A stretch of 64,000 bases of DNA from Ancylobacter radicis (lineage in GTDB: Bacteria > Pseudomonadota > Alphaproteobacteria > Rhizobiales > Xanthobacteraceae), in assembly GCF_018449475.1 (NCBI RefSeq), contig NZ_JAHCQH010000014.1:248001-312000 (forward strand), in the 5' to 3' direction. Below are positions 1 through 64,000 of this stretch, piece by piece (position 1 is the stretch's first letter; each line of letters opens with the position of its first letter). A program made the translations under genes and the position numbers. The notes under the pieces are model-generated. The model saw only the letters and a list, made by a program, of their open reading frames with translations, did not search any database and was not told the DNA's origin.

Positions 1-1
1 T

Positions 2-118
2 GCTCCGAGCGGAAGGGGGGCCTGGATCAGGCTCACCTTCTCCCGCGATGGCGGTTCCGCCTCGCTCAACAATAATGGTGCGGGTGAGACATCCCCCACC
101 AGTGAACACGCTGGCTGA
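2..118 (+). CDS. ntrY: NtrY sensor kinase, C-terminal tail (partial)
   Basis: An open frame enters from the left edge and stops at 116-118, giving 38 residues. It contains RGAWIRLTF, which resembles the last beta-strand of the HATPase domain of NtrY-type nitrogen-sensing histidine kinases, followed by a low-complexity tail. The stop lies 14 bases before the ntrX start, the usual ntrY-ntrX operon order in alphaproteobacteria. The assignment rests on this short segment plus position. Confidence 0.6.
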   Translation, partial: APSGRGAWIRLTFSRDGGSASLNNNGAGETSPTSEHAG

Positions 119-132
119 AGGAGAACGGACTC

Positions 133-1500
133 ATGGCGACCGATATTCTGATCGTCGACGACGAGGCCGATATTCGAGGTCTGGTAGCCGGTATTCTCGA
201 GGATGAAGGCTATAGCGCCCGCACCGCGAAAGACAGCGACGAGGCACTCGCGGCCATCGAGGCGCGTCGTCCGCATCTGATCTTCCTCGATATCTGGATC
301 GAGCGCAGCAAGCTCGACGGGCTCCAGCTTCTGGAAATCATCAAGAAGAACCACCCGGAATTGCCGGTCGTGATGATCTCCGGCCACGGCACCATCGAGA
401 CGGCCGTCGCCGCGATCCGGCAGGGCGCCTACGACTTCATCGAGAAGCCGTTCAACTCGGATCGACTGATTCTGGTGGCGGAGCGGGCGCTGGAGACGCT
501 GCGGCTCAAGCGCGAGGTGCGGGACCTCAAGCAGCGCGCCTCGGTCGCCCAGCAGCTTGTGGGCCACTCATCGGTCATCAACCAGCTGCGTCAGGCCATT
601 GAGCGTGTGGCTCCGACCAATAGCCGCATCATGATTGTCGGCCCGTCCGGGTCGGGCAAGGAACTCGCGGCACGGATGATTCATGCCGCCTCCGGCCGGG
701 CGAACGGTCCCTTCGTCGTCATCAACGCCGCCGCGATCACCCCGGAACGCATGGAAGTCGAGCTGTTCGGCGTGGAGACGGCGGACGGGCAGGGGCGCCA
801 GACCGGGGCGTTGGAGGAGGCGCATGGCGGCACGCTGTTCATCGACGAGATCGCCGATATGCCGCGTGAGACGCAGAACCGCATTCTCCGGGTTCTGGTC
901 GATCAGAACTTCCTGCGCGTCGGCGGTGCTACGCGTGTCGCGGTGGATGTGCGGATCATTTCCTCCACCGGCCGGAATCTGGAGAAGGAGATCGCGGAGG
1001 GGCGCTTCCGCGAGGATCTCTATCATCGCCTCGGCGTGGTGCCGATCCGTGTCCCCCCGCTGGCCGAGCGGCGCGACGATGTGCCGGAACTGGTCGAGTT
1101 CTTCCTGGACCAGATATCGCAGGCAACCGGCCTGCCGCGTCGACGCATCGCCGATGATGCACTCGCGGTGCTCCAGTCGCATGACTGGCCGGGCAATGTG
1201 CGCCAGCTCCGCAACAATATCGAACGGCTGCTGATCCTTGCGTCCGGCGATGTCGATGTGCCGGTCACTGCTGACATGCTGCCGCCGGATGTCGGCTCGC
1301 TGGTGCCGAGCCTGCCGAATGGCAGCGGTGGGGAGCATCTGATGGGTCTGCCGCTTCGGGATGCCCGCGAGGTGTTCGAGCGCGAATATCTGATCGCCCA
1401 GATCAGCCGCTTTGGCGGCAACATCTCACGCACGGCCGAGTTTGTCGGCATGGAGCGTTCGGCCCTCCACCGCAAGCTCAAGGCCCTGGGGATTGGCTGA
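133..1500 (+). CDS. ntrX: NtrX nitrogen-assimilation response regulator
   Basis: NtrC-family regulator of 455 residues, partner of NtrY in nitrogen and redox signalling. The receiver domain has acidic residues D9/D10 and phospho-acceptor D53 (IFLDIW), and EKPFN near residue 104. The AAA+ domain has Walker A GPSGSGKE near 171 and Walker B GTLFIDEIAD near 234. The Fis-type helix-turn-helix is at 425-455 (GGNISRTAEFVGMERSALHR). The sigma-54-contacting GAFTGA loop is absent: the stretch before Walker B reads RQTGALEEAHGGT. This is usual for NtrX and suggests it does not act as a standard sigma-54 activator. A good ribosome site (AAGGAG, 118-124) precedes the ATG. Confidence 0.96.
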   Translation: MATDILIVDDEADIRGLVAGILEDEGYSARTAKDSDEALAAIEARRPHLIFLDIWIERSKLDGLQLLEIIKKNHPELPVVMISGHGTIETAVAAIRQGAYDFIEKPFNSDRLILVAERALETLRLKREVRDLKQRASVAQQLVGHSSVINQLRQAIERVAPTNSRIMIVGPSGSGKELAARMIHAASGRANGPFVVINAAAITPERMEVELFGVETADGQGRQTGALEEAHGGTLFIDEIADMPRETQNRILRVLVDQNFLRVGGATRVAVDVRIISSTGRNLEKEIAEGRFREDLYHRLGVVPIRVPPLAERRDDVPELVEFFLDQISQATGLPRRRIADDALAVLQSHDWPGNVRQLRNNIERLLILASGDVDVPVTADMLPPDVGSLVPSLPNGSGGEHLMGLPLRDAREVFEREYLIAQISRFGGNISRTAEFVGMERSALHRKLKALGIG

Positions 1501-1616
1501 ACCGGCCGGTACCTCAACTCGCTGATCTGTGGCCTCGCGCCGAACCTGCTATAGAGTGAATCGGTAACGCAGCCCCGCGTCGCAGGGGCGGCGTGGGAGG
1601 TTCGAGCGAGGGGTTC

Positions 1617-2993
1617 ATGAAGGTCGTCATTTGCGGCGCGGGCCAGGTCGGCTTCGGCATCGCGGAACGGCTCGCCGCCGAACAGAACGACGTTTCGATC
1701 ATCGATACGTCGCCTCGCCTTATTCAGGCTGTGACCGATTCGCTCGATGTGCGCGGCTTCGTCGGGCACGGATCGCATCCCGATGTGCTCGCGCGCGCTG
1801 GCCTTGATGCGGCAGACATGCTCATTGCCGTCACACTGCATGACGAGGTGAACATGATCGCGTGCCAGGTAGGGCACGCGCTGTTCGATGTGCCGACCAA
1901 GATCGCGCGGGTGAGAGCGCAGACCTACCTTCAGGGACACTGGCGCGACCTGTTCTCCCGCGATCATCTGCCGATCGACGTGGTGATTTCGCCGGAAATC
2001 GAAGTCGGCGAGATGGTGCTGCGGCGCCTCTCGCTGCCCGGCGCCGTCGATACGGTAAGCTTCGCCGAAGGCAACGTCGTCGTAGTGGGCGTGCGCTGTC
2101 TTGATGACTGCCCGGTCCTCGATACGCCGTTGCGCCAGCTTACGGATCTATTCCCGGATCTGCAGGCGGTGGTGGTCGCGGTGAACCGCCGCGGCAAGGT
2201 GTTCGTGCCGCACAGCACGGATGCTCTGCTTGCCGGCGATATCGCCTATTTCGTCGCGCAGAGCGACCAGGTGACGCGCACCCTCTCCATTTTCGGCCAT
2301 GACGAACCGCCGGCACAGCGCATCGTGGTCGCTGGCGGCGGCAATATCGGGCTCTACGTCGCTCGCGAACTTGAACTGCGCAATCCGCGCGCCCGCATCA
2401 AGATCATCGAGGATAACGCCGCTCGATCGGAGGTCATCGCGCAGGAACTCACCCGCTGCGTCGTCCTGCGTGGCAGCGCGCTCGACCGCGCCATTCTTGA
2501 GGAAGCGAGCGTCGGCGACGCGGACACGGTCATCGCCGTGACCAATGACGACCGGGTGAACATCCTCTCCTGTCTTCTGTCCAAGGAACTGGGGGCGAAG
2601 CGCATGCTCTCGCTGCTCAATGATCCGAACTATCCCGCCTTTGCCCGCGGGCTGGGTATCGACGCCTATGTGAATCCGCGTCAGATCACCGTCTCGAAGA
2701 TTCTCCAGCATGTCCGTAAGGGCCGTATTCGCGGCGTCCACTCCCTGCTCAATGGGGCAGGGGAGGTGATCGAGGCCGAGGCGCTGGAGACGTCCCCGCT
2801 GGTCGGCAAGCCGCTGAAGCAGCTCGACCTGTTCGATGGCATGCGTATCGGTGCCGTCGTCCGCGCCGGGCGGGTGATCCTCCCGCGTGGCGATACCATC
2901 ATTCAGGCCCGCGATCGGGTCGTGATGTTCGCGCTCGCCGAGCGGGTGAAGCGCGTGGAGCAGTTGTTCCGCGTCAGCCTCGAATTCTTCTGA
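1617..2993 (+). CDS. trkA: TrkA, NAD-binding subunit of Trk potassium uptake
   Basis: Cytosolic regulatory ring protein of the Trk potassium system, 458 residues. It has two RCK modules, each opening with a Rossmann glycine motif: CGAGQVGFG near residue 6 and VAGGGNIGLY near residue 237. Acidic residues after each second beta strand (IIDTS, IIEDN) fit NAD(H) binding. The ATG at 1617 gives the classical MKVVICGAGQVG start; an in-frame ATG 24 bases upstream would add eight unconserved residues. It is followed nine bases later by its membrane partner trkH, so the two are probably translated from one message. Confidence 0.95.
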   Translation: MKVVICGAGQVGFGIAERLAAEQNDVSIIDTSPRLIQAVTDSLDVRGFVGHGSHPDVLARAGLDAADMLIAVTLHDEVNMIACQVGHALFDVPTKIARVRAQTYLQGHWRDLFSRDHLPIDVVISPEIEVGEMVLRRLSLPGAVDTVSFAEGNVVVVGVRCLDDCPVLDTPLRQLTDLFPDLQAVVVAVNRRGKVFVPHSTDALLAGDIAYFVAQSDQVTRTLSIFGHDEPPAQRIVVAGGGNIGLYVARELELRNPRARIKIIEDNAARSEVIAQELTRCVVLRGSALDRAILEEASVGDADTVIAVTNDDRVNILSCLLSKELGAKRMLSLLNDPNYPAFARGLGIDAYVNPRQITVSKILQHVRKGRIRGVHSLLNGAGEVIEAEALETSPLVGKPLKQLDLFDGMRIGAVVRAGRVILPRGDTIIQARDRVVMFALAERVKRVEQLFRVSLEFF

Positions 2994-3002
2994 GAGCCGC
3001 CG

Positions 3003-4451
3003 ATGACCGCCGTCGCTCGTCACAGCGCCTTCGCTGCGGCTGTCATGGCCGGCTTCATGCTGGTGGCTGCCCTGGTGGCGCTGTTTCGCAATGAGAGCGG
3101 TGCCGACGTCTTTCTTGCGACGGCGCTGCTGACGATCTTCGGGGCCGGAGCCGTGTTTCTGGCTGTCCGCAACCGCCCGGCGAGGCTCGACCGGCGGTCC
3201 GCCTTTGCCTTGCTGGTCATTCTCTGGGGCGGGGTTCCACTCTTGGCGGCGCTGCCTGTCGCCGCGACCACCTCGCTTGGTCCTATGGGCGCCTGGCTGG
3301 AGGCGGCTTCTGCCTTCACCACGACGGGTCCCGTGCAGATCCACGATATTGACGGCGTCCCGCGGGCTACATTGGCGTGGTTGCTGACGCTGCAATGGGG
3401 CGGTGGTCTTCTTACCCTGATCGGCTTTGTTGCCGTGCTCGGGCCTGCGGGTATTGGGGGCTTGCCGGACCGTAGCGCCCGCGCGACCCTGCTCGGGGCA
3501 AGCGAGACGTCGGCACTGGAGGATGCGTTGCGGGTCGTGCTGCCGATCTATCTCGGCGCGACGGTAATCTGCACCTTCCTGCTGTTCGCCGCCGGGGAGC
3601 GCATGTTCGACGCGCTCGGCCTTGCTGGCGCAGCCCTGTCGACGGGTGGATTGCTGCCGGATGAAGACGGCATGGCCGCGCATGGGCATTCCATCGTCAA
3701 GCTCATCTTCATGGTCTTCATGCTCGTCGGTGCGACCAGCATTCTCTGGCAGCGCCTGTTGCTCACCCGGCGTTTCAATCTCGCTTTGGGGCAGCAGGAG
3801 AACATTGCGTTGCTCATGCTCGTGGTGGTGCTGGGCATCATCGCGGCCGCCATCGACTATAACAGTGCCGCGAGCCCTCTCTTCCTGCCGCTGGCGCTGG
3901 AGGATGGTCTCTTCACGGCCGTGTCACTCGTGACAACGACCGGGGTCGAGCCGCATGGCGGCGCCTTCGCCAGCCTGCCGATCGTCCTGGTTGCGGCGGT
4001 GGTTTTCGTCGGCGGAGCGAGCTTCTCCACGGCCGGGGGCATCAAATTGTACCGTGCGGGTATTATGGGCCTGCAGGGTTATCTCGAACTGGAGCGCCTG
4101 ATTCATCCGCACGCGGTCCGGCCGCGGCGGCTCGGGCAGCAGCACATCACGCTTCAGATGATGAAGGCCATCTGGATCATGTTTGGTGTTGCCTGCACCA
4201 GCGTTGCCGTTCTCACCATTACGCTGGCACCGGCGATGCCCAGTTTTGAGGCGTCCTTCATGGCCGCGCTCTCTGCGCTGTGGAATGTCGGACCTATCTA
4301 CGGGGCGGGCTGGGAGACCAGCAGCGTCTGGCCGGTCTGGACCGGTCTGCCGGTCTACGCGCAGGTGATATTGATTATTGCCATGACCATGGGGCGGTTG
4401 GAGATTCTTCTCGTCCTTGGTCTCGCCAACTTTGCTTTCTGGCGGCGTTGA
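3003..4451 (+). CDS. trkH: TrkH potassium channel subunit
   Basis: Integral membrane potassium translocation subunit of 482 residues, rich in hydrophobic helices. The four selectivity-filter repeats of the SKT/Trk fold can be followed through their glycines: FTTTGPV near residue 103, ALSTGGLL near 210, VTTTGVEP near 312 and LWNVGPIYG near 428. It follows trkA directly, and TrkA would bind its cytoplasmic face and gate it. Length and four-filter layout match the family. Confidence 0.93.
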   Translation: MTAVARHSAFAAAVMAGFMLVAALVALFRNESGADVFLATALLTIFGAGAVFLAVRNRPARLDRRSAFALLVILWGGVPLLAALPVAATTSLGPMGAWLEAASAFTTTGPVQIHDIDGVPRATLAWLLTLQWGGGLLTLIGFVAVLGPAGIGGLPDRSARATLLGASETSALEDALRVVLPIYLGATVICTFLLFAAGERMFDALGLAGAALSTGGLLPDEDGMAAHGHSIVKLIFMVFMLVGATSILWQRLLLTRRFNLALGQQENIALLMLVVVLGIIAAAIDYNSAASPLFLPLALEDGLFTAVSLVTTTGVEPHGGAFASLPIVLVAAVVFVGGASFSTAGGIKLYRAGIMGLQGYLELERLIHPHAVRPRRLGQQHITLQMMKAIWIMFGVACTSVAVLTITLAPAMPSFEASFMAALSALWNVGPIYGAGWETSSVWPVWTGLPVYAQVILIIAMTMGRLEILLVLGLANFAFWRR

Positions 4452-4477
4452 TGCCGCCGTCGATCTATGGGTGAGTC

Positions 4478-5338
4478 ATGTCGCGCATCGCTTATGTGAA
4501 CGGACAATATGTGCCGCACGGTCAGGCCTATGTGCACATCGAGGATCGCGGCTACCAGTTCGCCGACGGGGTCTATGAGGTGTGCGAGGTGCGCGCCGGG
4601 CGGATGATCGACGAGCGGCGCCACATGGAACGGCTGGAGCGGTCCCTGCGCGAGATGCGCATGGCCATGCCGATGCCGCTGAAGGCGCTCGGCATCGTGC
4701 TGCGGGAGACGATCCGCCGGAACCGGGTTCGCGACGGGTTCGTCTATCTGCAGGTGACGCGGGGCGTCGCGCCGCGCGATCATTATTTCCCCGCGCCGGG
4801 CACGCCTCCGTCCATCGTGGTGACGGCCCGCCATGTCGACCCCGCCAAGGGGGACGCACTGGCCCTTCAGGGCATGGCCGTCATCACCGTGCCAGAGAAC
4901 CGCTGGGAGCGGGTGGACATCAAGACCGTCGGGCTGCTGCCCAACGTTCTCGCCAAGCAGGCGGCGAAGGAAGCGGGCGCACGCGAAGCCTGGTTCGTGG
5001 ATGCGGAGGGTAGGGTAACGGAAGGTGGCTCGACCAACGCCTGGATCGTCACCCGCGACGGCAAGCTGGTCACCCGCCCCGCCGAGAGCGGCATCCTGCG
5101 CGGAATTACACGCACCGTGATGATGGATGTCGCGGAGAAACTGCAGATCCGCGTCGAGGAACGTCCCTTCACCGTGGTCGAGGCGTTGGCGGCAAGGGAG
5201 GCCTTCGTCACCTCGGCGACCAATTTCGCCATGCCCGTGGTGCGAATCGACGGGCAGGTCATTGGTGATGGGATACCGGGTCCGGTGACACGCGCGCTGC
5301 GCGAGAACTTCCATCACCATGCGGAAATCGCAGATTAA
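4478..5338 (+). CDS. dat: D-amino-acid transaminase
   Basis: Fold-type IV PLP aminotransferase of 286 residues, interconverting D-alanine/D-glutamate and 2-oxo acids for peptidoglycan precursors. The PLP lysine is K149 in DIKTVGLLPN, followed by NVLAKQAAKEAGA and the EGGSTNAW cofactor loop typical of the DAAT/BCAT/ADCL family. The N-terminus (YVNGQYVPHGQAYVHIEDRG) matches D-amino-acid transaminases better than branched-chain enzymes. It lies 26 bases after trkH and upstream of hfq, a conserved order in Rhizobiales. Substrate range is inferred from family. Confidence 0.88.
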   Translation: MSRIAYVNGQYVPHGQAYVHIEDRGYQFADGVYEVCEVRAGRMIDERRHMERLERSLREMRMAMPMPLKALGIVLRETIRRNRVRDGFVYLQVTRGVAPRDHYFPAPGTPPSIVVTARHVDPAKGDALALQGMAVITVPENRWERVDIKTVGLLPNVLAKQAAKEAGAREAWFVDAEGRVTEGGSTNAWIVTRDGKLVTRPAESGILRGITRTVMMDVAEKLQIRVEERPFTVVEALAAREAFVTSATNFAMPVVRIDGQVIGDGIPGPVTRALRENFHHHAEIAD

Positions 5339-5381
5339 TGCTGCTTAACCGCTTGCCAGACGAAAGCATCTTGCGCGATAG

Positions 5382-5397
5382 GCATGGTGTGCCATGC
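5382..5397. repeat. 16-bp perfect palindrome in the dat-hfq gap
   Basis: GCATGG-TGTG-CCATGC forms six-base arms and a four-base loop in the 167-base gap before hfq. No T-tract follows, so it is not a canonical terminator. It could be an operator or a structure in the hfq leader. A weak promoter-like TTGCCA lies just upstream near 5354. No function is assigned. Confidence 0.35.
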
Positions 5398-5505
5398 TTG
5401 TCACGCACATCTTCCTAGCGAAGGCTCCCCGGACGGGGGCGTTCTCCTCCGAAGATGGCCGCGCCGACACGACGAGCAACAACAAACAAACGGATCAAAA
5501 AAACC

Positions 5506-5757
5506 ATGGCCGCGGAACGTTCACAGAACCTCCAGGACACCTTTCTCAACCACGTCCGCAAGAACAAGACCCCCCTCACGATCTTCCTCGTCAACGGCGT
5601 CAAGCTGCAGGGCGTCGTGACCTGGTTCGACAATTTCTGCGTGCTGCTGCGCCGGGATGGTCATTCCCAGCTTGTCTACAAGCACGCCATCTCGACCATC
5701 ATGCCGGGTCACCCTGTCCAGCTCTTCGAGCCGGACGAGACGGCGGAGAAGGGCTGA
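5506..5757 (+). CDS. hfq: Hfq RNA chaperone
   Basis: Hexameric Sm-like RNA chaperone of 83 residues that promotes small-RNA/mRNA pairing and controls stability and translation. The Sm1 motif covers [20 protein letters not shown] and the Sm2 motif contains YKHAISTI, with the proximal-face Q8 region (SQNLQD) present. The frame is open further upstream, but [10 protein letters not shown] is the conserved N-terminus, so ATG 5506 is chosen. The C-terminal tail is short ([11 protein letters not shown]), as in other alphaproteobacteria. hflX follows after one base. Confidence 0.97.
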
Positions 5758-5758
5758 G

Positions 5759-7153
5759 TTGGAACTGAAGGGTACGCGTCAGGCTTCGGAAGCTCGCTCG
5801 GCGGGACCGGAGTCGGGCGGCCCGCGGGGCGATACCACCAAGGTCGTGGTGCTGGTTCCCTTCCTCACGCGCCGCGCCGAAGCGGATGCGGTGCCCCGCC
5901 GCTCGCTCGAAGCCCGCGTCGACGAGGCGGTGGGGCTGGCGCTTGCCATTGATCTCGATGTCGTGGCCGCGCTGCCCATCGGACTTGGACAAATCCGCCC
6001 CGCTACCTATCTCGGCTCCGGCAAGGTCGAGGAGATTGCCGGCATCGTCGCGGCCGAGGATGCCGGCCTTGTGTTCGTCGACGCGCCGCTCAGTCCGGTG
6101 CAGCAGCGCAATCTCGAAAAAGCGTTTTCCGCCAAGGTCATCGACCGGACAGCTCTTATCTTGGAGATATTCGGGCAGCGCGCCCGTACCAAGGAGGGTG
6201 TGTTGCAGGTCGAGCTGGCGCATCTGAATTATCAGCGCAGCCGGCTGGTTCGCTCGTGGACCCATCTGGAGCGGCAGCGCGGTGGTTTCGGCTTTCTCGG
6301 TGGACCGGGCGAGACGCAGATCGAAGCCGACCGTCGCCTCATCGGCGAGCGCATCGTCAAGATCGAGCGCGAACTGGAGCAGGTGAAGCGCACCCGTGCG
6401 CTGCATCGCGCCAGCCGCAAGAAGGTGCCTTACCCGGTGGTGGCACTGGTCGGCTACACCAATGCCGGCAAGTCGACCCTGTTCAACCGGCTCACCCAGG
6501 CGGAGGTGATGGCGCAGGATCTGTTGTTTGCCACGCTGGACCCTACCTTGCGGGCGGTCCAGCTCCCGAGCGGTGAGCGGATCATCCTGTCCGATACGGT
6601 GGGGTTCATTTCCGAGCTGCCGACCCAACTCGTCGCCGCCTTCCGCGCAACTCTGGAAGAGGTGATCGAGGCGGATGTCATTCTGCATGTGCGCGACATG
6701 TCGCATGAGGATGCGCAGGCGCAGGCTTCTGACGTCGAGGGCGTGCTGGGTGATCTGGATATCGACCCTCAGGACCATCAGCGGGTGATCGAAGTCTGGA
6801 ACAAGATCGACCGGCTCAGCGAAGACGATCGGACCAGCCTGTTCAACACCGTAGAGCGCCGTGAAGGCGATGAGCGGCCGGTTCCCGTGTCGGCGCTGAC
6901 AGGGGAGGGCGTTGAAGGGCTTCTCCTTGCGATTTCAAGGCGTCTCGCCCGTGACCGGGTCAGTCTCAAGGTCGACCTTGAAGCGTCCGATGGCGAGGGG
7001 CTCAGCTGGCTGTACCGGCACACCGAGGTGATGGAGCGGCGGCAGGACGAAGAGGGCCATCTGCATCTGGCGGTCCGCGTGCCGCCCGACCGTGCAGAAC
7101 ATATCGAGCGCCGCTTCGGGGGCCGGCGGCTTCCCGCCAGCCGGCGCGGATAA
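5759..7153 (+). CDS. hflX: HflX ribosome-associated GTPase
   Basis: HflX/ObgE-class GTPase of about 464 residues that rescues or splits stalled ribosomes. The N-terminal glycine-rich HflX domain includes LGSGKVEEIAGIV and GQRARTKEG; the G domain has G1 GYTNAGKST, G3 DTVGFI and G4 NKID. No ATG occurs between the hfq stop and the conserved region. The best start is TTG at 5759, placed correctly after GGAGAAGGG (5745-5753) and one base past hfq. Starting further upstream would overlap hfq extensively. Convergent with mazG. Confidence 0.92.
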   Translation: MELKGTRQASEARSAGPESGGPRGDTTKVVVLVPFLTRRAEADAVPRRSLEARVDEAVGLALAIDLDVVAALPIGLGQIRPATYLGSGKVEEIAGIVAAEDAGLVFVDAPLSPVQQRNLEKAFSAKVIDRTALILEIFGQRARTKEGVLQVELAHLNYQRSRLVRSWTHLERQRGGFGFLGGPGETQIEADRRLIGERIVKIERELEQVKRTRALHRASRKKVPYPVVALVGYTNAGKSTLFNRLTQAEVMAQDLLFATLDPTLRAVQLPSGERIILSDTVGFISELPTQLVAAFRATLEEVIEADVILHVRDMSHEDAQAQASDVEGVLGDLDIDPQDHQRVIEVWNKIDRLSEDDRTSLFNTVERREGDERPVPVSALTGEGVEGLLLAISRRLARDRVSLKVDLEASDGEGLSWLYRHTEVMERRQDEEGHLHLAVRVPPDRAEHIERRFGGRRLPASRRG

Positions 7154-7159
7154 TACGCG

Positions 7160-8026
7160 TCAGGTTGTGGGGGTCTTGTCGGGGGCAGGGGGCGTCGCCC
7201 TCCCCTTGGCCTCCTGCCACAGCGCCTCCATCTCATCGAGACTTGCCTCAGTGGGCGTGCGGCCGGCTTCTGCCAGCCTGTCCTCGATGAAGGAGAAGCG
7301 GCTGACGAATTTCTGGTTGGTGCCTCTCAGAGCGGCCTCGGGATCGACCCCCAGATGCCGCGCCAGATTGGCGAGGGCAAACAGAAGATCGCCGACCTCG
7401 CCCGCTGCGGCCGCCTCACGGTCGCCGGCCGCGATCTCGACTTCGACCTCGTCGATTTCCTCACGGATCTTGTCGAGCACCATCCGGGTATCCGGCCAAT
7501 CGAAGCCGACCGTGGCCGCTTTGGCCTGGAGCTTAACGGCGCGGGTGAGGGCGGGTGTCGCCACCGGAACGCTTGCCAGAAGACGCGGCTGATCCGGCTC
7601 CGCCGCTTCGCCCCGCAGGCGCCGCCGTTCGGCCCGTGTGACTTTCTCCTCGGCCTTGATCGCGTCCCACGCGGCATTCACGGCGCCGACATCGCGGGTG
7701 CCGGCCGCCCCGAAGACATGGGGATGCCGACGGATCATCTTGGCCGTGATGGCCCCGACGACGTCGCCGAAATCGAAGGCGCCTTCTTCCTCGGCGATAC
7801 GGGCATGAAACACGACCTGAAGAAGAAGGTCGCCCAGTTCGTCGCACAGATCATCGGTGTCGCCGCGCGCGATCGCATCTGCGACCTCGTAGGCTTCTTC
7901 GATCGTGTAGGGGGCGATGGTGGCGAAGCTCTGCTCTAGATCCCACGGACAGCCCGTGCCCGGTGTCCGCAGCGCCACCATGATCTCAAGGAGGCGACGA
8001 ATGTCGCGGGAAGGCGTCATTTCCAT
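7160..8026 (-). CDS. mazG: MazG nucleoside triphosphate pyrophosphohydrolase
   Basis: Housecleaning enzyme of 288 residues that hydrolyses (d)NTPs to monophosphates. It has tandem MazG domains: the first contains GCPWDLEQSFATIAPYTIEE and EEAYEVADAI, the second EIDEVEVEIAAG with the acidic metal-binding EExxE-type pattern. Length is typical of the full two-domain form. It is convergent with hflX, six bases apart, the conserved rhizobial arrangement. The start could be the ATG at 8026 or the one six bases inside. Confidence 0.94.
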   Translation of the reverse strand: MEMTPSRDIRRLLEIMVALRTPGTGCPWDLEQSFATIAPYTIEEAYEVADAIARGDTDDLCDELGDLLLQVVFHARIAEEEGAFDFGDVVGAITAKMIRRHPHVFGAAGTRDVGAVNAAWDAIKAEEKVTRAERRRLRGEAAEPDQPRLLASVPVATPALTRAVKLQAKAATVGFDWPDTRMVLDKIREEIDEVEVEIAAGDREAAAAGEVGDLLFALANLARHLGVDPEAALRGTNQKFVSRFSFIEDRLAEAGRTPTEASLDEMEALWQEAKGRATPPAPDKTPTT

Positions 8027-8114
8027 CGATCAGTGACTCGCAGAAGACATATTATGGAAAACAAAACAGTATGGTGGCCGGGTGAACGTGTTCAATAATG
8101 GTCGTAACCACCTG

Positions 8115-8915
8115 TCAGAGCGTGATTTTCAGTCCATCGTGAGCCGCGATCACGCCTTCTGGCAGTTCGCTCATGAGCGTCCGGTAGTCCAGATCGGTGT
8201 GCATGTTGGTCAGCACCGCGCGCCCTGGCTTGACCCGGGCTATCCATTCCAGCGCCTCGCCCAGCGAGAAATGCGTGGGATGCGGCCGCGGCCGCAGCGC
8301 GTCTACGATCCACAGGTCGAGGTTCTCCAGGAACGGCAGGCTCTCATCCGGCAGGTCGTGCAGGTCGCTGGAATAAGCTAGCCCGCCGATACGAAAGCCG
8401 AAGGAGATGATGTTGCCGTGGAACTGGCGGAAGGCTGTCGCTTCGATCGGGCCGCCGGGGCCGTCGACGTGGATCGTATCGCCGTGCCCGTACCGGTGTT
8501 CGTTGAGGATCGGCGGGTAATCGCTGCCCGGCGGCGTCTCGAAGCAGTAACCGAAACGCTGATGCATGATGGCCGAGGTTTCCGCATCCAACCACAGATC
8601 CATCCGCCGCCGGTGCTGGATGGTCAGCGGACGTACATCGTCGATGCCGTGGGTGTGGTCGGCATGCTCATGGGTGATGAGAATGCCGTCCAGATGGTCG
8701 ACGTCGGCGTCGAGCAACTGCTCGCGCAGATCCGGCGAGGTGTCGATAAGGACGCGGGTCGGGGAGGCGACGCCTTCCGCGAACCGCTCCACCAGCATGG
8801 AACAGCGGCGCCGCCGGTTGCGTGGTTCATTGGGGTCGCATGCACCCCACCCCTGCCCCACTCGCGGCACTCCGCCCGACGAGCCGCAGCCGAGGATGGT
8901 GAAGGTCAAAGCCAT
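8115..8915 (-). CDS. MBL-fold metallo-hydrolase (PhnP/RNase Z-like)
   Basis: Metallo-beta-lactamase-fold phosphodiesterase-like protein of 266 residues. It begins with LGCGSSGGVPRVGQGWGACDP and has the metal motif ITHEHADHTHGIDD, later histidines LTNMHTDLDY, and the glycine-rich start typical of the PhnP group. The gene follows tatD on the minus strand with an 18-base gap and is normally found in the metG-tatD-MBL cluster. The substrate is not evident from sequence; cyclic phosphodiester hydrolysis is the family expectation. Confidence 0.85.
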   Translation of the reverse strand: MALTFTILGCGSSGGVPRVGQGWGACDPNEPRNRRRRCSMLVERFAEGVASPTRVLIDTSPDLREQLLDADVDHLDGILITHEHADHTHGIDDVRPLTIQHRRRMDLWLDAETSAIMHQRFGYCFETPPGSDYPPILNEHRYGHGDTIHVDGPGGPIEATAFRQFHGNIISFGFRIGGLAYSSDLHDLPDESLPFLENLDLWIVDALRPRPHPTHFSLGEALEWIARVKPGRAVLTNMHTDLDYRTLMSELPEGVIAAHDGLKITL

Positions 8916-8933
8916 GCGTCAGCGTCGCTCGCT

Positions 8934-9707
8934 CTAGTGCGCCCTAGCGAACAGGCGGAAGAAGTTCTGCGTGGTGAGCGTGGCGATCTCATCGACCGAC
9001 AGCCCCCGCGCCTCGGCGAGTATACGGGCCGTCTCGACCACATAGGAAGGCTCGTTGCGCTTTCCGCGCCAGGGATTGGGCGCGAGATAGGGCGCGTCGG
9101 TTTCGACGAGAAGGCGGTCGGCGGGCAGTTCGGCGGCGATCTCCCTCAAGGGCATCCCAGTCTTGAAGGTCAGGATCCCCGAGAAAGATACATAGCCGCC
9201 GAGCGCGACGGCACGATGGGCGAGGTCGGGTCCTGCCGTGAAGCAGTGCAGGACGAAGCCGAAGGCGCCCTTCCCGCTTTCCTCTTCGAGAATGGTCGCC
9301 ACATCCTCATCCGCGCTCCGTGCGTGGATGACCAGCGGCAGGCCGGTGCGGCGCGCGGCCTCGATGTGCAGGCGAAAGCTCGCTGCCTGAGCGTCGCGGG
9401 GCGCGGTGTCGTAATGATAGTCGAGGCCCGCCTCGCCAATGGCGACCACCTTGGGATGGTCCGCCGCGCGCAGCAACTCGTCCAGGGACACATCGGCCTC
9501 TTCGGCCGCATTGTGCGGATGCGTCCCGACCGAACAGAACACGTCCTCGAAACGCTCGGCGATGGCCTGCACCTGCGCCGAGCGGCGGACGCGCGTGCCG
9601 ATCGTCACCATGCGGCCGACTCCGGCGGCGCGGGCGCGCGCCACCACGTCGTCGAGTTCCGCCGCGAAGTCCGGGAAGTCGAGATGGCAGTGGCTGTCGA
9701 CGATCAT
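8934..9707 (-). CDS. tatD: TatD family metal-dependent DNase
   Basis: TIM-barrel metallohydrolase of 257 residues with 3'-5' exonuclease activity in studied members. Metal ligands are visible in order: [35 protein letters not shown] and [21 protein letters not shown]. The start at 9707 ([10 protein letters not shown]) is the conserved one and overlaps the metG stop by four bases (ATGA), so translation is probably coupled. Part of the tmk-holB-metG-tatD run. Confidence 0.93.
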
Positions 9708-11260
9708 GATGCCGTCGGCGCCTCGGGCTCGACATAGCGCGGGAAAACGCCGACTGGCGGAGGGAGAGCGGTTCCACCCACGAGCCGACCGGCCTCGCCC
9801 AGCCGGTCGAATGTCCGCGCCTCGGCCGGCACGGCGAGCAGGTCCAGCAGCTTGGAGGCGCTGGCGGGGATGAAGGGCTGGGCGAGCATCGCCACCTGCC
9901 GTACCACCTCGGCTGTGGTCCACAGAACGGTGCCGAATCGCTCGGGATCGGTCTTGCGCAGTTCCCAGGGCGCCGCACCGGCAAAATAGCGGTTGGCTTC
10001 GGCGACGACCGACCAGATCGCGCCGAGTGCCTGATGGATCTGCTGGATTTCCATCGCCTCGCGCACCTTGGAAGCCATGGCGTCGGCCATGGCCAGGATC
10101 GCGGCATCATCCGGCGCTGGGGTGCCCGATGCCGGCAGCGTGCCGCCGAGGTTTTTGGCGATCATCGACAGCGAACGCTGCGCGAGATTGCCGAGGTCGT
10201 TGGCGAGATCGGCATTGGTGCGCGCGACGATGGCCTCATGGCTGTAGGAGCCGTCCTGCCCGAATGGGATTTCGCGCAGCAGGAAATAGCGCAGCGCGTC
10301 GACGCCATAGGCATTGGCGAGGTCGAACGGGTCGATGACGTTGCCGACCGATTTCGACATCTTCTCCCCGCGATTATGGATGAAGCCGTGCGCGAACACG
10401 GTCTTCGGCGGCTCCAGGCCGGCGGAGAGCAGGAAGGCGGGCCAGTACACCGCGTGGAAGCGGATGATGTCCTTGCCGATAATGTGCAGGTTCGCCGGCC
10501 AGAAGCGCTTGAAGCTCTCGCTCGCCAGGTCGGGATAGCCGACGCCGGTGATGTAGTTGGTCAGCGCGTCGACCCACACATACATCACATGTTCTTCGTC
10601 ACCGGGGACCGGGATGCCCCAGGAGAAGGTCGTGCGGCTGATCGACAGATCCTGCAGGCCGCCCTTGACGAAACTCACCACCTCATTGCGCCGGCTCTCC
10701 GGGCGGATGAAGTCGGGATGGGTCTCGTAATAGGCGAGCAGGCGATCCTGATAGGCCGAGAGGCGGAAGAAATAGCTCTTTTCCTCGGTCCATTCCACGG
10801 GCGTGCCCTGCGGCCCGAGGCGGACGCCATCGGCATTCACCGTGGTCTCTTCCTCGGCGTAGTAGGCCTCGTCGCGCACGGAGTACCAGCCGGAATAGGC
10901 ATCCAGATAGATATCGCCGGCCTCGACCATGCGCTGCCAGATCGCCTGCGAGGAGACGACGTGATCCTGATCCGTGGTGCGGATGAAGCGGTCATATTCG
11001 ACGCCCAGCAGGGCATCCATCTGCTTGAAGCGCGTGGAGTTTTTCGTCGCCCATTCGAGAGGCGTCAGTCCCTGCTTCTCGGCGGTCTGGGCCATCTTCA
11101 GGCCGTGCTCATCCGTGCCGGTGAGGAAGAATACCTCATAGCCGTCGAGCTTCTTGAAGCGCGCCAGGGCATCGGCGGCGATCTTCTCATAGGCGTGGCC
11201 GATATGCGGCACGCCATTGGGATAGTCGATGGCCGTGGTGATGTAGAAGGCAGGTTTCAC
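9704..11260 (-). CDS. metG: Methionyl-tRNA synthetase
   Basis: Class I aminoacyl-tRNA synthetase of 518 residues charging tRNA-Met. The HIGH motif is PHIGHAYEK near residue 18 and KMSKS lies in [13 protein letters not shown] near residue 302. Length fits the short alphaproteobacterial form without the C-terminal dimer domain. The frame is open far upstream, but GTG 11260 ([16 protein letters not shown]) is the conserved start and has AGGAAG six to eight bases before it. Located between holB and tatD. Confidence 0.95.
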
Positions 11261-11297
11261 GCGGTCACTTCCTGCGGCAAAACCGGCTGCGGCGCGC

Positions 11298-12329
11298 TCA
11301 GGGGCGCACGGCCTCGTCGAGCGTCGCGAAAATCCGGAAGACGAGTGTTTTGCGGTCGAGATTATAGGTATCGGCGTCGACCGCGGCGCGGCGAACCTTC
11401 TCCCACACCTCCGGCAGCCGTGCAAGGCGCAGGCTGGGGCGCTGGCGGCGGCCTGTGGCATGATCGGAGATCCAGCCTTCCACCGTACCGACAAAGTTCT
11501 CGAAAGCCCCTCCCCGGTCGCCCTGCAGCCGCTCACCGAGCGCGTGCAGTGCCTTGGGGTCGACGGCGGGGAGGGCATCCAGGAGTTCCGCCGTCGCCTT
11601 GCGCACCGCCAGCCCGTCGCCGGAGAGCAAGGCCAATGCTTCGCGCACGCTTCCACCCGCCGCCATCGCGGCTTCCTCGAAGCGGGATCGATCAAGTTCC
11701 ATGGACTGGCTCAATATCTCAAGGCAGGCGATGACCTCTTCCGTGGGAAGCGAGCGCAGGTGCACCATGCGACAACGCGAGCGGATGGTCGGCAGAAGCC
11801 GTCCGGGCGCGTGGCTCACCAGCAGGAAGAGGGAGCGCGACGGCGGTTCCTCCAGTGTCTTCAGCAGCGCATTGGCGCCCTGCGCGTTCATCTCGTCCAG
11901 CGTATCGACCACGCAGACCCGCCAGCCTCCGAGCGCGGGCGTTGAACCGAAGAAGCTCCTGACCTTTCGCACGGTCTCGGCCGGAATCATCGTCGGCAGC
12001 TTGCCGGCATCGTTCGGCGTGCGCCGCAGGACCAGCAGATCGGGATGCGATAGCGCAGCGACCTGCCGCGCGACAGAATGTGCGGGATCAATCGCTAGCG
12101 CGTGCGCAGGCGCGGCGCCATTGGAGAGCACGAAGCGCGCGACCTGATAGGCGAAGGTTGCCTTGCCGATGCCCTCAGGCCCGCCAATCAGCAGCGCGTG
12201 GGGCAGGCGCCCAGCGTCCCATGCCTCCCGGACCATGGCCTGAGCCTCGATATGACCGACCAGGTTGTGGGTGTCGCGTGGCGTCGGCGCTGTGCCGAAG
12301 CGGTCGGCTTCAAGGACCGCATCGCTCAT
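11298..12329 (-). CDS. holB: DNA polymerase III subunit delta'
   Basis: Clamp-loader subunit delta' of 343 residues. The N-terminal AAA+ module has [21 protein letters not shown] (a P-loop with GIGKA), sensor segment [12 protein letters not shown] and SRCRMVHLR, followed by the C-terminal collar domain. DnaX-type ATP hydrolysis features are partly degenerate, as expected for delta'. It overlaps the end of tmk by four bases and precedes metG by 37 bases. Confidence 0.9.
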
Positions 12330-13042
12330 GAGGGTGTACTCCGTCGTCGCGGCTTCACAGGGCTTAGTCGCTGCTCGACGACACTCCAGACTGTCTCCGA
12401 CACGCTGCTCGGATCCTCGCGGGCATCGACGACGACGCAGCGTTCGGGCTCTCGCGCGGCAATGGCAAGAAACCCGTCACGCAGCGTGCGATGAAAGGAG
12501 ATGTCTTCGCTTTCGAAGCGATCTGCCCCGGGGCCGGAACGGGCGGCGGCGCGGGCGAGGCCTTGCTCGGCGGGAATGTCCAGAATGAAGGTCAGGTTCG
12601 GCCGCGTCTCACCGACCGTGAGGCGCTCCAGTGACTCGATCAATTCGGCATCGACCCGCCCGCTGGCGCCCTGATAAGCGCGGGTCGAGTCCGCGAAACG
12701 GTCCGAAATAACCCAGGCTCCGCGCGCCAGCGCCGGGCGGATGGTGGCCTCCAGATGATCCGCCCGAGCCGCCGCGAACAACGCGGTCTCCGCCAGCGCG
12801 CCTAGCGGCTTGGCGGCGCCGGCAAGCAGCACATGACGGATGGCCTCGGCCCCCGGCGAACCGCCCGGTTCCCGTGTCACGACCACAGCGATGCCCAACT
12901 GCCTCAGACGATCGGCAAGTCTGTGCACCTGCGTCGACTTGCCGGCGCCCTCCCCGCCTTCAAACGTGATGAAGCATCCGCGCCGGCTTTTTTGAGACCG
13001 CGATGGTGGCGTGTCAGGTGCGTCGGGTGAGCGCATCGGCAT
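12326..13042 (-). CDS. tmk: Thymidylate kinase
   Basis: dTMP kinase of 238 residues, supplying dTDP for DNA synthesis. The P-loop is FEGGEGAGKST near residue 28, the DRX motif is ISDRFADSTRAYQGA and the lid has arginine-rich ARSGPGADRFE. The N-terminus carries about 20 extra residues rich in Ser/Arg/Pro; initiation at the second Met (MRSPDA) is also possible. It starts one base from the end of dacC and overlaps holB. Confidence 0.94.
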   Translation of the reverse strand: MPMRSPDAPDTPPSRSQKSRRGCFITFEGGEGAGKSTQVHRLADRLRQLGIAVVVTREPGGSPGAEAIRHVLLAGAAKPLGALAETALFAAARADHLEATIRPALARGAWVISDRFADSTRAYQGASGRVDAELIESLERLTVGETRPNLTFILDIPAEQGLARAAARSGPGADRFESEDISFHRTLRDGFLAIAAREPERCVVVDAREDPSSVSETVWSVVEQRLSPVKPRRRSTPS

Positions 13043-13043
13043 G

Positions 13044-14279
13044 TCAGCTGGTCAGCTTTACCTTGCGCATGACTTCCTCATAGCCCTGCCGCAACAACCC
13101 GACTACGAGTTCATAGGCGCCGTCGAGCGCGCGCCGCCACAAGGGCCCGGCCTCCACGCTGTCGGCGGCATAAAGCGGTACCTCAAGCGCAATCTGATCG
13201 CCGCGCGAGACCTCCAGCCGGGCGATCTGCGCCCCTTTCTCCACCGGGGCGGGGATTGGCCCTTCGTAACGGATTCGCGCGGCAATGCGCTCGTCGCCGT
13301 TGCGCGGCACCAGCACCTTGATCGCGCCGCTTCCGACCAGCGGCACGGCGCCCTGTACGCCGCCATAGAGGGTCGCCTCGCCGACGCTGTCTCCCTGACC
13401 GAACAGCAGCCGGGACTCGAAGGATCGGAAACCCCACTCCAGCAGCTTTCTCGCGTCTTCCGCCCTCTCCTTTTCGGTCTTGGCGCCCATGATGACGACG
13501 ATCAGGCGCTGCCCGTCCTGGGTGGCGGATCCAACGAGATTGAAGCCGGATTCTTTCAGATAGCCCGTCATGAAACCGTCCGCGCCGAGGCTCATGCCCA
13601 GCAGCGGATTGCGATTGTTCTGGCGAATCTTGCTCCAGGTGAAGTCCGGCTCGCTGTAGATTCGATACAGGTCCGGGTACTCGCGGATGATATGGGCCGC
13701 CAGACGTGCCAGGTCGCGGGCGGTCGTCTTCTGATCGGGGTCGGAAAGGCCATTCGCGTTGTGGAAGCTCGAAGAGGTGAGCCCGAGGCGCTTGGCTTCT
13801 TCGTTCATCCGCACCGAAAAGGCGAGTTCATTGCCCGCGATACCTTCCGCGAGAATGATCGCCGCGTCGTTGCCGGAGGGAATGATGGCGCCCCGCATCA
13901 GGTCGCTCACCTTGATCGAGCTGTTCAAGGCCGCGAACATGGTCGCCCCGCCGGACGGAGCGCCACCGCGGCGCCAGGCATACTCGCTGACCTTGATTTC
14001 CTTGTCGGGCGAGAGTCGCCCCTCGGCCACCTCCCGGAAGACGACCGCCATGGTCATGAGCTTGGCAAGGCTTGCCGGATAATTCTGCGTGTCCGCGGCA
14101 CGCTCATAGAGCACGGTGCCGCTGTCGAAATCGACGAGGATGGCCTGCGGGGAAGCAATCGTCGGCGCCTGTTGGGCGATTGCGGGGCTGAACAGCGCGA
14201 ACAGGAGCCCGCACATCAGAAGGCCGCGCAGCGGGGTGAGGAAACCGATCCTTGGGCGCATCTTTAGTGCGGGTGCCAT
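13044..14279 (-). CDS. dacC: D-alanyl-D-alanine carboxypeptidase-type penicillin-binding protein with altered KTG box
   Basis: Secreted PBP5/6-type serine peptidase of 411 residues that trims peptidoglycan pentapeptides. A signal peptide is present (LLMCGLLFALFSPAIAQQ). The SxxK motif is ASLAKLM near residue 70, SxN is PSGNDAA, and a C-terminal beta-rich domain plus amphipathic end (LLRQGYEEVMRKVKL) would anchor it to the membrane. Where the KTG box is expected the sequence is ADGFMTGYLKESG, so Lys is replaced by Met (codon at 13569-13571). ATG 14279 is preceded by GGAGAGGAACG. Activity may be reduced or altered. Confidence 0.88.
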   Translation of the reverse strand: MAPALKMRPRIGFLTPLRGLLMCGLLFALFSPAIAQQAPTIASPQAILVDFDSGTVLYERAADTQNYPASLAKLMTMAVVFREVAEGRLSPDKEIKVSEYAWRRGGAPSGGATMFAALNSSIKVSDLMRGAIIPSGNDAAIILAEGIAGNELAFSVRMNEEAKRLGLTSSSFHNANGLSDPDQKTTARDLARLAAHIIREYPDLYRIYSEPDFTWSKIRQNNRNPLLGMSLGADGFMTGYLKESGFNLVGSATQDGQRLIVVIMGAKTEKERAEDARKLLEWGFRSFESRLLFGQGDSVGEATLYGGVQGAVPLVGSGAIKVLVPRNGDERIAARIRYEGPIPAPVEKGAQIARLEVSRGDQIALEVPLYAADSVEAGPLWRRALDGAYELVVGLLRQGYEEVMRKVKLTS

Positions 14280-14356
14280 GCTCGTTCCTCTCCCATGTTG
14301 GGCAGAGTTAGCAGCCAGCGGCACGTCCAGCAATGCAGGTAGCGCTTCCTCTGGCC

Positions 14357-15454
14357 TCAGTAGAGACCGCGACCCGTTCCAACCGGCGTTGTGACGCCGG
14401 AGGCTGCATAGCCCATTGCCGGCTGGGCGCCGACAATCCAGCCCGTCGGCGCCTGATCCGCCTCGGCAACCAGAGGATCGATGGCGGGTGCCGTCCGGAC
14501 GGGAGCAGTACGAACCGGCGCCGGCTGGGCGGCGGCTACCTGAACATGGCGCGGTGCCGGAGGCGCGGCAAAGGTCGGCGCCGCGCGGCTCGGTGCCGTC
14601 TGCGCGGCGACAAGGCCCGCGCGCGGTTGCGGCTTGCTGGCGACGCGCACCGGCGCAATCACGGGTGCTTCCTCAAGAGCTTCCGCAACCTGCTGGTCGG
14701 GGGCGTCGCCGAGATCGAACGGACGTGCCGGCGGGAGCGGCACATTCGCCGCGACCGTGGCCGAGCCCATGCGCATCGGTACCGGAGCCGCCGAAGCGAG
14801 CATCACGTTGGGAGCGGGAGCCGAACCATTCTGGCGCAACGTCGCGGCGAGTTGGATGTCGTCGGATCCCTCAAGAGGAGCGCGGCCGACATATTCGACC
14901 TTCACGCGTGCGGTACCGCGGCTCTTGAAGCCGAGAAGATCAGCCGCACGCTGTGAGACGTCGATCACACGATTGCCATGATAGGGGCCGCGGTCGTTCA
15001 CGCGGACCACCATCGACCGGCCATTGTCCTTGTTGGTGATGCGGACATAGGACGGCATGGGCAGCGTGGGATGCGCGGCCGCGATCGAATGCATGTCGAA
15101 CACTTCGCCATTGGCCGTCAGCCGGCCATGGAAGTCGTCGCCATACCAGGAAGCCAGACCTTCGGCGTTGTAGCTCGCGGGTTCCTGCGGAACATAGGTC
15201 TTGCCGGCAACGACATAGGGCTTGCCGACGCGATAGGCGCCGCCACCCTTCGGCACCGGCTGGCCCATCGCGACCACGCGCGGGCTGGCGGAGACCCCGT
15301 ATTTCGGATCGATCTTGCTGGAGAGCTTCTGTGAGCCACTGCAATTGGCGACGAGGAGGCCGACGCCGCACAGGGCGACAATCCGACCGATACCGGCGAC
15401 ACGCAGGCGCACCGAATTTTCGGTTGCGCGCGTAAGAGCTGGATTCGTCCCCAT
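14357..15454 (-). CDS. rlpA: RlpA-like septal lytic transglycosylase lipoprotein
   Basis: Lipoprotein of 365 residues with lipobox VANC (Cys38) and a double-psi beta-barrel RlpA domain around residues 85-190: GLASWYGDDFHGRLTANGE, AAAHPTLPMPSYVRITN and VVRVNDRGPYHGNRVIDVS. These include the conserved Asp/His features of denuded-glycan transglycosylases. The C-terminal third is Ala/Pro/Val-rich and I see no clear SPOR domain, unlike many relatives. It precedes dacC on the same strand, a common pair in Rhizobiales. Confidence 0.88.
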   Translation of the reverse strand: MGTNPALTRATENSVRLRVAGIGRIVALCGVGLLVANCSGSQKLSSKIDPKYGVSASPRVVAMGQPVPKGGGAYRVGKPYVVAGKTYVPQEPASYNAEGLASWYGDDFHGRLTANGEVFDMHSIAAAHPTLPMPSYVRITNKDNGRSMVVRVNDRGPYHGNRVIDVSQRAADLLGFKSRGTARVKVEYVGRAPLEGSDDIQLAATLRQNGSAPAPNVMLASAAPVPMRMGSATVAANVPLPPARPFDLGDAPDQQVAEALEEAPVIAPVRVASKPQPRAGLVAAQTAPSRAAPTFAAPPAPRHVQVAAAQPAPVRTAPVRTAPAIDPLVAEADQAPTGWIVGAQPAMGYAASGVTTPVGTGRGLY

Positions 15455-15686
15455 TCACCCCGACCGCTTTGTGAGCGCCCTACCCTCGTCGCACCGAAAT
15501 GATGCAGCAAAGGGCGACCGCACCTCACCCGAGTTCGCCGGCAGTCTAGCCGTCGATCCCATATCTGTCTGCCAAGAGGCGTTTGGACTGAGGCGAAAAT
15601 GGGGCGCACATTACATTATGGTAAAGGAAGGGTAAGCGTCGCGATTCCAATACCTTGTGCCTTGACAGGCGGCGTCGGCGTCCTGC

Positions 15687-17042
15687 CTAGCCACGCAGCG
15701 CCGCCGCGGGCGATTGGCGATAGGCAAACAGCGCGGGCAGCGCCGAGGCGAGAGCTGTCAGTGCCAGCAGCGCGCCGAGGCGGGCCAGATCGGCGGCGGT
15801 GAACCCGACCGGCATCATCATGCCACTGGCCTCGGTGACGACTATCGACAGCAGCCGAGCCCCCGCATAGCCGAGCGCGAAGCCGGCAACCAGACCGGAG
15901 CCGGCGATCAGCAGCACTTCGCCCCACACGATGGCGAACACCGCCGGGCGTGGGGCGCCAAGCGCGCGCAGCGCCCCGATCTGCCGGCGCCGCTGCACGA
16001 CATGGACGCTGACGACAAGGAGGATGGCGAAGCCGACCAGAGCCTGCGCGCCACCCGCGATCAGCGTAAGGATGAGCCGCACATCGCCAAGGGTGGAATA
16101 GAGACGGGTGAGCACTTCGCCAGGAAACACAGCGACTGTGTGATCGCTGCGATATTGCTGCCGGAGCTTGTAGGCATCGGCAATGCTGCGCGGCTTGACC
16201 ACGATTGCGGGGACGCCGGGGGCATGTGGATCCGCCACCGTCTGGTCGGAGAGCGGGGTGTCGAGGACGCTGCCCGACTGATCCGGGCGAGTGGTTCCGG
16301 GCAGAAACGGGTTGCCGGGCGGTGAACTGGCGCCGGCAGCCGGAACCGCGTGATCCGCACTTTGATCGTGATCATGGTCGGCATCGTGACCGTCTTGCGC
16401 GTGAGCATCCTCTTCACCAGCGGCCCGGTCGTGTCCCCCATGATCGTGATCATGCGCCAGCCAGACGGTCTCGATCGGCACGAGCACTGCGCGATCCCAC
16501 GGGGTGCCGGTCGCGGCAAGGCGGCCCACGACCTCGTAGGTGATCTCGGTGTGGACACCGGTGGGTTCGCCAACGCGGCCATGCTGGGGATGGAAATGAT
16601 CGCCGATCCGCAGGTCCGTGGCGGCGCCAATGACGGCCTCGCCCAACCGGGCAAAACCCCGCCCCTGCCCCATCGAGGCAATGCCGCCAACGAGAGCCGG
16701 GGTGGTGCCGACAATCGGATAGTTTTCGACAAAATCACCGAAGCCGACAGGCGCCGCCCAGGCAACGCGGGGATCGGCAATGAGGCCAGCGAGAACCGAA
16801 CCCGGCATCAGCGGCAGGGGCGCGGGCTGCAGAAATACCGAAGAAAGCACAAGCTGCGTTTCGCTTCCGGGAGCGCCGACCACCAGATCGAAGGCGTTGG
16901 CGGAGCGGGCGCTGCCCAGCCGCAGTGCCCGCTCTTGCAGGGTGACGAGCACGCCGAGGGCTGTCGCCAATGCGACGATCAGCATGATGGCGAGAGCGCC
17001 GATCCAGTGACGGCGCAGATCGGCGGCGATGAAACGCAGCAT
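15687..17042 (-). CDS. FtsX-like ABC transporter permease with histidine-rich insert
   Basis: MacB/FtsX-type permease of 451 residues. One helix is N-terminal (residues 14-34), followed by a large periplasmic domain, then three helices near 335-445 (GGAQALVGFAILLVVSVHVV, VFAIVWGEVLLIAGSGLVAG, LARLGALLALTALASALPAL). Residues 197-231 of the periplasmic domain hold nine histidines mixed with aspartates (coded at 16350-16454), a likely metal-binding insert. It forms an operon with the ATPase four bases upstream and a DUF3299-type protein. The composition resembles Zrg-type zinc systems of gamma-proteobacteria. That function is inferred, not shown. Confidence 0.8.
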   Translation of the reverse strand: MLRFIAADLRRHWIGALAIMLIVALATALGVLVTLQERALRLGSARSANAFDLVVGAPGSETQLVLSSVFLQPAPLPLMPGSVLAGLIADPRVAWAAPVGFGDFVENYPIVGTTPALVGGIASMGQGRGFARLGEAVIGAATDLRIGDHFHPQHGRVGEPTGVHTEITYEVVGRLAATGTPWDRAVLVPIETVWLAHDHDHGGHDRAAGEEDAHAQDGHDADHDHDQSADHAVPAAGASSPPGNPFLPGTTRPDQSGSVLDTPLSDQTVADPHAPGVPAIVVKPRSIADAYKLRQQYRSDHTVAVFPGEVLTRLYSTLGDVRLILTLIAGGAQALVGFAILLVVSVHVVQRRRQIGALRALGAPRPAVFAIVWGEVLLIAGSGLVAGFALGYAGARLLSIVVTEASGMMMPVGFTAADLARLGALLALTALASALPALFAYRQSPAAALRG

Positions 17043-17046
17043 CGTC

Positions 17047-17727
17047 CTAGTCCTTCAGCCGCCCGGACTCGAGGCGCAGCAACCGGTGGAGGCGCGGCAC
17101 GAGGTGAGGATCGTGAGTGGCGACAATCAGCGTCGCGCCGGCCTCGTGGGTGAGTTCGAGAAGAAGGGCGGCCACGCTCTCCCCCGCGTCCGCATCCAGG
17201 CTCGCAGTCGGCTCGTCGGCGACGATCACGCCCGGCCGTGCGGCCAGCGCGCGCGCCACCGCCACGCGCTGCATCTGCCCGCGCGACATCGTCTCGACGG
17301 GCTGATCGAGCCTGTCGATGCCGACGCGGCGCAGCAGGCGCTCGGCCTCGGGTTTGGCACCATCAGTCAATCGAAAATGGGCGAGGCGCTGCGGCAGCAG
17401 GACATTTTCAAGCGCCGAAAGGCCGGGAAACAGGTGAAATTCCTGCATCACCAACCCGATATGGCGCGCCCGCCAGCGGTCGCGCGCGCCCTGCGACAGG
17501 CGGGTGATGTCCGTGCCCGACCAGTCCACGGATCCCCGTTGCGGCACTTCCAGCCCGGTCAGAATGTTGATCAGGCTGGTTTTGCCGCATCCCGAAGGAC
17601 CAACCAGGGCAACCGTTTCGCCTGGGGCGATGGTCAAGGACGCAAGGGCGAGCGCGGGCTGCTCGAGGCCGGGAAAGCGGAGCTCGACGTCTGCGAGTAC
17701 CAGCGCGGGAACCGCCTCAGATGGCAT
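17047..17727 (-). CDS. ABC transporter ATP-binding protein (LolD/MacB type)
   Basis: ATPase of 226 residues with Walker [11 protein letters not shown], signature [15 protein letters not shown], Walker [13 protein letters not shown] and switch histidine IVATHD. The Q-loop region [20 protein letters not shown] is typical of the LolD/MacB/FtsE family that pairs with FtsX-like permeases. Its stop is five bases before the permease start, and its own start overlaps the end of the upstream gene by 11 bases, so the three form a unit. Confidence 0.88.
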
Positions 17728-18175
17728 GGAAATCAGCGCCTACAATGCGCAGAAGGCTGACGAAGCCGGTCGCTGGATCGGTCCACGAACCGACCTCGAG
17801 CGTGCCGCGGACCTCGATGAGCGCGTTGGCCTGTTCAAAGGTTTGGGCGGAACGAAGCCGCACCACGACGATGTTGTCCGGCCAGTCCGCGTCCGAGGAG
17901 CAGAACGGGCAGATCGACATCGGGATTTCCGTGAGCACGAAGAAATCGGCTTCGGCCTTGAGCGGAGGGGCCATATAGCCGCGCATCCTCACATCCTTGC
18001 CGGCGAGTGCCTTCACCTTGTCGGAGAAGGAGAGGCCAAGCACGCTGACCTTGCCGTACAGCTCATCGAAATCGAGGCTGGCGGAAGACGCGGCCCGTGC
18101 CGGAGTGCTGACGGCACCGATCGCCGTTCCTAGAAGGCCGAGCACTGTGCGGCGGTTGAACGGCAGGTCGGACAT
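17717..18175 (-). CDS. Tat-exported DUF3299-like periplasmic protein
   Basis: Protein of 152 residues with a twin-arginine leader (NRRTVLGLLGTAIGAVSTPARA). The mature part contains VRMRGYMAPPLKAEADFFVLT and a CPFC motif in MSICPFCSSDADWPD, then IEVRGTLEVGSW. This is the pattern of DUF3299-type proteins found beside FtsX-like ABC transporters and histidine-rich zinc-binding proteins. The paired cysteines could bind metal or be redox active. First gene of the transporter operon. Family recognition is from memory of motifs. Confidence 0.65.
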   Translation of the reverse strand: MSDLPFNRRTVLGLLGTAIGAVSTPARAASSASLDFDELYGKVSVLGLSFSDKVKALAGKDVRMRGYMAPPLKAEADFFVLTEIPMSICPFCSSDADWPDNIVVVRLRSAQTFEQANALIEVRGTLEVGSWTDPATGFVSLLRIVGADFHAI

Positions 18176-18203
18176 GAGGAACTCCTCGCAGGCTTTTCCG
18201 GCC

Positions 18204-18219
18204 CGGCGCGTACGCCGGA
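18204..18219. repeat. Short GC-rich hairpin upstream of the transporter operon
   Basis: CCGGCG-CGTA-CGCCGG is a perfect six-base-arm palindrome in the 70-base gap between the end of the phosphatase gene and the DUF3299-type gene. No T-tract follows in the minus direction, so termination is uncertain. Confidence 0.3.
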
Positions 18220-18245
18220 CCGGAGCTTGACGGTAGCGGATCGGC

Positions 18246-19988
18246 TCAGTTCTGGGCCGGAGACAGCGCGAAAGCGTCGACCAGCACGCGGTAGACGTCG
18301 CTCTGCTCCATATAGCCGCGGAAGCCTTCCGAGCCGGGGCCTACGGCCTGAAGCACGACGTCATCGACGGCGTGAACGGCGGTGTCGGCGTTGCGCGGGA
18401 GGTTGCCGACGCGCAGCACGGCGCCGGGAACACCCTTATAGGCTTCGTTCGCCACGTATTCCTTCTTCTCGTTCTGCACGGCCGGCTCGAAGGGGCCGTC
18501 CAGCTTCGGGCGGAAGGTCTCGTAATAGTCAGGGAAGTTGCTGGAGAAGACGGCTAGGCGGCGGGAGACGTCGACCCGGTCGGGATAGCCGTCGGCATTC
18601 TCGTCAGTGTAGTTCGGGAAGCCGGCGCTGGCGTAAACGCCGACCTTCTCGCGCATCTCGGTGCCGGGCTTGTCGTCATCGATGGTGCCGATGATGGAAA
18701 CCCCGTGCGTGTGGTCGCCGGTCACCACGATCAGCGTGTCCGGATGGGTCTTGGCGAACTCGACGGCGAGGCCGACGGCCTTGTCGAATTCGATAGTGTC
18801 GACCAGGGCGCGATCCCAATCCATCGGGTGGGACATCTTGTCGACATTGCCGCCCTCAACCATCAGGAAGAAGCCTTCCGGGTTCTTGGAGAGCTGGCCG
18901 AGCGCGGCCTTGGTCATGTCGACGAGGCCGGGCTGGTTGGGGAACTTGGCCACCGTGCCCTTCTTGAGGAATTCGCGGTCGAGCGTGGTGTCCAGATTGC
19001 CGGTGTTGAACAGGCCGAGGATCTTGCCGGTGTTGGTGCCGGCGGTGGCAGCGAGTTCGGTCTTGTCGGTCGCGAGGGAGTAGCCTGCATCGCGGAACAT
19101 CGCGATATAGTCCTTCTCATCCTTACGCTTTGAGCCGGGCGTGGTCTTGGGCAGGAAATAAGCCGAGCCACCGCCGAGGATCACGTCCGGCTTGACCTCG
19201 AAGATCATGCCGACAATGTCGGCCTTGTCGGCGCGCAAGCGGGTGTGGGCCACCACGGCCGCGGGGGTCGCGTCCTCGATCTCGGTGTTGGAGACGATGC
19301 CGATGGATTTTTTGGTGGTCCGGCGCAGTGCCTCGGCGATGGTCTCGACGCGGGGGTCGTCGAGGCTGTCCTTGGTGCGGTCGGCATAGACGCCGATCGC
19401 GTTGACCGCCGTCTTGTGACCGGTCATGTAGGCCGACATGGTGTTGGCGCTATCGGTAGCCACCGCATTCGTCGCCGAGGTGCCGATGAATGCCACCGGC
19501 GGAATGTCGTCGAGAGTCAGGCGGCCATTGGCCTTGCCTTCGGTCATGCCCTTCGACATCAGGCGGGCGCCGGTGCGGTGGGCGACCGAGAGGCCATCGG
19601 CCAGGAAGAAGATCACGTTCTTCGCCTTGGCGGTGGCCGGGGTGGCGAACACTTCCCAGTTCACGGTCTTGGTGTCGTTACCGGCCTTGGCTTCGACCTT
19701 GTAAGTGCCGGGTTTGGCGATGGAGCCGGCGCGGATGATCACCGCGGAAGCCTCGACGCCTTTTTCCTTTTCGACGAACTCGACCGCCTTGCCGAGCACC
19801 TTTTCGGCGGGCTCGCCATTGATCGTGACGGTGACGTCCTGCGGCTTCACGACGCCGTCGAACTCGACTTTCATGTCGAACGGCGAGGCGACGAGAATCG
19901 TTGCGCGGTCAAGCGGATAGACCGTGGCAGCATCGGCTGCAGAAATCAGGCAGGTGGTAGCGGCGAGGGCCGCGAGCAGGCTGCGCAT
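18246..19988 (-). CDS. Alkaline phosphatase (PhoA superfamily)
   Basis: Exported phosphomonoesterase of 580 residues with a signal peptide (LLAALAATTCLISAADA). An extra N-terminal beta-domain of about 110 residues comes first. The phosphatase core then starts at VIFFLADGLSVAH, with nucleophile Ser180 in VATDSANTMSAYMTG, metal ligands in VEGGNVDKMSHPMDWDRAL and VTGDHTHGVSIIG. Family members bind two zinc ions and one magnesium. It is downstream of a putative zinc-handling ABC unit on the same strand. No convincing Pho box was found in front of it. Confidence 0.88.
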   Translation of the reverse strand: MRSLLAALAATTCLISAADAATVYPLDRATILVASPFDMKVEFDGVVKPQDVTVTINGEPAEKVLGKAVEFVEKEKGVEASAVIIRAGSIAKPGTYKVEAKAGNDTKTVNWEVFATPATAKAKNVIFFLADGLSVAHRTGARLMSKGMTEGKANGRLTLDDIPPVAFIGTSATNAVATDSANTMSAYMTGHKTAVNAIGVYADRTKDSLDDPRVETIAEALRRTTKKSIGIVSNTEIEDATPAAVVAHTRLRADKADIVGMIFEVKPDVILGGGSAYFLPKTTPGSKRKDEKDYIAMFRDAGYSLATDKTELAATAGTNTGKILGLFNTGNLDTTLDREFLKKGTVAKFPNQPGLVDMTKAALGQLSKNPEGFFLMVEGGNVDKMSHPMDWDRALVDTIEFDKAVGLAVEFAKTHPDTLIVVTGDHTHGVSIIGTIDDDKPGTEMREKVGVYASAGFPNYTDENADGYPDRVDVSRRLAVFSSNFPDYYETFRPKLDGPFEPAVQNEKKEYVANEAYKGVPGAVLRVGNLPRNADTAVHAVDDVVLQAVGPGSEGFRGYMEQSDVYRVLVDAFALSPAQN

Positions 19989-20057
19989 CCCAGTATCTCC
20001 CCAGGTGACAGGATGCGCCCTCGGTAGGGTGTGGTCGTGTCACCCGGATGACTGACG

Positions 20058-21023
20058 TTAGGGAATATTGTTGCCTGCGGTGAAGCTTTCCATCATGCGT
20101 GGTCCTGCCGGCAGGGGAACGCGCCACCGGCACGGGGCGCCCGGTTCCGGGATGGTGATGCACAGCTCGTCATCGGCCCAGTTGGTCGCGACGACGCGGC
20201 CATCGGACAGGGTCAGAACGCCCTCGGGATATTCGCCGATGCGGGTCTCTGCCCGTACGCGCAGGCTCACCGCGTCGAGCCAGGCAAGCTTGCCGCTCTG
20301 CTGGTTGGTGACGATGACCTGCCTGCCATCCGCCGTCACCGCGACGCCATAGGGCATAAGACCGATGCGCGGCCGGGCGATCTCGCGCACGGTTTCAATG
20401 TCGATGACCGACAGATCGTTGCTGCGGACATTGGCGACGTAGAGCCGCCGGCCGTCTGGCGAAAGTGCGAGGACGAATGGCGCCCGCCCGACCGGGATGA
20501 CGCTGATCCGCTCCATGCGGGCGAGGTCGATCACGCTGACTGTGTCGCTCTCGCGGTCCGCCACATAGGCGCGCGATGTGCGGGCATCCACCACCAGCCC
20601 GGCCGGCGAGCGCCCCACCGCGACGCGGGCGATCTCGCGACCGGTGGCGCCATCGAGATGGATCAGCGCATCCGCGCTCCAGTCTGTCACGAGAACGGAC
20701 ACACCGTCCGGCGCGATCGCGATGCCGAAGGGCTCGGCACCGACCTTGAGGTGCAATGACACCGATGTGGTGGCGAGATCGACCCGCGACAGGGCGCCGA
20801 GGTCGGGATGGGTGATGAAGGCAGTCCGGCCATCGGCGCTGACGGCGATGCCGGCCGGTACGGCGGCGAGGGCGACGCTGGCGACGACGGCCGGCACGGC
20901 GGGATCGACGATCGACAACTGCCCGGCCTGCTGCGAGACGACGGCCACCAGCTCGCGCGCCGCGGCCGGAGACGGCCCCGCCCCGATGAGAGCCGTCAGA
21001 AGCGCCGCCGCCGTGGCTTTCAT
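20058..21023 (-). CDS. YVTN-type beta-propeller protein of the methanol-oxidation operon
   Basis: Secreted protein of 321 residues with signal peptide MKATAAALLTALIGAGPSPA and about seven blades with the repeating pattern xxVxxxPxGIAxSxDGRxxxVTN, for example VGRAPFVLALSPDGRRLYVAN and GLMPYGVAVTADGRQVIVTN. It looks like the propellers that accompany PQQ-dependent alcohol oxidation. Its start overlaps mxaD by four bases, so it is the last gene of the mxa operon here, in the place where Methylobacterium has mxaE/H/B. A role in binding MxaF or cytochrome in the periplasm is inferred. Confidence 0.75.
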   Translation of the reverse strand: MKATAAALLTALIGAGPSPAAARELVAVVSQQAGQLSIVDPAVPAVVASVALAAVPAGIAVSADGRTAFITHPDLGALSRVDLATTSVSLHLKVGAEPFGIAIAPDGVSVLVTDWSADALIHLDGATGREIARVAVGRSPAGLVVDARTSRAYVADRESDTVSVIDLARMERISVIPVGRAPFVLALSPDGRRLYVANVRSNDLSVIDIETVREIARPRIGLMPYGVAVTADGRQVIVTNQQSGKLAWLDAVSLRVRAETRIGEYPEGVLTLSDGRVVATNWADDELCITIPEPGAPCRWRVPLPAGPRMMESFTAGNNIP

Positions 21024-21598
21024 TGCCCGCCGGCCTTCGCTTTCAACCCTTCGAGGCCCTGCTTGACGAAATCGGTCATGGCCGCCACAGCCGCCTCGTC
21101 ATTCAGCTCATCCGGCGGGAAATTGCTGGTGTCGCCACGGTAAAATCGCGCGCTCCAGGCCACCTCGCTGCCGCCGGCCGCCGGCTTCACCTCGATCGTC
21201 GCGGTGTAGAAGCTGACCGGAAGGGCCTCGATGTTCTCCTGGGAAAGCCGGTAGGCCAGGCGCATGGCGCCCGCGTCTGCCTCATCAAGTCCCTCCTTTA
21301 CCTCGCCTTTCTCCAGCGTCAGGACGCGCTCGGCGCCGGCCTCGTTCCCGGTCGCTGTGGCCTTCTTCACCAGCGGATGCCAGCCGGCGATGCCGCCGAA
21401 ATCGGCCAATATCTTCCACACCGCCTCGGGCGGAGCCGAGATCATGATGGTCTCGTCGGCTTTTTGCGGGGTTGGTCCATGCGCAGAGAGCGGCGCGAGG
21501 CCCATGAGGATGAGCGCGAGGGTAACCGGGGCAAGAGCAAATCGGGCAAGGGCAAAGCGGGGAAGGGCAAATCGGGCGAGGCCAGGGCGGTGCAGCAT
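21020..21598 (-). CDS. mxaD: MxaD, SRPBCC-fold methanol-oxidation protein
   Basis: Periplasmic protein of about 192 residues thought to assist the interaction between methanol dehydrogenase and cytochrome cL. After a leader it has a START/SRPBCC fold: ISAPPEAVWKILADFGGIAG, WHPLVKKATATGNEAGAERVLTL and WSARFYRGD. The leader holds the repeat PGLARFALPRFALARFALAP, encoded by 15-base DNA repeats. ATG 21598 is preferred because AAGGAAG sits just upstream; ATG 21613, touching the mxaL stop, is the alternative. Confidence 0.85.
   Translation of the reverse strand: MLHRPGLARFALPRFALARFALAPVTLALILMGLAPLSAHGPTPQKADETIMISAPPEAVWKILADFGGIAGWHPLVKKATATGNEAGAERVLTLEKGEVKEGLDEADAGAMRLAYRLSQENIEALPVSFYTATIEVKPAAGGSEVAWSARFYRGDTSNFPPDELNDEAAVAAMTDFVKQGLEGLKAKAGGQ
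21531..21590. repeat. Four tandem 15-bp repeats inside the mxaD leader
   Basis: Four consecutive 15-base units begin at 21531, 21546, 21561 and 21576. The first three differ at only one to three positions from each other (consensus GCAAGGGCAAATCGG); the fourth is more diverged. Being a multiple of three, copy changes would add or remove five residues of the leader without breaking the frame. Confidence 0.8.
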
Positions 21599-21612
21599 AG
21601 GGGCTTCCTTCA

Positions 21613-22575
21613 TCAGGCGGGCAGGCGTTCCGGCCGCCGCGAGGTGAGTGCGGCGGCGGCGAAGAGGATGGAGAGCAGGCCAAGCGCGGCGGCGGCAGGC
21701 AGGGGGGCGGTGTCGACCGCCACCTCGACCAGACGCGGACGGGTGTTCTGCGTGACGGCAGTGCTGAGCGCGATCGGACCCTCCAAGGGCACGAAAGCCA
21801 GTCCGGTCTGGCTTGCAAGGGACTGCAGATGCTCGGCTTTCATCGAACTGAGATGCTCGGTTCCGCCGGCCACCTCGTCGCCCCAGGGCGCGTTGCGCGG
21901 GTTCCAGCCGGCGCGCGTGGGCGCATCTTCCGGCGGCGGGCCCATGCGGTTTTCCTGCGGCACATCCGACTCGGCATAGAAGCCGGTCTCGCGGCCATCC
22001 TCGTTATATTTGGGAATGGGCACAGGCTCGGTTCCGCCAATCCCTACCAAAACACCTTCGGTCCGACCGGGTTCCCCATCGAATGGTGGCATAGTACCGG
22101 CGGCGAGCGGCGGGGCCTCGTGGCCATCGGTCATGAAAACCAGATCGGCATCGAGCGAGCTCGCGATGGCGAGGGCGGAATGCACCCCGCGCGCGACATA
22201 GCTGTCGCCTTCCCAGGCCATGCGCCAATCCAGCCCATCAATGGCGCCATCAATGGCGGCGAAGTTCTCGCATACCTCCGCCGGCTCGAAGAGGAGGAAG
22301 GTCCGCCGCTCCGTGAAGATGCCCAGACCGAGGCGCGACTGGCAGGGCAGCGCGGCGAGAAGCGCCTGTGCGGCCTCCTTGGCGGCCGCAAGCCGCGAGC
22401 GGCCGTCCATGTCGCGCACATTCATGCTGCCGGTGACGTCGACCACCAGCAGCAGGTCGCGCGCCTCGCGTTGCTGGACAATCTGCGGCGCGGCGAGGGC
22501 GGCGAGTGTGGCCAGCAGGGCACCGGCGGTGAGGGTCAGGCGCCAGTCGCGCAGGAGGCGAGCCAGAAGCGTCAT
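21613..22575 (-). CDS. mxaL: MxaL, von Willebrand A-domain protein
   Basis: Membrane-anchored protein of 320 residues needed for calcium insertion into methanol dehydrogenase in studied methylotrophs. One helix is near residues 10-30, followed by a periplasmic VWA domain with the MIDAS motif DVTGSM (DxTxS form) and VFMTDGHE, and a C-terminal helix (AAAALGLLSILFAAAALT). The start at 22575 overlaps the mxaK stop by four bases. Order K-L-D matches other mxa operons. Confidence 0.9.
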   Translation of the reverse strand: MTLLARLLRDWRLTLTAGALLATLAALAAPQIVQQREARDLLLVVDVTGSMNVRDMDGRSRLAAAKEAAQALLAALPCQSRLGLGIFTERRTFLLFEPAEVCENFAAIDGAIDGLDWRMAWEGDSYVARGVHSALAIASSLDADLVFMTDGHEAPPLAAGTMPPFDGEPGRTEGVLVGIGGTEPVPIPKYNEDGRETGFYAESDVPQENRMGPPPEDAPTRAGWNPRNAPWGDEVAGGTEHLSSMKAEHLQSLASQTGLAFVPLEGPIALSTAVTQNTRPRLVEVAVDTAPLPAAAALGLLSILFAAAALTSRRPERLPA

Positions 22576-23132
22576 GGCAGGCCCCTTGGGAGGCCGGGAA
22601 GATCGGTCCACAGGCGCTTGGCGGCTTCGGGAGGTATCTCCTCGCCGGAGAGTTCGACCTGCGGGAAGTCGCGCACCAGCCGCATGGCGATGTCGAGATT
22701 ATATTTAGCGTCCCAGAAATCCGGTTGTATCACAAGGGCTTGGCGGTAGTTTTGCTTGGCGAGGCGGACCAGCGGCGTCGCCGGGTCGATGCGGTTGACG
22801 CCGAGGTGGTCGATGGCCAGCCGCAGTCGGGCATTGCCGATCGTGTACAGCGCCATAGCGGCAAGGCGCGGATCCTCGCCATGGGCGAGCTGATTGGCCA
22901 GCGGCTGCGCTTCCTCCAGCCGGTCGCGGGTGGCGAGGAAGAACAGGCGGGCGAAGATCACCGGGGCCGGGTCGTCGGCGCTGGTGGCGATGTCCTGCCC
23001 GGCCACCAGCGCCGCGATGAAGCCATTGTCGCGCTTGTCCAACAGCAGGCGCCCACCGAAATAGCCCGTCGCCCCGAGGCCGAGAAGAAGTAATAAAATA
23101 CCGCTGATGAGGGTGAGACGTCCGGTTCTCAT
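22572..23132 (-). CDS. mxaK: MxaK, methanol dehydrogenase maturation protein
   Basis: Protein of 186 residues with an N-terminal membrane anchor (LISGILLLLLGLGATGYFGG) and a helical TPR-like periplasmic domain (AMALYTIGNARLRLAIDHLG, NYRQALVIQPDFWDAKYNLD). MxaK is required with MxaA and MxaL for calcium loading of MDH in Methylobacterium. It overlaps both neighbours by four bases, so it is translationally coupled. Confidence 0.88.
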   Translation of the reverse strand: MRTGRLTLISGILLLLLGLGATGYFGGRLLLDKRDNGFIAALVAGQDIATSADDPAPVIFARLFFLATRDRLEEAQPLANQLAHGEDPRLAAMALYTIGNARLRLAIDHLGVNRIDPATPLVRLAKQNYRQALVIQPDFWDAKYNLDIAMRLVRDFPQVELSGEEIPPEAAKRLWTDLPGLPRGLP

Positions 23133-24226
23133 GCCGCCCTCCTCTGCCCGTCGCGCGCGATCACCGGCGCCGCCTGCGGCGGACGGGTGGCCTCGCGGGC
23201 GAAACCCGTCCGCCGCAGCGGGCGCTCAGCGAGTTTCGCCAGCAAAATCAGGAAGATGCAGAGCGCCGCCACGGCGAAGGCGGGGCGCGCGACGTCGTGC
23301 CGCGGAATGCGCTCGCTATAGGTGAGCGGGCGTGTCTCCTGCCGGTTGATCTCGGCGATGGCTTGGGCCACCGCCTGCGGGCTGGTCGCCTCGAACGCCC
23401 GGTAGGGCACGCCAAAGCTTTGAAGAAACAGGTGAAGATGGCGCTCGGGATTGGCCTGCGGGGTGTCCTCGCCCGGTGGCGGCACGTCGAAAATGCTCTT
23501 GGCGCCGCGTGAGCGCAGGAACAGCCAGTATAAATGTACTGGCGTGCGCGTTACCGCGTCGCGCAGGGCGTCCTGCACCCGGCGGTCGATCAGTGCGGCG
23601 CCGTCGGAGACCAGCAGCACGGCGCGCGAGGCTTCCGCCGTATCGTCGGCAAAGCTTGACAGGGCAAGGGCGAGGCCCCGGCCGACATCGGTGAAGGCGA
23701 GGCCGGGGCGGTCGATGGCGGCGATGGCGGCCTGCACGACGTCGTGGTGGTCGGTGAGCGGCAACACCGGCATCGGCGATGTCGAAAAAGCGGCGACGCC
23801 GATCCGGTCATGCGGCCGGCCGGCCACGAACTCCCCCAGCAAGTGCTTGGCCGCGCTCGATTTTGACTGTTCGTCGCCGCTGGGCGCGCGGTCGGCGAAG
23901 CTGTTGTCCATGCTGGAGGATCGGTCGAGCAGCAGGACGAGATGAGCGCCCGTCCCCTCCCTTAATACCGTCTGCGCGCGCCGGTGCAGGCCGGCGAGGC
24001 CGGCGACGAGGGCGAGGATGGCGAGCGCGCTGACGAGGCGCAGGCCGCCCCCCAGAACGCGCGAAAGCGGGTCCGGCGGGAAGGCGGCGATGGCAGGAAT
24101 TCCGTTACGTATGAAGACGTTAGCGAACAGGGGCAGCAGCGCGAGCAGGCCCAGCGCGAGCACCAGGGGATGATCGACGCCCCAGCTGCGGGTCATGACG
24201 GAGGCTTCATGATACCACGCGTTCAT
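23129..24226 (-). CDS. mxaC: MxaC, membrane-anchored VWA-domain protein
   Basis: Protein of 365 residues with BatA-like architecture: two N-terminal helices (near 17-36 and 60-80), a VWA domain with MIDAS DRSSSMD and LVSDGAAL, and a C-terminal helix (PAFAVAALCIFLILLAKLA). MxaC belongs to the mxaRSACKLD maturation set of methanol dehydrogenase. Initiation could also be at Met11 (MTRSWGV), but the four-base overlap with mxaA supports 24226. Confidence 0.88.
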   Translation of the reverse strand: MNAWYHEASVMTRSWGVDHPLVLALGLLALLPLFANVFIRNGIPAIAAFPPDPLSRVLGGGLRLVSALAILALVAGLAGLHRRAQTVLREGTGAHLVLLLDRSSSMDNSFADRAPSGDEQSKSSAAKHLLGEFVAGRPHDRIGVAAFSTSPMPVLPLTDHHDVVQAAIAAIDRPGLAFTDVGRGLALALSSFADDTAEASRAVLLVSDGAALIDRRVQDALRDAVTRTPVHLYWLFLRSRGAKSIFDVPPPGEDTPQANPERHLHLFLQSFGVPYRAFEATSPQAVAQAIAEINRQETRPLTYSERIPRHDVARPAFAVAALCIFLILLAKLAERPLRRTGFAREATRPPQAAPVIARDGQRRAA

Positions 24227-25224
24227 GCCGATCCCCGCTCGATGGCGCGCAGGCGCCCGGCCAGGGCGGCAAGCTCGGCGGGAGGAAAAACCGCTTCTGC
24301 GCCAAGCACATCGCCCCCGAAGAAGGCGCGGCGGGAGGCCTCGAACAGGTGCCGGATCTCGGTCTCGGCGGCGCTAAAGGAGGCATGATCGGCGAAAAAG
24401 CCCGCCAGATCCTCGGCGAAAACGCCCCTCCCCGCCGTCGCGTCAAAGGCGCGGTGCAGGGTCTGGAGCGCCTGTTTGTAACCGGCGTGTCGGTGCAGTG
24501 AGGTGGACGATGGGGCCGATGAGACCGATCCGTGTCGCATCGCGCCGATCGCGGCCCGCACCTGACGGGCGGCACGGGCGAAGGGGCGGGCGCGGCGGCG
24601 GCCGAACGGTCCCCACCCCATCTGCCAGGCGATGACCAGCAGACCGGCCAGCGCCACGCCGGCACTGGCGGCGAGCGCGAGGGTGGTGCCGCGCGTCGGG
24701 ATCGGGCGCGGGACGATGTCGGGGCGCAGCGCCATCACCGCCCCCTGCCCGGTCGAGACGATCTCGCGCAGCGGCGACATGAGGAAGGACCAGGCGGGCA
24801 CCGCAACGGACACGCGGTGGTCGCCGTCGCGGGCCGACAGTGTGAAGGCGGGGATGTCGAGGCGCTTGGGCTCCAGCGCGGCGTAGAAGCTCTGATAGAC
24901 GAGATCCAGCCGGTAGCGATGCACCCCCTCGCTCACGCCCTGATCGTCGAGCCGGACCTCGCGCAGGTCGAGCCAGTAATCGACGCTGCGGGGCTGCGGC
25001 AGCGAGGCGGGGTCGAGGGTGAAGGGGGCGTCGAGCGCGATCTCCACCGTATGGCCGATCGTGTCGCCGATGAGATAGCCGAAGGGGCGCGGGGCGTAGA
25101 GCTCGACCGAGCGCAGCTGCGCCTGCGCCACACCGGGTGCGACGCCCGGCACCACGCATGGCGCGGCCAGCAGGGCGAGCAGCAGCGCGGACAATTGAGG
25201 GCGGGCGCGGCGGGGTATCCCCAT
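24223..25224 (-). CDS. mxaA: MxaA, calcium-insertion protein
   Basis: Protein of 333 residues with a signal peptide, a periplasmic beta domain (RPFGYLIGDTIGHTVEIALD, RSVDYWLDLREVRL), a central helix (LALAASAGVALAGLLVIAWQ) and a cytoplasmic helical tail. The layout matches MxaA, needed for active calcium-containing MDH. It starts one base after the mxaS stop. Confidence 0.87.
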   Translation of the reverse strand: MGIPRRARPQLSALLLALLAAPCVVPGVAPGVAQAQLRSVELYAPRPFGYLIGDTIGHTVEIALDAPFTLDPASLPQPRSVDYWLDLREVRLDDQGVSEGVHRYRLDLVYQSFYAALEPKRLDIPAFTLSARDGDHRVSVAVPAWSFLMSPLREIVSTGQGAVMALRPDIVPRPIPTRGTTLALAASAGVALAGLLVIAWQMGWGPFGRRRARPFARAARQVRAAIGAMRHGSVSSAPSSTSLHRHAGYKQALQTLHRAFDATAGRGVFAEDLAGFFADHASFSAAETEIRHLFEASRRAFFGGDVLGAEAVFPPAELAALAGRLRAIERGSA

Positions 25225-26085
25225 CTATCCCTCCATCAGCCGGCGGGTGAGCGCCTCGGTGTCGAGCCGGTCGCGCAGATGGAAGGGACGCAGGCCGCGC
25301 CGGACGAACGCCTCGTCGAGGGCCCGGCGGCTGGCGGCGGCGGCGGCGCGCCAGCGGGCGCGCAGGCGCGGGCGCATGAAGACAAGGCGGGCCGCCCCGC
25401 TCTCCAGATCGCCCATCTCGATGAAGCCCCAGCGCGGCAGGCCCTCCTCCAGCGTGGCGTCGCTTACCACTACCGGCACCACGTCATGGCGCCAGAGCGC
25501 ATCGAGCAGGGCCTCGCGCTCCGCCTCCGGCATCAGGAAATCCGAGACCAGGAACACCAGCGCGCGACGGCCGGGCAGGCTGCCGGCGGCTTCGATCAGC
25601 CCGGCGCTGCCCGCCCCCTGCGGGCGCAGGCCGGTGAGCCGCCGGCGCACCTCGTCGTCGAGGCCCCGGCGACGGCTGAACGGCAGAAAGGCATCCGCGC
25701 GCAGATGGGCGTCGCAGCCGAACAGGGCGAAGCTGTCACCGGCGCGCACCGCCGAGAGCGCGATCAGCGCGGCGAACTCGGCCACCCTCCCCGCCACCGC
25801 CTCGCCGAAGCGCATCGAGCCGGACAGGTCGACCAGCGCGGCGACCGGCACCGCCCGGCGCGGCGAGAACTGGCGCACATGAAGCTGGCCATGCGGATCG
25901 CGCAGCGAGACGCGCAGATCGATGCGGCGGGGATCGGGATGGCGCAGCAGGTCGACATGACGACGGAACTCGCCCTCCGCCCCCTCGCCCCGTCCGGGAT
26001 GGGCGCCGGGGATGATGCCCTCGGGCCGCCAGCGCAAGCGGTAGGCGATGGGCTGGGGCGAGAGGCTGTCGTCGCCGACCTTCAC
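25225..26085 (-). CDS. mxaS: MxaS, DUF58 protein
   Basis: Cytoplasmic DUF58 protein of 286 residues that pairs with MoxR-type ATPases. It has EFRRHVDLLRHPDPRRIDLRVSLRDP, a VWA-like MIDAS sequence VDLSGSMRFGEAV and VFLVSDFLMPE. It lies between mxaR and mxaA as in other methylotrophs, so the MoxR-DUF58-VWA trio (MxaR, S, C/L) is complete. Confidence 0.9.
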   Translation of the reverse strand: MKVGDDSLSPQPIAYRLRWRPEGIIPGAHPGRGEGAEGEFRRHVDLLRHPDPRRIDLRVSLRDPHGQLHVRQFSPRRAVPVAALVDLSGSMRFGEAVAGRVAEFAALIALSAVRAGDSFALFGCDAHLRADAFLPFSRRRGLDDEVRRRLTGLRPQGAGSAGLIEAAGSLPGRRALVFLVSDFLMPEAEREALLDALWRHDVVPVVVSDATLEEGLPRWGFIEMGDLESGAARLVFMRPRLRARWRAAAAASRRALDEAFVRRGLRPFHLRDRLDTEALTRRLMEG

Positions 26086-27113
26086 GGTGCCGGCACCCGT
26101 TCGAACACGCCGGCGATGAGATCGCCGACCACGCGCTCGCGGCGCAGCTCATAGACCGGGTCGATGAAGATGCGGTGCGCCATCACTTCGGGGAAGACGG
26201 CGCGCAGATCCTCCGGCACGACGATGTCGCGCCCTTCCAGCCAGGCGCGCACGCGGGCGGCGCGCAGCAGGTAGCTCATGCCGCGCGGGCTCGCCCCGCC
26301 CTGCACCAGCCGGCGGATATCGACGCCGTCAATCTCGATGCCGAGCGCCTCGGGCCGGCGCACCGCGTCCCACAGAGCCAGCGTATAGGCCTCCAGCGCC
26401 TCGCTGGAGCGCACGCCGGACTGGATGGCGCGCGCCACCGTCTCCAGCGCGTCCGGGTCGAGCACGCCGGTCTCCACCTCGGTCAGCAGCGTATCGACAT
26501 TGTGGAAGCGCGGATCGAACACCAGCTGGCGCCGGGAGGCGTCGTCGGCGGGCATGCCGACCTGCACCTCCATGAGGAAGCGGTCGCGGGCCGCCGCCGG
26601 CAGTTCGAAGGTTTCCTCGCGCTCCACCTTGTTGCGGTCGGCGAACACCTGGACATGGGGAAAGCGGTATTCGCGGTTGAAGGCGGAGACCGAGCGTTCC
26701 GCCATCAGCCGCAGCATCAGCGAATGCACCTGCGGGCGGGCGCGGTTGATCTCGTTGAAGAAGAAGACGGAGAGATCCTCGCCCTGGCGCAGCAGCGGGC
26801 CGGGGTCGATGCGCGGGCGGCCATCCTCGCCGAGATGGGCGTGATAGATGAGATCGGCCGGCATCAGGTCGATCGTGCCCTCGATGCGCTCGAAGGCGCC
26901 GCCAATGGCGCGGGCGACGGCGCGCAGCAGCGTGGTCTTGCCGACGCCGACATCGCCCTCCAGCAGCACATGGCCGCGCGCGAAGGTGGCGATGGTGATG
27001 AGGCGGATCACGCGATCCTGCCCGAGAACCACCTTGGCCACCTCGCGCTCGAAACGCTGCGCATGACCGCGCCAGTCCGCCAGCACGGAATCGGTTTCGC
27101 GAACGACGCGCAT
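26082..27113 (-). CDS. mxaR: MxaR, MoxR-family AAA+ ATPase
   Basis: MoxR-type ATPase of 343 residues thought to act as a chaperone in MDH maturation. Walker A is EGDVGVGKTTLL, Walker B VFFFNEINRARPQVHS, sensor 1 FADRNKVE and arginine-finger region RDRFLMEVQVG; the C-terminal lid has GGASPRGMSYLLRAARVRA. ATG 27113 (MRVVRETDS) is chosen as the conserved start, though its ribosome site is weak. It begins the maturation half of the operon, 202 bases after mxaI. Confidence 0.92.
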   Translation of the reverse strand: MRVVRETDSVLADWRGHAQRFEREVAKVVLGQDRVIRLITIATFARGHVLLEGDVGVGKTTLLRAVARAIGGAFERIEGTIDLMPADLIYHAHLGEDGRPRIDPGPLLRQGEDLSVFFFNEINRARPQVHSLMLRLMAERSVSAFNREYRFPHVQVFADRNKVEREETFELPAAARDRFLMEVQVGMPADDASRRQLVFDPRFHNVDTLLTEVETGVLDPDALETVARAIQSGVRSSEALEAYTLALWDAVRRPEALGIEIDGVDIRRLVQGGASPRGMSYLLRAARVRAWLEGRDIVVPEDLRAVFPEVMAHRIFIDPVYELRRERVVGDLIAGVFERVPAP

Positions 27114-27252
27114 CAGGCTGCCTTTCGGGGAGAGCCGGGCCCGGCAGGTCCTGCCGGCCCGGAAAAGGGCGCGGCCCACGCGCCGGGCGAACCCGGACGA
27201 CGTTGGCCGCGCCAGTTACCCACAAACCGGACGGTATGCCCGGAGGATCGAG

Positions 27253-27278
27253 GGGCAGACGGAGAAAGCTGTCTGCCC
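27253..27278 (-). terminator. Stem-loop between mxaI and mxaR (attenuator or mRNA end)
   Basis: GGGCAGAC (27253-27260) pairs perfectly with GTCTGCCC (27271-27278) across a ten-base loop, about 38 bases past the mxaI stop. There is no T-run, so full intrinsic termination is unlikely. It may stabilise the abundant mxaFJGI message or reduce read-through into mxaR. Confidence 0.5.
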
Positions 27279-27315
27279 ACTGGTGGGTTCTTGAAGGCGA
27301 TTGTCGGCAGGGCGG

Positions 27316-27633
27316 TCAGTTCGCGCTGGGGATCTTCGTCACGTCGTAGACGAACTTGCCGGTCTGCTCGAAATACTTCACGCGCTGGGCGTTGCGCTGC
27401 TCCATCCCCTGGATGGACTGCTGCTGCTTGTTCAGCTCCGCAGGGTTGTGCTTGGGATCATATTTCGATCCCGCCACCTGCGCGGGATAGCCGGGCTTCG
27501 GCTCCCAGCAATTGCCCGGCGCCTTGCAGTTGGTGCCGTCATAGGCGGCGGCGCCCACCACCATGGCGAGGCCGAAGGCGCCGGCGCCGGCGATGATGCA
27601 CGAGAACTTCACTTTCCGGTCGATGATGCTCAT
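27316..27633 (-). CDS. mxaI: MxaI, methanol dehydrogenase small (beta) subunit
   Basis: Periplasmic beta subunit of 105 residues of the alpha2beta2 MDH. The leader ends near VGAAAYDG. The mature part has the typical start YDGTNCKAPGNCWEPKPGYP, two cysteines, and a long lysine/glutamine-rich helix (NKQQQSIQGMEQRNAQRVKY) that wraps around MxaF. ATG 27633 has AGGAG in front; upstream in-frame extension is not conserved-looking. Located directly after mxaG. Confidence 0.96.
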   Translation of the reverse strand: MSIIDRKVKFSCIIAGAGAFGLAMVVGAAAYDGTNCKAPGNCWEPKPGYPAQVAGSKYDPKHNPAELNKQQQSIQGMEQRNAQRVKYFEQTGKFVYDVTKIPSAN

Positions 27634-27672
27634 GTTCCGTCTCCTGGTCGTTTCCACCGTTGTAAGCCGGCG

Positions 27673-28251
27673 TTATCCCGCCGGTCCGCCGCACGCCGGC
27701 AGCAGCTCCTCGGCTGGCTCGATGTGCGAAGCGTTCTCGTTGAAGGGCTTGAACTTGCTGCGCTGCTCCGGCGTGAGCCAGACAGCGCCCTGCGGATCCT
27801 CCTTGTAGACATGGCGGATCCACGCCATGACGAGGAGCATCTCGTTCATGTTCAGCGCGCCGTACATCGGGCCCATCTGGCCCTGCGCGCCGCCGAAGAT
27901 GGTCTCGAACAATCCCTGATCGGTCTCGTTCTTCGGGTAGGTCCAGTAGCTGTCATTGAGCCCCGGCCCGATCTTGCCCTCGGCATAATGGCCGTGGCAG
28001 CCCGAACACATGGACAGGAACAGCTCGTGCGCCTTGGGCAGGCAGACCGCCTTCTCGTTGTAGATGTTCGTGCCGGTTGCGAGGAACGTCTTGACCGCCT
28101 CGGTGTCACGGCCCTCCTCCGGGGCTTCGGAAAGATCGAGAGGAGCGCCGGTGACCGTGTTGCTCAACATGATGGCGGCGTGGGCCCCCCAGACCAGGGT
28201 GCCGACGGTGACAAGTGCCGCTGCCGTCTTCAGAAGATGTGTCGTTCGCAT
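27673..28251 (-). CDS. mxaG: MxaG, cytochrome cL
   Basis: Periplasmic monohaem cytochrome of 192 residues, the specific electron acceptor of methanol dehydrogenase. The leader ends near WGAHA; the haem site is C82-S-G-C85-H86 ([12 protein letters not shown]), and a candidate axial Met lies in [35 protein letters not shown] is typical of cytochrome cL. It lies between mxaJ and mxaI as in known operons. Confidence 0.95.
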
Positions 28252-28278
28252 CGGACCTTTTCACGGTAAGTATCGATG

Positions 28279-28300
28279 GCCCCCGGCCGCCCCTGGGGGC
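28279..28300 (-). repeat. GC-rich inverted repeat between mxaJ and mxaG
   Basis: GCCCCC and GGGGGC arms flank a ten-base GC-rich spacer in the 72-base gap between mxaJ and mxaG, followed by further GGCC-rich pairing options. It probably forms a stable structure in the operon message. No T-run, so not called a terminator. Confidence 0.4.
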
Positions 28301-28323
28301 GGGCCGGGCCGGCTGGGACGGGC

Positions 28324-29223
28324 TCAGCTATTCGGCTTGAGCAGCGGAATGCCTTCCTCGACGAGGATGGCCTCGATCTGCGGACGGGCCATCTCCAGCG
28401 CCGCGTTGATCTCGCCGATCAGCGCCGTGTCAGCCTTGCGCACGCCGATCGCCTGATCGTAGTGCATGGGGATCGGCGTATCGTTCGGGCGGTCGAGATC
28501 GTTGGAGATGACCGTCATGCGCAGCGCCGTGGGCGACTGCTTGACGTAGCGGGCCACTTCGGGGGCGAAGGCGATGCCGACATCGGCCTCGCCGCTGGCG
28601 ACCTCGGTGACGATGCGATCGCCCGGCACCTGGGTCCACTGGTTGCGGCGCGACTTGAAGTTGACCAGCGAATACATGTAGGCGGCGTTGTCCTCGAAGC
28701 GGCCGATGCGCTTGAGCATGGTCTCGGCCGGCGAGTAGAAGCGCACCGCGAAGCGGCTCTGGTCCTTGATCTGCTGGTCGTCCCAGGCGGTCGCGGTGAT
28801 GTTGCGGTCGGCCTTGGTCACCAGCACATAGCCGGTGCGGTAATAGGGCTTGGAGGCGAGCACGCGCTCGTCGCCGACATCGACGCCCATCACGACGTCG
28901 CAGTTCTTCTTGTCGAGCTGGTCGCGCACCAGATAGATGCCGGCCTGATCGGTCCGCACGAAGACCGGCTTGCGGCCCATGGTTTCGGCCAGCACGCGGG
29001 CGATGCGGTCCTCGAAGCCGGTATTGTCCTTCTCCGAGAACGGGGCCTCGATATTGGAGGCGCAGATGTGCAGTTCCTTGGCCCCCGCCGGGGTGGCCGG
29101 CCGCGGTTCGACCGTGGCGGCGCCGGACAGGGCGACGCCGGCGAGGCTGGTGACGGCGACGCTGGCGGCGATGAGACTAAGCCGGCTAATCATTTGCCGG
29201 CGACGAGCGTCAGGCTTCGACAT
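28324..29223 (-). CDS. mxaJ: MxaJ, periplasmic substrate-binding-like protein
   Basis: Protein of 299 residues with a signal peptide (SLIAASVAVTSLAGVALSGA) and a family-3 solute-binding fold: ELHICASNIEAPFSEKDNTG, GFEDRIARVLAETMGRKPVF and DVVMGVDVGDERVL. MxaJ is needed to assemble or stabilise MxaF/I in the periplasm. The ATG at 29223 has GGAGG upstream; the frame is open further upstream but unsupported. Second gene after mxaF. Confidence 0.93.
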   Translation of the reverse strand: MSKPDARRRQMISRLSLIAASVAVTSLAGVALSGAATVEPRPATPAGAKELHICASNIEAPFSEKDNTGFEDRIARVLAETMGRKPVFVRTDQAGIYLVRDQLDKKNCDVVMGVDVGDERVLASKPYYRTGYVLVTKADRNITATAWDDQQIKDQSRFAVRFYSPAETMLKRIGRFEDNAAYMYSLVNFKSRRNQWTQVPGDRIVTEVASGEADVGIAFAPEVARYVKQSPTALRMTVISNDLDRPNDTPIPMHYDQAIGVRKADTALIGEINAALEMARPQIEAILVEEGIPLLKPNS

Positions 29224-29320
29224 GGGATGATCCTCCGGGACCGGAGCCGGCGGCGCATGGGCCGCGCGGGCGATATTCTTGGGACGGGAGACAACCGCGC
29301 GGTGTGTACCGAAGCGGGAA

Positions 29321-29347
29321 CCGCCCGCGCCTTCAGAGCGCGGGCGG
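29321..29347 (-). terminator. Stem-loop 16 bases after the mxaF stop
   Basis: CCGCCCGCG (29321-29329) and CGCGGGCGG (29339-29347) form a nine-base perfect stem with a nine-base loop, directly downstream of mxaF and before mxaJ. No T-run is seen. It likely protects the mxaF 3' end and lowers mxaJ expression relative to mxaF, in line with the protein amounts usually needed. Confidence 0.5.
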
Positions 29348-29362
29348 CCGTGCCGGAGGCGA

Positions 29363-31267
29363 TCAGCCGCCGTTGCGGATGATCTCGGTCGAGTATTCGC
29401 CGAGCGCCGGGTTGTCATAGGGGCCCTTGCCGTCGAGCGAGAACACCATCACGCCGCCACCCATCTGGGTGTAGTGCTGGAGCTGCTTGAAGGCGCCCAC
29501 CGAGCCGAGGCCGGCGGTCGGGTCGTTCAGGTCGAACACCAGGCCGACACCCGGCCAGCCGCCGACGCCGTAATAGATGGCGACGTACTGGGTGCCGTTA
29601 TGGGTATAGGTCATCGGGTGGCCGATGACGCCGGAGGGCAGCTTGAACTTCCAGAGCAGCTCGCCGGTGTCGCTGTCGCGGGCCTTGATGAAGCCGTCCA
29701 GCGTTCCGTAGAACATCACGCCGCCGCCGGTGGCGAGCGTGCCGCCCCAGGCCGCGAAACGCTCCATCACTTCCCACTTGTACTTGTTGTTGATGGCGTC
29801 ATAGGCCTTGACCTGGCCCAGGCCCTCATAGGTCTGCCGGTCACCCTTCGGGCCGGGATACATGTTCAGCGTCGCGCCGACGAAGAACTGACCCGCACGG
29901 TAGGGCAGCATGAAGGGCTCCCAATCCATGCAGATGTGGTTGATGCCCATGAAGAAGGACTTGCGCTGCGGGTCGTAGCTGTCGTGGCCCTGGTTGTGGT
30001 AGCCCATGGCCGAGGGGCAGATGTCGCGCCCCTTGTGGTCCATGCGCGTGCCGAATTCCGGGTCGCGCTGCGGCAGGCCGGTCTTCAGGTCGACCTGCTT
30101 CACCCAGTTGACCGTGTCGTCGATCTTGTCGGCCGAGACGAGGTCGCCATTGGTGCGGTCGAGCGTGTAGACGATGCCGTTGCGGTCCGGGTGGGTCAGC
30201 AGCTTGCGCATCTTGCCGGTCTTGTCCTGCTGCTCGGAGAGCATCATGACGTTGACGCCGGCATAGTCCCACTCGTCATGCGGGGTCTTCTGGTAGCCGA
30301 ACTTGGCCATGCCGGTGTCCGCGTCGCGGCCCCAGATGGTCATCGTCCACTTGTTGTCGCCCGGACGCATGGTCTCGTTCCACGGCGCCGGGTTGCCCGA
30401 GCCGTAATAGAACAGGTTGGTGTCCGGGTCGTAGGCGTACCAGCCCCAGTTGGTGCCGCCGCCGATCTTCCACGCCTCGCCTTCCCAGGTCGCCTTGCCG
30501 AGGCCCTTCTGGCCGTAATGCGGATTGGCGCTGTTGAAGTCGTCGGCGAGGCGGACTTCCTCGTCCGGGCCGGTGGCGTAGGCGCGGTACTTCTGCTGGC
30601 CGGTGGCGATGTCATAGGCGGTGACATAGCCGCGCACGCCGAGTTCGGCGCCCGAGGAGCCGATCAGCACCGTGTCCTTGACCACATAGGGGGCGATGGT
30701 GAGCGTCGAGCCGACCTTGATGTCGGAGTTCTCGAGCTTCCAGTATTCCTCGCCGGTGTCGGCCTTCAGCGCGACCACATTGCCGTCGAGCTGGGTCTTG
30801 ATGATGAGCGGGCCGACTTTGCCATTGCCCGGCCAGTAGGCGAGGCCGCGGTTGACGACGTCGCAGCAGGCCACCGCGCGGGCGGTCGGGTTCTGCTTCG
30901 GCTTGTGCTGCCAGAGGATCTTGCCGGGCTCGTCGAGCGAGACGGCGAAGGTCGTGTTGGGGAACGGCGAGTGAATGTACATCACGCCGTCGACCACCAG
31001 CGGGGTGCCTTCATGGCCGCTGAGGACGCCGGTGGAGAAGGACCAGGCAGCCTTGAGCTGCTTGACGTTCTCCTTGGTGATCTGGTTCGCCTCGCTGTAA
31101 TTGTTGGCGTCGTAATTCTTGCCGGTCATCGGCCAGTTATCGGTGCTCTTTGACAGCTCGACGAGCTTGTCATTGGCCAGCGCCGGCGCGCTTGCGCCAA
31201 GGCATACCGTGGCCGCCAGTGCGGCGGCGACGGTGAGCGCGGACACCGAAGAGTGCAGTCGGCTCAT
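29363..31267 (-). CDS. mxaF: MxaF, PQQ methanol dehydrogenase large subunit (calcium type)
   Basis: Quinoprotein of 634 residues that oxidises methanol to formaldehyde in the periplasm. A signal peptide ends near ASAPALAND. The PQQ-stacking vicinal disulfide is ACCDVVNRG, eight tryptophan-docking propeller blades are present, and the catalytic Asp334 lies in EWDYAGVNV. Residue 336 is Ala, not the second Asp of lanthanide XoxF enzymes, so this is the calcium form, consistent with mxaI and mxaACKL nearby. AGGAAG precedes the ATG. First gene of the mxa operon. Confidence 0.98.
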
Positions 31268-31712
31268 TTGAACTTCCTCGCGTTTCCTATTCCCAGGCCG
31301 CTCCCCATCCTTCCCGGCAGGCCGGGACGGTGTGGATTTCGTGCTTTTCTGACCACCACACCCGTGGTTTTGGCGTTGTTCATGGGTGTTGTTGGAAGGT
31401 AGGCAGAATTTCTTATGTTATGTTTATATTTAAGTGATTTGCAGGATCATTGTTTTCTTGAACTGAAGTCGTGTCTTTAGGCAGTTTGGAAAATCTGGAC
31501 GGGAACTTTTCCCCGATCCTCCCGAGCTTTCCATGAAACAGCGCGGAAGGCTTGCCGCGCGGCCTGCAAAGTGATGTGATGCCAGGGCCTTGATGCTGGT
31601 TCGCCGGTTGCCGGCCGCTTTACCGTGCGCTGTTGCGGGAATGGTAAAAATGGTCGGGATGCTGCGACGGCATCGGGGTGAGGACATGCTGATAAGAAGA
31701 TTATAAGTATAG
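31268..31712. promoter_or_regulatory. Divergent control region between mxaF and the lipoprotein-moxY-moxX genes
   Basis: This 445-base gap holds no gene. It must carry promoters for mxaF (leftward) and the regulatory operon (rightward). On the minus strand AAGACA (31477-31472), like the -35 of Methylobacterium mxaF, is followed by AAGAAA hexamers at 31459-31454 and 31414-31409; spacing does not fit one clean promoter. An AT-rich tract spans 31408-31440. Small inverted repeats near the mxaF start (TCCCGGC/GCCGGGA at 31312-31327; ACCAC/GTGGT near 31352-31369) may structure its leader. TTATAAGT at about 31700 could serve the rightward genes. Confidence 0.55.
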
Positions 31713-32294
31713 ATGACTGCGCACACGCCCCTCATGGCCCGCGCCCTGCTCGCGGCCACTCTGGCCCTCGCTCTCGCCGGTTGCCCGGGCGACAGCGAGC
31801 CGGAGAGCCGTGAGCGCGTGGCCGCGTCCGTGAGCGACGCGCTGGCCAAGCGCGGCTGGCTGGAGCCGACCGACCCGACCGACCCGGCGCGCTGGCTGGC
31901 CTCGCGCGAGGCCGGCAGCGACCTTCCCGCCGATGCGCCGGCGGTCGCCGGCTGGCAGACCCTGCTGCGCGAAGCGGACCAGCGTTTCGGCGAGACCGAC
32001 CGGATGATCGCCAACCGCGCGACGCAGCTCGAAGCCATGCTGGCCGAAATCGGCATGCCCGAGAGCACGCGGCAGATCCTCGACGAGTTCATGCCCTTCG
32101 CGCCCAAGGGATCGCGGCGCGGCTTCAGCGATCTGTGCCAGCATTATTACAATTTGCGCAAACAGGGCCTGTCGCGCGCCGACGCGCTGGCCGCGCTCGG
32201 TGCCGAGACACCGCGCGCGGAGGTGGTGGCGCCGGCAGACCCGCGCCCCCCCGTAGCGCCCTCCCCAATGACGCCCGCGGAGCCTCGCCCGTGA
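31713..32294 (+). CDS. Lipoprotein heading the mox regulatory operon
   Basis: Predicted lipoprotein of 193 residues with lipobox LAGC inside LLAATLALALAGCPG. The mature part is charged and helical (READQRFGETDRMIANRATQ, CQHYYNLRKQGLSRADALAA) and ends in a proline-rich tail. Initiation at the internal Met8 (MARALLAA) is equally plausible. It overlaps moxY by GTGA. Its position equals moxZ of the Paracoccus moxZYX cluster, and it may also correspond to mxaH; I cannot separate these from sequence alone. A role in envelope sensing for MoxY is inferred. Confidence 0.7.
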   Translation: MTAHTPLMARALLAATLALALAGCPGDSEPESRERVAASVSDALAKRGWLEPTDPTDPARWLASREAGSDLPADAPAVAGWQTLLREADQRFGETDRMIANRATQLEAMLAEIGMPESTRQILDEFMPFAPKGSRRGFSDLCQHYYNLRKQGLSRADALAALGAETPRAEVVAPADPRPPVAPSPMTPAEPRP

Positions 32295-33751
32295 GCGCCT
32301 TCCTGCCCGATCCGGCCTTCCGTGGCGTGGCGCACGGGATGGGGAACCGGCGCTCGCTGCGCTGGCAGGTGATGGCCGCGGTGGTGGCCATCAATCTGTG
32401 CGCCGCGCTGGCGGCGATGGCGGTCACCATCGTCAACGCACGCCGCGCCACGGAAGTGGAGATTTCCTCGTCGCTCGCCATTGCCGAGCGTTTCGTCGAC
32501 GAGACGCTGGAGCGGCTGGCCGGTCAGGCGGGCGGCGCGGCCTCGCTCCAGCAATTGCCGCTGCATGTGAGCGGGCTGCGGCATGTGCGCATCCGGATCG
32601 AGGACGCGCAGGGCCGCGTGATCGACGTCGCCCCCGGCGCGGGCGAGGCGGATGACGACGAGGACGGGGGCGAGGTGCCGGAATGGTTCGCCGCGCTGGT
32701 GCGGGTCGCGCCGGAGGGGCGCGACATGCCGGTGGTCGAGGGCGGACAGGTGGTCGGTCATGTCCGCGTGGTCGGCGAGGCGGCGGACGAGATCGCCGAG
32801 GTCTGGCACGACAGTTCCGCCCTCGCCCTGCTGATGCTGGTCGTCAACATCGTCGTGCTCGGCGCGCTCTATCTCGTTCTCGGGCGCCTGCTGGCGCCGC
32901 TGCAAGCTCTCGCCGGAGGGCTGGATGAGCTGTGCGAAGGTCGTTTCGGCCACCGCGTGCCGGTGCCGCAGGTGCGCGAACTCGCGCTCATCGCCACCCG
33001 CTTCAACGCGCTGGGCGCGGCGCTGAAACAGGCGCGCGACGATAATGAGCGGCTCAATGAGCGCATCATCACGGTGCAGGATGACGAGCGCCGCCAGATC
33101 GCGGCGGATCTGCATGACGAACTCGGCCCCTGCCTGTTCGGGCTGCGGGCCAATCTGGAATCGGTGCACCGCCTGTCCGCGCGGGCCGAGCCGGAACTGG
33201 CCGGCCGGATCGGCGAGCGCACGGCGACGATGGCGGAGATTCTCGACCGCGTGCAGCACCTCAATCGCCGGCTGCTGCGCAAGATCCGGCCGATGGCGCT
33301 CGGCCATGTGCCGCTGGCGACGGTGATCGCCGGGCTGATCGCCGATTTCGAGCGCCATTCGCCGGGGCGGCGGCTGCGGCTGTCGGTCGAGGGGCTGGAG
33401 GAACGCTATGCCGACAGTGTCGAACTGACCGTCTATCGCTGCATCCAGGAGGCGGTGACCAATGCGCTACGCCATGGCGATGCCGAGCAGATCAATGTCC
33501 GCCTGCGCGCGGTCGGCGATGAGGCGGCGCCGGAGGGCCGGGCGCTGGTGCTGTCGATCGAGGACGACGGCATCGGCATGGCGCCGGACGCCGCGCCCGG
33601 CTTCGGCCTGATCGGCATGGGCGAGCGCCTGAGCGCGCTGGGCGGCCATTGGCGCATCGGGCCGGCGTCGCCCCGCGGCACGCGGGTGGAAATGACGGTG
33701 CCGGTCCGCATGGGCACGGTGCAGGATGAAGCGAGGGCTGAGGCGACATGA
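32291..33751 (+). CDS. moxY: MoxY histidine kinase controlling methanol dehydrogenase
   Basis: Membrane sensor kinase of 486 residues, NarX/UhpB-like. Two helices (about 27-49 and 177-200) flank a periplasmic domain; a HAMP-like segment follows, then the HisKA_3 dimer domain with H275 in ADLHDELGPCLFG, and the HATPase with CIQEAVTNALRHG and DDGIGMAP. GTG 32291 overlaps the preceding stop. It is followed by its regulator with a four-base overlap, and divergent from mxaF, the same layout as Paracoccus moxYX. Confidence 0.85.
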   Translation: MSAFLPDPAFRGVAHGMGNRRSLRWQVMAAVVAINLCAALAAMAVTIVNARRATEVEISSSLAIAERFVDETLERLAGQAGGAASLQQLPLHVSGLRHVRIRIEDAQGRVIDVAPGAGEADDDEDGGEVPEWFAALVRVAPEGRDMPVVEGGQVVGHVRVVGEAADEIAEVWHDSSALALLMLVVNIVVLGALYLVLGRLLAPLQALAGGLDELCEGRFGHRVPVPQVRELALIATRFNALGAALKQARDDNERLNERIITVQDDERRQIAADLHDELGPCLFGLRANLESVHRLSARAEPELAGRIGERTATMAEILDRVQHLNRRLLRKIRPMALGHVPLATVIAGLIADFERHSPGRRLRLSVEGLEERYADSVELTVYRCIQEAVTNALRHGDAEQINVRLRAVGDEAAPEGRALVLSIEDDGIGMAPDAAPGFGLIGMGERLSALGGHWRIGPASPRGTRVEMTVPVRMGTVQDEARAEAT

Positions 33752-34407
33752 CGAGCGTTCTGGTGATCGACGACCATCCCATCGTGCTGCAGGGCTGCCG
33801 GCGGCTGCTGGAGGATGCCGGCGTCGACCGGGTGCTGGAGGCGAGCACGGTGCTGAGCGGCTACCGGCTGTTCCGGCGCGAGAAACCGGACGTGGTCATC
33901 ATCGATCTGGCGCTGCACGGCAACGGGCTGAGCGGGCTGCTGCTGGTGCAGCGGCTGCGCGCGCAGAACCCGCGCACGCCGATCCTCGTCTTCTCCATGC
34001 ATGGCGATCCGGTGATCGTCAGCCGCGCGCTGGAGGCGGGCGCGACCGGCTATGTGCTCAAGGATACCTCCTCCGGCGCGCTGCTGGAGGCGTTCGAGAA
34101 GGTGCGGCGCGGCCAGCCCTATATGAGCCACGACCTCGCCATGCAGATCGCGCTGCTCGGCACGCGCCGCGAGGCGCCGCTGGCCGACATCACCCCGCGC
34201 GAATTGCAGACGCTGGCGCTGCTCGCCGAGGGCAAGGACTACACCCTCATCGCCGACGAACTGGGCATCAGCTACAAGACGGTGGCCAATACCTGCTCGC
34301 AGCTCAAGGTGAAGCTCGGCGCCTCCAGCCTGCCGGAACTGGTGCGCTCCTCGATCCAGTACCTCTCCGCCTCGCCCTATGCCGGCGCGGCGCGGCGCGC
34401 CAACTGA
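33748..34407 (+). CDS. moxX: MoxX/MxaB-type LuxR-family response regulator
   Basis: NarL/FixJ-type regulator of 219 residues. The receiver has D8/D9, phospho-acceptor D53 (VVIIDLALHG), and VFSMHG and YVLKDTSS switch regions. The C-terminal LuxR-type helix-turn-helix contains ITPRELQTLALLAEGKDYTL and ISYKTVANTCSQLKVKL; the N in TVANT is typical of this sub-family. It is the cognate partner of MoxY and the likely activator of mxaF. It corresponds to MxaB in Methylobacterium nomenclature. Confidence 0.87.
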   Translation: MTSVLVIDDHPIVLQGCRRLLEDAGVDRVLEASTVLSGYRLFRREKPDVVIIDLALHGNGLSGLLLVQRLRAQNPRTPILVFSMHGDPVIVSRALEAGATGYVLKDTSSGALLEAFEKVRRGQPYMSHDLAMQIALLGTRREAPLADITPRELQTLALLAEGKDYTLIADELGISYKTVANTCSQLKVKLGASSLPELVRSSIQYLSASPYAGAARRAN

Positions 34408-34428
34408 GCCATCCGCCGGCGGGGCGCG

Positions 34429-37008
34429 CTATTCGTCGAGAATCGCGCGCACCTTGGCGGCGAGCGCCTCGACATTGAATGGCTTGGGCAGGAGATGCGT
34501 GCCGGCGTCGAGGGTGCCGTTATGGACGATGGCGTCGCGCGTATAGCCGGTGGTGTAGAGCACCTTGAGCGCGGGATGGAGGCGCCGCACCTCATCCACC
34601 AACTGGCGCCCGGACATGCCCGGCATCACCACATCGGTGAACAGCAGCGCCGGGCACGGGCCGGCCTCGATGAACCGCAGGGCCTCCAGCGGGCCGGCGG
34701 CCTCGACCACGGTGTAGCCGAGATCGCGCAGCACCTCGGACGACAGGGCGCGCACGCGGGCGTCATCCTCGACCACCAGCACCGTCTCCGCGGCCGTGCC
34801 GCGCCGCGCCACATCCCGCGGCTCGCGCGGCGGCTCCGCCGGCATCGGCCCCTGAAGGCGGGGCAGGTAGATCTTGACCGTGGTGCCGAGGTCTAACTCG
34901 GAATAGATCCGCACATGGCCGCCGGACTGGCGCACGAAGCCATAGACCTGGCTGAGGCCGAGGCCCGTCCCCTTGCCCACCGGCTTGGTGGTGAAGAACG
35001 GGTCGAAGGCCCGGCTGATGGTCGCCTCGTCCATGCCCGTGCCGGTATCGGTGACGGCGATCAGCACATAGTGCCCGACCGCAATGCCTGAATCGCGGGC
35101 GTGGAGATCGTCGACATCGACATTGGCGGTCTCGACGGTGAGCGTGCCGCCCTCGGGCATGGCGTCGCGGGCATTGACCGCGAGGTTGAGGATGGCGCTC
35201 TCCAGTTGCGCCGGGTCGACGCGGACCTGCCACAGGCCGGCGCCGATCACCGTCTCCACCCGGATGGTCTCGCCCAGCGTGCGGATCAGCAGGTCGCTCA
35301 TGCCGGTGACGAGGCGTCCGACCTCGACGGGCTTGGGCGAGAGCGGCTGCTGGCGCGAGAAGGCGAGCAGGCGCTGGGTCAGCGTCGCGGCGCGCTGGGC
35401 GCCTTCCAGCGCCGCCTCGACGAAACGGCCGACATCGGTGTCGCCCTTGTCCAGCTTGCGCTGGGTGAGGTTGAGCCCGCTGATGATGACGGCGAGCATG
35501 TTGTTGAAATCATGCGCGATGCCGCCGGTAAGCTGGCCGACGGCCTCCATCTTCTGGGCCTGGCGCAGCCGGTCTTCGGCCTTGGAGCGTTCCTCGACCT
35601 CCTCCATCACGCGGCGCTCCAGCGTGGCGTTGAGGGCCTGCAGCTCCGCCTCGGTGCGCTTGCGCTGGGTGATGTCGATCACCGTGCCCATGAAGCGCAG
35701 CGGGTGGTCGTCGATCTGCAGGCGGCTGCCGGTGGCGGCGAGCCAGCGTTGCTTGCCGTCCCGAAGGCCGATGGTGCGGAATTCGATGTTGTAATCGGCC
35801 CCGGTGGACAGGGCATTTTCCACCGCGGCGGCGGCTCGCTCCCGGTCCTCGGGATGCAGCCCGGCAAGGAAGGAGCCGGCATAGCTCACCTCGGCGTCCG
35901 GCGGCAGGCCGAACAGTTCCTTGCAGCGCGCGTCCCATTTCAGAAGGTCGAGGGCGGGCTGATAGTCCCAGGTGCCGATGGCGGCGGCGGTGATGGCGAG
36001 CCGCGCCCGCTCCGCCTCCGCGCGCGCCCGCTCCTCGGCGCGCACGCGCTCGATATGGGCCCAGCTGCGCTCGGCGACCTCGCTCAGCAGAGCGAGCTCG
36101 TCCGGCGTCCAGCGATGCGGCGCCGCGTAGTTGACCGACATCAGCGCGGTGAGGCGGCCATCCTTGACCAGCGGGATCGACGCGGTGGCAACGATGCCCA
36201 GTTCCGTGAACAGGGCCGAAAGCTCGCGCGGCAGTTCCTCGCGGACATGATTCAGGGTGAGCGGCTGGCCGGCCCGCAAGGTGCGGGCGACCGTCTCGCC
36301 GAACTGGCTGAGCCGGTATTGCCCGATGACGCTGTGCGCCCCCGGCCCGGTCCATTCGCCACGGACCGTGATCGTGTCGCCATCGGGTTCGACATCGGCA
36401 TAGGAGCAGCTTACCCCACCGAGCCGCTGGCCCAGCATGCGGGTGGAGGTGTCCATGATGGCATTGGCGTCCGCGCTCAGGACGGTTTCCCGGCTGAGGC
36501 TGTCGAGGAAGCTCAGCCGGGCCTCGTTGGCCCTTAGCTGGCGCTCCGCGCGCATCCGCTCGGTGGTCTCGCTGACGATGCAGAGCACGCCGGCGATGCT
36601 GCCGTCGACCTCCCGCACCGCCGAATAGGCGATGTCGAAATTCACCTCTTCGAGATAGCCGTGGCGCTCGATGAAGAACGGCCGGTCCCGCGCATAGACC
36701 GGCTCGCCGGTGAGGCGCACCTGATCGAGCAGCGGCCGCAGATCGTCCCAGAGTTCCGACCACCCCTCCGATGCCGGCCGGCCGAAAGCATGAGGATGCT
36801 TGCTGCCGATGGTGGGCGCATAGGCGTCATTGTACAGGGCGAGATAGTCCGGCCCCCAGAACAGCACGATCTGCACCGGCGAACAGAGCATCACATCGAA
36901 AAGGCGCGCCAGAAGCGGCGGCCAGTTCCGGCTCGGCCCGAGCGGGGCATCCGAGATATCGAGGGCGGACACAACGTCAACAGCGTGAGATGGCGTCGGC
37001 CTGCTCAT
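34429..37008 (-). CDS. Hybrid sensor histidine kinase (PAS-GAF-PAS-HK-REC)
   Basis: Cytoplasmic hybrid kinase of about 859 residues with no membrane helix. An N-terminal PAS-like domain (LFWGPDYLALYNDAYAP), a GAF domain (about 180-330), a PAS/PAC domain (AAIGTWDYQPALDLLKWDAR), then HisKA with GGIAHDFNNMLAVI, HATPase (NLAVNARDAMPEGG, GTGLGLSQVYGFV) and a C-terminal receiver with LLFTDVVMPGMSG. Start 37008 has GGCGGGGATT upstream; Met 18 bases earlier is possible. Convergent with moxX, 21 bases apart. No DNA-binding partner is adjacent; signal unknown. Confidence 0.85.
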   Translation of the reverse strand: MSRPTPSHAVDVVSALDISDAPLGPSRNWPPLLARLFDVMLCSPVQIVLFWGPDYLALYNDAYAPTIGSKHPHAFGRPASEGWSELWDDLRPLLDQVRLTGEPVYARDRPFFIERHGYLEEVNFDIAYSAVREVDGSIAGVLCIVSETTERMRAERQLRANEARLSFLDSLSRETVLSADANAIMDTSTRMLGQRLGGVSCSYADVEPDGDTITVRGEWTGPGAHSVIGQYRLSQFGETVARTLRAGQPLTLNHVREELPRELSALFTELGIVATASIPLVKDGRLTALMSVNYAAPHRWTPDELALLSEVAERSWAHIERVRAEERARAEAERARLAITAAAIGTWDYQPALDLLKWDARCKELFGLPPDAEVSYAGSFLAGLHPEDRERAAAAVENALSTGADYNIEFRTIGLRDGKQRWLAATGSRLQIDDHPLRFMGTVIDITQRKRTEAELQALNATLERRVMEEVEERSKAEDRLRQAQKMEAVGQLTGGIAHDFNNMLAVIISGLNLTQRKLDKGDTDVGRFVEAALEGAQRAATLTQRLLAFSRQQPLSPKPVEVGRLVTGMSDLLIRTLGETIRVETVIGAGLWQVRVDPAQLESAILNLAVNARDAMPEGGTLTVETANVDVDDLHARDSGIAVGHYVLIAVTDTGTGMDEATISRAFDPFFTTKPVGKGTGLGLSQVYGFVRQSGGHVRIYSELDLGTTVKIYLPRLQGPMPAEPPREPRDVARRGTAAETVLVVEDDARVRALSSEVLRDLGYTVVEAAGPLEALRFIEAGPCPALLFTDVVMPGMSGRQLVDEVRRLHPALKVLYTTGYTRDAIVHNGTLDAGTHLLPKPFNVEALAAKVRAILDE

Positions 37009-37269
37009 CGAATCCCCGCCCTCCATGGCACGCATACCCGCCCCCGGAGGCTGGCAGCAAGGTACCTTCCGCGAAGAACCGCCGCCGCCGCAATTGGTTC
37101 CAGGGACACGCCAAAATGACGGTGGCGCGAGGGGCGCCGGAAGGCAGGCGTGACCCTGCCGTGAGAGGGGCGAGGTATGAGAGGGGTCGAGCGGCGAAAT
37201 CGGCGGGCCGGGCATTTCCAAACCCGCCCGGTGCGCTACACTTCAACGCATGCGTGGGAGGAACGTGTC

Positions 37270-37554
37270 GTGAGATGGCCGATCAAATGGCTCGCCCTGA
37301 GCGTCGTGCTGCTGGCCGGGAGCCCGGCTCTGGCCCAGTCCGACGCCCTGCCGCCCCTTCCCCCGCCCACCAGCCCGGATTCCTTCGCGGCCCCGGCCCC
37401 GGACGGCCTCGACCCCGTGAGCGACGAACCGGCTCCGCAGACCGGTGAGCTGGTCCCCCTGCCCGTTGCGCCGCCGCAGGACCCGGCGGCGGCGATGAAG
37501 CTGCCGGATTGCGCGCCGCCCAATTGCGGCACGCCGCAGATCATGGCGCCGTAG
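37270..37554 (+). CDS. Small proline-rich secreted protein
   Basis: Hypothetical protein of 94 residues. A clear signal peptide (IKWLALSVVLLAGSPALAQ) precedes a mature region made largely of Pro, Ala and Asp with a short Cys pair (PDCAPPNCGT). Start is GTG 37270, chosen because GGGAGGAA (37257-37264) lies at proper spacing; the open frame continues upstream. It is separate from both neighbours. I recognise no family. Confidence 0.6.
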   Translation: MRWPIKWLALSVVLLAGSPALAQSDALPPLPPPTSPDSFAAPAPDGLDPVSDEPAPQTGELVPLPVAPPQDPAAAMKLPDCAPPNCGTPQIMAP

Positions 37555-37717
37555 AGTCTGTCCGCAAAAGCCGATCGCGTTTCGTGTCGCGGCCGGGAGC
37601 CTGCGCCGTGGCGCGCGCGGGCTCGGCGCGCATGGCCGGCCGATCCCCGTTGAAGGCCGGAAATGCGACGCGCGGCGGTTTTACGGAATGTCGTGAGGGT
37701 TTTTGCATATCGTTTTG

Positions 37718-37746
37718 TTGATTGCATTTTTATGCAATAATGATAT
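37718..37746 (+). promoter_or_regulatory. Promoter of the bigR sulfide operon with overlapping palindromic operator
   Basis: TTGATT (37718-37723) and TGATAT (37741-37746) are separated by 17 bases, a good housekeeping promoter. The spacer is filled by the perfect palindrome ATTGCAT-TTTT-ATGCAAT (37721-37738). An operator inside the spacer would block polymerase, which fits repression by the ArsR-family BigR encoded in the same operon. The region is AT-rich against a GC-rich background. Confidence 0.7.
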
Positions 37747-37795
37747 CCCTGAATGCGGCAGGAACGGACCTGCCATGTTGCTGGGATGCCCTGAC

Positions 37796-37996
37796 ATGAC
37801 ACGAAATCTTGGAAGCCTCGACCGCGCCGTGCGCGTCGTGATCGGCCTCGGCCTGCTGTCGCTCATCCTCGTCCTCGAGGGCAATCTGCGCTGGCTCGGC
37901 CTGATCGGCCTCGTGCCGCTGCTGACCGCGATGATCGGCAATTGCCCGCTCTACAGCGTGTTCGGTCTCTCGACCTGCCCGCTCGCGCGCCGCTGA
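37796..37996 (+). CDS. DUF2892 inner-membrane protein
   Basis: Membrane protein of 66 residues beginning TRNLGSLDRAVRVVIGLGLL, with two hydrophobic helices and a cysteine-bearing end (IGNCPLYSVFGLSTCPL). This is the YgaP-type DUF2892 pattern. The Met at 37775 is an alternative start with AGGAACGG in front. First gene of the bigR operon; members often accompany rhodanese or persulfide dioxygenase. The paired cysteines may take part in sulfur transfer, an inference. Confidence 0.8.
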   Translation: MTRNLGSLDRAVRVVIGLGLLSLILVLEGNLRWLGLIGLVPLLTAMIGNCPLYSVFGLSTCPLARR

Positions 37997-38007
37997 GGAG
38001 CCGTGCC

Positions 38008-38904
38008 ATGAGCGGCCAGCTTGAGGTGGGGAGACCCGAGGTGACGGGATTCTTCGATCCCCGCACCTGGTCGATCCAGTATGTCGTCGCCGACCCGGCG
38101 ACGAAGCTCTGCGCGATTGTCGATCCGGTCCATGACTTCGACGAGAAGTCCGGCCAGACCGCCACCATCAACGCCGACCGCCTGCTCGCCTTCATCGAGA
38201 CGCGCGGCTACACGGTCGAGTGGATCCTCGACACCCATCCCCATGCCGACCATTTTTCCGCCGCCAGCTACCTGAAGCAGAAGACCGGCGCGCCGACCGC
38301 CATCGGCGAGCGGGTGAAGGATGTTCAGGCGCTGTGGAAGGGCCATTACAACTGGCCCGATTTCCCGGCCGACGGCTCGCAATGGGACCGGCTGTTTGCC
38401 CATGGCGACAGCTTCAAGGTCGGCAGCATCGAGGCGCGGGTGATGTTCTCGCCCGGCCACACGCTGGCTTCCGTGACCTATGTCATCGGCGACGCCGCCT
38501 TCGTGCATGACACGCTGTTCATGCCCGACAGCGGCACGGCGCGGGCGGATTTTCCCGGCGGCAGCGCCCGCGTGCTGTGGCGCTCGATCCAGGACATTCT
38601 CGCCCTGCCGGACGAGACCCGCCTGTTCACCGGCCATGACTACCAGCCCGGCGGGCGTCCGCCTTTGTGGGAATCGACCGTCGGCGCGCAGAAGGCGGAG
38701 AATATCCATCTGAGCCATGGCGAGGACGAGGCCGCCTTCGTCGCGCTGCGCGAGGCGCGTGACCGGACCCTTCCCATGCCGAAGCTGATCCTGCATTCAC
38801 TGCAGATCAACACCAATGGCGGGCGGCTGCCGGCGCCGGAATCGAACGGGACACGCTATCTCAAGATCCCGCTCGACCTGCTCAAGGGCGCCGCCTGGGA
38901 GTGA
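38008..38904 (+). CDS. blh: Blh, ETHE1-like persulfide dioxygenase
   Basis: MBL-fold protein of 298 residues. The metal site is DTHPHADHFSAA near residue 76, with FSPGHTLASV and FTGHDY supplying further ligands; FVHDTLFMPDSGTARADFPG is typical of ETHE1/Blh enzymes that oxidise glutathione persulfide to sulfite. GAGGAG precedes ATG 38008. No rhodanese domain is fused, since the protein ends shortly after the MBL domain. Located between DUF2892 and bigR as in Agrobacterium and Xylella. Confidence 0.9.
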   Translation: MSGQLEVGRPEVTGFFDPRTWSIQYVVADPATKLCAIVDPVHDFDEKSGQTATINADRLLAFIETRGYTVEWILDTHPHADHFSAASYLKQKTGAPTAIGERVKDVQALWKGHYNWPDFPADGSQWDRLFAHGDSFKVGSIEARVMFSPGHTLASVTYVIGDAAFVHDTLFMPDSGTARADFPGGSARVLWRSIQDILALPDETRLFTGHDYQPGGRPPLWESTVGAQKAENIHLSHGEDEAAFVALREARDRTLPMPKLILHSLQINTNGGRLPAPESNGTRYLKIPLDLLKGAAWE

Positions 38905-39260
38905 AGCGAATGGACGCGATGACCGACGGGCTCTCCGCCGAGGCCGCCGACATGAAGGCGCGGGTGAACGAGGCCAGCGCCTTTCTCAAGAAGCTCGCCA
39001 ATCCCGACCGTCTGCTGCTCGCCTGCGCCCTGCTGGAAGGAGAGCGTTCGGTGCGCGAAATGGAAGACCTGCTCGGCATTCGCCAGCCTGGCCTGTCGCA
39101 GCAGCTTGCCGAACTGCGCGCCGCCGGGCTCATCGTCGGGCGCAAGGAGGGCAAGCAGGTGTTCTACGCACTCGCCGACCCGCGCGTGAAAACCTTCATC
39201 ACCACCATGCACGGGCTTTTCTGCGCACCGTCGGGAACGGACGGCAAGGAACAGACATGA
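38901..39260 (+). CDS. bigR: BigR, sulfide-responsive ArsR-family repressor
   Basis: Winged-helix repressor of 119 residues. The recognition helix region is IRQPGLSQQLAELRAAGL and the wing GRKEGKQVFYAL. Two cysteines fall at positions 42 (LLACALL) and 108 (LFCAPSG), the same positions as the redox pair of characterised BigR, which forms a disulfide or polysulfide link on exposure to sulfide and leaves DNA. The GTG start overlaps the blh stop; ATG 38910 is possible but would shift the numbering. Confidence 0.92.
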   Translation: MKRMDAMTDGLSAEAADMKARVNEASAFLKKLANPDRLLLACALLEGERSVREMEDLLGIRQPGLSQQLAELRAAGLIVGRKEGKQVFYALADPRVKTFITTMHGLFCAPSGTDGKEQT

Positions 39261-39685
39261 CCGCCTTCACCCCGTTGACCTCCTTTGCCGGAGGGCTCCT
39301 CATCGGCCTTTCCGCCGTGCTGATGCTGGCGCTGGAAGGGCGCATCGCCGGCATTAGCGGCATTGCCAGCCGCCTCTTCCCGCCCTGGCGCGACGGCCTG
39401 CTGCCGGGTCGCCTCGCCTTCATCGCCGGGCTCGTCGCCGCGCCCTTTCTGGTCGCGATGGCGACCGGACAGGAAGTGGTGCAGACCGTCTCCGCGCAGC
39501 CGCTGCTGATGGGTGTCGCGGGCCTTCTGGTCGGCTTCGGCTCGGTCTGGGGCTCGGGCTGCACCTCCGGCCATGGCGTGTGCGGTCTCGCCCGGCTCTC
39601 GAAACGCTCGATGGTGGCGACCGCGGTGTTCATGGCGGCGGGCTTCCTCACCGTTTTCGTCACCCGTCATGTGATCGGAGGCTGA
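39257..39685 (+). CDS. YeeE/YedE family sulfur transporter, first half
   Basis: Membrane protein of 142 residues with about four helices and the signature GSGCTSGHGVCGLARLS, whose cysteines are used for thiosulfate/sulfur passage in YeeE. ATG 39257 overlaps the bigR stop (ATGA). It corresponds to one half of the YeeE/YedE pair (PmpA/PmpB) of bigR operons. Transport of a reduced sulfur compound is the family expectation. Confidence 0.87.
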   Translation: MTAFTPLTSFAGGLLIGLSAVLMLALEGRIAGISGIASRLFPPWRDGLLPGRLAFIAGLVAAPFLVAMATGQEVVQTVSAQPLLMGVAGLLVGFGSVWGSGCTSGHGVCGLARLSKRSMVATAVFMAAGFLTVFVTRHVIGG

Positions 39686-39686
39686 G

Positions 39687-40112
39687 ATGCGCGCGCTGAC
39701 CTCGATTCTCGTCAATCTCGGCATCGGCCTCATCTTCGGCGTCGGGCTTGTCATTTCCGGCATGAGCAACCCGGCCAAGGTGCTGAACTTCCTCGACCTT
39801 GCCGGCACGTTCGACCCCTCGCTGGCCTTTGTCATGGGCGGCGCGGTGCTGGTCGCGTTCATCGGCTTCCGGCTGGCGCTGTCCCGCCCCGCGCCGCTGC
39901 TGGCACCGCGCTTCCAGCTTCCGACGCGCAGCGACATCGACGCCAGGTTGATCGTCGGGCCGGCGCTGTTCGGCATCGGCTGGGGGCTCGGCGGCTTCTG
40001 CCCCGGCCCGGCCTTCACCGCGCTGGGCCTCGGCGCGACCGGCACGCTGATCTTCGTCCCGGCTATGCTCGCCGGGATGTGGGCGGCGCGTAGCCTGGAG
40101 CTTTCTCGGTGA
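39687..40112 (+). CDS. YeeE/YedE (DUF6691) family protein, second half
   Basis: Membrane protein of 141 residues starting one base after its partner. It has GLVISGMSNPAKVLNFLDL and GGFCPGPAFTALG, the other signature of split YeeE transporters, with single Cys at the pore. Together the two proteins would form the full transporter. The stop codon lies within a long perfect inverted repeat. Confidence 0.87.
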   Translation: MRALTSILVNLGIGLIFGVGLVISGMSNPAKVLNFLDLAGTFDPSLAFVMGGAVLVAFIGFRLALSRPAPLLAPRFQLPTRSDIDARLIVGPALFGIGWGLGGFCPGPAFTALGLGATGTLIFVPAMLAGMWAARSLELSR

Positions 40113-40135
40113 ACTCCGGTTCACCGAGAAAGCTC
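40098..40135 (+). terminator. Long perfect stem-loop at the end of the bigR operon
   Basis: Seventeen-base arms (40098-40114 and 40119-40135, GAGCTTTCTCGGTGAAC and its complement) enclose the loop TCCG. The stem contains the stop codon of the last transporter gene. No T-run follows. It could terminate by stem strength alone or protect the message from 3' decay. Confidence 0.6.
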
Positions 40136-40150
40136 TAGCTTATTGTTCTG

Positions 40151-40198
40151 ACGCATTTTCTTCACGCGAACCGGAATCCACTTCGCTCGAAAATGCTC
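40151..40198. repeat. Imperfect palindromic element resembling a Rhizobiales intergenic repeat
   Basis: GCATTTTC (40153-40160) and GAAAATGC (40189-40196) flank TTCACGCGAACCGGAATCCA. This combination (GCATTTTC, CCGGAATCCA, GAAAATGC) is a motif I recall from abundant short interspersed repeats in Rhizobiales genomes. Only one copy is seen in this window. Confidence 0.5.
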
Positions 40199-40240
40199 TG
40201 GCGACAGGGCCGGCTGACCCAACGGCGCCCGCCCCACAGC

Positions 40241-40276
40241 AAAACGGCCCGGCCTCGCGAGAGACCGGGCCGTTTT
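40241..40276. terminator. Bidirectional intrinsic terminator between the bigR operon and dctA
   Basis: AAAACGGCCCGG (40241-40252) pairs with CCGGGCCGTTTT (40265-40276) over a twelve-base loop. A-tract and T-tract on opposite sides let it work in both directions, for the rightward bigR operon and leftward dctA, whose stop is at 40296. Confidence 0.85.
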
Positions 40277-40295
40277 ACAGGGGATGCAGGTACGC

Positions 40296-41675
40296 CTATT
40301 CCGCCGGAGCCGGGTGCGGGCGGGCGATGCGGTCATCCTCGGCGGCGAGGTCGGACACATCCTCCGGCAGCTTGCCGGCGAGAGCCGCCTTGAACTGCGC
40401 GGCGTCGAACTCGCCTTCCCAGCGGGCGACGACGACGGTAGCGACCGCGTTGCCGATGAAATTGGTGACGGCGCGGCATTCCGACATGAAACGGTCGATG
40501 CCGAGGATCAGCGCGAGACCGGCCACCGGCACGGTGGGCACCACCGACAGCGTCGCGGCCAGCGTGATGAAGCCGGCGCCGGTGATGCCGGCCGCGCCCT
40601 TGGAGGAGAGCATCGCCACCAGCAGCAGCAGCACCTGTTCCTGCAACGAGAGATGGATGTCCATCGCCTGGGCGATGAACAGCGCCGCCAGCGTCATGTA
40701 GATGTTGGTGCCGTCGAGATTGAAGGAATAGCCGGTCGGCACCACGAGGCCGACCACCGAACGCTTGCAGCCGGCGGCTTCCATCTTCTCCATCAGGCTC
40801 GGCAGCGCCGCCTCCGACGAAGAGGTGCCGATCACCAGCAGGATTTCTTCCTTGATGTAGCGGATCAGCGCGAGGATCGAGAAGCCGTTATAGCGGCACA
40901 CCGCGCCGAGCACGCCGAGGATGAACACCGCCGCGGTGAGGTAGAAGGTGGCAATCAGCATGGCGAGGTTCGCTACCGAGCCGATGCCGTATTTGCCGAT
41001 GGTGAAGGCCATCGCCCCGAAGGCGCCGATGGGAGCCGCCTTCATCAGGATGGCGACCAGCTTGAAGATCGGCGCGGTTAGGTTCTGCAGAAAGTCGGTG
41101 ACCGGCTTGCCGCGCTCGCCGACCATGGCCAATGCCGTGCCGAACAGCACCGAGAAGAACAGCACCTGCAGGATGTCGCCGGAGGCGAAGGCGCCGACCA
41201 CGGTGTCGGGAATGATGTTCTGCAGGAAGCCGACAATGCTCGCGTCATGGGCCTTGGCGGCATAGGTCTGCACCGCCTTGGCGTCGAGCGAGTTCGGGTC
41301 GATGTGCAGGCCCGTGCCCGGCTGGATGACATTGCCGATGATAAGGCCGACGATCAGCGCCAGCGTCGAGAAGCACAGGAAATACAGCATCGCCTTTCCG
41401 GCGACGCGCCCGACCTTCTGCATGTCGCTCATGCCGGCGATGCCGGTGGCGACGGTGAGGAAGATCACCGGGGCGATGATCATCTTCACCAGCTTGATGA
41501 AGGCGTCGCCCAGCGGCTTCAGCGCCGCGCCGGTCTCCGGCCAGAAATGACCGATGGTCATGCCGAGCGCGATGGCGAACAGCACCTGGAAATAGAGCTG
41601 CTGATAGAATTTCTTGGGCCGGGCGGGCGTCGTGCCGGCAGGGATCGCCGTCGCCGGCTGCATGATGGGCGCCAT
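40296..41675 (-). CDS. dctA: DctA C4-dicarboxylate:cation symporter
   Basis: Membrane carrier of 459 residues importing succinate, fumarate and malate. Family marks are [17 protein letters not shown] (serine-rich re-entrant hairpin 1), [20 protein letters not shown] and [13 protein letters not shown] (hairpin 2), with about eight helices. ATG 41675 has GGAGGAA in front; the open frame extends far upstream without support. Its promoter is sigma-54 dependent (41735-41750) and its regulators dctB/dctD are divergent, as in rhizobia. Confidence 0.96.
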
Positions 41676-41734
41676 GGTTTCCTCCGAGGGGTCGTGGCTT
41701 GTTGTTGATCTTGGCGAAATAGCGGCTCCCTTCA

Positions 41735-41750
41735 GCAACGCGCGTGCCAG
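41735..41750 (-). promoter_or_regulatory. Sigma-54 (-24/-12) promoter of dctA
   Basis: On the minus strand CTGGCACG-CGCG-TTGC matches the RpoN consensus TGGCACG-N4-TTGC at every specified base. The -12 element lies about 60 bases before the dctA start codon, leaving a normal leader. Activation by DctD, encoded nearby, is the established rhizobial mechanism. Confidence 0.9.
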
Positions 41751-41823
41751 CCGATGTGACCTCCGAAAAGAGACGACAAGACAGAGGGTTAGAAGTGAGT
41801 TCCGATCTTTTTGGATGACAGAT

Positions 41824-41873
41824 CGTGCGAAAAACCGCACGGCTCCCTCTTGCGATGTGCGGGAAGTCGCGCA
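41824..41873. promoter_or_regulatory. Tandem inverted repeats, probable DctD activator sites
   Basis: CGTGCG-AAAAAC-CGCACG (41824-41841) is a perfect six-base inverted repeat. A second imperfect copy, GTGCGGGAAGTCGCGCA, covers 41857-41873. Their centres are about 32 bases apart, three helical turns, and 75-125 bases upstream of the sigma-54 promoter, as expected for an enhancer bound by DctD dimers. Both lie between dctA and dctB and could also affect dctB. Confidence 0.7.
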
Positions 41874-41882
41874 AGATGGGGC

Positions 41883-43727
41883 ATGAGTTTGGTCCCGCCG
41901 CCCACGCCTGAACGCGCCGTTCAGCGCCTTCCATCCCCTGCCCCGTTCTGGCCGTGGCTGGCGTTTGCCGCGGTGGCGCTGGCGCTCTCTGTCGCCGCTT
42001 TCGTCGCGGCCGCCGATATCGGGCGCAGCCGGGCGGTCGCCAGCGAGCGGGCGGCGGCGGAGAACGCGGCGACGCTGGCTATCGCGGTGCTGCGCGGCGA
42101 GCTGGAGAAGCAGCGCGCGGTGCCGCTCATCCTCGCCCGCGACCCGGATGTGCGGCGGGCGCTGGACGGGGGCGACCCGCACGCGATCGACACCAAGTTC
42201 GACGCCATCGCCGGCGAGACCCGCGCCTCGGTGATCTATCTGCTGGACCGGCGCGGCGTCGCCATCGCCGCCTCCAACTGGGACGAGCCGGCCAGCTTCG
42301 TCGGCAGCGACTATTCGTTCCGCGACTATTATCTGACGGCGATGGCGCAGGGGACCGCCGAGCAATTCGCGCTCGGCACGGTGAGCAACCAGCCGGGGCT
42401 CTACATTTCCAGCCGCGTCGACGGTCCGCAGGGGCCGCTCGGCGTTGTCGTCGTCAAGGTCCAGTTCGACCGGGTCGAGGCCGACTGGAAGGCGCTGGGC
42501 GGCCAGATCTATGTCGCGGATGCGCGCGGCGTGGTGCTGCTGAGCACGGTGGAGGCCTGGCGCTTTCATGTCGAGCACGCCCTCTCCCCCGCCGCGATTG
42601 CCGATATCCGCCACTCGCTCCAGTTCGGTGCCGCGCCGCTGGTGCCGCTCCCCTTCACGCGGGCGGGCGAATTGCTGCGGGCGGGGGAGGTCGCGGGCCG
42701 TTTCGTCGATGCCCGCATCGCCGTGCCGACCACCGGCTGGTCACTCGACGTGCTGCTGCCGGTCGATCGCGCCATACGCAGCGAACAGGCCCGGCTCCAG
42801 CTCATCGCCGCGCTGCTGCTGATGCCCGGCCTCGGCCTCGCGGCGGAGCTGATGCGCCGGCGGCGCCGGGCGCAGGCGCGCCTTCTGGCGGATGCGCAGA
42901 TCAAGGCCGAGCTGGAACAGCGGGTGGTTGCGCGTACCGCGGAACTGGCCGGCGCCAATGCGCGCCTGACCGAGGAGATCGCCGAGCGTGCCCGCGCGCA
43001 GGAGCGGCTCTCCGATGCCCGCGAGGAACTCGCCAAGGCGAACCGCCTCGCCACGCTCGGTCAGGTCACGGCCGGTGTCGCCCATGAGATCAACCAGCCG
43101 CTCGCGGCCATGCGCACCTATGCCGAGAATGCCCGCGCCTTCCTCAAGCGGGGCGAACCCGCCGGGGCGGAGGGCGCGCTCGGCCGGGTGGTGGGCCTTA
43201 CCGAGCGGATCGGCGCGATCACCGAGACGCTGCGCGGCTTCGCCCGGCGCGGCGATGGCGTGGTCGAGCCGACCCCGCTCTCCGACGCCATTGCCGGCGC
43301 GCTGATGATCCTTGACGCGCCGCTGCGCCAATCCGGCATCCGCCCGGTGCTCACTGCCGTACCGCCGGATCTCAGGGTCATGGGCCGGCGGGTGGAGCTG
43401 GAGCAGGTGCTGGTCAATCTCATGCGCAACGCCATCGAGGCGCTGGCTTTGGTTCCGCCGGCCGACCCTACCGCCCCGCCGCTGGTGCTGGGCGTGCGGG
43501 CCGAGGAGGAATTGGTGATCATCACCGTCGCCGATCGCGGGCCGGGCCTGAGCGAGCAGCAGGTGGCCGATCTGTTCACCCCGTTCCGCTCCTCCAAGGC
43601 CAAGGGCCTCGGGCTGGGGCTGGTGATCTGCCAGGACATTGTGAGCCGGTTCGGCGGCACGCTGACCGCCGCCTGCCGGCCGGGCGAGGGCTGCGTCTTC
43701 ACCATCGCGCTGCGGAGGGCGCCCTGA
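41883..43727 (+). CDS. dctB: DctB C4-dicarboxylate sensor kinase
   Basis: Membrane sensor of 614 residues. Helix 1 (about 22-43) and helix 2 (about 303-325) flank a periplasmic tandem PAS/dCache domain ([32 protein letters not shown]) that binds dicarboxylates. A coiled-coil follows, then H401 in [13 protein letters not shown], and an HATPase with [18 protein letters not shown] and [15 protein letters not shown] 41883 is the only well placed start. It overlaps dctD by one base (TGATG). Confidence 0.93.
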
Positions 43728-45088
43728 TGAGTCTGATCGACCTCTCAGCCGTCGACATTGCCTTTGTCGATGACGATGAAGACCTGCGCGACGCCAATGT
43801 GCAGGCGCTGCAACTTGCAGGGTTGCGCGCCGCCCCGTTCGCCTCGGCGATGGAGCTGCTGGAGCATCTGCGGCCCGATTTCGGCGGCGTCGTGGTCACC
43901 GATGTGCGGATGCCCGGCATGAACGGGATCGAGCTGTTCCGCCATATCCGGGCGCTCGACGCCGATATTCCCGTGGTGATCATCTCCGGCCATGCCGACA
44001 TCGCCATGGCGGTGGAGGCGATGACCGAAGGCGCCTACGACTTCATCGCCAAGCCCTATGCCGGCGAGCGGCTTGCCGAGACCGTGCGGCGGGCGCTGGA
44101 GAAGCGCAGCCTCGTCATGGAGAATCGCCGGTTGCGCGTCCTGGCGGCCGGCGACGAGAGCGAGAGCGCGCTGATCGGCGAGACGCCCTCCATCGTGCGG
44201 CTGCGCCAGATGATCCGCGATCTCGCCGATATTGATGTCGACGTGCTGGTGCTGGGCGAGACCGGCACTGGCAAGGAGGTGGTGGCCAGTCTGCTGCACC
44301 GGCTGGGGCGCCGTCGCGGCCGGCCCTTCGTCGCGCTCAATTGCGGGGCGCTGCCGGAGAGCGTGATCGAAAGCGAGCTGTTCGGCTATGAGGCCGGCGC
44401 CTTCACCGGCGCGCAGAAGAAGCGGATCGGCCGGATCGAACATTCCAGCGGCGGCACGCTGTTCCTCGACGAGCTGGAGAGCATGCCGGTGAGCGCGCAG
44501 GTGAAGCTGCTGCGCGTGCTGGAGGCCCGCGAGATCGCCCCGCTCGGCTCCAACGAGCTGCGCCCGCTCGATCTGCGCGTGGTAGCGGCCACCAAGACCG
44601 ACCTTGCCGACCCGGCCGCACGCGGCGATTTCCGCGCCGACCTGTTCTACCGGCTCAATGTGGTGACGATGCGCATTCCGCCCCTGCGCGAGCGCCGGCG
44701 CGACGTGCCGCTGCTGTTCGCCCATTTCGTCGCCCGCGCCGCGCGCAAATATGGACGGCCGCCGCCCAAGCTCGGCCGCGCCGTCGAGCGCCATCTGGTC
44801 GAGAATGACTGGGCCGGCAATGTGCGCGAACTCGTGCATTTTGCCGAGCGGGTGGCGCTGGGGCTCGACGAGGCCGCCCCGCCGGTCGGCGCCGCCACCG
44901 GACGGCCCGGCCAGAGCCTGCCGGAGCGGCTCGGCGCCATCGAGGCAAACCTCATCCGCGAGGCGCTGGAGCGCCATGGCGGCGACGTGCGTGCGACCAT
45001 CGAGGCGCTCGGCATTCCCCGCAAGACCTTCTACGACAAGCTCGCCCGCTACGGCATCGAGCGCGCGGCCTATGAGAGCGAGCGATAG
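43727..45088 (+). CDS. dctD: DctD sigma-54-dependent response regulator
   Basis: NtrC-family activator of 453 residues. Receiver with D15-D17 and phospho-acceptor D59 ([10 protein letters not shown]); AAA+ domain with Walker A GETGTGKE, an intact GAFTGA loop ([13 protein letters not shown]), and Walker [12 protein letters not shown]; Fis-type helix-turn-helix at the end ([20 protein letters not shown]). The GAFTGA loop is needed to contact RpoN, in contrast to NtrX in this window. Cognate to DctB. Confidence 0.95.
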
Positions 45089-45093
45089 GAGGT

Positions 45094-45125
45094 GCGGCGC
45101 GCGGCCGAGATGCCCGGCGCGCCGC
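45094..45125. terminator. GC-rich stem-loop between convergent dctD and TRAP permease genes
   Basis: GCGGCGCG (45094-45101) and CGCGCCGC (45118-45125) form an eight-base stem with a sixteen-base loop in the 45-base gap between the two stops. There is no T-run on either strand. Probably a shared weak terminator. Confidence 0.45.
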
Positions 45126-45133
45126 TCTCCAGA

Positions 45134-47206
45134 TCAGGCCAGTCCTTGCACCCTGGAGGGTCGCCTGAGCCATTGCAGCACCAGTACCGGCGCGATCAGG
45201 GCCAGACCGAGCAGGGTCGAGTAGAATTCGGGCGCCACCAGAAGCAGGGCCGCACTGATCAGCACCATCCGTTCCCAGCCGCGCAGCCCCGCCAGCATCC
45301 AGCCGGAGATACCGGCACCAAGGCAGGTGATGCCGATGACGCAGCCGGTGAAGGCGAGAACGAAATCGGGCCAGTTGAACCCCTTCGTCACCAGCAGCAG
45401 CGAGGGGGAGAACACGAAGACGAAGGGCACTAGCACCTTGCCGAGGCCCAGCCGGAACGCGGTGTTGCCGGTTCGGAACGGATCGGCATTCGCCATGCCG
45501 GCCGCCGCATAGGCGGCGAGGGCCACCGGCGGCGTGATGTCCGCCAGCACGCCGTAATAGAACACGAAGAAATGGGCGACGATCGGCTCTACCCCCAGGA
45601 GGCCGAGCGCCGGGGCAGCGATGGTCGCCATGATGATGTAGTTGGCGGTGGTGGGAATGCCGCAGCCCATGAGGATGCAGACAATGCCGGTCATGATCAG
45701 CGTGAACAGCAGCGTCAGCGTCTGCGGCGCGGCGAGCATCACCGGCAGGATGTCGGTCGCCCAGGCCGCCATGGCGGTGGCGGTGGAGGTCACGATGAAG
45801 GAGACCTTGAAACCCACACCGGTGAGCGTGACCACGCCGACCACGATGCCGACGGTCGCCGCCGCCGCACCGACCGCGAGGGCGTATTTGGCGCCGTCGC
45901 GCAACCCCTCGGCGATGTCGGTCAGGCTCATGCGGTTGCGCGGGTTCAGCAGGCCGACCGCGACGCACAGGGTGATGCCCCAGAAGGCGGCGAGATAGGG
46001 CGTATAGCCCATCATCAGCAGCGTGATCAGCACCACCAGCGGGATGGCGGTCGGCCAGTCGCGCTTCAGGGCCGCCTTCACATCCGGCATTTCGTGCGGT
46101 TCGAGGCCCCGGAGGCCGTTCCGCTTCGCCTCGAAATGCACCTGGATGAAGACGCCGAAGAAATGCATGAAGGCGGGGACGATGGCCGCCAGGATGATCG
46201 TCGTATAGGGCAGGTTGAGGAACTCGATCATCAGGAACGCGGCGGCGCCCATGATCGGCGGCGTGATCTGCCCGCCCGTGGAGGCCGTCGCCTCGACCGC
46301 CGCGGCGAAGTGGCGCTTGTAACCGAGGCGGATCATCGCCGGGATGGTGAGCGAACCGACCGTCACCGTATTGGCGACCGACGAGCCGGAAATCATGCCG
46401 AACAGCGCCGAACCGAAGATCGACACCTTGGCCGGCCCGCCGGCATAGCGCCCCGCGATCCACGCCGCGCAGTCGAGAAAGAGCTGGCCCAGCCCGATCC
46501 GGGTGGCGAACACGCCGAACAGCACGAAGTGGAAGACGTAGGTCGCCACGACGCCGAGGGCGACGCCGTAAATCCCCTGCGTGGTGAGATAAAGATGGTC
46601 CACGAGCTGCGGGAAGCTGGCGCCCGGATGCACCAATATCCCCGGCATGTAGGGCCCCCATATCGCATAGGCCATGAAGACGAGGGCGATGATCGGCAGG
46701 GGCACGCCGAGCGAGCGCCGCGTGGCTTCCAGCAGCGCGACGATGAGCAGGCCGCCCAGCACGACATCGAGCGTCGTCGGGTTGCCGACGCGGAAGGCGA
46801 GATCGTCGAGCGGGATGAGCGGAATATGCATCACCGCGACGACCGCCGTGGCGGCCAGCAGCCAGTCCGGCAGGGCGATGCCGAAGGGGCGCAGCCAGCC
46901 CGATTGCGCCGGCTGCGCATAGCCCCGTTTCGAGAACGGGAACACCAGGAAGACGAGGCCGAGCACGAAGGACAAATGAATGCCCCGGTGCATCGTCTCC
47001 TGCAGGAGGCCGAAACCGGCCGTGTAATAGTGAAACAGCGACAGCGCGATCAGCAGGCCGCCGACCAGATAGCCCACTCCCGGCGCGAGCGGCCGGAAGC
47101 GGATTTCGGGGTCATAGACCTCCTCCAGCTCGCGAATCCGTGCCTCGTCGAGTTCGAGGCCCGGATTGGCGCCGGTGGGGGCGGATGGTTCGTCACGAAC
47201 AGCCAT
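45134..47206 (-). CDS. TRAP transporter fused permease (DctQM, TAXI type)
   Basis: Fused small and large TRAP permease of 690 residues with more than 14 hydrophobic segments. The N-terminal third is the 4-helix DctQ-like part (YLVGGLLIALSLFHYYTAGF), the rest the 12-helix DctM part with GMISGSSVANTVTVGSLTIP, VEATASTGGQITPPIMGAAA and GCGIPTTANYIIMATIAAPA, the motifs of TRAP large subunits. Fused forms usually work with TAXI receptors, and one is encoded 21 bases upstream. Substrate is unknown; carboxylates such as glutamate or 2-oxoglutarate are known for relatives. Confidence 0.93.
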   Translation of the reverse strand: MAVRDEPSAPTGANPGLELDEARIRELEEVYDPEIRFRPLAPGVGYLVGGLLIALSLFHYYTAGFGLLQETMHRGIHLSFVLGLVFLVFPFSKRGYAQPAQSGWLRPFGIALPDWLLAATAVVAVMHIPLIPLDDLAFRVGNPTTLDVVLGGLLIVALLEATRRSLGVPLPIIALVFMAYAIWGPYMPGILVHPGASFPQLVDHLYLTTQGIYGVALGVVATYVFHFVLFGVFATRIGLGQLFLDCAAWIAGRYAGGPAKVSIFGSALFGMISGSSVANTVTVGSLTIPAMIRLGYKRHFAAAVEATASTGGQITPPIMGAAAFLMIEFLNLPYTTIILAAIVPAFMHFFGVFIQVHFEAKRNGLRGLEPHEMPDVKAALKRDWPTAIPLVVLITLLMMGYTPYLAAFWGITLCVAVGLLNPRNRMSLTDIAEGLRDGAKYALAVGAAAATVGIVVGVVTLTGVGFKVSFIVTSTATAMAAWATDILPVMLAAPQTLTLLFTLIMTGIVCILMGCGIPTTANYIIMATIAAPALGLLGVEPIVAHFFVFYYGVLADITPPVALAAYAAAGMANADPFRTGNTAFRLGLGKVLVPFVFVFSPSLLLVTKGFNWPDFVLAFTGCVIGITCLGAGISGWMLAGLRGWERMVLISAALLLVAPEFYSTLLGLALIAPVLVLQWLRRPSRVQGLA

Positions 47207-47227
47207 GTGGGCGACGCTGGACGCGCG

Positions 47228-48208
47228 TTACTTCAGCACGCCCGCTTCCTTGTAGAAGCGTTCCGCACCCGGATGCAGCGGGATGCCGAGGCCCTTGGTG
47301 GCGTTCGGAAGCGTGATCAGCTTGCCCTTGGCGTGACCGGCGTCGAGCGAGGCGCGCGAGGCGTCGTTCCACAGCACCTTGACGATGTCGTAGACGAGCT
47401 GGTCGGGCTGCTTGGTGCTGGTCAGCCACTGCGCATTGACCGAAATGGTCTCGGTCGCGCCGACGCCCTTATAGGTATCCGCCGGCACCTTGTCCTTGGC
47501 GAAGAACTGGTACTTGGCCAGGAGCTGGTCCACCTCGGGCCCGGTAATCGGCACGAGTTCGATGCCCGAGGACGAGGCGAGTTCGGAAATGGCGCCGGTC
47601 GGATAGCCGCCGACGAAGAAGAACGCATCGAGCGCCCCGTCGCGCAGCCGGTCGCCGGCGGGGCCGGGCTTGAGATATTCCGGCGTGATGTCCTTCTCGG
47701 TCAGACCATAGGCGGCGAGCACGATGCGCGCGTCGACCAGCGTGCCGGAGCCCGGCTCGTCGAGAGCCACGCGCTTGCCCTTGAGATCCTTGACCGACTT
47801 GATGTTGGCGCTCTTGGCCGCCACGAGATGGATGGTTTCCGGGTAGAGGGTTGCGATGATGCGCAGATCCTCGACCTTCGGCTTGCCCTCATAAAGGCCG
47901 GTGCCGGTATAGGCCCAATAGGCGACGTCCGACTGCGAAAAGCCCGATTCGAGCGAGCCGGACTGAATCGCGTTGACGTTGGCGACCGAGCCATTGGAGG
48001 CGACGGCGGTTGCCACCAGCCCCGGCACGCCCTTGTCGCCATTGGCGGAGATGGCGTTGGCGATCAGGCCGCCCACCGGATAGTAGGTGCCCGCCGTGCC
48101 GCCGGTTCCGATGCGGAAGAAGGCCGGCTGCTGGGCCATGGCGAGGCCGGTCATGAGCGCGAGGCCGGCGAGCGCCGCGGTCAGTTTCGATCCCTTGCTG
48201 AACTTCAT
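47228..48208 (-). CDS. TAXI-family TRAP transporter solute receptor
   Basis: Periplasmic receptor of 326 residues with a signal peptide (KLTAALAGLALMTGLAMAQ). The mature start FFRIGTGGTAGTYYPVGGLI is the TAXI signature; VASNGSVANVNAIQSGSLES and RVALDEPGSGT are conserved ligand-site segments. ATG 48208 has AGGAGGG upstream. It delivers substrate to the fused permease encoded next. Confidence 0.93.
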   Translation of the reverse strand: MKFSKGSKLTAALAGLALMTGLAMAQQPAFFRIGTGGTAGTYYPVGGLIANAISANGDKGVPGLVATAVASNGSVANVNAIQSGSLESGFSQSDVAYWAYTGTGLYEGKPKVEDLRIIATLYPETIHLVAAKSANIKSVKDLKGKRVALDEPGSGTLVDARIVLAAYGLTEKDITPEYLKPGPAGDRLRDGALDAFFFVGGYPTGAISELASSSGIELVPITGPEVDQLLAKYQFFAKDKVPADTYKGVGATETISVNAQWLTSTKQPDQLVYDIVKVLWNDASRASLDAGHAKGKLITLPNATKGLGIPLHPGAERFYKEAGVLK

Positions 48209-48332
48209 GAATTCGCCCTCCTGCCACATCAAAGCGCCAGCATGGGCGAGTCCGCCGGCCTTGTCGATCCGCGACCGCCTCTGCTTTTGTCGTATACGCC
48301 CCATCTTGCCGCGCGTGCCGGCAGGCCGGGCC

Positions 48333-51300
48333 TCAGAAGCGCAGACGAAGGCTGGCATTGAACCCGTTGTCAGACAGGCCGCCGCCAAACGCACCGGAAT
48401 AGGACACGGCCAGACGGGCGGCCGGCGAGAGCTCGACGGAAAGACCACCTTCGAGCACAAGCGCGTCTTCCGTCACCGGGACGCCGGTGATCGAGAACGG
48501 CGCGCTGCCCTCAAGGCTCATCGACATGGCCTGGTCCGTGTCGCCGAAGGCGTGGCGCCAGCCGGCCATGCCGGTCAGTTGGCCCAGCCGGGAGCCGAAC
48601 GGCACCTCGATGGCGGCGCGCAGGCCCAGCGTGGTGAAGGTCACCCCGGCGTCGTAGCCAGCGCCGGTCAGCGCCGCCTCCCCTCCGCTTTCCGCAAAGC
48701 TGCCGCTGGAGGCATCGACATAGGCCAGCCCGGCGAAGGGCTCCAATACCGCCGAACCGAGCGCCGTCTGGTCCAGCGTGAGGCGCCAGCCGGCTTCGGC
48801 GAAGATCTGTGCCGTGTGACCGTCATAGTCACCCTCCAGCCGTTCGGAAAAGCCGGGGAACGAGACCTGCCGCGTCGTATCGACCGACTGGTGGGTGTAG
48901 GCCGCGCCGAGCCGCACCCCGAGCGCACCGAACTGGCCGCTGCCATAGAGGCCGACGTGAAGATCATCGCTGTCGGCGGAGGCGCCCGAGGCGGTTTCGC
49001 TGCTCTGGCCGAAGCCGACGAAGCCACCCCAGCGGAACGTCTCGCCCGCCGGGCGATCCATGCCGACCAGAAAGCCGCCGATCGTGCGGTCGAAGCCGGC
49101 GGCGTTCGACGTGCCCTCGAACGTTCCCCATGATCCGTAGGCCTGTCCCCACAGGGTCGCTCCCGTCTCGCCGGCCGTCGAGGCGATGACGCCGTCCGCG
49201 CGCGCGCCCTGATCGGCCTGCTGAAGTCGCGTCAGAACGGCATCGCGCACGAAGCGGCTGTCTTCCAGGGCGGCGTTCTGGAGGCTGGGATAGAGATCGC
49301 CGGACAATTGGTTGAAGGCGATGCGCGCGTCGGAATCGGTCATTTGCGAGCCGACAGCATCGTGCAGGTAGCTCCCGGTCGGCAGGCCGTCGAGCGCCAC
49401 GGCGACGGCTATCTGGTTCGGTGTCACGGCGGCGGCGGTAAAGGCGCGGTCCTGATACACGTCGAGATACACGCCCGATCCGTCCGCCGACGCCTCCACC
49501 GCATAGAAGGCCGAGATCGAGTTGTCGCCCACCAGCGTGTAGCTCCCGGTGATTCCGCCATCGGCGGTCAGCACGGTGAAGCGCGTGCCGATGGCCGTGA
49601 CGCCGCCGAGGCCGGTAATGCTGATGAGGGCGCCATCGGCCAGCGTGGCGGTGCCCCCGACCGCGATGAGGTCGGCGGTGCCGCCGCTCACTTCCACCGC
49701 ATAGAGCGCGCCCGCCGCCTGGGTGAAATCGCCGGCGACGCTCACCGTACCCACGGAATTGCCCGGCGCGACCGTAGCACCGGACTCCAGCGCCAGCGCC
49801 CCGACGCCGCCATTGCCGGCCAGCACGGCGCCATCTTCCACCACGACCCATCCGCCCAGCGTTCCCGCCAGCGAAAGCGTGCCCGAGGCGACGGTGGTGG
49901 TGCCGGTGAAGGCCGTGCCGTCGCCGGCATAGACCAGCGTGCCGCTGCCGGTCTTGACCAGCGTGCCGCTGCCGCTGAGCCCGTTGGCGAGCGTGCCGGT
50001 CTCCGACTGGTCGATCACCAGCGCGCCCTCATTGACGATCCAGCCGCTGCCGAAGCTGGTGGCGGAGCCGATCAGCGTGCCGCCATAGATGTTGGTCCCG
50101 CCGGAATAGGTATTGAAGCCCGATAGTTCGGTGACGCCGGCATAGGCATCGACCGTCAGTTCCCCGGAAAGATCGGCCATGAACAGATAGTCGCTCGCCG
50201 TATGGTTCAGCACCAGAACGGCACTGGCGCCGGCCTGCACCGCCACCGCTCCGCTCTCCAGCATGCCCGGCGCCGTTGCCGCGTCACCCGCCGCGCTGCC
50301 GATGACGATCTCGGCGGAGATGCCGGCATTGCCCTCATCATCGACGGTACCGACGGACACCAGATCGGCCGTGAGGGTGCCGCCAGCGGACAGGGTCAAT
50401 CGGGTCGGGGTGACGCCGCCCAGCAGCAGCCCGCTGCCCGCGTCCAGCCGCGATCCGTCGCCGGTCACCTCGATCTCGGCCGTGCCGCCGAGCGCGTTGA
50501 CGAAGGAGGCCGCGACGTAACCGCCATTCGCCACCTGCAACGTGCCCTGCCCGCCTTCGCTGGCGACCGACAACTCGCCGTTCACGGTCCAGCTTGCGCC
50601 GGCACCGAACACGCTGACATAACCCTGCGAGCCCGGACCGGTGCCGACCGTGGCGGCGCCGCTGACGAGCGTGCCCCCCGCATCGACCAGCACCTCGCCC
50701 CGGCCGCCAAAGCCGACATACAACTCGTTGGCGACCACCAGCGAGGCCCCGGCGCCGATCTCGACGTCGCCGGTGCTGCCGGCCTCATAGGCCACCACGG
50801 CGACATCGGCGCTGACCGACGCGCCATCGGCGATGCCCAGATCGCCGTCGCCGCCATCGCCGACATAGAGCACGCCGTCGGCGTTCCAACTGGAGCCTGC
50901 GCCGGTGACGTAGACCACGCCGATCGTGCCGTAGAGAGAGCCGAGGACGGCATCCCCGGAGCGCACCGTGCCGCCATCGGCGATCGTCAGCGAGCCATAG
51001 CCGAGATAGCCCACCACCACCGCATCCGAGGCCGTCCAGCTCGAACCGGTCCCCGTGACCTCCACCTCGGCCGGGGTTGTGAGGTCGTAGCCGATCAGCA
51101 GGTCCGAACTCGTCGCCGTTCCGCCATCATAGACGGACACGGCGCCGGCGGTGCGGACGAACACATCGCCGCTGCTGTCCCAACGCGCGCCAGCCCCGCC
51201 GACCTCCACCAGAGCGGGGGAGAATTCATCGCCCACCACCGCATTGGCATTGGACACCACCGCGCCGTCGGCGATGACAAGGGTGCCGGTCCCGCCGCCC

Positions 51301-52316
51301 GTGGCCACCGTCAGGTCGCCGGTGATGATCCATTGCGAACCGGCGCCCAGAACGGCCGCCTGTCCGTCGCTATTGGCATCGCCGATCAGCGCGCTGGTGG
51401 AGGTGACCACGCCGCCATCGGAGACGACCAGAGAGCCATCCCCCAGCGCGCCGACAGTGATGGCCCCGCTCGCCTCCCATCGCGAGCCAGTCCCGTCGAT
51501 GGTGATGCTGCCGGTCCCAGCGCTTACGCCGTCGCCGATATTGGTCTGGCCGGAGGTCATCACCGCCCCGTCGAGCACCGAAACGGTGCCGTTGGTGCCG
51601 ATGGCGAGCGTCCCGTCCACCTGGAATGCCGAACCGGAGCCGCTGACCAGCACCGTGCCGCTGGGTGCCAGCAGGCCGGCCACCACGGTGTCGCCGGTCG
51701 TGACGACGCCGCCATCGGTGATCGTCAACTGCCCGCCGCCAAGCTGTCCGATGGCCAGCGCGCCGGCATTGACCCATTGTGATCCGGCGCCGGTGACCGT
51801 CACCGCGCCGACGGCGCTCGAACTCGCCGCGCCCAGAATCGCGCTGTCGGAGGTGAGGAGCCCGCCCTGTTCCACCGTAATGCTGCCATCGGCATTGAAC
51901 GCCAAAGTGAGGTCGCCGGAGGTGTTCCAGGCGGATCCGGCGCCGGAAATGGTCGCCGCGCCCGTCGCCCCGCTCCCCACCGTGCCGCTGCTGCCGGAGA
52001 CGGCGGCGCCGGCCAGAATGTCCAGCGTACCGGCATCGCTGTCGCCCACCACCACGGCCGCGCTGTTCGACAGGGTCGTGCCCGGATCGGTGACAATAAG
52101 CGTGCCGGCAAGGCCACCCAGACCGATAGAGGTGTTGTCGTAAGCGGGCATCGCGCCCTGGTCGATCTGTACGGTCCCGGTGACGGACAGGTCCTGCGCC
52201 GGGGCGAGCCCGGCACCGAGGCACAGCGCCGGCAGGGAGACGGTGGCCGCCAGGACGAAACGTCCGGCCGAGTGGGGCGCGCGGGCGCGGCACGCCCTCT
52301 CATTATTGGACATCAA
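48333..52316 (-). CDS. Autotransporter with T5SS-associated passenger repeats
   Basis: Type Va autotransporter of 1327 residues. After an extended leader (RFVLAATVSLPALCLGAGLAPA), residues about 45-620 hold roughly eleven repeats of about 48 residues built on GAGSxWxxxGxLxVGxxGxGxLxIxDGGxVxS, which fold as beta-helix turns. A GTLSLAGTLGG / LESGATVAPGNSVGT segment (about 835-890) is the pre-barrel region. The C-terminal 280 residues form the beta-barrel (LWGQAYGSWGTFEG to final LRLRF, ending in Phe). No protease triad or RGD is visible; adhesion or surface display is the likely role. Confidence 0.9.
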   Translation of the reverse strand: MMSNNERACRARAPHSAGRFVLAATVSLPALCLGAGLAPAQDLSVTGTVQIDQGAMPAYDNTSIGLGGLAGTLIVTDPGTTLSNSAAVVVGDSDAGTLDILAGAAVSGSSGTVGSGATGAATISGAGSAWNTSGDLTLAFNADGSITVEQGGLLTSDSAILGAASSSAVGAVTVTGAGSQWVNAGALAIGQLGGGQLTITDGGVVTTGDTVVAGLLAPSGTVLVSGSGSAFQVDGTLAIGTNGTVSVLDGAVMTSGQTNIGDGVSAGTGSITIDGTGSRWEASGAITVGALGDGSLVVSDGGVVTSTSALIGDANSDGQAAVLGAGSQWIITGDLTVATGGGTGTLVIADGAVVSNANAVVGDEFSPALVEVGGAGARWDSSGDVFVRTAGAVSVYDGGTATSSDLLIGYDLTTPAEVEVTGTGSSWTASDAVVVGYLGYGSLTIADGGTVRSGDAVLGSLYGTIGVVYVTGAGSSWNADGVLYVGDGGDGDLGIADGASVSADVAVVAYEAGSTGDVEIGAGASLVVANELYVGFGGRGEVLVDAGGTLVSGAATVGTGPGSQGYVSVFGAGASWTVNGELSVASEGGQGTLQVANGGYVAASFVNALGGTAEIEVTGDGSRLDAGSGLLLGGVTPTRLTLSAGGTLTADLVSVGTVDDEGNAGISAEIVIGSAAGDAATAPGMLESGAVAVQAGASAVLVLNHTASDYLFMADLSGELTVDAYAGVTELSGFNTYSGGTNIYGGTLIGSATSFGSGWIVNEGALVIDQSETGTLANGLSGSGTLVKTGSGTLVYAGDGTAFTGTTTVASGTLSLAGTLGGWVVVEDGAVLAGNGGVGALALESGATVAPGNSVGTVSVAGDFTQAAGALYAVEVSGGTADLIAVGGTATLADGALISITGLGGVTAIGTRFTVLTADGGITGSYTLVGDNSISAFYAVEASADGSGVYLDVYQDRAFTAAAVTPNQIAVAVALDGLPTGSYLHDAVGSQMTDSDARIAFNQLSGDLYPSLQNAALEDSRFVRDAVLTRLQQADQGARADGVIASTAGETGATLWGQAYGSWGTFEGTSNAAGFDRTIGGFLVGMDRPAGETFRWGGFVGFGQSSETASGASADSDDLHVGLYGSGQFGALGVRLGAAYTHQSVDTTRQVSFPGFSERLEGDYDGHTAQIFAEAGWRLTLDQTALGSAVLEPFAGLAYVDASSGSFAESGGEAALTGAGYDAGVTFTTLGLRAAIEVPFGSRLGQLTGMAGWRHAFGDTDQAMSMSLEGSAPFSITGVPVTEDALVLEGGLSVELSPAARLAVSYSGAFGGGLSDNGFNASLRLRF

Positions 52317-52448
52317 GACCCATCCATCCGCGTTCGAGCGACAGCCGGTTTCAGCGTTCCGCCTAACAGCTTGAGGAGGGGCCCGTTTGATCGTGCTTGC
52401 TATTGCGCCGCGATCAACCCGCGCTGATGCGCGCCGGCAACAGGGCGG

Positions 52449-53435
52449 TCACGGGGTGCAGGGCACCAGCAGGCTGACCTGAAAGCGCCCGTTCGCGCTC
52501 CACGGTGGCGCCCGGTACATTTCATAGGCGGGGGCTTCCCCGAGTGCCCGCCGGTTGCGCGGCAGCCACAGGGCGCACACGCCGAAGACCGCTTCGGGAA
52601 TGAGATGGTACGGCCCGTCCACATTCAGCCGCACGAACGTGGCCTCGCGCGTCGACAGGCGGCGCAGCGGTGCCCGGAGCGGAGGGAAAGTCGTGTGCGT
52701 ATCCACCACCGTGCAGTCGTAGCGGATCTGGCCGGGCGCGGTGAAGCCGGGATCGTCATAGAGGATGCCGACAGCGGTCATCGCCTCCAGCGGCAGGCCT
52801 GCCGCCTGAAGCGCCTCGGCAAAACGCTGCCAGTGGAACGGTATCTGCGACATCGGCCCGTGAAAGCGCATGCCGATGAGCGGCAGGGCGCCCTGCCGCA
52901 CCGGCGCGGCCTGTTCGACCAGATCGACATGCAGGCGTCCGGGCTTCGGCGCCTCCGCCTGGGCTCGCGCCCGAAGACGGTTGGGCGCCATGGCGAACTG
53001 CCGGGCAAAGGCGCGCGTGAAGGCCGCCTGACTGGCATAGCCGCTGCGCAGCGAGGCCTCGATGATCGAGGTCGACGACCGGCAGATGAGAGACGCCGCA
53101 TGGGCCAGCCGGGTACGGCGCACATAGGCGCCGAAAGTCTCGCCCATGAGTTCGGCGAACCGGCGATGAAAGTGGAACGGGCTCATTCCCACCCGCTCCG
53201 CCGCCACTTCCACCGTGCGGGGAGCGGAGGTGTCGCTCTCGATCCAGTCCAGTGTGGCCAGCAGGAAGTCTGCGTCCACCTGAGTTCGGGGCGCGGTCGG
53301 CCCCATCCCGCCACGCACCCCCGGCAGGTCAAATTCCCGGCTGGCGGGCGCCCGGGTAGGGTCGAGCCTCTCGCCCATACCGATATCGTCGCGCGTCAGC
53401 AGGTCGGGGCGTTCGAGGTGAAAATCAGAGGCCAA
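52449..53435 (-). CDS. AraC-family regulator with GyrI-like effector domain
   Basis: Regulator of 328 residues. The AraC double helix-turn-helix is N-terminal (residues about 55-160: VEVAAERVGMSPFHFHRRFA, SLRSGYASQAAFTRAFARQF), and the C-terminal part is a GyrI/SOUL-like effector-binding domain (LPLIGMRFHGPMSQIPFHWQ, AVGILYDDPGFT). This Rob/SoxS-like order with GyrI domain usually senses small hydrophobic molecules. It is upstream of the autotransporter on the same strand, 132 bases away, but a link is not shown. Later Met codons at 53378 or 53306 are possible starts. Confidence 0.85.
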   Translation of the reverse strand: MASDFHLERPDLLTRDDIGMGERLDPTRAPASREFDLPGVRGGMGPTAPRTQVDADFLLATLDWIESDTSAPRTVEVAAERVGMSPFHFHRRFAELMGETFGAYVRRTRLAHAASLICRSSTSIIEASLRSGYASQAAFTRAFARQFAMAPNRLRARAQAEAPKPGRLHVDLVEQAAPVRQGALPLIGMRFHGPMSQIPFHWQRFAEALQAAGLPLEAMTAVGILYDDPGFTAPGQIRYDCTVVDTHTTFPPLRAPLRRLSTREATFVRLNVDGPYHLIPEAVFGVCALWLPRNRRALGEAPAYEMYRAPPWSANGRFQVSLLVPCTP

Positions 53436-53643
53436 ACGTCGACACCTCCAGGGCCCGCCGCACCGACGCCGGGACGGCGATTATCCTTGATGTCGCATTC
53501 TCGCAAAGTCATCCCGACGATACAAGCCTGTGCCCGAGCGGAATGGAGTTGAAATACCAATGATTACAGCAATTTAATCGTTCTTCGAGGAAGGCCCCGC
53601 CGCTCGCGCCACGCTGTGACGGCGGCCGGGTCCGGCCCGGCCA

Positions 53644-54012
53644 TCAGCTCAGGATGAAGAAGACCTTGCGCACGAAGGTGAGGTTTTCCCACGTGCCCTT
53701 GAAGCCGCGCGCCACCACGAAGCTCTCTCCGGGGCCGAATTCGCGGGCATGGCCCTGCGCGTCGGTCAGGCGCACGCGGCCCTCCAGCAGATGGCACATC
53801 TCGTCATAGTCGCAGTCCACCCGCTCGCAATGGGGAGGGGCTTCCCAGATGCCGGAGAGCGCGCCCTTCTCCGCATTGGTGAAATGGCGCCGGCTCTGCG
53901 CGACGAAGGGCACATCGACCACCGCCGGATCGTCGGTGACGATGTCGCGGACAGGCACCATGTCCGGGTCGAAGGCGATGACGTTGCTGGGCGATGTCGG
54001 GCGGAGGGACAT
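53644..54012 (-). CDS. Cupin-fold protein (DUF861-like), first copy
   Basis: Small cupin of 122 residues: GALSGIWEAPPHCERVDCDY, DEMCHLLEGRVRLTDAQG and GPGESFVVARGFKGTWEN. The central W-x6-C-x3-C...DExCHxLEG pattern is also present in the two cupins at 60.3-61.0 kb, so the three are probably paralogues. The usual cupin HxH(x)3-4E metal motif is not complete. It follows the FAD oxidoreductase gene by 23 bases and is the last gene of the block. Function unknown; possible enamine/isomerase or sensor role. Confidence 0.75.
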   Translation of the reverse strand: MSLRPTSPSNVIAFDPDMVPVRDIVTDDPAVVDVPFVAQSRRHFTNAEKGALSGIWEAPPHCERVDCDYDEMCHLLEGRVRLTDAQGHAREFGPGESFVVARGFKGTWENLTFVRKVFFILS

Positions 54013-54035
54013 GCGGTTCTCTCTGCGGTTCTTTC

Positions 54036-55424
54036 TCAGGAATCGAAGCCGACGCCCATGGCGTCGAGCAGGCGGTTGAAGCGCGAACGGCGCCCGTCCC
54101 GGTCCTCCTGCGCCAGCCCGATCTGGGCAAGGCGCACGCCGAGCCAGCGCAGCGGCTCGGGCGGGAAGGGAAAGGGGCGCGTGCGCGCCATGGCGAGGCG
54201 GGTGCGCTCGGTCTCCACGCCGTCGAGCAGGTCAAGCATGGTCAGCGCGGCGAAGCGGCTGGCCGAGACGCCCTGCCCGGTGAAGCCCATCGCATAAGCG
54301 AGCCGCCCGCCCGCCGCGAGCCCGGCGAAGAAGGTGGTGCGCGCCGAGGTGTCGATGATGCCGCCCCAGGCATGGGTGAAGTTCACACCGGCGAGCGGCG
54401 GCAGCGCGCGGGCGAAATGGGTGGCGAGCTTGTTATAGGTCTCGGCCCGGTCGAGCAGCGCAGGATCGCGCCGCGAGCCGAAATGATACACCGCGTCATA
54501 GCCGCCCCAGAGGATGCGGTTATCGGCGCTCTTGCGGATGTAGTGGAACTGGTTGCCGCTGTCGGCGAGCGAATGCCGCCCGGTCCAGCCGATGGCGGCG
54601 AGTTCGTCCGCGCTCAGCGGGCGCGTCATGATGGCATAGTCGAAGATCGGGATGACGCTCGGGCGCAGCCGGCGCAGCAGCGGCGGCGCGGCATTGGTGG
54701 CGAGCACCGCCCTGCCCGCCTTTATCACGCCGCCCGGCGTCACCAGCTCGATGCCGGTCGCGCTCTCGCGCAGCGCCGTCACCGGCGTGTCCTCATAGAG
54801 CTCAATGCCTTGAGTGAGGGCGACACGGCGCAGCTCCGCCACGGTCTTAGCCGGGTTCACCTGCGCGTAATTCGGCTCGAACAGGCCGGCGCCATAGACC
54901 GGGCTGTCGAGCTTTTCCGCCAGCGCGGCCCCGGTGAGCGGGTGGCTCTCAATGCCGAAGCGGCGGTGACTGGCGGCGAGCGCCTGCATCCCCTCGATCT
55001 GCCAGGGCGTCTCGGCCAGCATCAGCTTGCCCGGCCGCTCGAACTCGATATCGAGATCATAGCGGGCGACATCGGCGGCATAGGCGTCGAGATTCTCCCG
55101 GCCGAGGCGGATCAGCGTTTCGACCTCGCGCGGCCAGCGGCGCAGCGCATTGCCAAGGCCATGGGAGATGGACGGCGCGCAGAAGCCGCCATTACGGCCG
55201 GAGGCGGCGTTGCCGGTTCGGCCCGCTTCCACCAGCACGATGCGCGCCTGCGGGTCGCGCTCGCGCGCCTTCAGCGCGGTCCACAGCCCGGTGAAGCCGC
55301 CGCCGATGATGGCGAGATCGGCCCGTGTGTCGCTGGCGAGCGGGGGCCGCGCGGGCTCGGCGGGCAAGGTGTCGAACCAGTAGGGGCGCAACGCGGCGTG
55401 TTTGAGGGTGGGCAACAGCTCCAT
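54036..55424 (-). CDS. FAD-dependent amine oxidoreductase (PuuB/DadA-like)
   Basis: DAO-family flavoenzyme of 462 residues. The FAD dinucleotide fold is ADLAIIGGGFTGLWTALKAR, followed by GNAASGRNGGFCAPSISHGL, a signature of gamma-glutamylputrescine oxidase-like proteins. The C-terminal flavin contact is MGFTGQGVSASRFAAL. It would oxidise a primary or secondary amine to an aldehyde, which the aldehyde dehydrogenases of the block could take up. ATG 55424 shares one base with the stop of the nucleotidyltransferase gene. Confidence 0.83.
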   Translation of the reverse strand: MELLPTLKHAALRPYWFDTLPAEPARPPLASDTRADLAIIGGGFTGLWTALKARERDPQARIVLVEAGRTGNAASGRNGGFCAPSISHGLGNALRRWPREVETLIRLGRENLDAYAADVARYDLDIEFERPGKLMLAETPWQIEGMQALAASHRRFGIESHPLTGAALAEKLDSPVYGAGLFEPNYAQVNPAKTVAELRRVALTQGIELYEDTPVTALRESATGIELVTPGGVIKAGRAVLATNAAPPLLRRLRPSVIPIFDYAIMTRPLSADELAAIGWTGRHSLADSGNQFHYIRKSADNRILWGGYDAVYHFGSRRDPALLDRAETYNKLATHFARALPPLAGVNFTHAWGGIIDTSARTTFFAGLAAGGRLAYAMGFTGQGVSASRFAALTMLDLLDGVETERTRLAMARTRPFPFPPEPLRWLGVRLAQIGLAQEDRDGRRSRFNRLLDAMGVGFDS

Positions 55425-56161
55425 CACGCGACCGCCTCCGCCAGCTTCTCTTCCAGTGCCGCCAGTTCCTCGCGCGAGTTCACGCCGGTCACTTCCAGCT
55501 CGCCCGCCTCGACGGTGGCGACGCGGTAGCCGTCGGCGCGGGCAAGCGCGACGATGTCGGTGAGGTAGTACTCGCCCTTGGCATTGGCGCAGCCGACGCG
55601 GGCGAGCCACGGGAACAGCCGATCGCCGCGCACCGCCATGACGCCGGAATTGCAGAAGCCGATGGCACGCTCCGTCTCGCTGGCGTCGCTGTGCTCGACA
55701 ATGCGCAGGAGGCTGCCATCCGCCGCCGTCACCAGCCGCCCATAGGCGCGGGTATCCGTGGGGCGGAAGCCGAGCACGGCGAGCGCCACGTCACCGCTCA
55801 CCGCCGCGCAGAGCGCGCGCATGGTGTCGAGCGTGATGAGCGGCACGTCGCCATAGAGGATCAGCACGGTGCCAGAGAAACCGGCCAGCTCGCCCTCCGC
55901 CGCCTGCACCGCATGGGCAGTGCCAAGCTGCTCACGCTGGATCGCCTTGGGCAGAGCGGGAAAGGCTTCCTCGATCTGCTCGCGCCCGGCACCGACCACC
56001 AGCACGACCTTCTCAGCCGCGATCTGCGCGAGGCTGTCGAGAAGATGCGCCAGCATCGGCCGGCCTTTCAGCGGATGCAGCACCTTGTGCAAAGGCGAGC
56101 CCATGCGGCTGCCCTTGCCGGCGGCGAGCACGACCGCAGCGATGGGGGGCGTCGCGGTCAT
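55424..56161 (-). CDS. GlmU-like sugar-1-phosphate nucleotidyltransferase, stand-alone
   Basis: NTP transferase of 245 residues equal to the N-terminal half of GlmU. It has AAVVLAAGKGSRMGSPLHKV, REQLGTAHAVQAA, ILYGDVPLI, AYGRLV and EYYLTDIVALARADG, and GVNSREEL at the end. The left-handed beta-helix acetyltransferase domain of GlmU is missing, and the gene ends cleanly with its own stop, so this is a dedicated nucleotidyltransferase. A UTP and HexNAc-1-phosphate preference is inferred from GlmU motifs. ATG 56161 overlaps the preceding aldehyde dehydrogenase stop. Confidence 0.82.
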   Translation of the reverse strand: MTATPPIAAVVLAAGKGSRMGSPLHKVLHPLKGRPMLAHLLDSLAQIAAEKVVLVVGAGREQIEEAFPALPKAIQREQLGTAHAVQAAEGELAGFSGTVLILYGDVPLITLDTMRALCAAVSGDVALAVLGFRPTDTRAYGRLVTAADGSLLRIVEHSDASETERAIGFCNSGVMAVRGDRLFPWLARVGCANAKGEYYLTDIVALARADGYRVATVEAGELEVTGVNSREELAALEEKLAEAVA

Positions 56162-57645
56162 GCCGGCCCCGGCAGGTACCAGCCCCACACTTCGGACGGG
56201 TCGAAACGGGTGATCTGCTTGGTCTCGAAATAGGCGTCATAGCCCGCCCGGCCGAGTTCGCGGCCGATGCCGGAGGTCTTGAAGCCGCCCCAGGGAAGCT
56301 GGGCGAAGGTCGGCTGCGAGCAGTTCACCCAGACGATGCCAGCGCGCAGCTTGCGGGCGACGCGCTCGCAGCGGTCGAGATCATCCGACATGACGGCGGC
56401 GGCGAGGCCATAGGCGCTGTCATTGGCCAGCGCCAGCGCCTGCTCCTCCGTGTCGAACGGGTTCACGCAGACCACGGGGCCGAAGATCTCCTCCCGCCAG
56501 ATGCCGGCATCAACAGGCACGTCGGCGAAGATGGTGGGCTGGAGGAAATAGCCCTGCGCCACCCCCTCCGGCCGCTCCCCGCCGGAGACCAGCCGCGCGC
56601 CCGACGCCCTGCCGCTGGCGATGGCGGCGAGGATCTTGTCGTACTGCCCCTTGGAGACGATGGGCCCAAGCTTCACGCCCGGCGCATCGCCCGACCCGAT
56701 GGCGATGGCCTCCGCCGCCTCCTTCAACCGCGCCAGCAGGCGGGGATAGAGGCTGCGCTCGACCAGCACGCGGGAGGTCGCCGAGCACACCTCGCCCTTG
56801 TTCCAGAAGATGCCGAACAGGATCCACTCGACCGCCTTCTCGACATCGCAATCGGCGAAGACGAGGAAGGGCGACTTGCCGCCGAGCTCCAGCGCCACGG
56901 TGCGGATGCCGGAAGCCGCCGCCATCATCACCTTGCGCCCGGTCGCCACCGAGCCGGTGAAGGCCAGCTTGTCGCAGAGCGGGTGGTCGGCGAGCGGCTG
57001 GCCGGCCTCCGGGCCGGTGCCGGTGACGAGGTTGAACACGCCCGCCGGGATGCCGGCATCGTGGATGATCTCGGCCAGCGTCTCGCAGGACAGCGAGCAG
57101 AGTTCGGAGGGTTTCAGCACGATGGTGCAACCGGCTGCGAGCGCCGGCGCCACCTTCCACACCGCCATCAGCAGCGGGTAGTTCCACGGCGTGATGGCGC
57201 CGACGACGCCCAACGGCTCGCGGGTGATGCTGGCGCGGAAGCGGGCGTCGCCGACATCGACCTCCTCGTCCGCGCGGCTGTCCTCGGCCTCGGCAAGGCC
57301 GGCGTAATAGTCGAAGGTGAAGGCGGCATCGCCGACATCCCACTCGGCTTCCGGCAGCGGCTTGCCATTGTCGCGCACCTCAATGGCGGCGATCTCGGCG
57401 AGGCGCGTGCGCAGGCCCTCGGCCACTTTGCGCAGAAACGCGCCGCGCTGGGCACCGGTGAGGCCCGACCACACGCCCGCGTCAAAAGCACGGCGCGCCG
57501 CACGCACCGCGCGGTCGATATCCTCGGCCTGCCCGGCGGCGACATGGGCGAAGGGCTGTTCGCTCGCCGGGTCGATGGCCGGGAAGCTGCCGCCCGCCAC
57601 CGGAGGGGCGAAGGCTCCGTCAATGTAAAGGCGCGTTGTGTGCAT
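56158..57645 (-). CDS. Aldehyde dehydrogenase, betaine/aminobutyraldehyde type
   Basis: NAD(P)-dependent dehydrogenase of 495 residues. NAD site FTGSVATGRKVM; catalytic Glu in LELGGKSPFLVF; catalytic Cys in NKGEVCSATSRV; C-terminal WGGFKTSGIGRELG. Sequence style (LYIDGAFAPP start, WNYPLLMAVWKVAPALAAGC) is that of betaine-aldehyde or aminoaldehyde dehydrogenases. ATG 57645 is preceded by GAGGGCGAG. It would oxidise the product of the nearby FAD amine oxidase. Confidence 0.88.
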   Translation of the reverse strand: MHTTRLYIDGAFAPPVAGGSFPAIDPASEQPFAHVAAGQAEDIDRAVRAARRAFDAGVWSGLTGAQRGAFLRKVAEGLRTRLAEIAAIEVRDNGKPLPEAEWDVGDAAFTFDYYAGLAEAEDSRADEEVDVGDARFRASITREPLGVVGAITPWNYPLLMAVWKVAPALAAGCTIVLKPSELCSLSCETLAEIIHDAGIPAGVFNLVTGTGPEAGQPLADHPLCDKLAFTGSVATGRKVMMAAASGIRTVALELGGKSPFLVFADCDVEKAVEWILFGIFWNKGEVCSATSRVLVERSLYPRLLARLKEAAEAIAIGSGDAPGVKLGPIVSKGQYDKILAAIASGRASGARLVSGGERPEGVAQGYFLQPTIFADVPVDAGIWREEIFGPVVCVNPFDTEEQALALANDSAYGLAAAVMSDDLDRCERVARKLRAGIVWVNCSQPTFAQLPWGGFKTSGIGRELGRAGYDAYFETKQITRFDPSEVWGWYLPGPA

Positions 57646-57674
57646 CGGGCTCGCCCTCTTCAGACCTGCTCGTT

Positions 57675-59219
57675 TCAGACGTGTTTGCGGCCGCCGGCAC
57701 CCGACCGGTCGAGGAACCACTCGTCCGGGTAGGGATACCACCAGTCGTGAATTTGCGGCTTGTGGTCCATCACCACCATCTTGGAGCGGCGGAAGGCGTC
57801 GAGCCCCTGCCGGCCGAGTTCGCGGCCCATGCCCGAGGCCTTCCAGCCGCCGAAGGGCAGCGCGTCATTGTCGATCATCGGGTTGTTGACCCAGACCATG
57901 CCGGCTTCCAGTCGCTCGGACGCCTCGATGGCTTCTTCCAGCGACGTGGTGAAGATCGACGCGCCGAGCCCGAACGGGCTGTCGTTGGCGGCGGTGATGG
58001 CGGCGTCAAAATCCGCCACGCGGCAGACCGCGACGACCGGACCGAACGCCTCCTCGCGCAGGATCTCCATCTCCGGCGTGCAGCGGGTGAGAATGGTCGG
58101 CTCGTAGAACCAGCCGGTCTCCAGCCCCTCGGGAATGCGCCCGCCGCACTCGATTTTGGCGCCCTTGGCGACGGCGTCGGCGACGAGGCGCATCACCTTG
58201 TCCCGCGCGGCCTTTGAGACCAGCGGGCCGAGTTCGTTCTTTTCCAGCCCATTGCCGATGCGCAGGCGCCTGGTCTCGCGCACAAACGCTTCGACAAAGG
58301 CATCATGGATGGCATCGACGGCGTAGATGCGCTCGGTCGAGGTGCAGACCTGGCCGGACATGTGGAAGGCACCGGTGACGGCTCCCGCCGCCGCCACGTC
58401 GATGGGGGCCGAAGCGGCGATGATCATCGGGTCGGAGCCCCCGGCCTCGATCACCGCCGGCTTCATCTTCGCCGCCGCCGCCATGGCGACCGCGCGTCCG
58501 CCCGCCACCGATCCGGTGAAGGCAACGGCATGGGTGCGGTCACTGTCCACCAGCGCCTTGCCGACCTCCGCCCCGCCCGGCAGGCAGGCGACGAGGCCCT
58601 CCGGCAGGCCGTCGAACACCTTCATGAACTCCAGCGTGCACAGCGTGGTCGCCTCGGCCGGCTTGACGATGCAGCCATTGCCGGCGGCGAGCGAGGCCGC
58701 GACGGTCCAGCACATCAGCAGGATCGGGAAGTTGAACGGCATGATATGCACGGAGACGCCCAGCGCCTCGTAGCGCGCATATTGCGTCGAGCCGATCTGC
58801 GTCGTGCCGGCGATCTTGCCGGCGTCGTCGCGCGCCATCTCCGCGTAATAGCGGAAGATCGGCGCGACATTGGCGAGTTCGCCAATGGCCTCGGGATAGG
58901 GCTTGCCCATCTCCCGGCTCATCAGGATCGCGCTGTCGGTGAAATCCGCCGTCTCGATGCGATTGGCGAGCGCGTGCAGCGCTTTGGCGCGGCTCTTGGC
59001 GTCGGTGCGGTTCCACAGCTTCTGCGCCGCGTTGACGCGCGCCAGAACCGCCGCGATCTCCTCGCCGGTCACCTCGACGCGGCGGCCGACCTCCTCCAGC
59101 GTCGCCGGGTCGATCACCGCATGGGTGATGCCAGCGGAGGGGTGCAGGCCGGGGCTGAGATAATAGCGCGGGGCGGCGAGATCGGCGGGGGAAAGGTCGG
59201 CGGTGGAGGGATAGGCCAT
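57675..59219 (-). CDS. Aldehyde dehydrogenase, second paralogue (succinate-semialdehyde-like)
   Basis: Dehydrogenase of about 514 residues, clearly diverged from its neighbour. NAD site FTGSVAGGRAVA; catalytic Glu in VIEAGGSDPMII; catalytic Cys in SGQVCTSTERIY; C-terminal FGGWKASGMGRELGRQG. The EAGGSDP variant and the short SGQVC loop are typical of semialdehyde dehydrogenases. Start 59219 has AAGGAAC upstream; ATG 59234, overlapping the kinase stop, is the alternative. Follows the kinase, 29 bases before the other dehydrogenase. Confidence 0.85.
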   Translation of the reverse strand: MAYPSTADLSPADLAAPRYYLSPGLHPSAGITHAVIDPATLEEVGRRVEVTGEEIAAVLARVNAAQKLWNRTDAKSRAKALHALANRIETADFTDSAILMSREMGKPYPEAIGELANVAPIFRYYAEMARDDAGKIAGTTQIGSTQYARYEALGVSVHIMPFNFPILLMCWTVAASLAAGNGCIVKPAEATTLCTLEFMKVFDGLPEGLVACLPGGAEVGKALVDSDRTHAVAFTGSVAGGRAVAMAAAAKMKPAVIEAGGSDPMIIAASAPIDVAAAGAVTGAFHMSGQVCTSTERIYAVDAIHDAFVEAFVRETRRLRIGNGLEKNELGPLVSKAARDKVMRLVADAVAKGAKIECGGRIPEGLETGWFYEPTILTRCTPEMEILREEAFGPVVAVCRVADFDAAITAANDSPFGLGASIFTTSLEEAIEASERLEAGMVWVNNPMIDNDALPFGGWKASGMGRELGRQGLDAFRRSKMVVMDHKPQIHDWWYPYPDEWFLDRSGAGGRKHV

Positions 59220-59230
59220 GCGATGTTCCT

Positions 59231-60298
59231 TCATGCCGGCGCTCGGGTAGCGGCCAGCCGGGACGCCAGCGCCTCGCCGCGCGCGCGCCAGTCCGGCAGT
59301 GCTTCCGCGAGGAAATCGGCGATGGATGTGAGATTGGCGGCAGCGAGCGCCGCGTCGAGCTGACCGAGCACGCGCGGCAGCCAGGTGAGGTAATGCGCCT
59401 TGCCGTCGCGCTGGCAGAGCCGCACGAAGACGCCGACGATGCGGGCATGGCGCTGCGCGCCCATCAGGTGATAACGCGCGCGGATCGCCCGCGCCTCGGC
59501 CTCATCGCCCGCGAGCGCGCCGATGTAGCGGTCCAGCATCGCGGCTTCGAGACCGGGGGCGAGGTCGCGCCGGGCATCCTGCAGCAGCGAGACGAGGTCA
59601 TATTCGCGGGGGCCGCGCACGGCGTCCTGAAAGTCGAGCAGACCGCAGCGGGCGACGCCCTCGCGCCCGTCCAGCTCCATCAGGTTGTCGACATGGAAGT
59701 CGCGCAGCACTAGCGCCTCCTGCCGGCCATAGAGCGGGGCGAGCGCGGTGTCCCACAGCTCAAGGAAGCGGCGGGTGAAGGCGGCGCGATCCAGCTCCGG
59801 CGCCAGCGCCGGGGCGAACCAGTCGCAGAACACGGTGAGTTCGGTGAGCCAGACATCGCGATCATAAAAGGGCTGCGAGACCGCCGCCCCCTCGGGCGAT
59901 TGATGCAGATGCGCCAGCGCGTCGATGGCCAGCGCGTAAAGCTCCGCCTCCGACCGCCCGGCCCTGAGGCGGCGCGCATAGGTGGCGTCGCCCCAGTCCT
60001 CGATCAGCGCGAGGCAATGCACCGGGTCCGCCGCCTCGACGCGCGGCGCCGACAGGCCGAGCCCGTTCAGGTGCCGGGCGACGCGGATATAGGAGGCGAA
60101 GCCCTCCGGGTCGGTGCGGTCCTCCATCAGCAGCAGCCCGGCCTGCGGCAGCCGGTAGTAGCGGCGCGCCGAAGCATCGCCCGGCAGCGCCATGAGCGGC
60201 ACGCCGGCCTGACCATGGCGGGCCAGAAAGGTCACGCCGGGGGGATCGAGCCGCACGGCCGGGCCGGACGTTGTGCTGAGGGGGACGGCCACGCTCAT
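59231..60298 (-). CDS. AmgK-like sugar kinase (APH fold)
   Basis: Aminoglycoside-phosphotransferase-fold kinase of 355 residues. GDASARRYYRL near residue 40 is the AmgK-type nucleotide segment, LVLRDFHVDNLMELDG the catalytic Brenner-type loop (Asp in RDFHVDN) and CGLLDFQDAVRGPREYDLVS the metal-binding DFQD motif. AmgK phosphorylates the anomeric hydroxyl of MurNAc or GlcNAc and normally sits beside murU. Here a GlmU-like nucleotidyltransferase is in the same block. Substrate is inferred from AmgK resemblance; other APH-fold roles such as choline kinase cannot be ruled out. Confidence 0.75.
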   Translation of the reverse strand: MSVAVPLSTTSGPAVRLDPPGVTFLARHGQAGVPLMALPGDASARRYYRLPQAGLLLMEDRTDPEGFASYIRVARHLNGLGLSAPRVEAADPVHCLALIEDWGDATYARRLRAGRSEAELYALAIDALAHLHQSPEGAAVSQPFYDRDVWLTELTVFCDWFAPALAPELDRAAFTRRFLELWDTALAPLYGRQEALVLRDFHVDNLMELDGREGVARCGLLDFQDAVRGPREYDLVSLLQDARRDLAPGLEAAMLDRYIGALAGDEAEARAIRARYHLMGAQRHARIVGVFVRLCQRDGKAHYLTWLPRVLGQLDAALAAANLTSIADFLAEALPDWRARGEALASRLAATRAPA

Positions 60299-60651
60299 CG
60301 GATCATGTAGACCTTCTTGATGGTCTCATGGACCGTGCAGACGCCCTTCCAGTCCTTCGGGAAAAAGGCGGCGGTGTCCGGGGTGATCTCGATCACCTCA
60401 CCGCTCTCATGCACATAGGTGCAGCGCCCTTCCAGGAAGTGACAGAACTCGTCGGAGGTGACGTGGCATTCCCACTTGCCCGGCGTGCAGATCCACAGGC
60501 CGCATTCGGACTGGCCGTTCGGGCCCTTGTGGATCACCTGACCGGAGACGTGGGACTGGCCCTCGATCATGGTGGGAATGATGCCCCAGTCCACCACGTC
60601 GGTGACGGAAAGCGGCTTCTTCATCAGGGGGGTAGCGGTCATTCGTTTCAC
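60295..60651 (-). CDS. Cupin-fold protein, second copy
   Basis: Cupin of 118 residues: DVVDWGIIPTMIEGQSHVSG, SECGLWICTPGKWECHVTSD, DEFCHFLEGRCTYVHESG and FFPKDWKGVCTV. It is very close in layout to the cupin immediately upstream (WICTPG/WVCTPG; DEFCHF in both), showing a tandem duplication. Starts: GTG 60651 next to the preceding stop, or ATG 60642. It overlaps the kinase by four bases. No function assigned. Confidence 0.78.
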   Translation of the reverse strand: MKRMTATPLMKKPLSVTDVVDWGIIPTMIEGQSHVSGQVIHKGPNGQSECGLWICTPGKWECHVTSDEFCHFLEGRCTYVHESGEVIEITPDTAAFFPKDWKGVCTVHETIKKVYMIR

Positions 60652-61020
60652 TCACGCCAGCATGTAGATGTTGCGGATGGTTTCGATCACCTCGGCCTCG
60701 CCCTCATAGCCGCCGGGGAAGACGACGCAGGTGCCCGCCTCGACCTCGGTGACCTCGCCGGTGACGGCGGTGTAGCGCGCGCGGCCCGACACGAAGTGGC
60801 AGAACTCGTCGCGCGGCACGGAGATTTTCCAGCGGCCGGGGGTGCAGACCCAGATGCCGGTCTCCGGCGAGTTGCCCGGCCCCTTGAACAGCAGGCGGCC
60901 GGTGGAGTGCGAGGCGCCCTCGATGGAATCGGGCTGCGCGCCCCAGTCCACGAGGTCGTCATAGGTCGTGGCGCCGTGGATGTGCGGCGCGGAGCTTTTC
61001 AGGTCGGTCATGGCGATCAC
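60652..61020 (-). CDS. Cupin-fold protein, third copy
   Basis: Cupin of 122 residues with DDLVDWGAQPDSIEGASHST, ETGIWVCTPGRWKISVPRDE, EFCHFVSGRARYTAVTGE and VVFPGGYEGEAEVIETIR. Paralogue of the gene that follows. The GTG start overlaps the glycosyltransferase stop (GTGA); ATG 61011 is possible. Cupins of this group may detoxify reactive intermediates or bind the pathway product; this is inference only. Confidence 0.78.
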   Translation of the reverse strand: MIAMTDLKSSAPHIHGATTYDDLVDWGAQPDSIEGASHSTGRLLFKGPGNSPETGIWVCTPGRWKISVPRDEFCHFVSGRARYTAVTGEVTEVEAGTCVVFPGGYEGEAEVIETIRNIYMLA

Positions 61021-62291
61021 ACCAGCGCGGTGAGCAGGCGCGCGGCCTTCTTCGGGCCCTCGCAGCTCTGCATATGGGCGGAAGTGGTGGCGAGCTTGGC
61101 CTTGATGGCCGGATCGGTGAGGCAGGCCTCGATCTTGGCGATCAGCTCCGCGTCGGTCCAGTCATAGCGCTCGGAGCGGAAGCCGTGGCCGGTCTCCTCG
61201 ACGCGCATGGCGTTGTCATGGCCGTCCCAGACATAGGGCATGATGATCGCCGGCTTGCCGAAATAGAGGCACTCGGTGAACGAGTTGTTGCCGCCGTGAT
61301 GGATGACGGCATCGACCTGCGGGATCACCGAGGGCTGCGGGAACCAGCTCGCCAGCGCCACATTCTCCGGCACGTCCGTGTAGCTCGCCATGTAGTCGCC
61401 GACATTGACTAGCGCGCGGTAGCGGGACTTGCCGACCAGCGCGATCAGGCGCTTCAGCAGCTCGGTGTCGCCCGAACCGAGCGAGCCGAAGGAGATGTAG
61501 AGCAGCGGGCCGTCATTATTCCTGGCGAAGGTCGGCACCGTGTAGGGCTCGTCCTTGCGCACGCAGCCTTCCAGATACTGGAAGCGCGCCGGGTCGAGCG
61601 GCACCGCCCGCTTGTACTTGGCCTGCTCGGGATAGAGCAGCAGGTTGAGATAGGGCGAGGCCTCGAAGAACTGGCCGAGCGGATAGGCCGCCTCCCCATT
61701 CTCGGCGAGGAAGGCGTTGAACTGGTCGTGGATCGGCTTGATGACCTCGTTGAACTTCGCCCGGAAGGCGGCGTGGCCTTCATGGTCGTTCTCGCCCATG
61801 CCGGAAAGATGCGGCGGGATCGCCTCGTCCTCGATCTCGTTTTCCGAGCAGGAGATAATGCGCACCCACGGCACGCCGGACTGCTTGATGGCCGGGAACA
61901 GGATGACGTTGTCGACCGCGATCACATCCGGCTTGATGCGCGCGAGCACGCCCGGCAGATCCTTCTGCGCCCATGTGGCGCTGGAGACGATGGCCTCCCA
62001 GCACTCCCGCACATAATTGTCGAGCTGGTCGATCGGCTTCTTCGAGAAGTTCGGGATATGGCCGTTGATGAAGTCCTCCCAGAACTTCGCCATCTGCTCG
62101 GGCGGCATGGGCTCGGAGAGCGCGACGGGGTGAGCCTCGAAGCCATAGCCCTCATAGACCGACACGAAGCCGGGATCGGACAGGAACACCGCCTTGTGGC
62201 CGAGCGCCGTGACCGCCTGGGCGATGCCGACGGAGTTGAGGGCCGGACCGAAGGCCGCTTCGGGGAAGAAGGCGAAGGTCTTCTGTTCCAT
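61017..62291 (-). CDS. Family-1 glycosyltransferase (GT-B fold)
   Basis: UDP-glycosyltransferase-like protein of 424 residues. The N-terminal acceptor domain starts KTFAFFPEAAFGPALNSVG. The C-terminal donor domain has LLYISFGSLGSGD, SWFPQPSVIPQVDAVIHHGG, and HHGGNNSFTECLYFGKPAII with PYVWDGHDNAMRVEE, the nucleotide-sugar-binding motif of MGT/UGT enzymes. No signal peptide. It glycosylates a small acceptor in the family norm; the acceptor here is unknown. GAGAGG precedes the ATG. It overlaps the next gene, a cupin. Confidence 0.88.
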   Translation of the reverse strand: MEQKTFAFFPEAAFGPALNSVGIAQAVTALGHKAVFLSDPGFVSVYEGYGFEAHPVALSEPMPPEQMAKFWEDFINGHIPNFSKKPIDQLDNYVRECWEAIVSSATWAQKDLPGVLARIKPDVIAVDNVILFPAIKQSGVPWVRIISCSENEIEDEAIPPHLSGMGENDHEGHAAFRAKFNEVIKPIHDQFNAFLAENGEAAYPLGQFFEASPYLNLLLYPEQAKYKRAVPLDPARFQYLEGCVRKDEPYTVPTFARNNDGPLLYISFGSLGSGDTELLKRLIALVGKSRYRALVNVGDYMASYTDVPENVALASWFPQPSVIPQVDAVIHHGGNNSFTECLYFGKPAIIMPYVWDGHDNAMRVEETGHGFRSERYDWTDAELIAKIEACLTDPAIKAKLATTSAHMQSCEGPKKAARLLTALV

Positions 62292-62353
62292 CGTTTAACC
62301 TCTCTGGAAGCGCCTCTTGGCGGGCGCCGGTGGTGTCGTTCGCGGGGACGGCG

Positions 62354-63409
62354 TCAGGCGGCGAAGATGCGGGTGTCGGCACGGCTCCAGCCGAGGCTGA
62401 GCACATCGCCGGTTCGGAAGCTGCGGGCCTCGGCCGCGTCCGCCGTCACCCGGCAGATCAGCGGCTTCGGCATGGCCGGCGTCTCGATATGCACCTGCAG
62501 ATCGAGGCCGTGATAGGCGGTGGCGAGGATGCGGCCGGAGAGCCGGTTCTCGCAGGCATGGGCATCGAGCCGCAGCCGCTCGGGCCGTACGGCGGCGACG
62601 AGATCGCCGCCCATCCCGTCGGGAATGTCGGCGCGGATCAGGCTGCCCTCCGCCGCTGTGAGTTTGGCCCCGTCGCGCGCGACCGGGATGACGTTCATCA
62701 CCCCGATGAACTCGGCGGCGAAGCGGTTGGCCGGGTGCTCATAGACCTCGCGCGGCGGGGCGCATTGCAGCAGTTCGCCATGCTGGAGGATGGCGATGCG
62801 GTCGGCCATCACCAGCGCCTCCTCCTGATCATGGGTGACGATGATGAAGGTGATGCCGAACTGGTGCTGGATACGCTTCAGCTCCAGCTGCATCTCGCCG
62901 CGCAGCTTCTTGTCGAGCGCCCCGAGCGGTTCGTCGAGCAGCAGGAGCTGCGGGCGCTTCACCAGCGCGCGGGCAAGCGCGACGCGCTGGCGCTGGCCGC
63001 CGGAAAGCTGCTCGGGCTTGCGGCTCGCCAGCGCCGAGAGCTGGATGGTGGCGAGGATCTCGTCCACGCGCTGACGGATCTCCGTGCGCGGCAGCTTCTC
63101 CATCTCCAGCCCATAGGCGATGTTCTGCGCCACGCTCATATGCGGGAACAGCGCATAGGACTGGAACATCAGGTTCACCGGCCGGTGGTTCGGCGGCACG
63201 TGGGAGATGTCCTTGCCGTTCAGCAGGATCTGCCCGCCGCTCAGCGCCTCGAAGCCGGCGAGCATGCGCAGCAGCGTGGTCTTGCCGCTGCCGGAGGCGC
63301 CGAGCAGGGCGAAGAACTCATTCTGGCGGATGTCGAGCGACACGCCATTGACGGCCCGCACATGGCCGAAGTGCTTCTCGACATGACGAAGGGAAAGCAA
63401 GGTGGTCAT
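62354..63409 (-). CDS. PotA-like ABC transporter ATPase
   Basis: Importer ATPase of 351 residues with Walker A LGASGSGKTT, Q-loop FQSYALFPHMSV, signature LSGGQRQRVALARAL, Walker B LLLLDEPLGALD and IVTHDQEEAL, plus a C-terminal TOBE domain. This is the PotA/PotG layout for spermidine/putrescine-type importers. It overlaps the permease gene by four bases and is 62 bases before the glycosyltransferase, on the same strand. Confidence 0.88.
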   Translation of the reverse strand: MTTLLSLRHVEKHFGHVRAVNGVSLDIRQNEFFALLGASGSGKTTLLRMLAGFEALSGGQILLNGKDISHVPPNHRPVNLMFQSYALFPHMSVAQNIAYGLEMEKLPRTEIRQRVDEILATIQLSALASRKPEQLSGGQRQRVALARALVKRPQLLLLDEPLGALDKKLRGEMQLELKRIQHQFGITFIIVTHDQEEALVMADRIAILQHGELLQCAPPREVYEHPANRFAAEFIGVMNVIPVARDGAKLTAAEGSLIRADIPDGMGGDLVAAVRPERLRLDAHACENRLSGRILATAYHGLDLQVHIETPAMPKPLICRVTADAAEARSFRTGDVLSLGWSRADTRIFAA

Positions 63410-64000
63410 TGGCCCGGCAGGCCTCCGCGGTTAAGGCGCTGCGACAAAGCGAGGGTGACCAGCGAAAAGCCGATCACCAGCGTCGCCAGCACATTGATCT
63501 CGGGCGTCACGCCGAAGCGGATCATGCCGTAGATCTGCATCGGCAGGGTGATCGAGGCGCGCTGGGCCCCGGCCGTGAAGAAGGCGATGATGAATTCGTC
63601 GACTGACAGGGTGAAGGCCAGCAGCCCACCGGCGATGATCGCCGGCGCCAGCACCGGCAGCACCACGCGGCGCAGCGTCGTCAGTGTCGAGGCACCAAGA
63701 TCGGTGGAAGCCTCGACGATCGACCAGTCGAAGGATTTCAGCCGCGCCCGCACGACGGCGCAGACATAGGCGAGGTTGAACACCACATGCGCCATGATCA
63801 CCGTGTGCAGGCCGAGACGCACGTCGAGCAGCGAGAAGAAGCTCAGTAGCGCGATCGCCAGCACGATGTCGGGAATGACCATCGGGGCGAAAATCAGCGT
63901 CTCCAAGACGGAGCCCTTGCGGCGCCGGATCTCCACGCCGATGGCGAGCAGCGTGCCGAGCACGGTCGAGATGGCGGCCGAGACCAGCCCGACGATCAGC
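63406..64000 (-). CDS. PotC/PotI-like ABC permease, partial at window end
   Basis: Type I importer permease whose N-terminal part lies beyond the right edge; about 198 C-terminal residues are visible. Segments include VIPDIVLAIALLSFFSLLDV and the EAA loop EASTDLGASTLTTLRRVVLP that contacts the ATPase. The frame stays open through position 64000, so the gene continues. A second permease and a solute-binding protein are expected outside the window. Confidence 0.88.
   Translation of the reverse strand, partial: LIVGLVSAAISTVLGTLLAIGVEIRRRKGSVLETLIFAPMVIPDIVLAIALLSFFSLLDVRLGLHTVIMAHVVFNLAYVCAVVRARLKSFDWSIVEASTDLGASTLTTLRRVVLPVLAPAIIAGGLLAFTLSVDEFIIAFFTAGAQRASITLPMQIYGMIRFGVTPEINVLATLVIGFSLVTLALSQRLNRGGLPGQ

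Follow-up and report, generated by a model that had tools for sequence, protein, structure and literature searches.

In the present study, an AmgK-like kinase and a GlmU-type nucleotidyltransferase of Ancylobacter radicis were placed in a single compact minus-strand operon, which runs in the open reading frame lists from about 53644 to past the end of the window (the whole stretch of 64,000 nucleotides that was analysed). We tentatively propose, with somewhat less than even confidence, that these two enzymes form the sugar-recycling arm of an operon for glycosylation-dependent amine catabolism. The original prediction had pointed to a kinase and nucleotidyltransferase pair split by two aldehyde dehydrogenases between 55424 and 60298. 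The two genes do border the dehydrogenases, as seen from the open reading frames, Pfam and NCBIfam, and this span is just part of the operon (Table 1). The glycosyltransferase, the cupins, the oxidase and the importer had been missed in that first reading. The likely user of the sugar is the GT1 glycosyltransferase, which is conserved alongside one aldehyde dehydrogenase and cupins of the DUF861 type. Domain scans with Pfam and NCBIfam covered ten proteins of the window.

Table 1. Genes of the operon and its surroundings (window positions, or positions in locus L006 where stated)
Feature	Position	Strand	Basis
PotD-like gene	past window end; L006 13159-14277		ORF lists
PotB-like gene	past window end; L006 12191-13057		ORF lists
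PotC-like Pot-type ABC permease	63406..64000, cut at window end; whole gene L006 11407-12240	-	ORF lists
PotA-like Pot-type ABC ATPase	62354..63409	-	ORF
GT1 glycosyltransferase (MGT/UGT type), Pro at catalytic His position	61017..62291	-	Pfam/NCBIfam, solved structures
cupC, DUF861/Cupin_3 protein	60652..61020	-	Pfam
cupB, DUF861/Cupin_3 protein	60295..60651	-	Pfam, AF2 model
AmgK-like sugar-1-kinase	59231..60298	-	Pfam, NCBIfam, tree
ALDH2, aldehyde dehydrogenase	57675..59219	-	Pfam, NCBIfam
ALDH1, aldehyde dehydrogenase	56158..57645	-	Pfam, NCBIfam; start is an internal ATG, chosen by inspection
GlmU-type N-acetylglucosamine-1-phosphate uridylyltransferase without acetyltransferase half	55424..56161	-	NCBIfam, PDB matches, tree
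FAD-dependent oxidase, DAO family	54036..55424	-	Pfam, identity to PuuB
cupA, third DUF861/Cupin_3 protein	53644..54012	-	Pfam
AraC regulator carrying a GyrI-like domain; may be associated	52449..53435	-	Pfam

Related loci were collected with the kinase as seed and the best 80 of 336 were compared; since they were found via the kinase, the need of the glycosyltransferase for the kinase cannot be read from them. The glycosyltransferase occurred in 53 of these 80 loci, and all 53 also carried cupB and ALDH2, a conservation that excludes a chance arrangement. Within the 53, PotB, PotC and PotA were found in 49, cupC in 50, cupA in 16, GT2 and GntR in 47, the oxidase in 38 and the nucleotidyltransferase in 28. 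The oxidase was not found near 15 of them, where some contigs end early, and in some variants other redox enzymes stand at its place. Neither the AraC regulator nor the DeoR, DeoC and sugar-binding genes past the window end had a match in the 80 loci, and the latter three were excluded from the operon. Across the 53 loci, the glycosyltransferase was better conserved than the kinase (median identity 68.2% vs 50.3%). The minimal core does not include the kinase, and in sets seeded with the glycosyltransferase the latter often occurs without it. In 12 of 12 other genomes of the class with the glycosyltransferase, the sole kinase match lay away from it; these genomes had one AmgK apiece, beside MurU in 11, and AmgK is common regardless (277 of 385 genomes; Fisher p 0.023, kinship ignored). 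Five plasmid loci with the glycosyltransferase showed no kinase or nucleotidyltransferase of the operon type. On two of two haloarchaeal plasmids, a glycosyltransferase-cupin-dehydrogenase core adjoins a ROK kinase and a phosphohexomutase (families scanned in Natrialba only), and this kinase is unrelated to the AmgK-like one.

The kinase has 355 amino acids and matches Pfam APH at 5.2e-21. Against the NCBIfam AmgK model NF045698 it scored 212.9 bits with a cut-off of 500, and the A. radicis AmgK linked to MurU likewise falls short of it at 266-268 bits; the only curated NCBIfam families matched by the operon kinase were two AmgK models. As in the anabolic AmgK-MurU peptidoglycan recycling of Pseudomonas and Caulobacter, an AmgK-family kinase would act at the anomeric position of a sugar, and uridylylation would follow. 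Here, however, the kinase groups apart and its partner is of GlmU type, and the canonical pair lies elsewhere in the genome. One branch parted 24 operon kinases from 26 MurU-adjacent AmgKs (SH-aLRT 99, five long-branch rows dropped), and in another tree the same split was supported at 100/99; the rows L026 and L068, which hold a stop sign, were treated as having a gap there in both trees. A housekeeping AmgK adjoining MurU and a full GlmU are present elsewhere in A. radicis. Twenty other operon genomes were hand-picked from the 53 loci, and a further MurU-adjacent AmgK was found in 19, every one of these 19 second copies lying beside MurU. MurU itself was found in 0 of the 53 loci (best 80 of 336). 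These data show separate evolution and gene linkage, and support the view that the kinase and the nucleotidyltransferase are second, non-housekeeping copies within an accessory operon, as had been predicted. Another amgK-murU pair does exist in the genome, and a reading in which the operon enzymes are the only copies, or the kinase falls among the MurU-adjacent AmgKs, was ruled out.

The nucleotidyltransferase (245 amino acids) starts with an ATG at 56161 that overlaps the stop of the upstream dehydrogenase, and its TGA ends at 55424. Its eleven best NCBIfam matches are all GlmU models, over the uridylyltransferase half alone; these models, of about 430-490 positions, were matched to about position 250 only, so the C-terminal acetyltransferase domain (left-handed beta-helix) is absent, in agreement with the prediction. 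The partner had also been expected to be of MurU type, which did not hold: each of the 17 PDB matches listed is a GlmU entry, the tree groups the enzyme with GlmU and away from all 20 MurU rows (100/100 branches), and eight motif blocks are GlmU-like with MurU motifs absent. A MurU identity was therefore ruled out by tree and motifs. It differs from GlmU in lacking the acetyltransferase half, in forming its own clade and in lying in a catabolic-looking operon. Identity to the GlmU of operon genomes reached 52%, and in 8 of the 20 operon genomes GlmU was the sole match. Because the GlmU motifs are kept and GlmU is the sole match in these eight, UDP-GlcNAc would be the simpler product, and this ordinary nucleotide sugar seems likelier than an exotic NDP-amino-sugar. 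Differing forms suggest that the two groups of operon nucleotidyltransferases may have arisen independently, but the tree test fell short of showing a separate origin (p-AU 0.0547). The arrangement around the two dehydrogenases is true here but not fixed, since in many Pseudomonas loci the nucleotidyltransferase sits between them, and in eight Pseudomonas loci, out of the 28 with this gene (best 80 of 336), it is encoded together with ALDH1 in a single open frame of 740-761 codons. This fusion, a further difference from GlmU, ties sugar activation to aldehyde oxidation.

The glycosyltransferase has a GT-B fold with a UDP-sugar-binding C-terminal domain, as judged by Pfam and structure comparison. 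The closest solved structures were the spider-mite enzymes UGT203A2 (28% identity, Z 47.6) and UGT202A2 (22-24%, Z 41.5-43.2). The catalytic His and Asp positions, assigned from the UGT203A2 alignment and from known motifs, form an incomplete dyad: the His position was P, A or S in 118 of 118 readable rows, and Asp127 is retained. UGT203A2, an animal enzyme, has His in an FGH motif in contrast to the Pro found here. The 118 rows include 18 readable GT-like rows, four of which duplicate two genomes under other locus ids; the L050 enzyme, with an in-frame stop, was read through in the sequence alignments and dropped from the structure alignment, and the L068 enzyme and the short L025 GT2 were excluded. 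According to excerpts of one report, plant GT1s with Cys in place of His favour N-glycosylation, but Ala mutants of the dyad had N-glycosylation below wild type (PMC12246196), so that loss of His alone is no proof of N-transfer.

Among the remaining proteins, cupB had the highest median identity (82.6%) of 14 operon proteins compared over the 53 loci (best 80 of 336). Its AF2 model (pLDDT 86.1) was nearest in Foldseek to EutQ and to a functionally uncharacterised DUF861 protein, and also matched entries of PpnP, a nucleoside phosphorylase, at TM 0.50-0.56 by query length. The conserved gene set contained no recognisable glycosidase. A cupin as the sugar-releasing enzyme is only a lead. ALDH1 is 42% identical to E. 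coli PuuC and the oxidase 28% to PuuB, both aligned over most of the length. Assignment of the oxidase as an aminophosphonate oxidoreductase (TIGR03329) was rejected, the score of 239.9 bits missing the cut-off of 632.8. The PotD-like protein matches solved polyamine-binding proteins, with two acidic residues of PotD lost.

In the proposed cycle, an amine would be taken up by the Pot-type importer, and the His-less GT1 enzyme would place a sugar on its nitrogen, in all likelihood GlcNAc with UDP-GlcNAc as donor. The conjugated amine could then be converted to an acid, probably first by the PuuB-like flavin oxidase and next by the aldehyde dehydrogenases, and the N-glycoside may undergo hydrolysis, either unaided or catalysed by a DUF861 cupin. 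The kinase would turn the free sugar into sugar-1-phosphate, from which the GlmU-type enzyme, or the housekeeping GlmU in loci that lack it, would regenerate the UDP-sugar. While the enzyme families are assigned by homology, we infer the sugar donor, the N-glycosylation and the sugar release. The sugar would thus be a reusable handle, as glutamate is in the Puu (gamma-glutamyl) putrescine pathway, which also clusters an importer, a conjugating enzyme, a PuuB-like oxidase and a PuuC-like dehydrogenase. The operon differs from it in having a glycosyltransferase in place of the glutamate ligase PuuA, none of the ten scanned proteins of the window having a PuuA-like or PuuD-like domain, and in adding a sugar kinase and a nucleotidyltransferase. 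A transient N-glucosylation, removed later, is also described for the cryptic glucosylation of nicotine biosynthesis; that system is of plants, biosynthetic and served by a dedicated glucosidase, and the excerpts of the report mention no sugar-recycling genes (PMC13184244).

Other readings of the pair were also weighed. The dedicated NDP-amino-sugar of the original prediction, made by the pair and attached by the glycosyltransferase to an operon product, would mean biosynthesis and not catabolism. It would suit the natural-product glycosylation by relatives of the glycosyltransferase in the searched libraries and the non-housekeeping state of both enzymes, but the ten proteins of the window that were scanned include no sugar-modifying enzyme such as a dehydratase, aminotransferase or epimerase, the importer, oxidase and dehydrogenases indicate catabolism, and no nucleotidyltransferase was detected in 25 of the 53 loci (best 80 of 336). 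With the GlmU motifs retained as well, this reading is unlikely. A somewhat lower probability is given to extra amino-sugar scavenging, in which the sugar of an imported GlcNAc conjugate would pass to UDP-GlcNAc and the glycosyltransferase would have another role. Here the better conservation of the glycosyltransferase and its occurrence without the kinase, together with a binding protein of polyamine type, speak against the scheme; in its favour, an imported conjugate needs no glycosyltransferase and, in excerpts of one report, Pseudomonas AmgK uses both MurNAc and GlcNAc (PMC5371407).

Just as improbable as scavenging, in our view, is the use of a non-sugar alcohol or amino-alcohol by the pair, with a separate function for the glycosyltransferase. 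LicA and LicC act on choline, choline kinases share the APH fold, and the operon substrate would be an amine; nevertheless, the curated matches of the kinase are AmgK models, the nucleotidyltransferase is closest to GlmU, and the haloarchaeal core adjoins sugar enzymes. Least probable is a defence module, in which the kinase would be a resistance-type phosphotransferase and the glycosyltransferase would detoxify an antibiotic or a toxic amine. Macrolide-inactivating models among the NCBIfam matches of the glycosyltransferase (below cut-off), the UGT202A2 relative solved with plant flavonoids, and the APH superfamily membership of the kinase would agree with it, but the kinase is AmgK-like, the nucleotidyltransferase would be left without a role, and the rest of the operon appears catabolic.

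The recycling arm remains our preferred reading. A wider claim, which we regard as rather doubtful, is that a recyclable sugar carrier is a new catabolic principle: a bacterial and archaeal module would use a His-less GT1 enzyme to N-glycosylate an amine, oxidise the conjugate, recover the sugar and remake the UDP-sugar through dedicated enzymes that the two domains would have recruited separately, namely an AmgK-type kinase and a truncated GlmU (sometimes dehydrogenase-fused) in bacteria, and the ROK kinase and phosphohexomutase in haloarchaea. The literature matches listed contain no description of this operon, which reflects a limit of the searches and leaves its absence unproven. Through the haloarchaeal version, with its unrelated sugar enzymes, and the Pseudomonas fusion, the recycling idea can be tested directly. 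Should it hold, amine breakdown would include sugar conjugation as a reusable step of activation or protection, a parallel to glutamylation. It would also give a reason for the second AmgK-type kinase in these bacteria, and a function for a GT1 subfamily without the catalytic His and for DUF861 cupins of unknown role.

The ORF lists and Pfam/NCBIfam assignments place genes for an importer, a glycosyltransferase, cupins, a kinase, dehydrogenases, a nucleotidyltransferase and an oxidase in a single compact minus-strand operon, in which start and stop codons overlap at several junctions (ALDH1/nucleotidyltransferase, 56161-56158; nucleotidyltransferase/oxidase, 55424). The original prediction of a kinase and a nucleotidyltransferase set apart by two aldehyde dehydrogenases (ALDH2 and ALDH1) was confirmed, and the stretch it described proved to be part of this operon only. 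A large autotransporter gene adjoins the operon (48333-52316, minus strand; Pfam beta-domain, 9.4e-60). On L006, the continuation of the contig, genes named by eye as DeoC-like, DeoR-like and sugar-binding-protein-like lie directly beyond GT2 (17000-19256), with 0 matches in related loci.

Genes of the operon and its divergent neighbours, in operon order
Feature	Position	Strand	Remark
PotD-, PotB-, PotC-, PotA-like importer genes	PotD, PotB and part of PotC past window end (L006)	-	
GT1 glycosyltransferase (GT)	61017..62291, after importer genes	-	
Two DUF861 cupins, cupC then cupB	after GT	-	
AmgK-like kinase	59231-60298, after cupB	-	
ALDH2, then ALDH1	after kinase	-	
GlmU-type nucleotidyltransferase	55424-56161, after ALDH1	-	
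DAO-family oxidase, then third cupin (cupA)	after nucleotidyltransferase	-	
GT2, divergent GT1 glycosyltransferase	L006 15326-16609, past window end	+	
GntR-type regulator	divergent, past window end, with GT2		named by eye; annotated GntR in L215, L216

The kinase and the nucleotidyltransferase are non-housekeeping copies, as had been proposed. The 4.2 Mb assembly holds another AmgK on a different contig (C7:561863-562888); among curated models, the gene that follows its frame matches MurU best (284 bits; cut-off 370). It also holds a full-length GlmU, at C6:226909, on the contig that carries the window. A second AmgK-like gene was present in 19 of 20 other operon-bearing genomes picked from 53 loci, and MurU adjoined it in all 19. 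Furthermore, operon kinases were separated from MurU-adjacent kinases in a 64-kinase tree (support 100/99), whose operon side also includes some kinases without an adjoining operon; in a quick tree made without five long rows, one branch divided 24 operon from 26 MurU-adjacent rows (SH-aLRT 99). Passages of PMC5371407 describe the use of MurNAc and GlcNAc by Pseudomonas AmgK. The housekeeping AmgK of the window's genome lies within a 616-aa frame (L008 6600-8450, minus strand) whose N-terminal part exceeds the TsaE cut-off (TIGR00150, 95.1 vs 60.1 bits), and by this reading of the frame it would be a TsaE-AmgK fusion.

A MurU identity for the operon nucleotidyltransferase was ruled out by its grouping with GlmU, separate from 20 MurUs, in a 52-row tree and by GlmU-like motifs in all eight blocks compared. 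A second GlmU-type gene was found in 12/20 operon genomes, and in 8/20 the sole match was GlmU. Because housekeeping GlmU could substitute where the gene is missing, UDP-GlcNAc is the likely product. In nine rows from alphaproteobacteria and Halomonadaceae (support 100/99) the protein has 243-251 aa; the Pseudomonas protein is longer (312-318 aa in three rows) or fused, and a common origin of these forms was not rejected (p-AU 0.0547). By eye, the C-terminal end of one long Pseudomonas form (L163) resembles a vestigial acetyltransferase half. In 8 of 28 nucleotidyltransferase-bearing loci, all Pseudomonas (L053, L054, L055, L058, L059, L062, L063 and L067), nucleotidyltransferase and ALDH1 share one open frame of 740-761 codons, nucleotidyltransferase first, which suggests that both partners act in one process and that sugar activation is tied to aldehyde oxidation.

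Among 80 kinase-seeded loci (the best 80 of 336, some on contigs that end early), 53 carry GT and none of these 53 carries MurU. The GT-bearing loci also hold cupB (53), ALDH2 (53), cupC (50), PotB/C/A (49), PotD, GT2 and GntR (47 each), oxidase (38), ALDH1 (34), nucleotidyltransferase (28) and cupA (16). With two Ancylobacter loci left out, cupB had a median identity of 82.6% to the window protein, ALDH2 68.6%, GT 68.2% and the kinase 50.3%. From these counts and this ranking, GT, cupB and ALDH2 were therefore taken as the core, served by the kinase and nucleotidyltransferase. The loci come from Ancylobacter, Halomonas, Roseobacter-group bacteria and Pseudomonas, among others. Within the window's class GT is accessory, occurring in 13/385 genomes with the window's own counted (E up to 1e-60). 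Loci L068, L072 and L078 represent a marine variant without the Pot importer, in which GT, kinase, ALDH2 and cupins occur with PhyH-like, amine-oxidase-like, small CxxCH and MFS-like proteins (by eye). GT pairs near trimethylamine-dehydrogenase-like genes (L112, L113; named by eye) suggest that several amine pathways draw on the GT-cupin core.

The oxidase is a PuuB homologue (28% identity) and ALDH1 a PuuC homologue (42%). In the PotD-like protein, Trp229, Trp255, Asp257 and Tyr293 of E. coli PotD are retained in 48/48 rows and Trp34 in 47, while Thr stands at Asp168 and Trp at Glu171 in all 48; we assume the roles assigned to these residues in E. coli. By homology, therefore, the substrate is likely an amine and probably not spermidine. 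The closest solved structures to GT are spider-mite UGT203A2 and UGT202A2; spider-mite UGTs are held to originate from bacteria, and the GT subfamily could be near their donor. Aligned with UGT203A2, GT has Pro where the FGH motif has its His, and at this position 120 aligned GT-type rows have P (71), A (45), S (2) or no residue (2). This His is absent in 8/8 plasmid copies (rhizobia, Ruegeria, haloarchaea), and GT2 has Ala or Ser there in 47/47 aligned rows. Asp127, presumably the dyad Asp, and Glu11 are invariant in a 35-row alignment. Parts of PMC12246196 report that plant GT1s with Cys replacing His prefer N- over O-glycosylation and propose that proximity may be enough; its text also puts N-glycosylation by Ala mutants below wild type. 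Base loss thus fits an amine acceptor but does not prove one.

The best explanation we can offer, held tentatively at a little short of an even chance, is that the operon would serve amine catabolism with the sugar as a transient handle, the kinase and nucleotidyltransferase remaking the UDP-sugar. Gene content, protein families, the split from the housekeeping copies, loss of the His, the fusion and the haloarchaeal gene pairing are observed; sugar donor, acceptor, step order and release in this cycle are what we infer. Haloarchaea bear on recycling: a GT tblastn against plasmids gave 15 records, two of them haloarchaeal, and in both GT-cupin-ALDH is followed by an unrelated sugar-salvage-type pair, a ROK-family kinase and a phosphohexomutase. 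In Natrialba the two scored best, below cut-off, against glucokinase and archaeal GlmM models. The pair gives a non-homologous route from free sugar (glucose or GlcNAc) to sugar-1-phosphate beside the same core; we regard such pairing as independent evidence for sugar recycling. Nearby are a glutamine-synthetase-like gene, two FAD oxidoreductase genes and an amidotransferase gene in Natrialba, and an aminotransferase and spermidine/putrescine-type transporter in Natronorubrum.

Against the proposed cycle, five GT-bearing plasmid loci gave no kinase or nucleotidyltransferase match, and in the 12 other GT-bearing class genomes the sole kinase match lies away from GT, 11 adjoining MurU. A kinase match occurs in 13/13 GT-holding class genomes (Fisher p 0.023, ignoring kinship), but such matches are frequent in the class (277/385). 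The oxidising enzyme differs by locus: it is PuuB-like in the window operon and saccharopine-dehydrogenase-like in rhizobia, and three marine loci have amine-oxidase-like and phytanoyl-CoA-dioxygenase-like proteins (named by eye). No sugar-release enzyme was recognised in the conserved operon gene set.

Transient N-glucosylation is described in nicotine biosynthesis (PMC13184244). We would place the proposed pathway as a new form of amine catabolism that depends on conjugation. The sugar-carrier cycle, if proven, would be a new principle.
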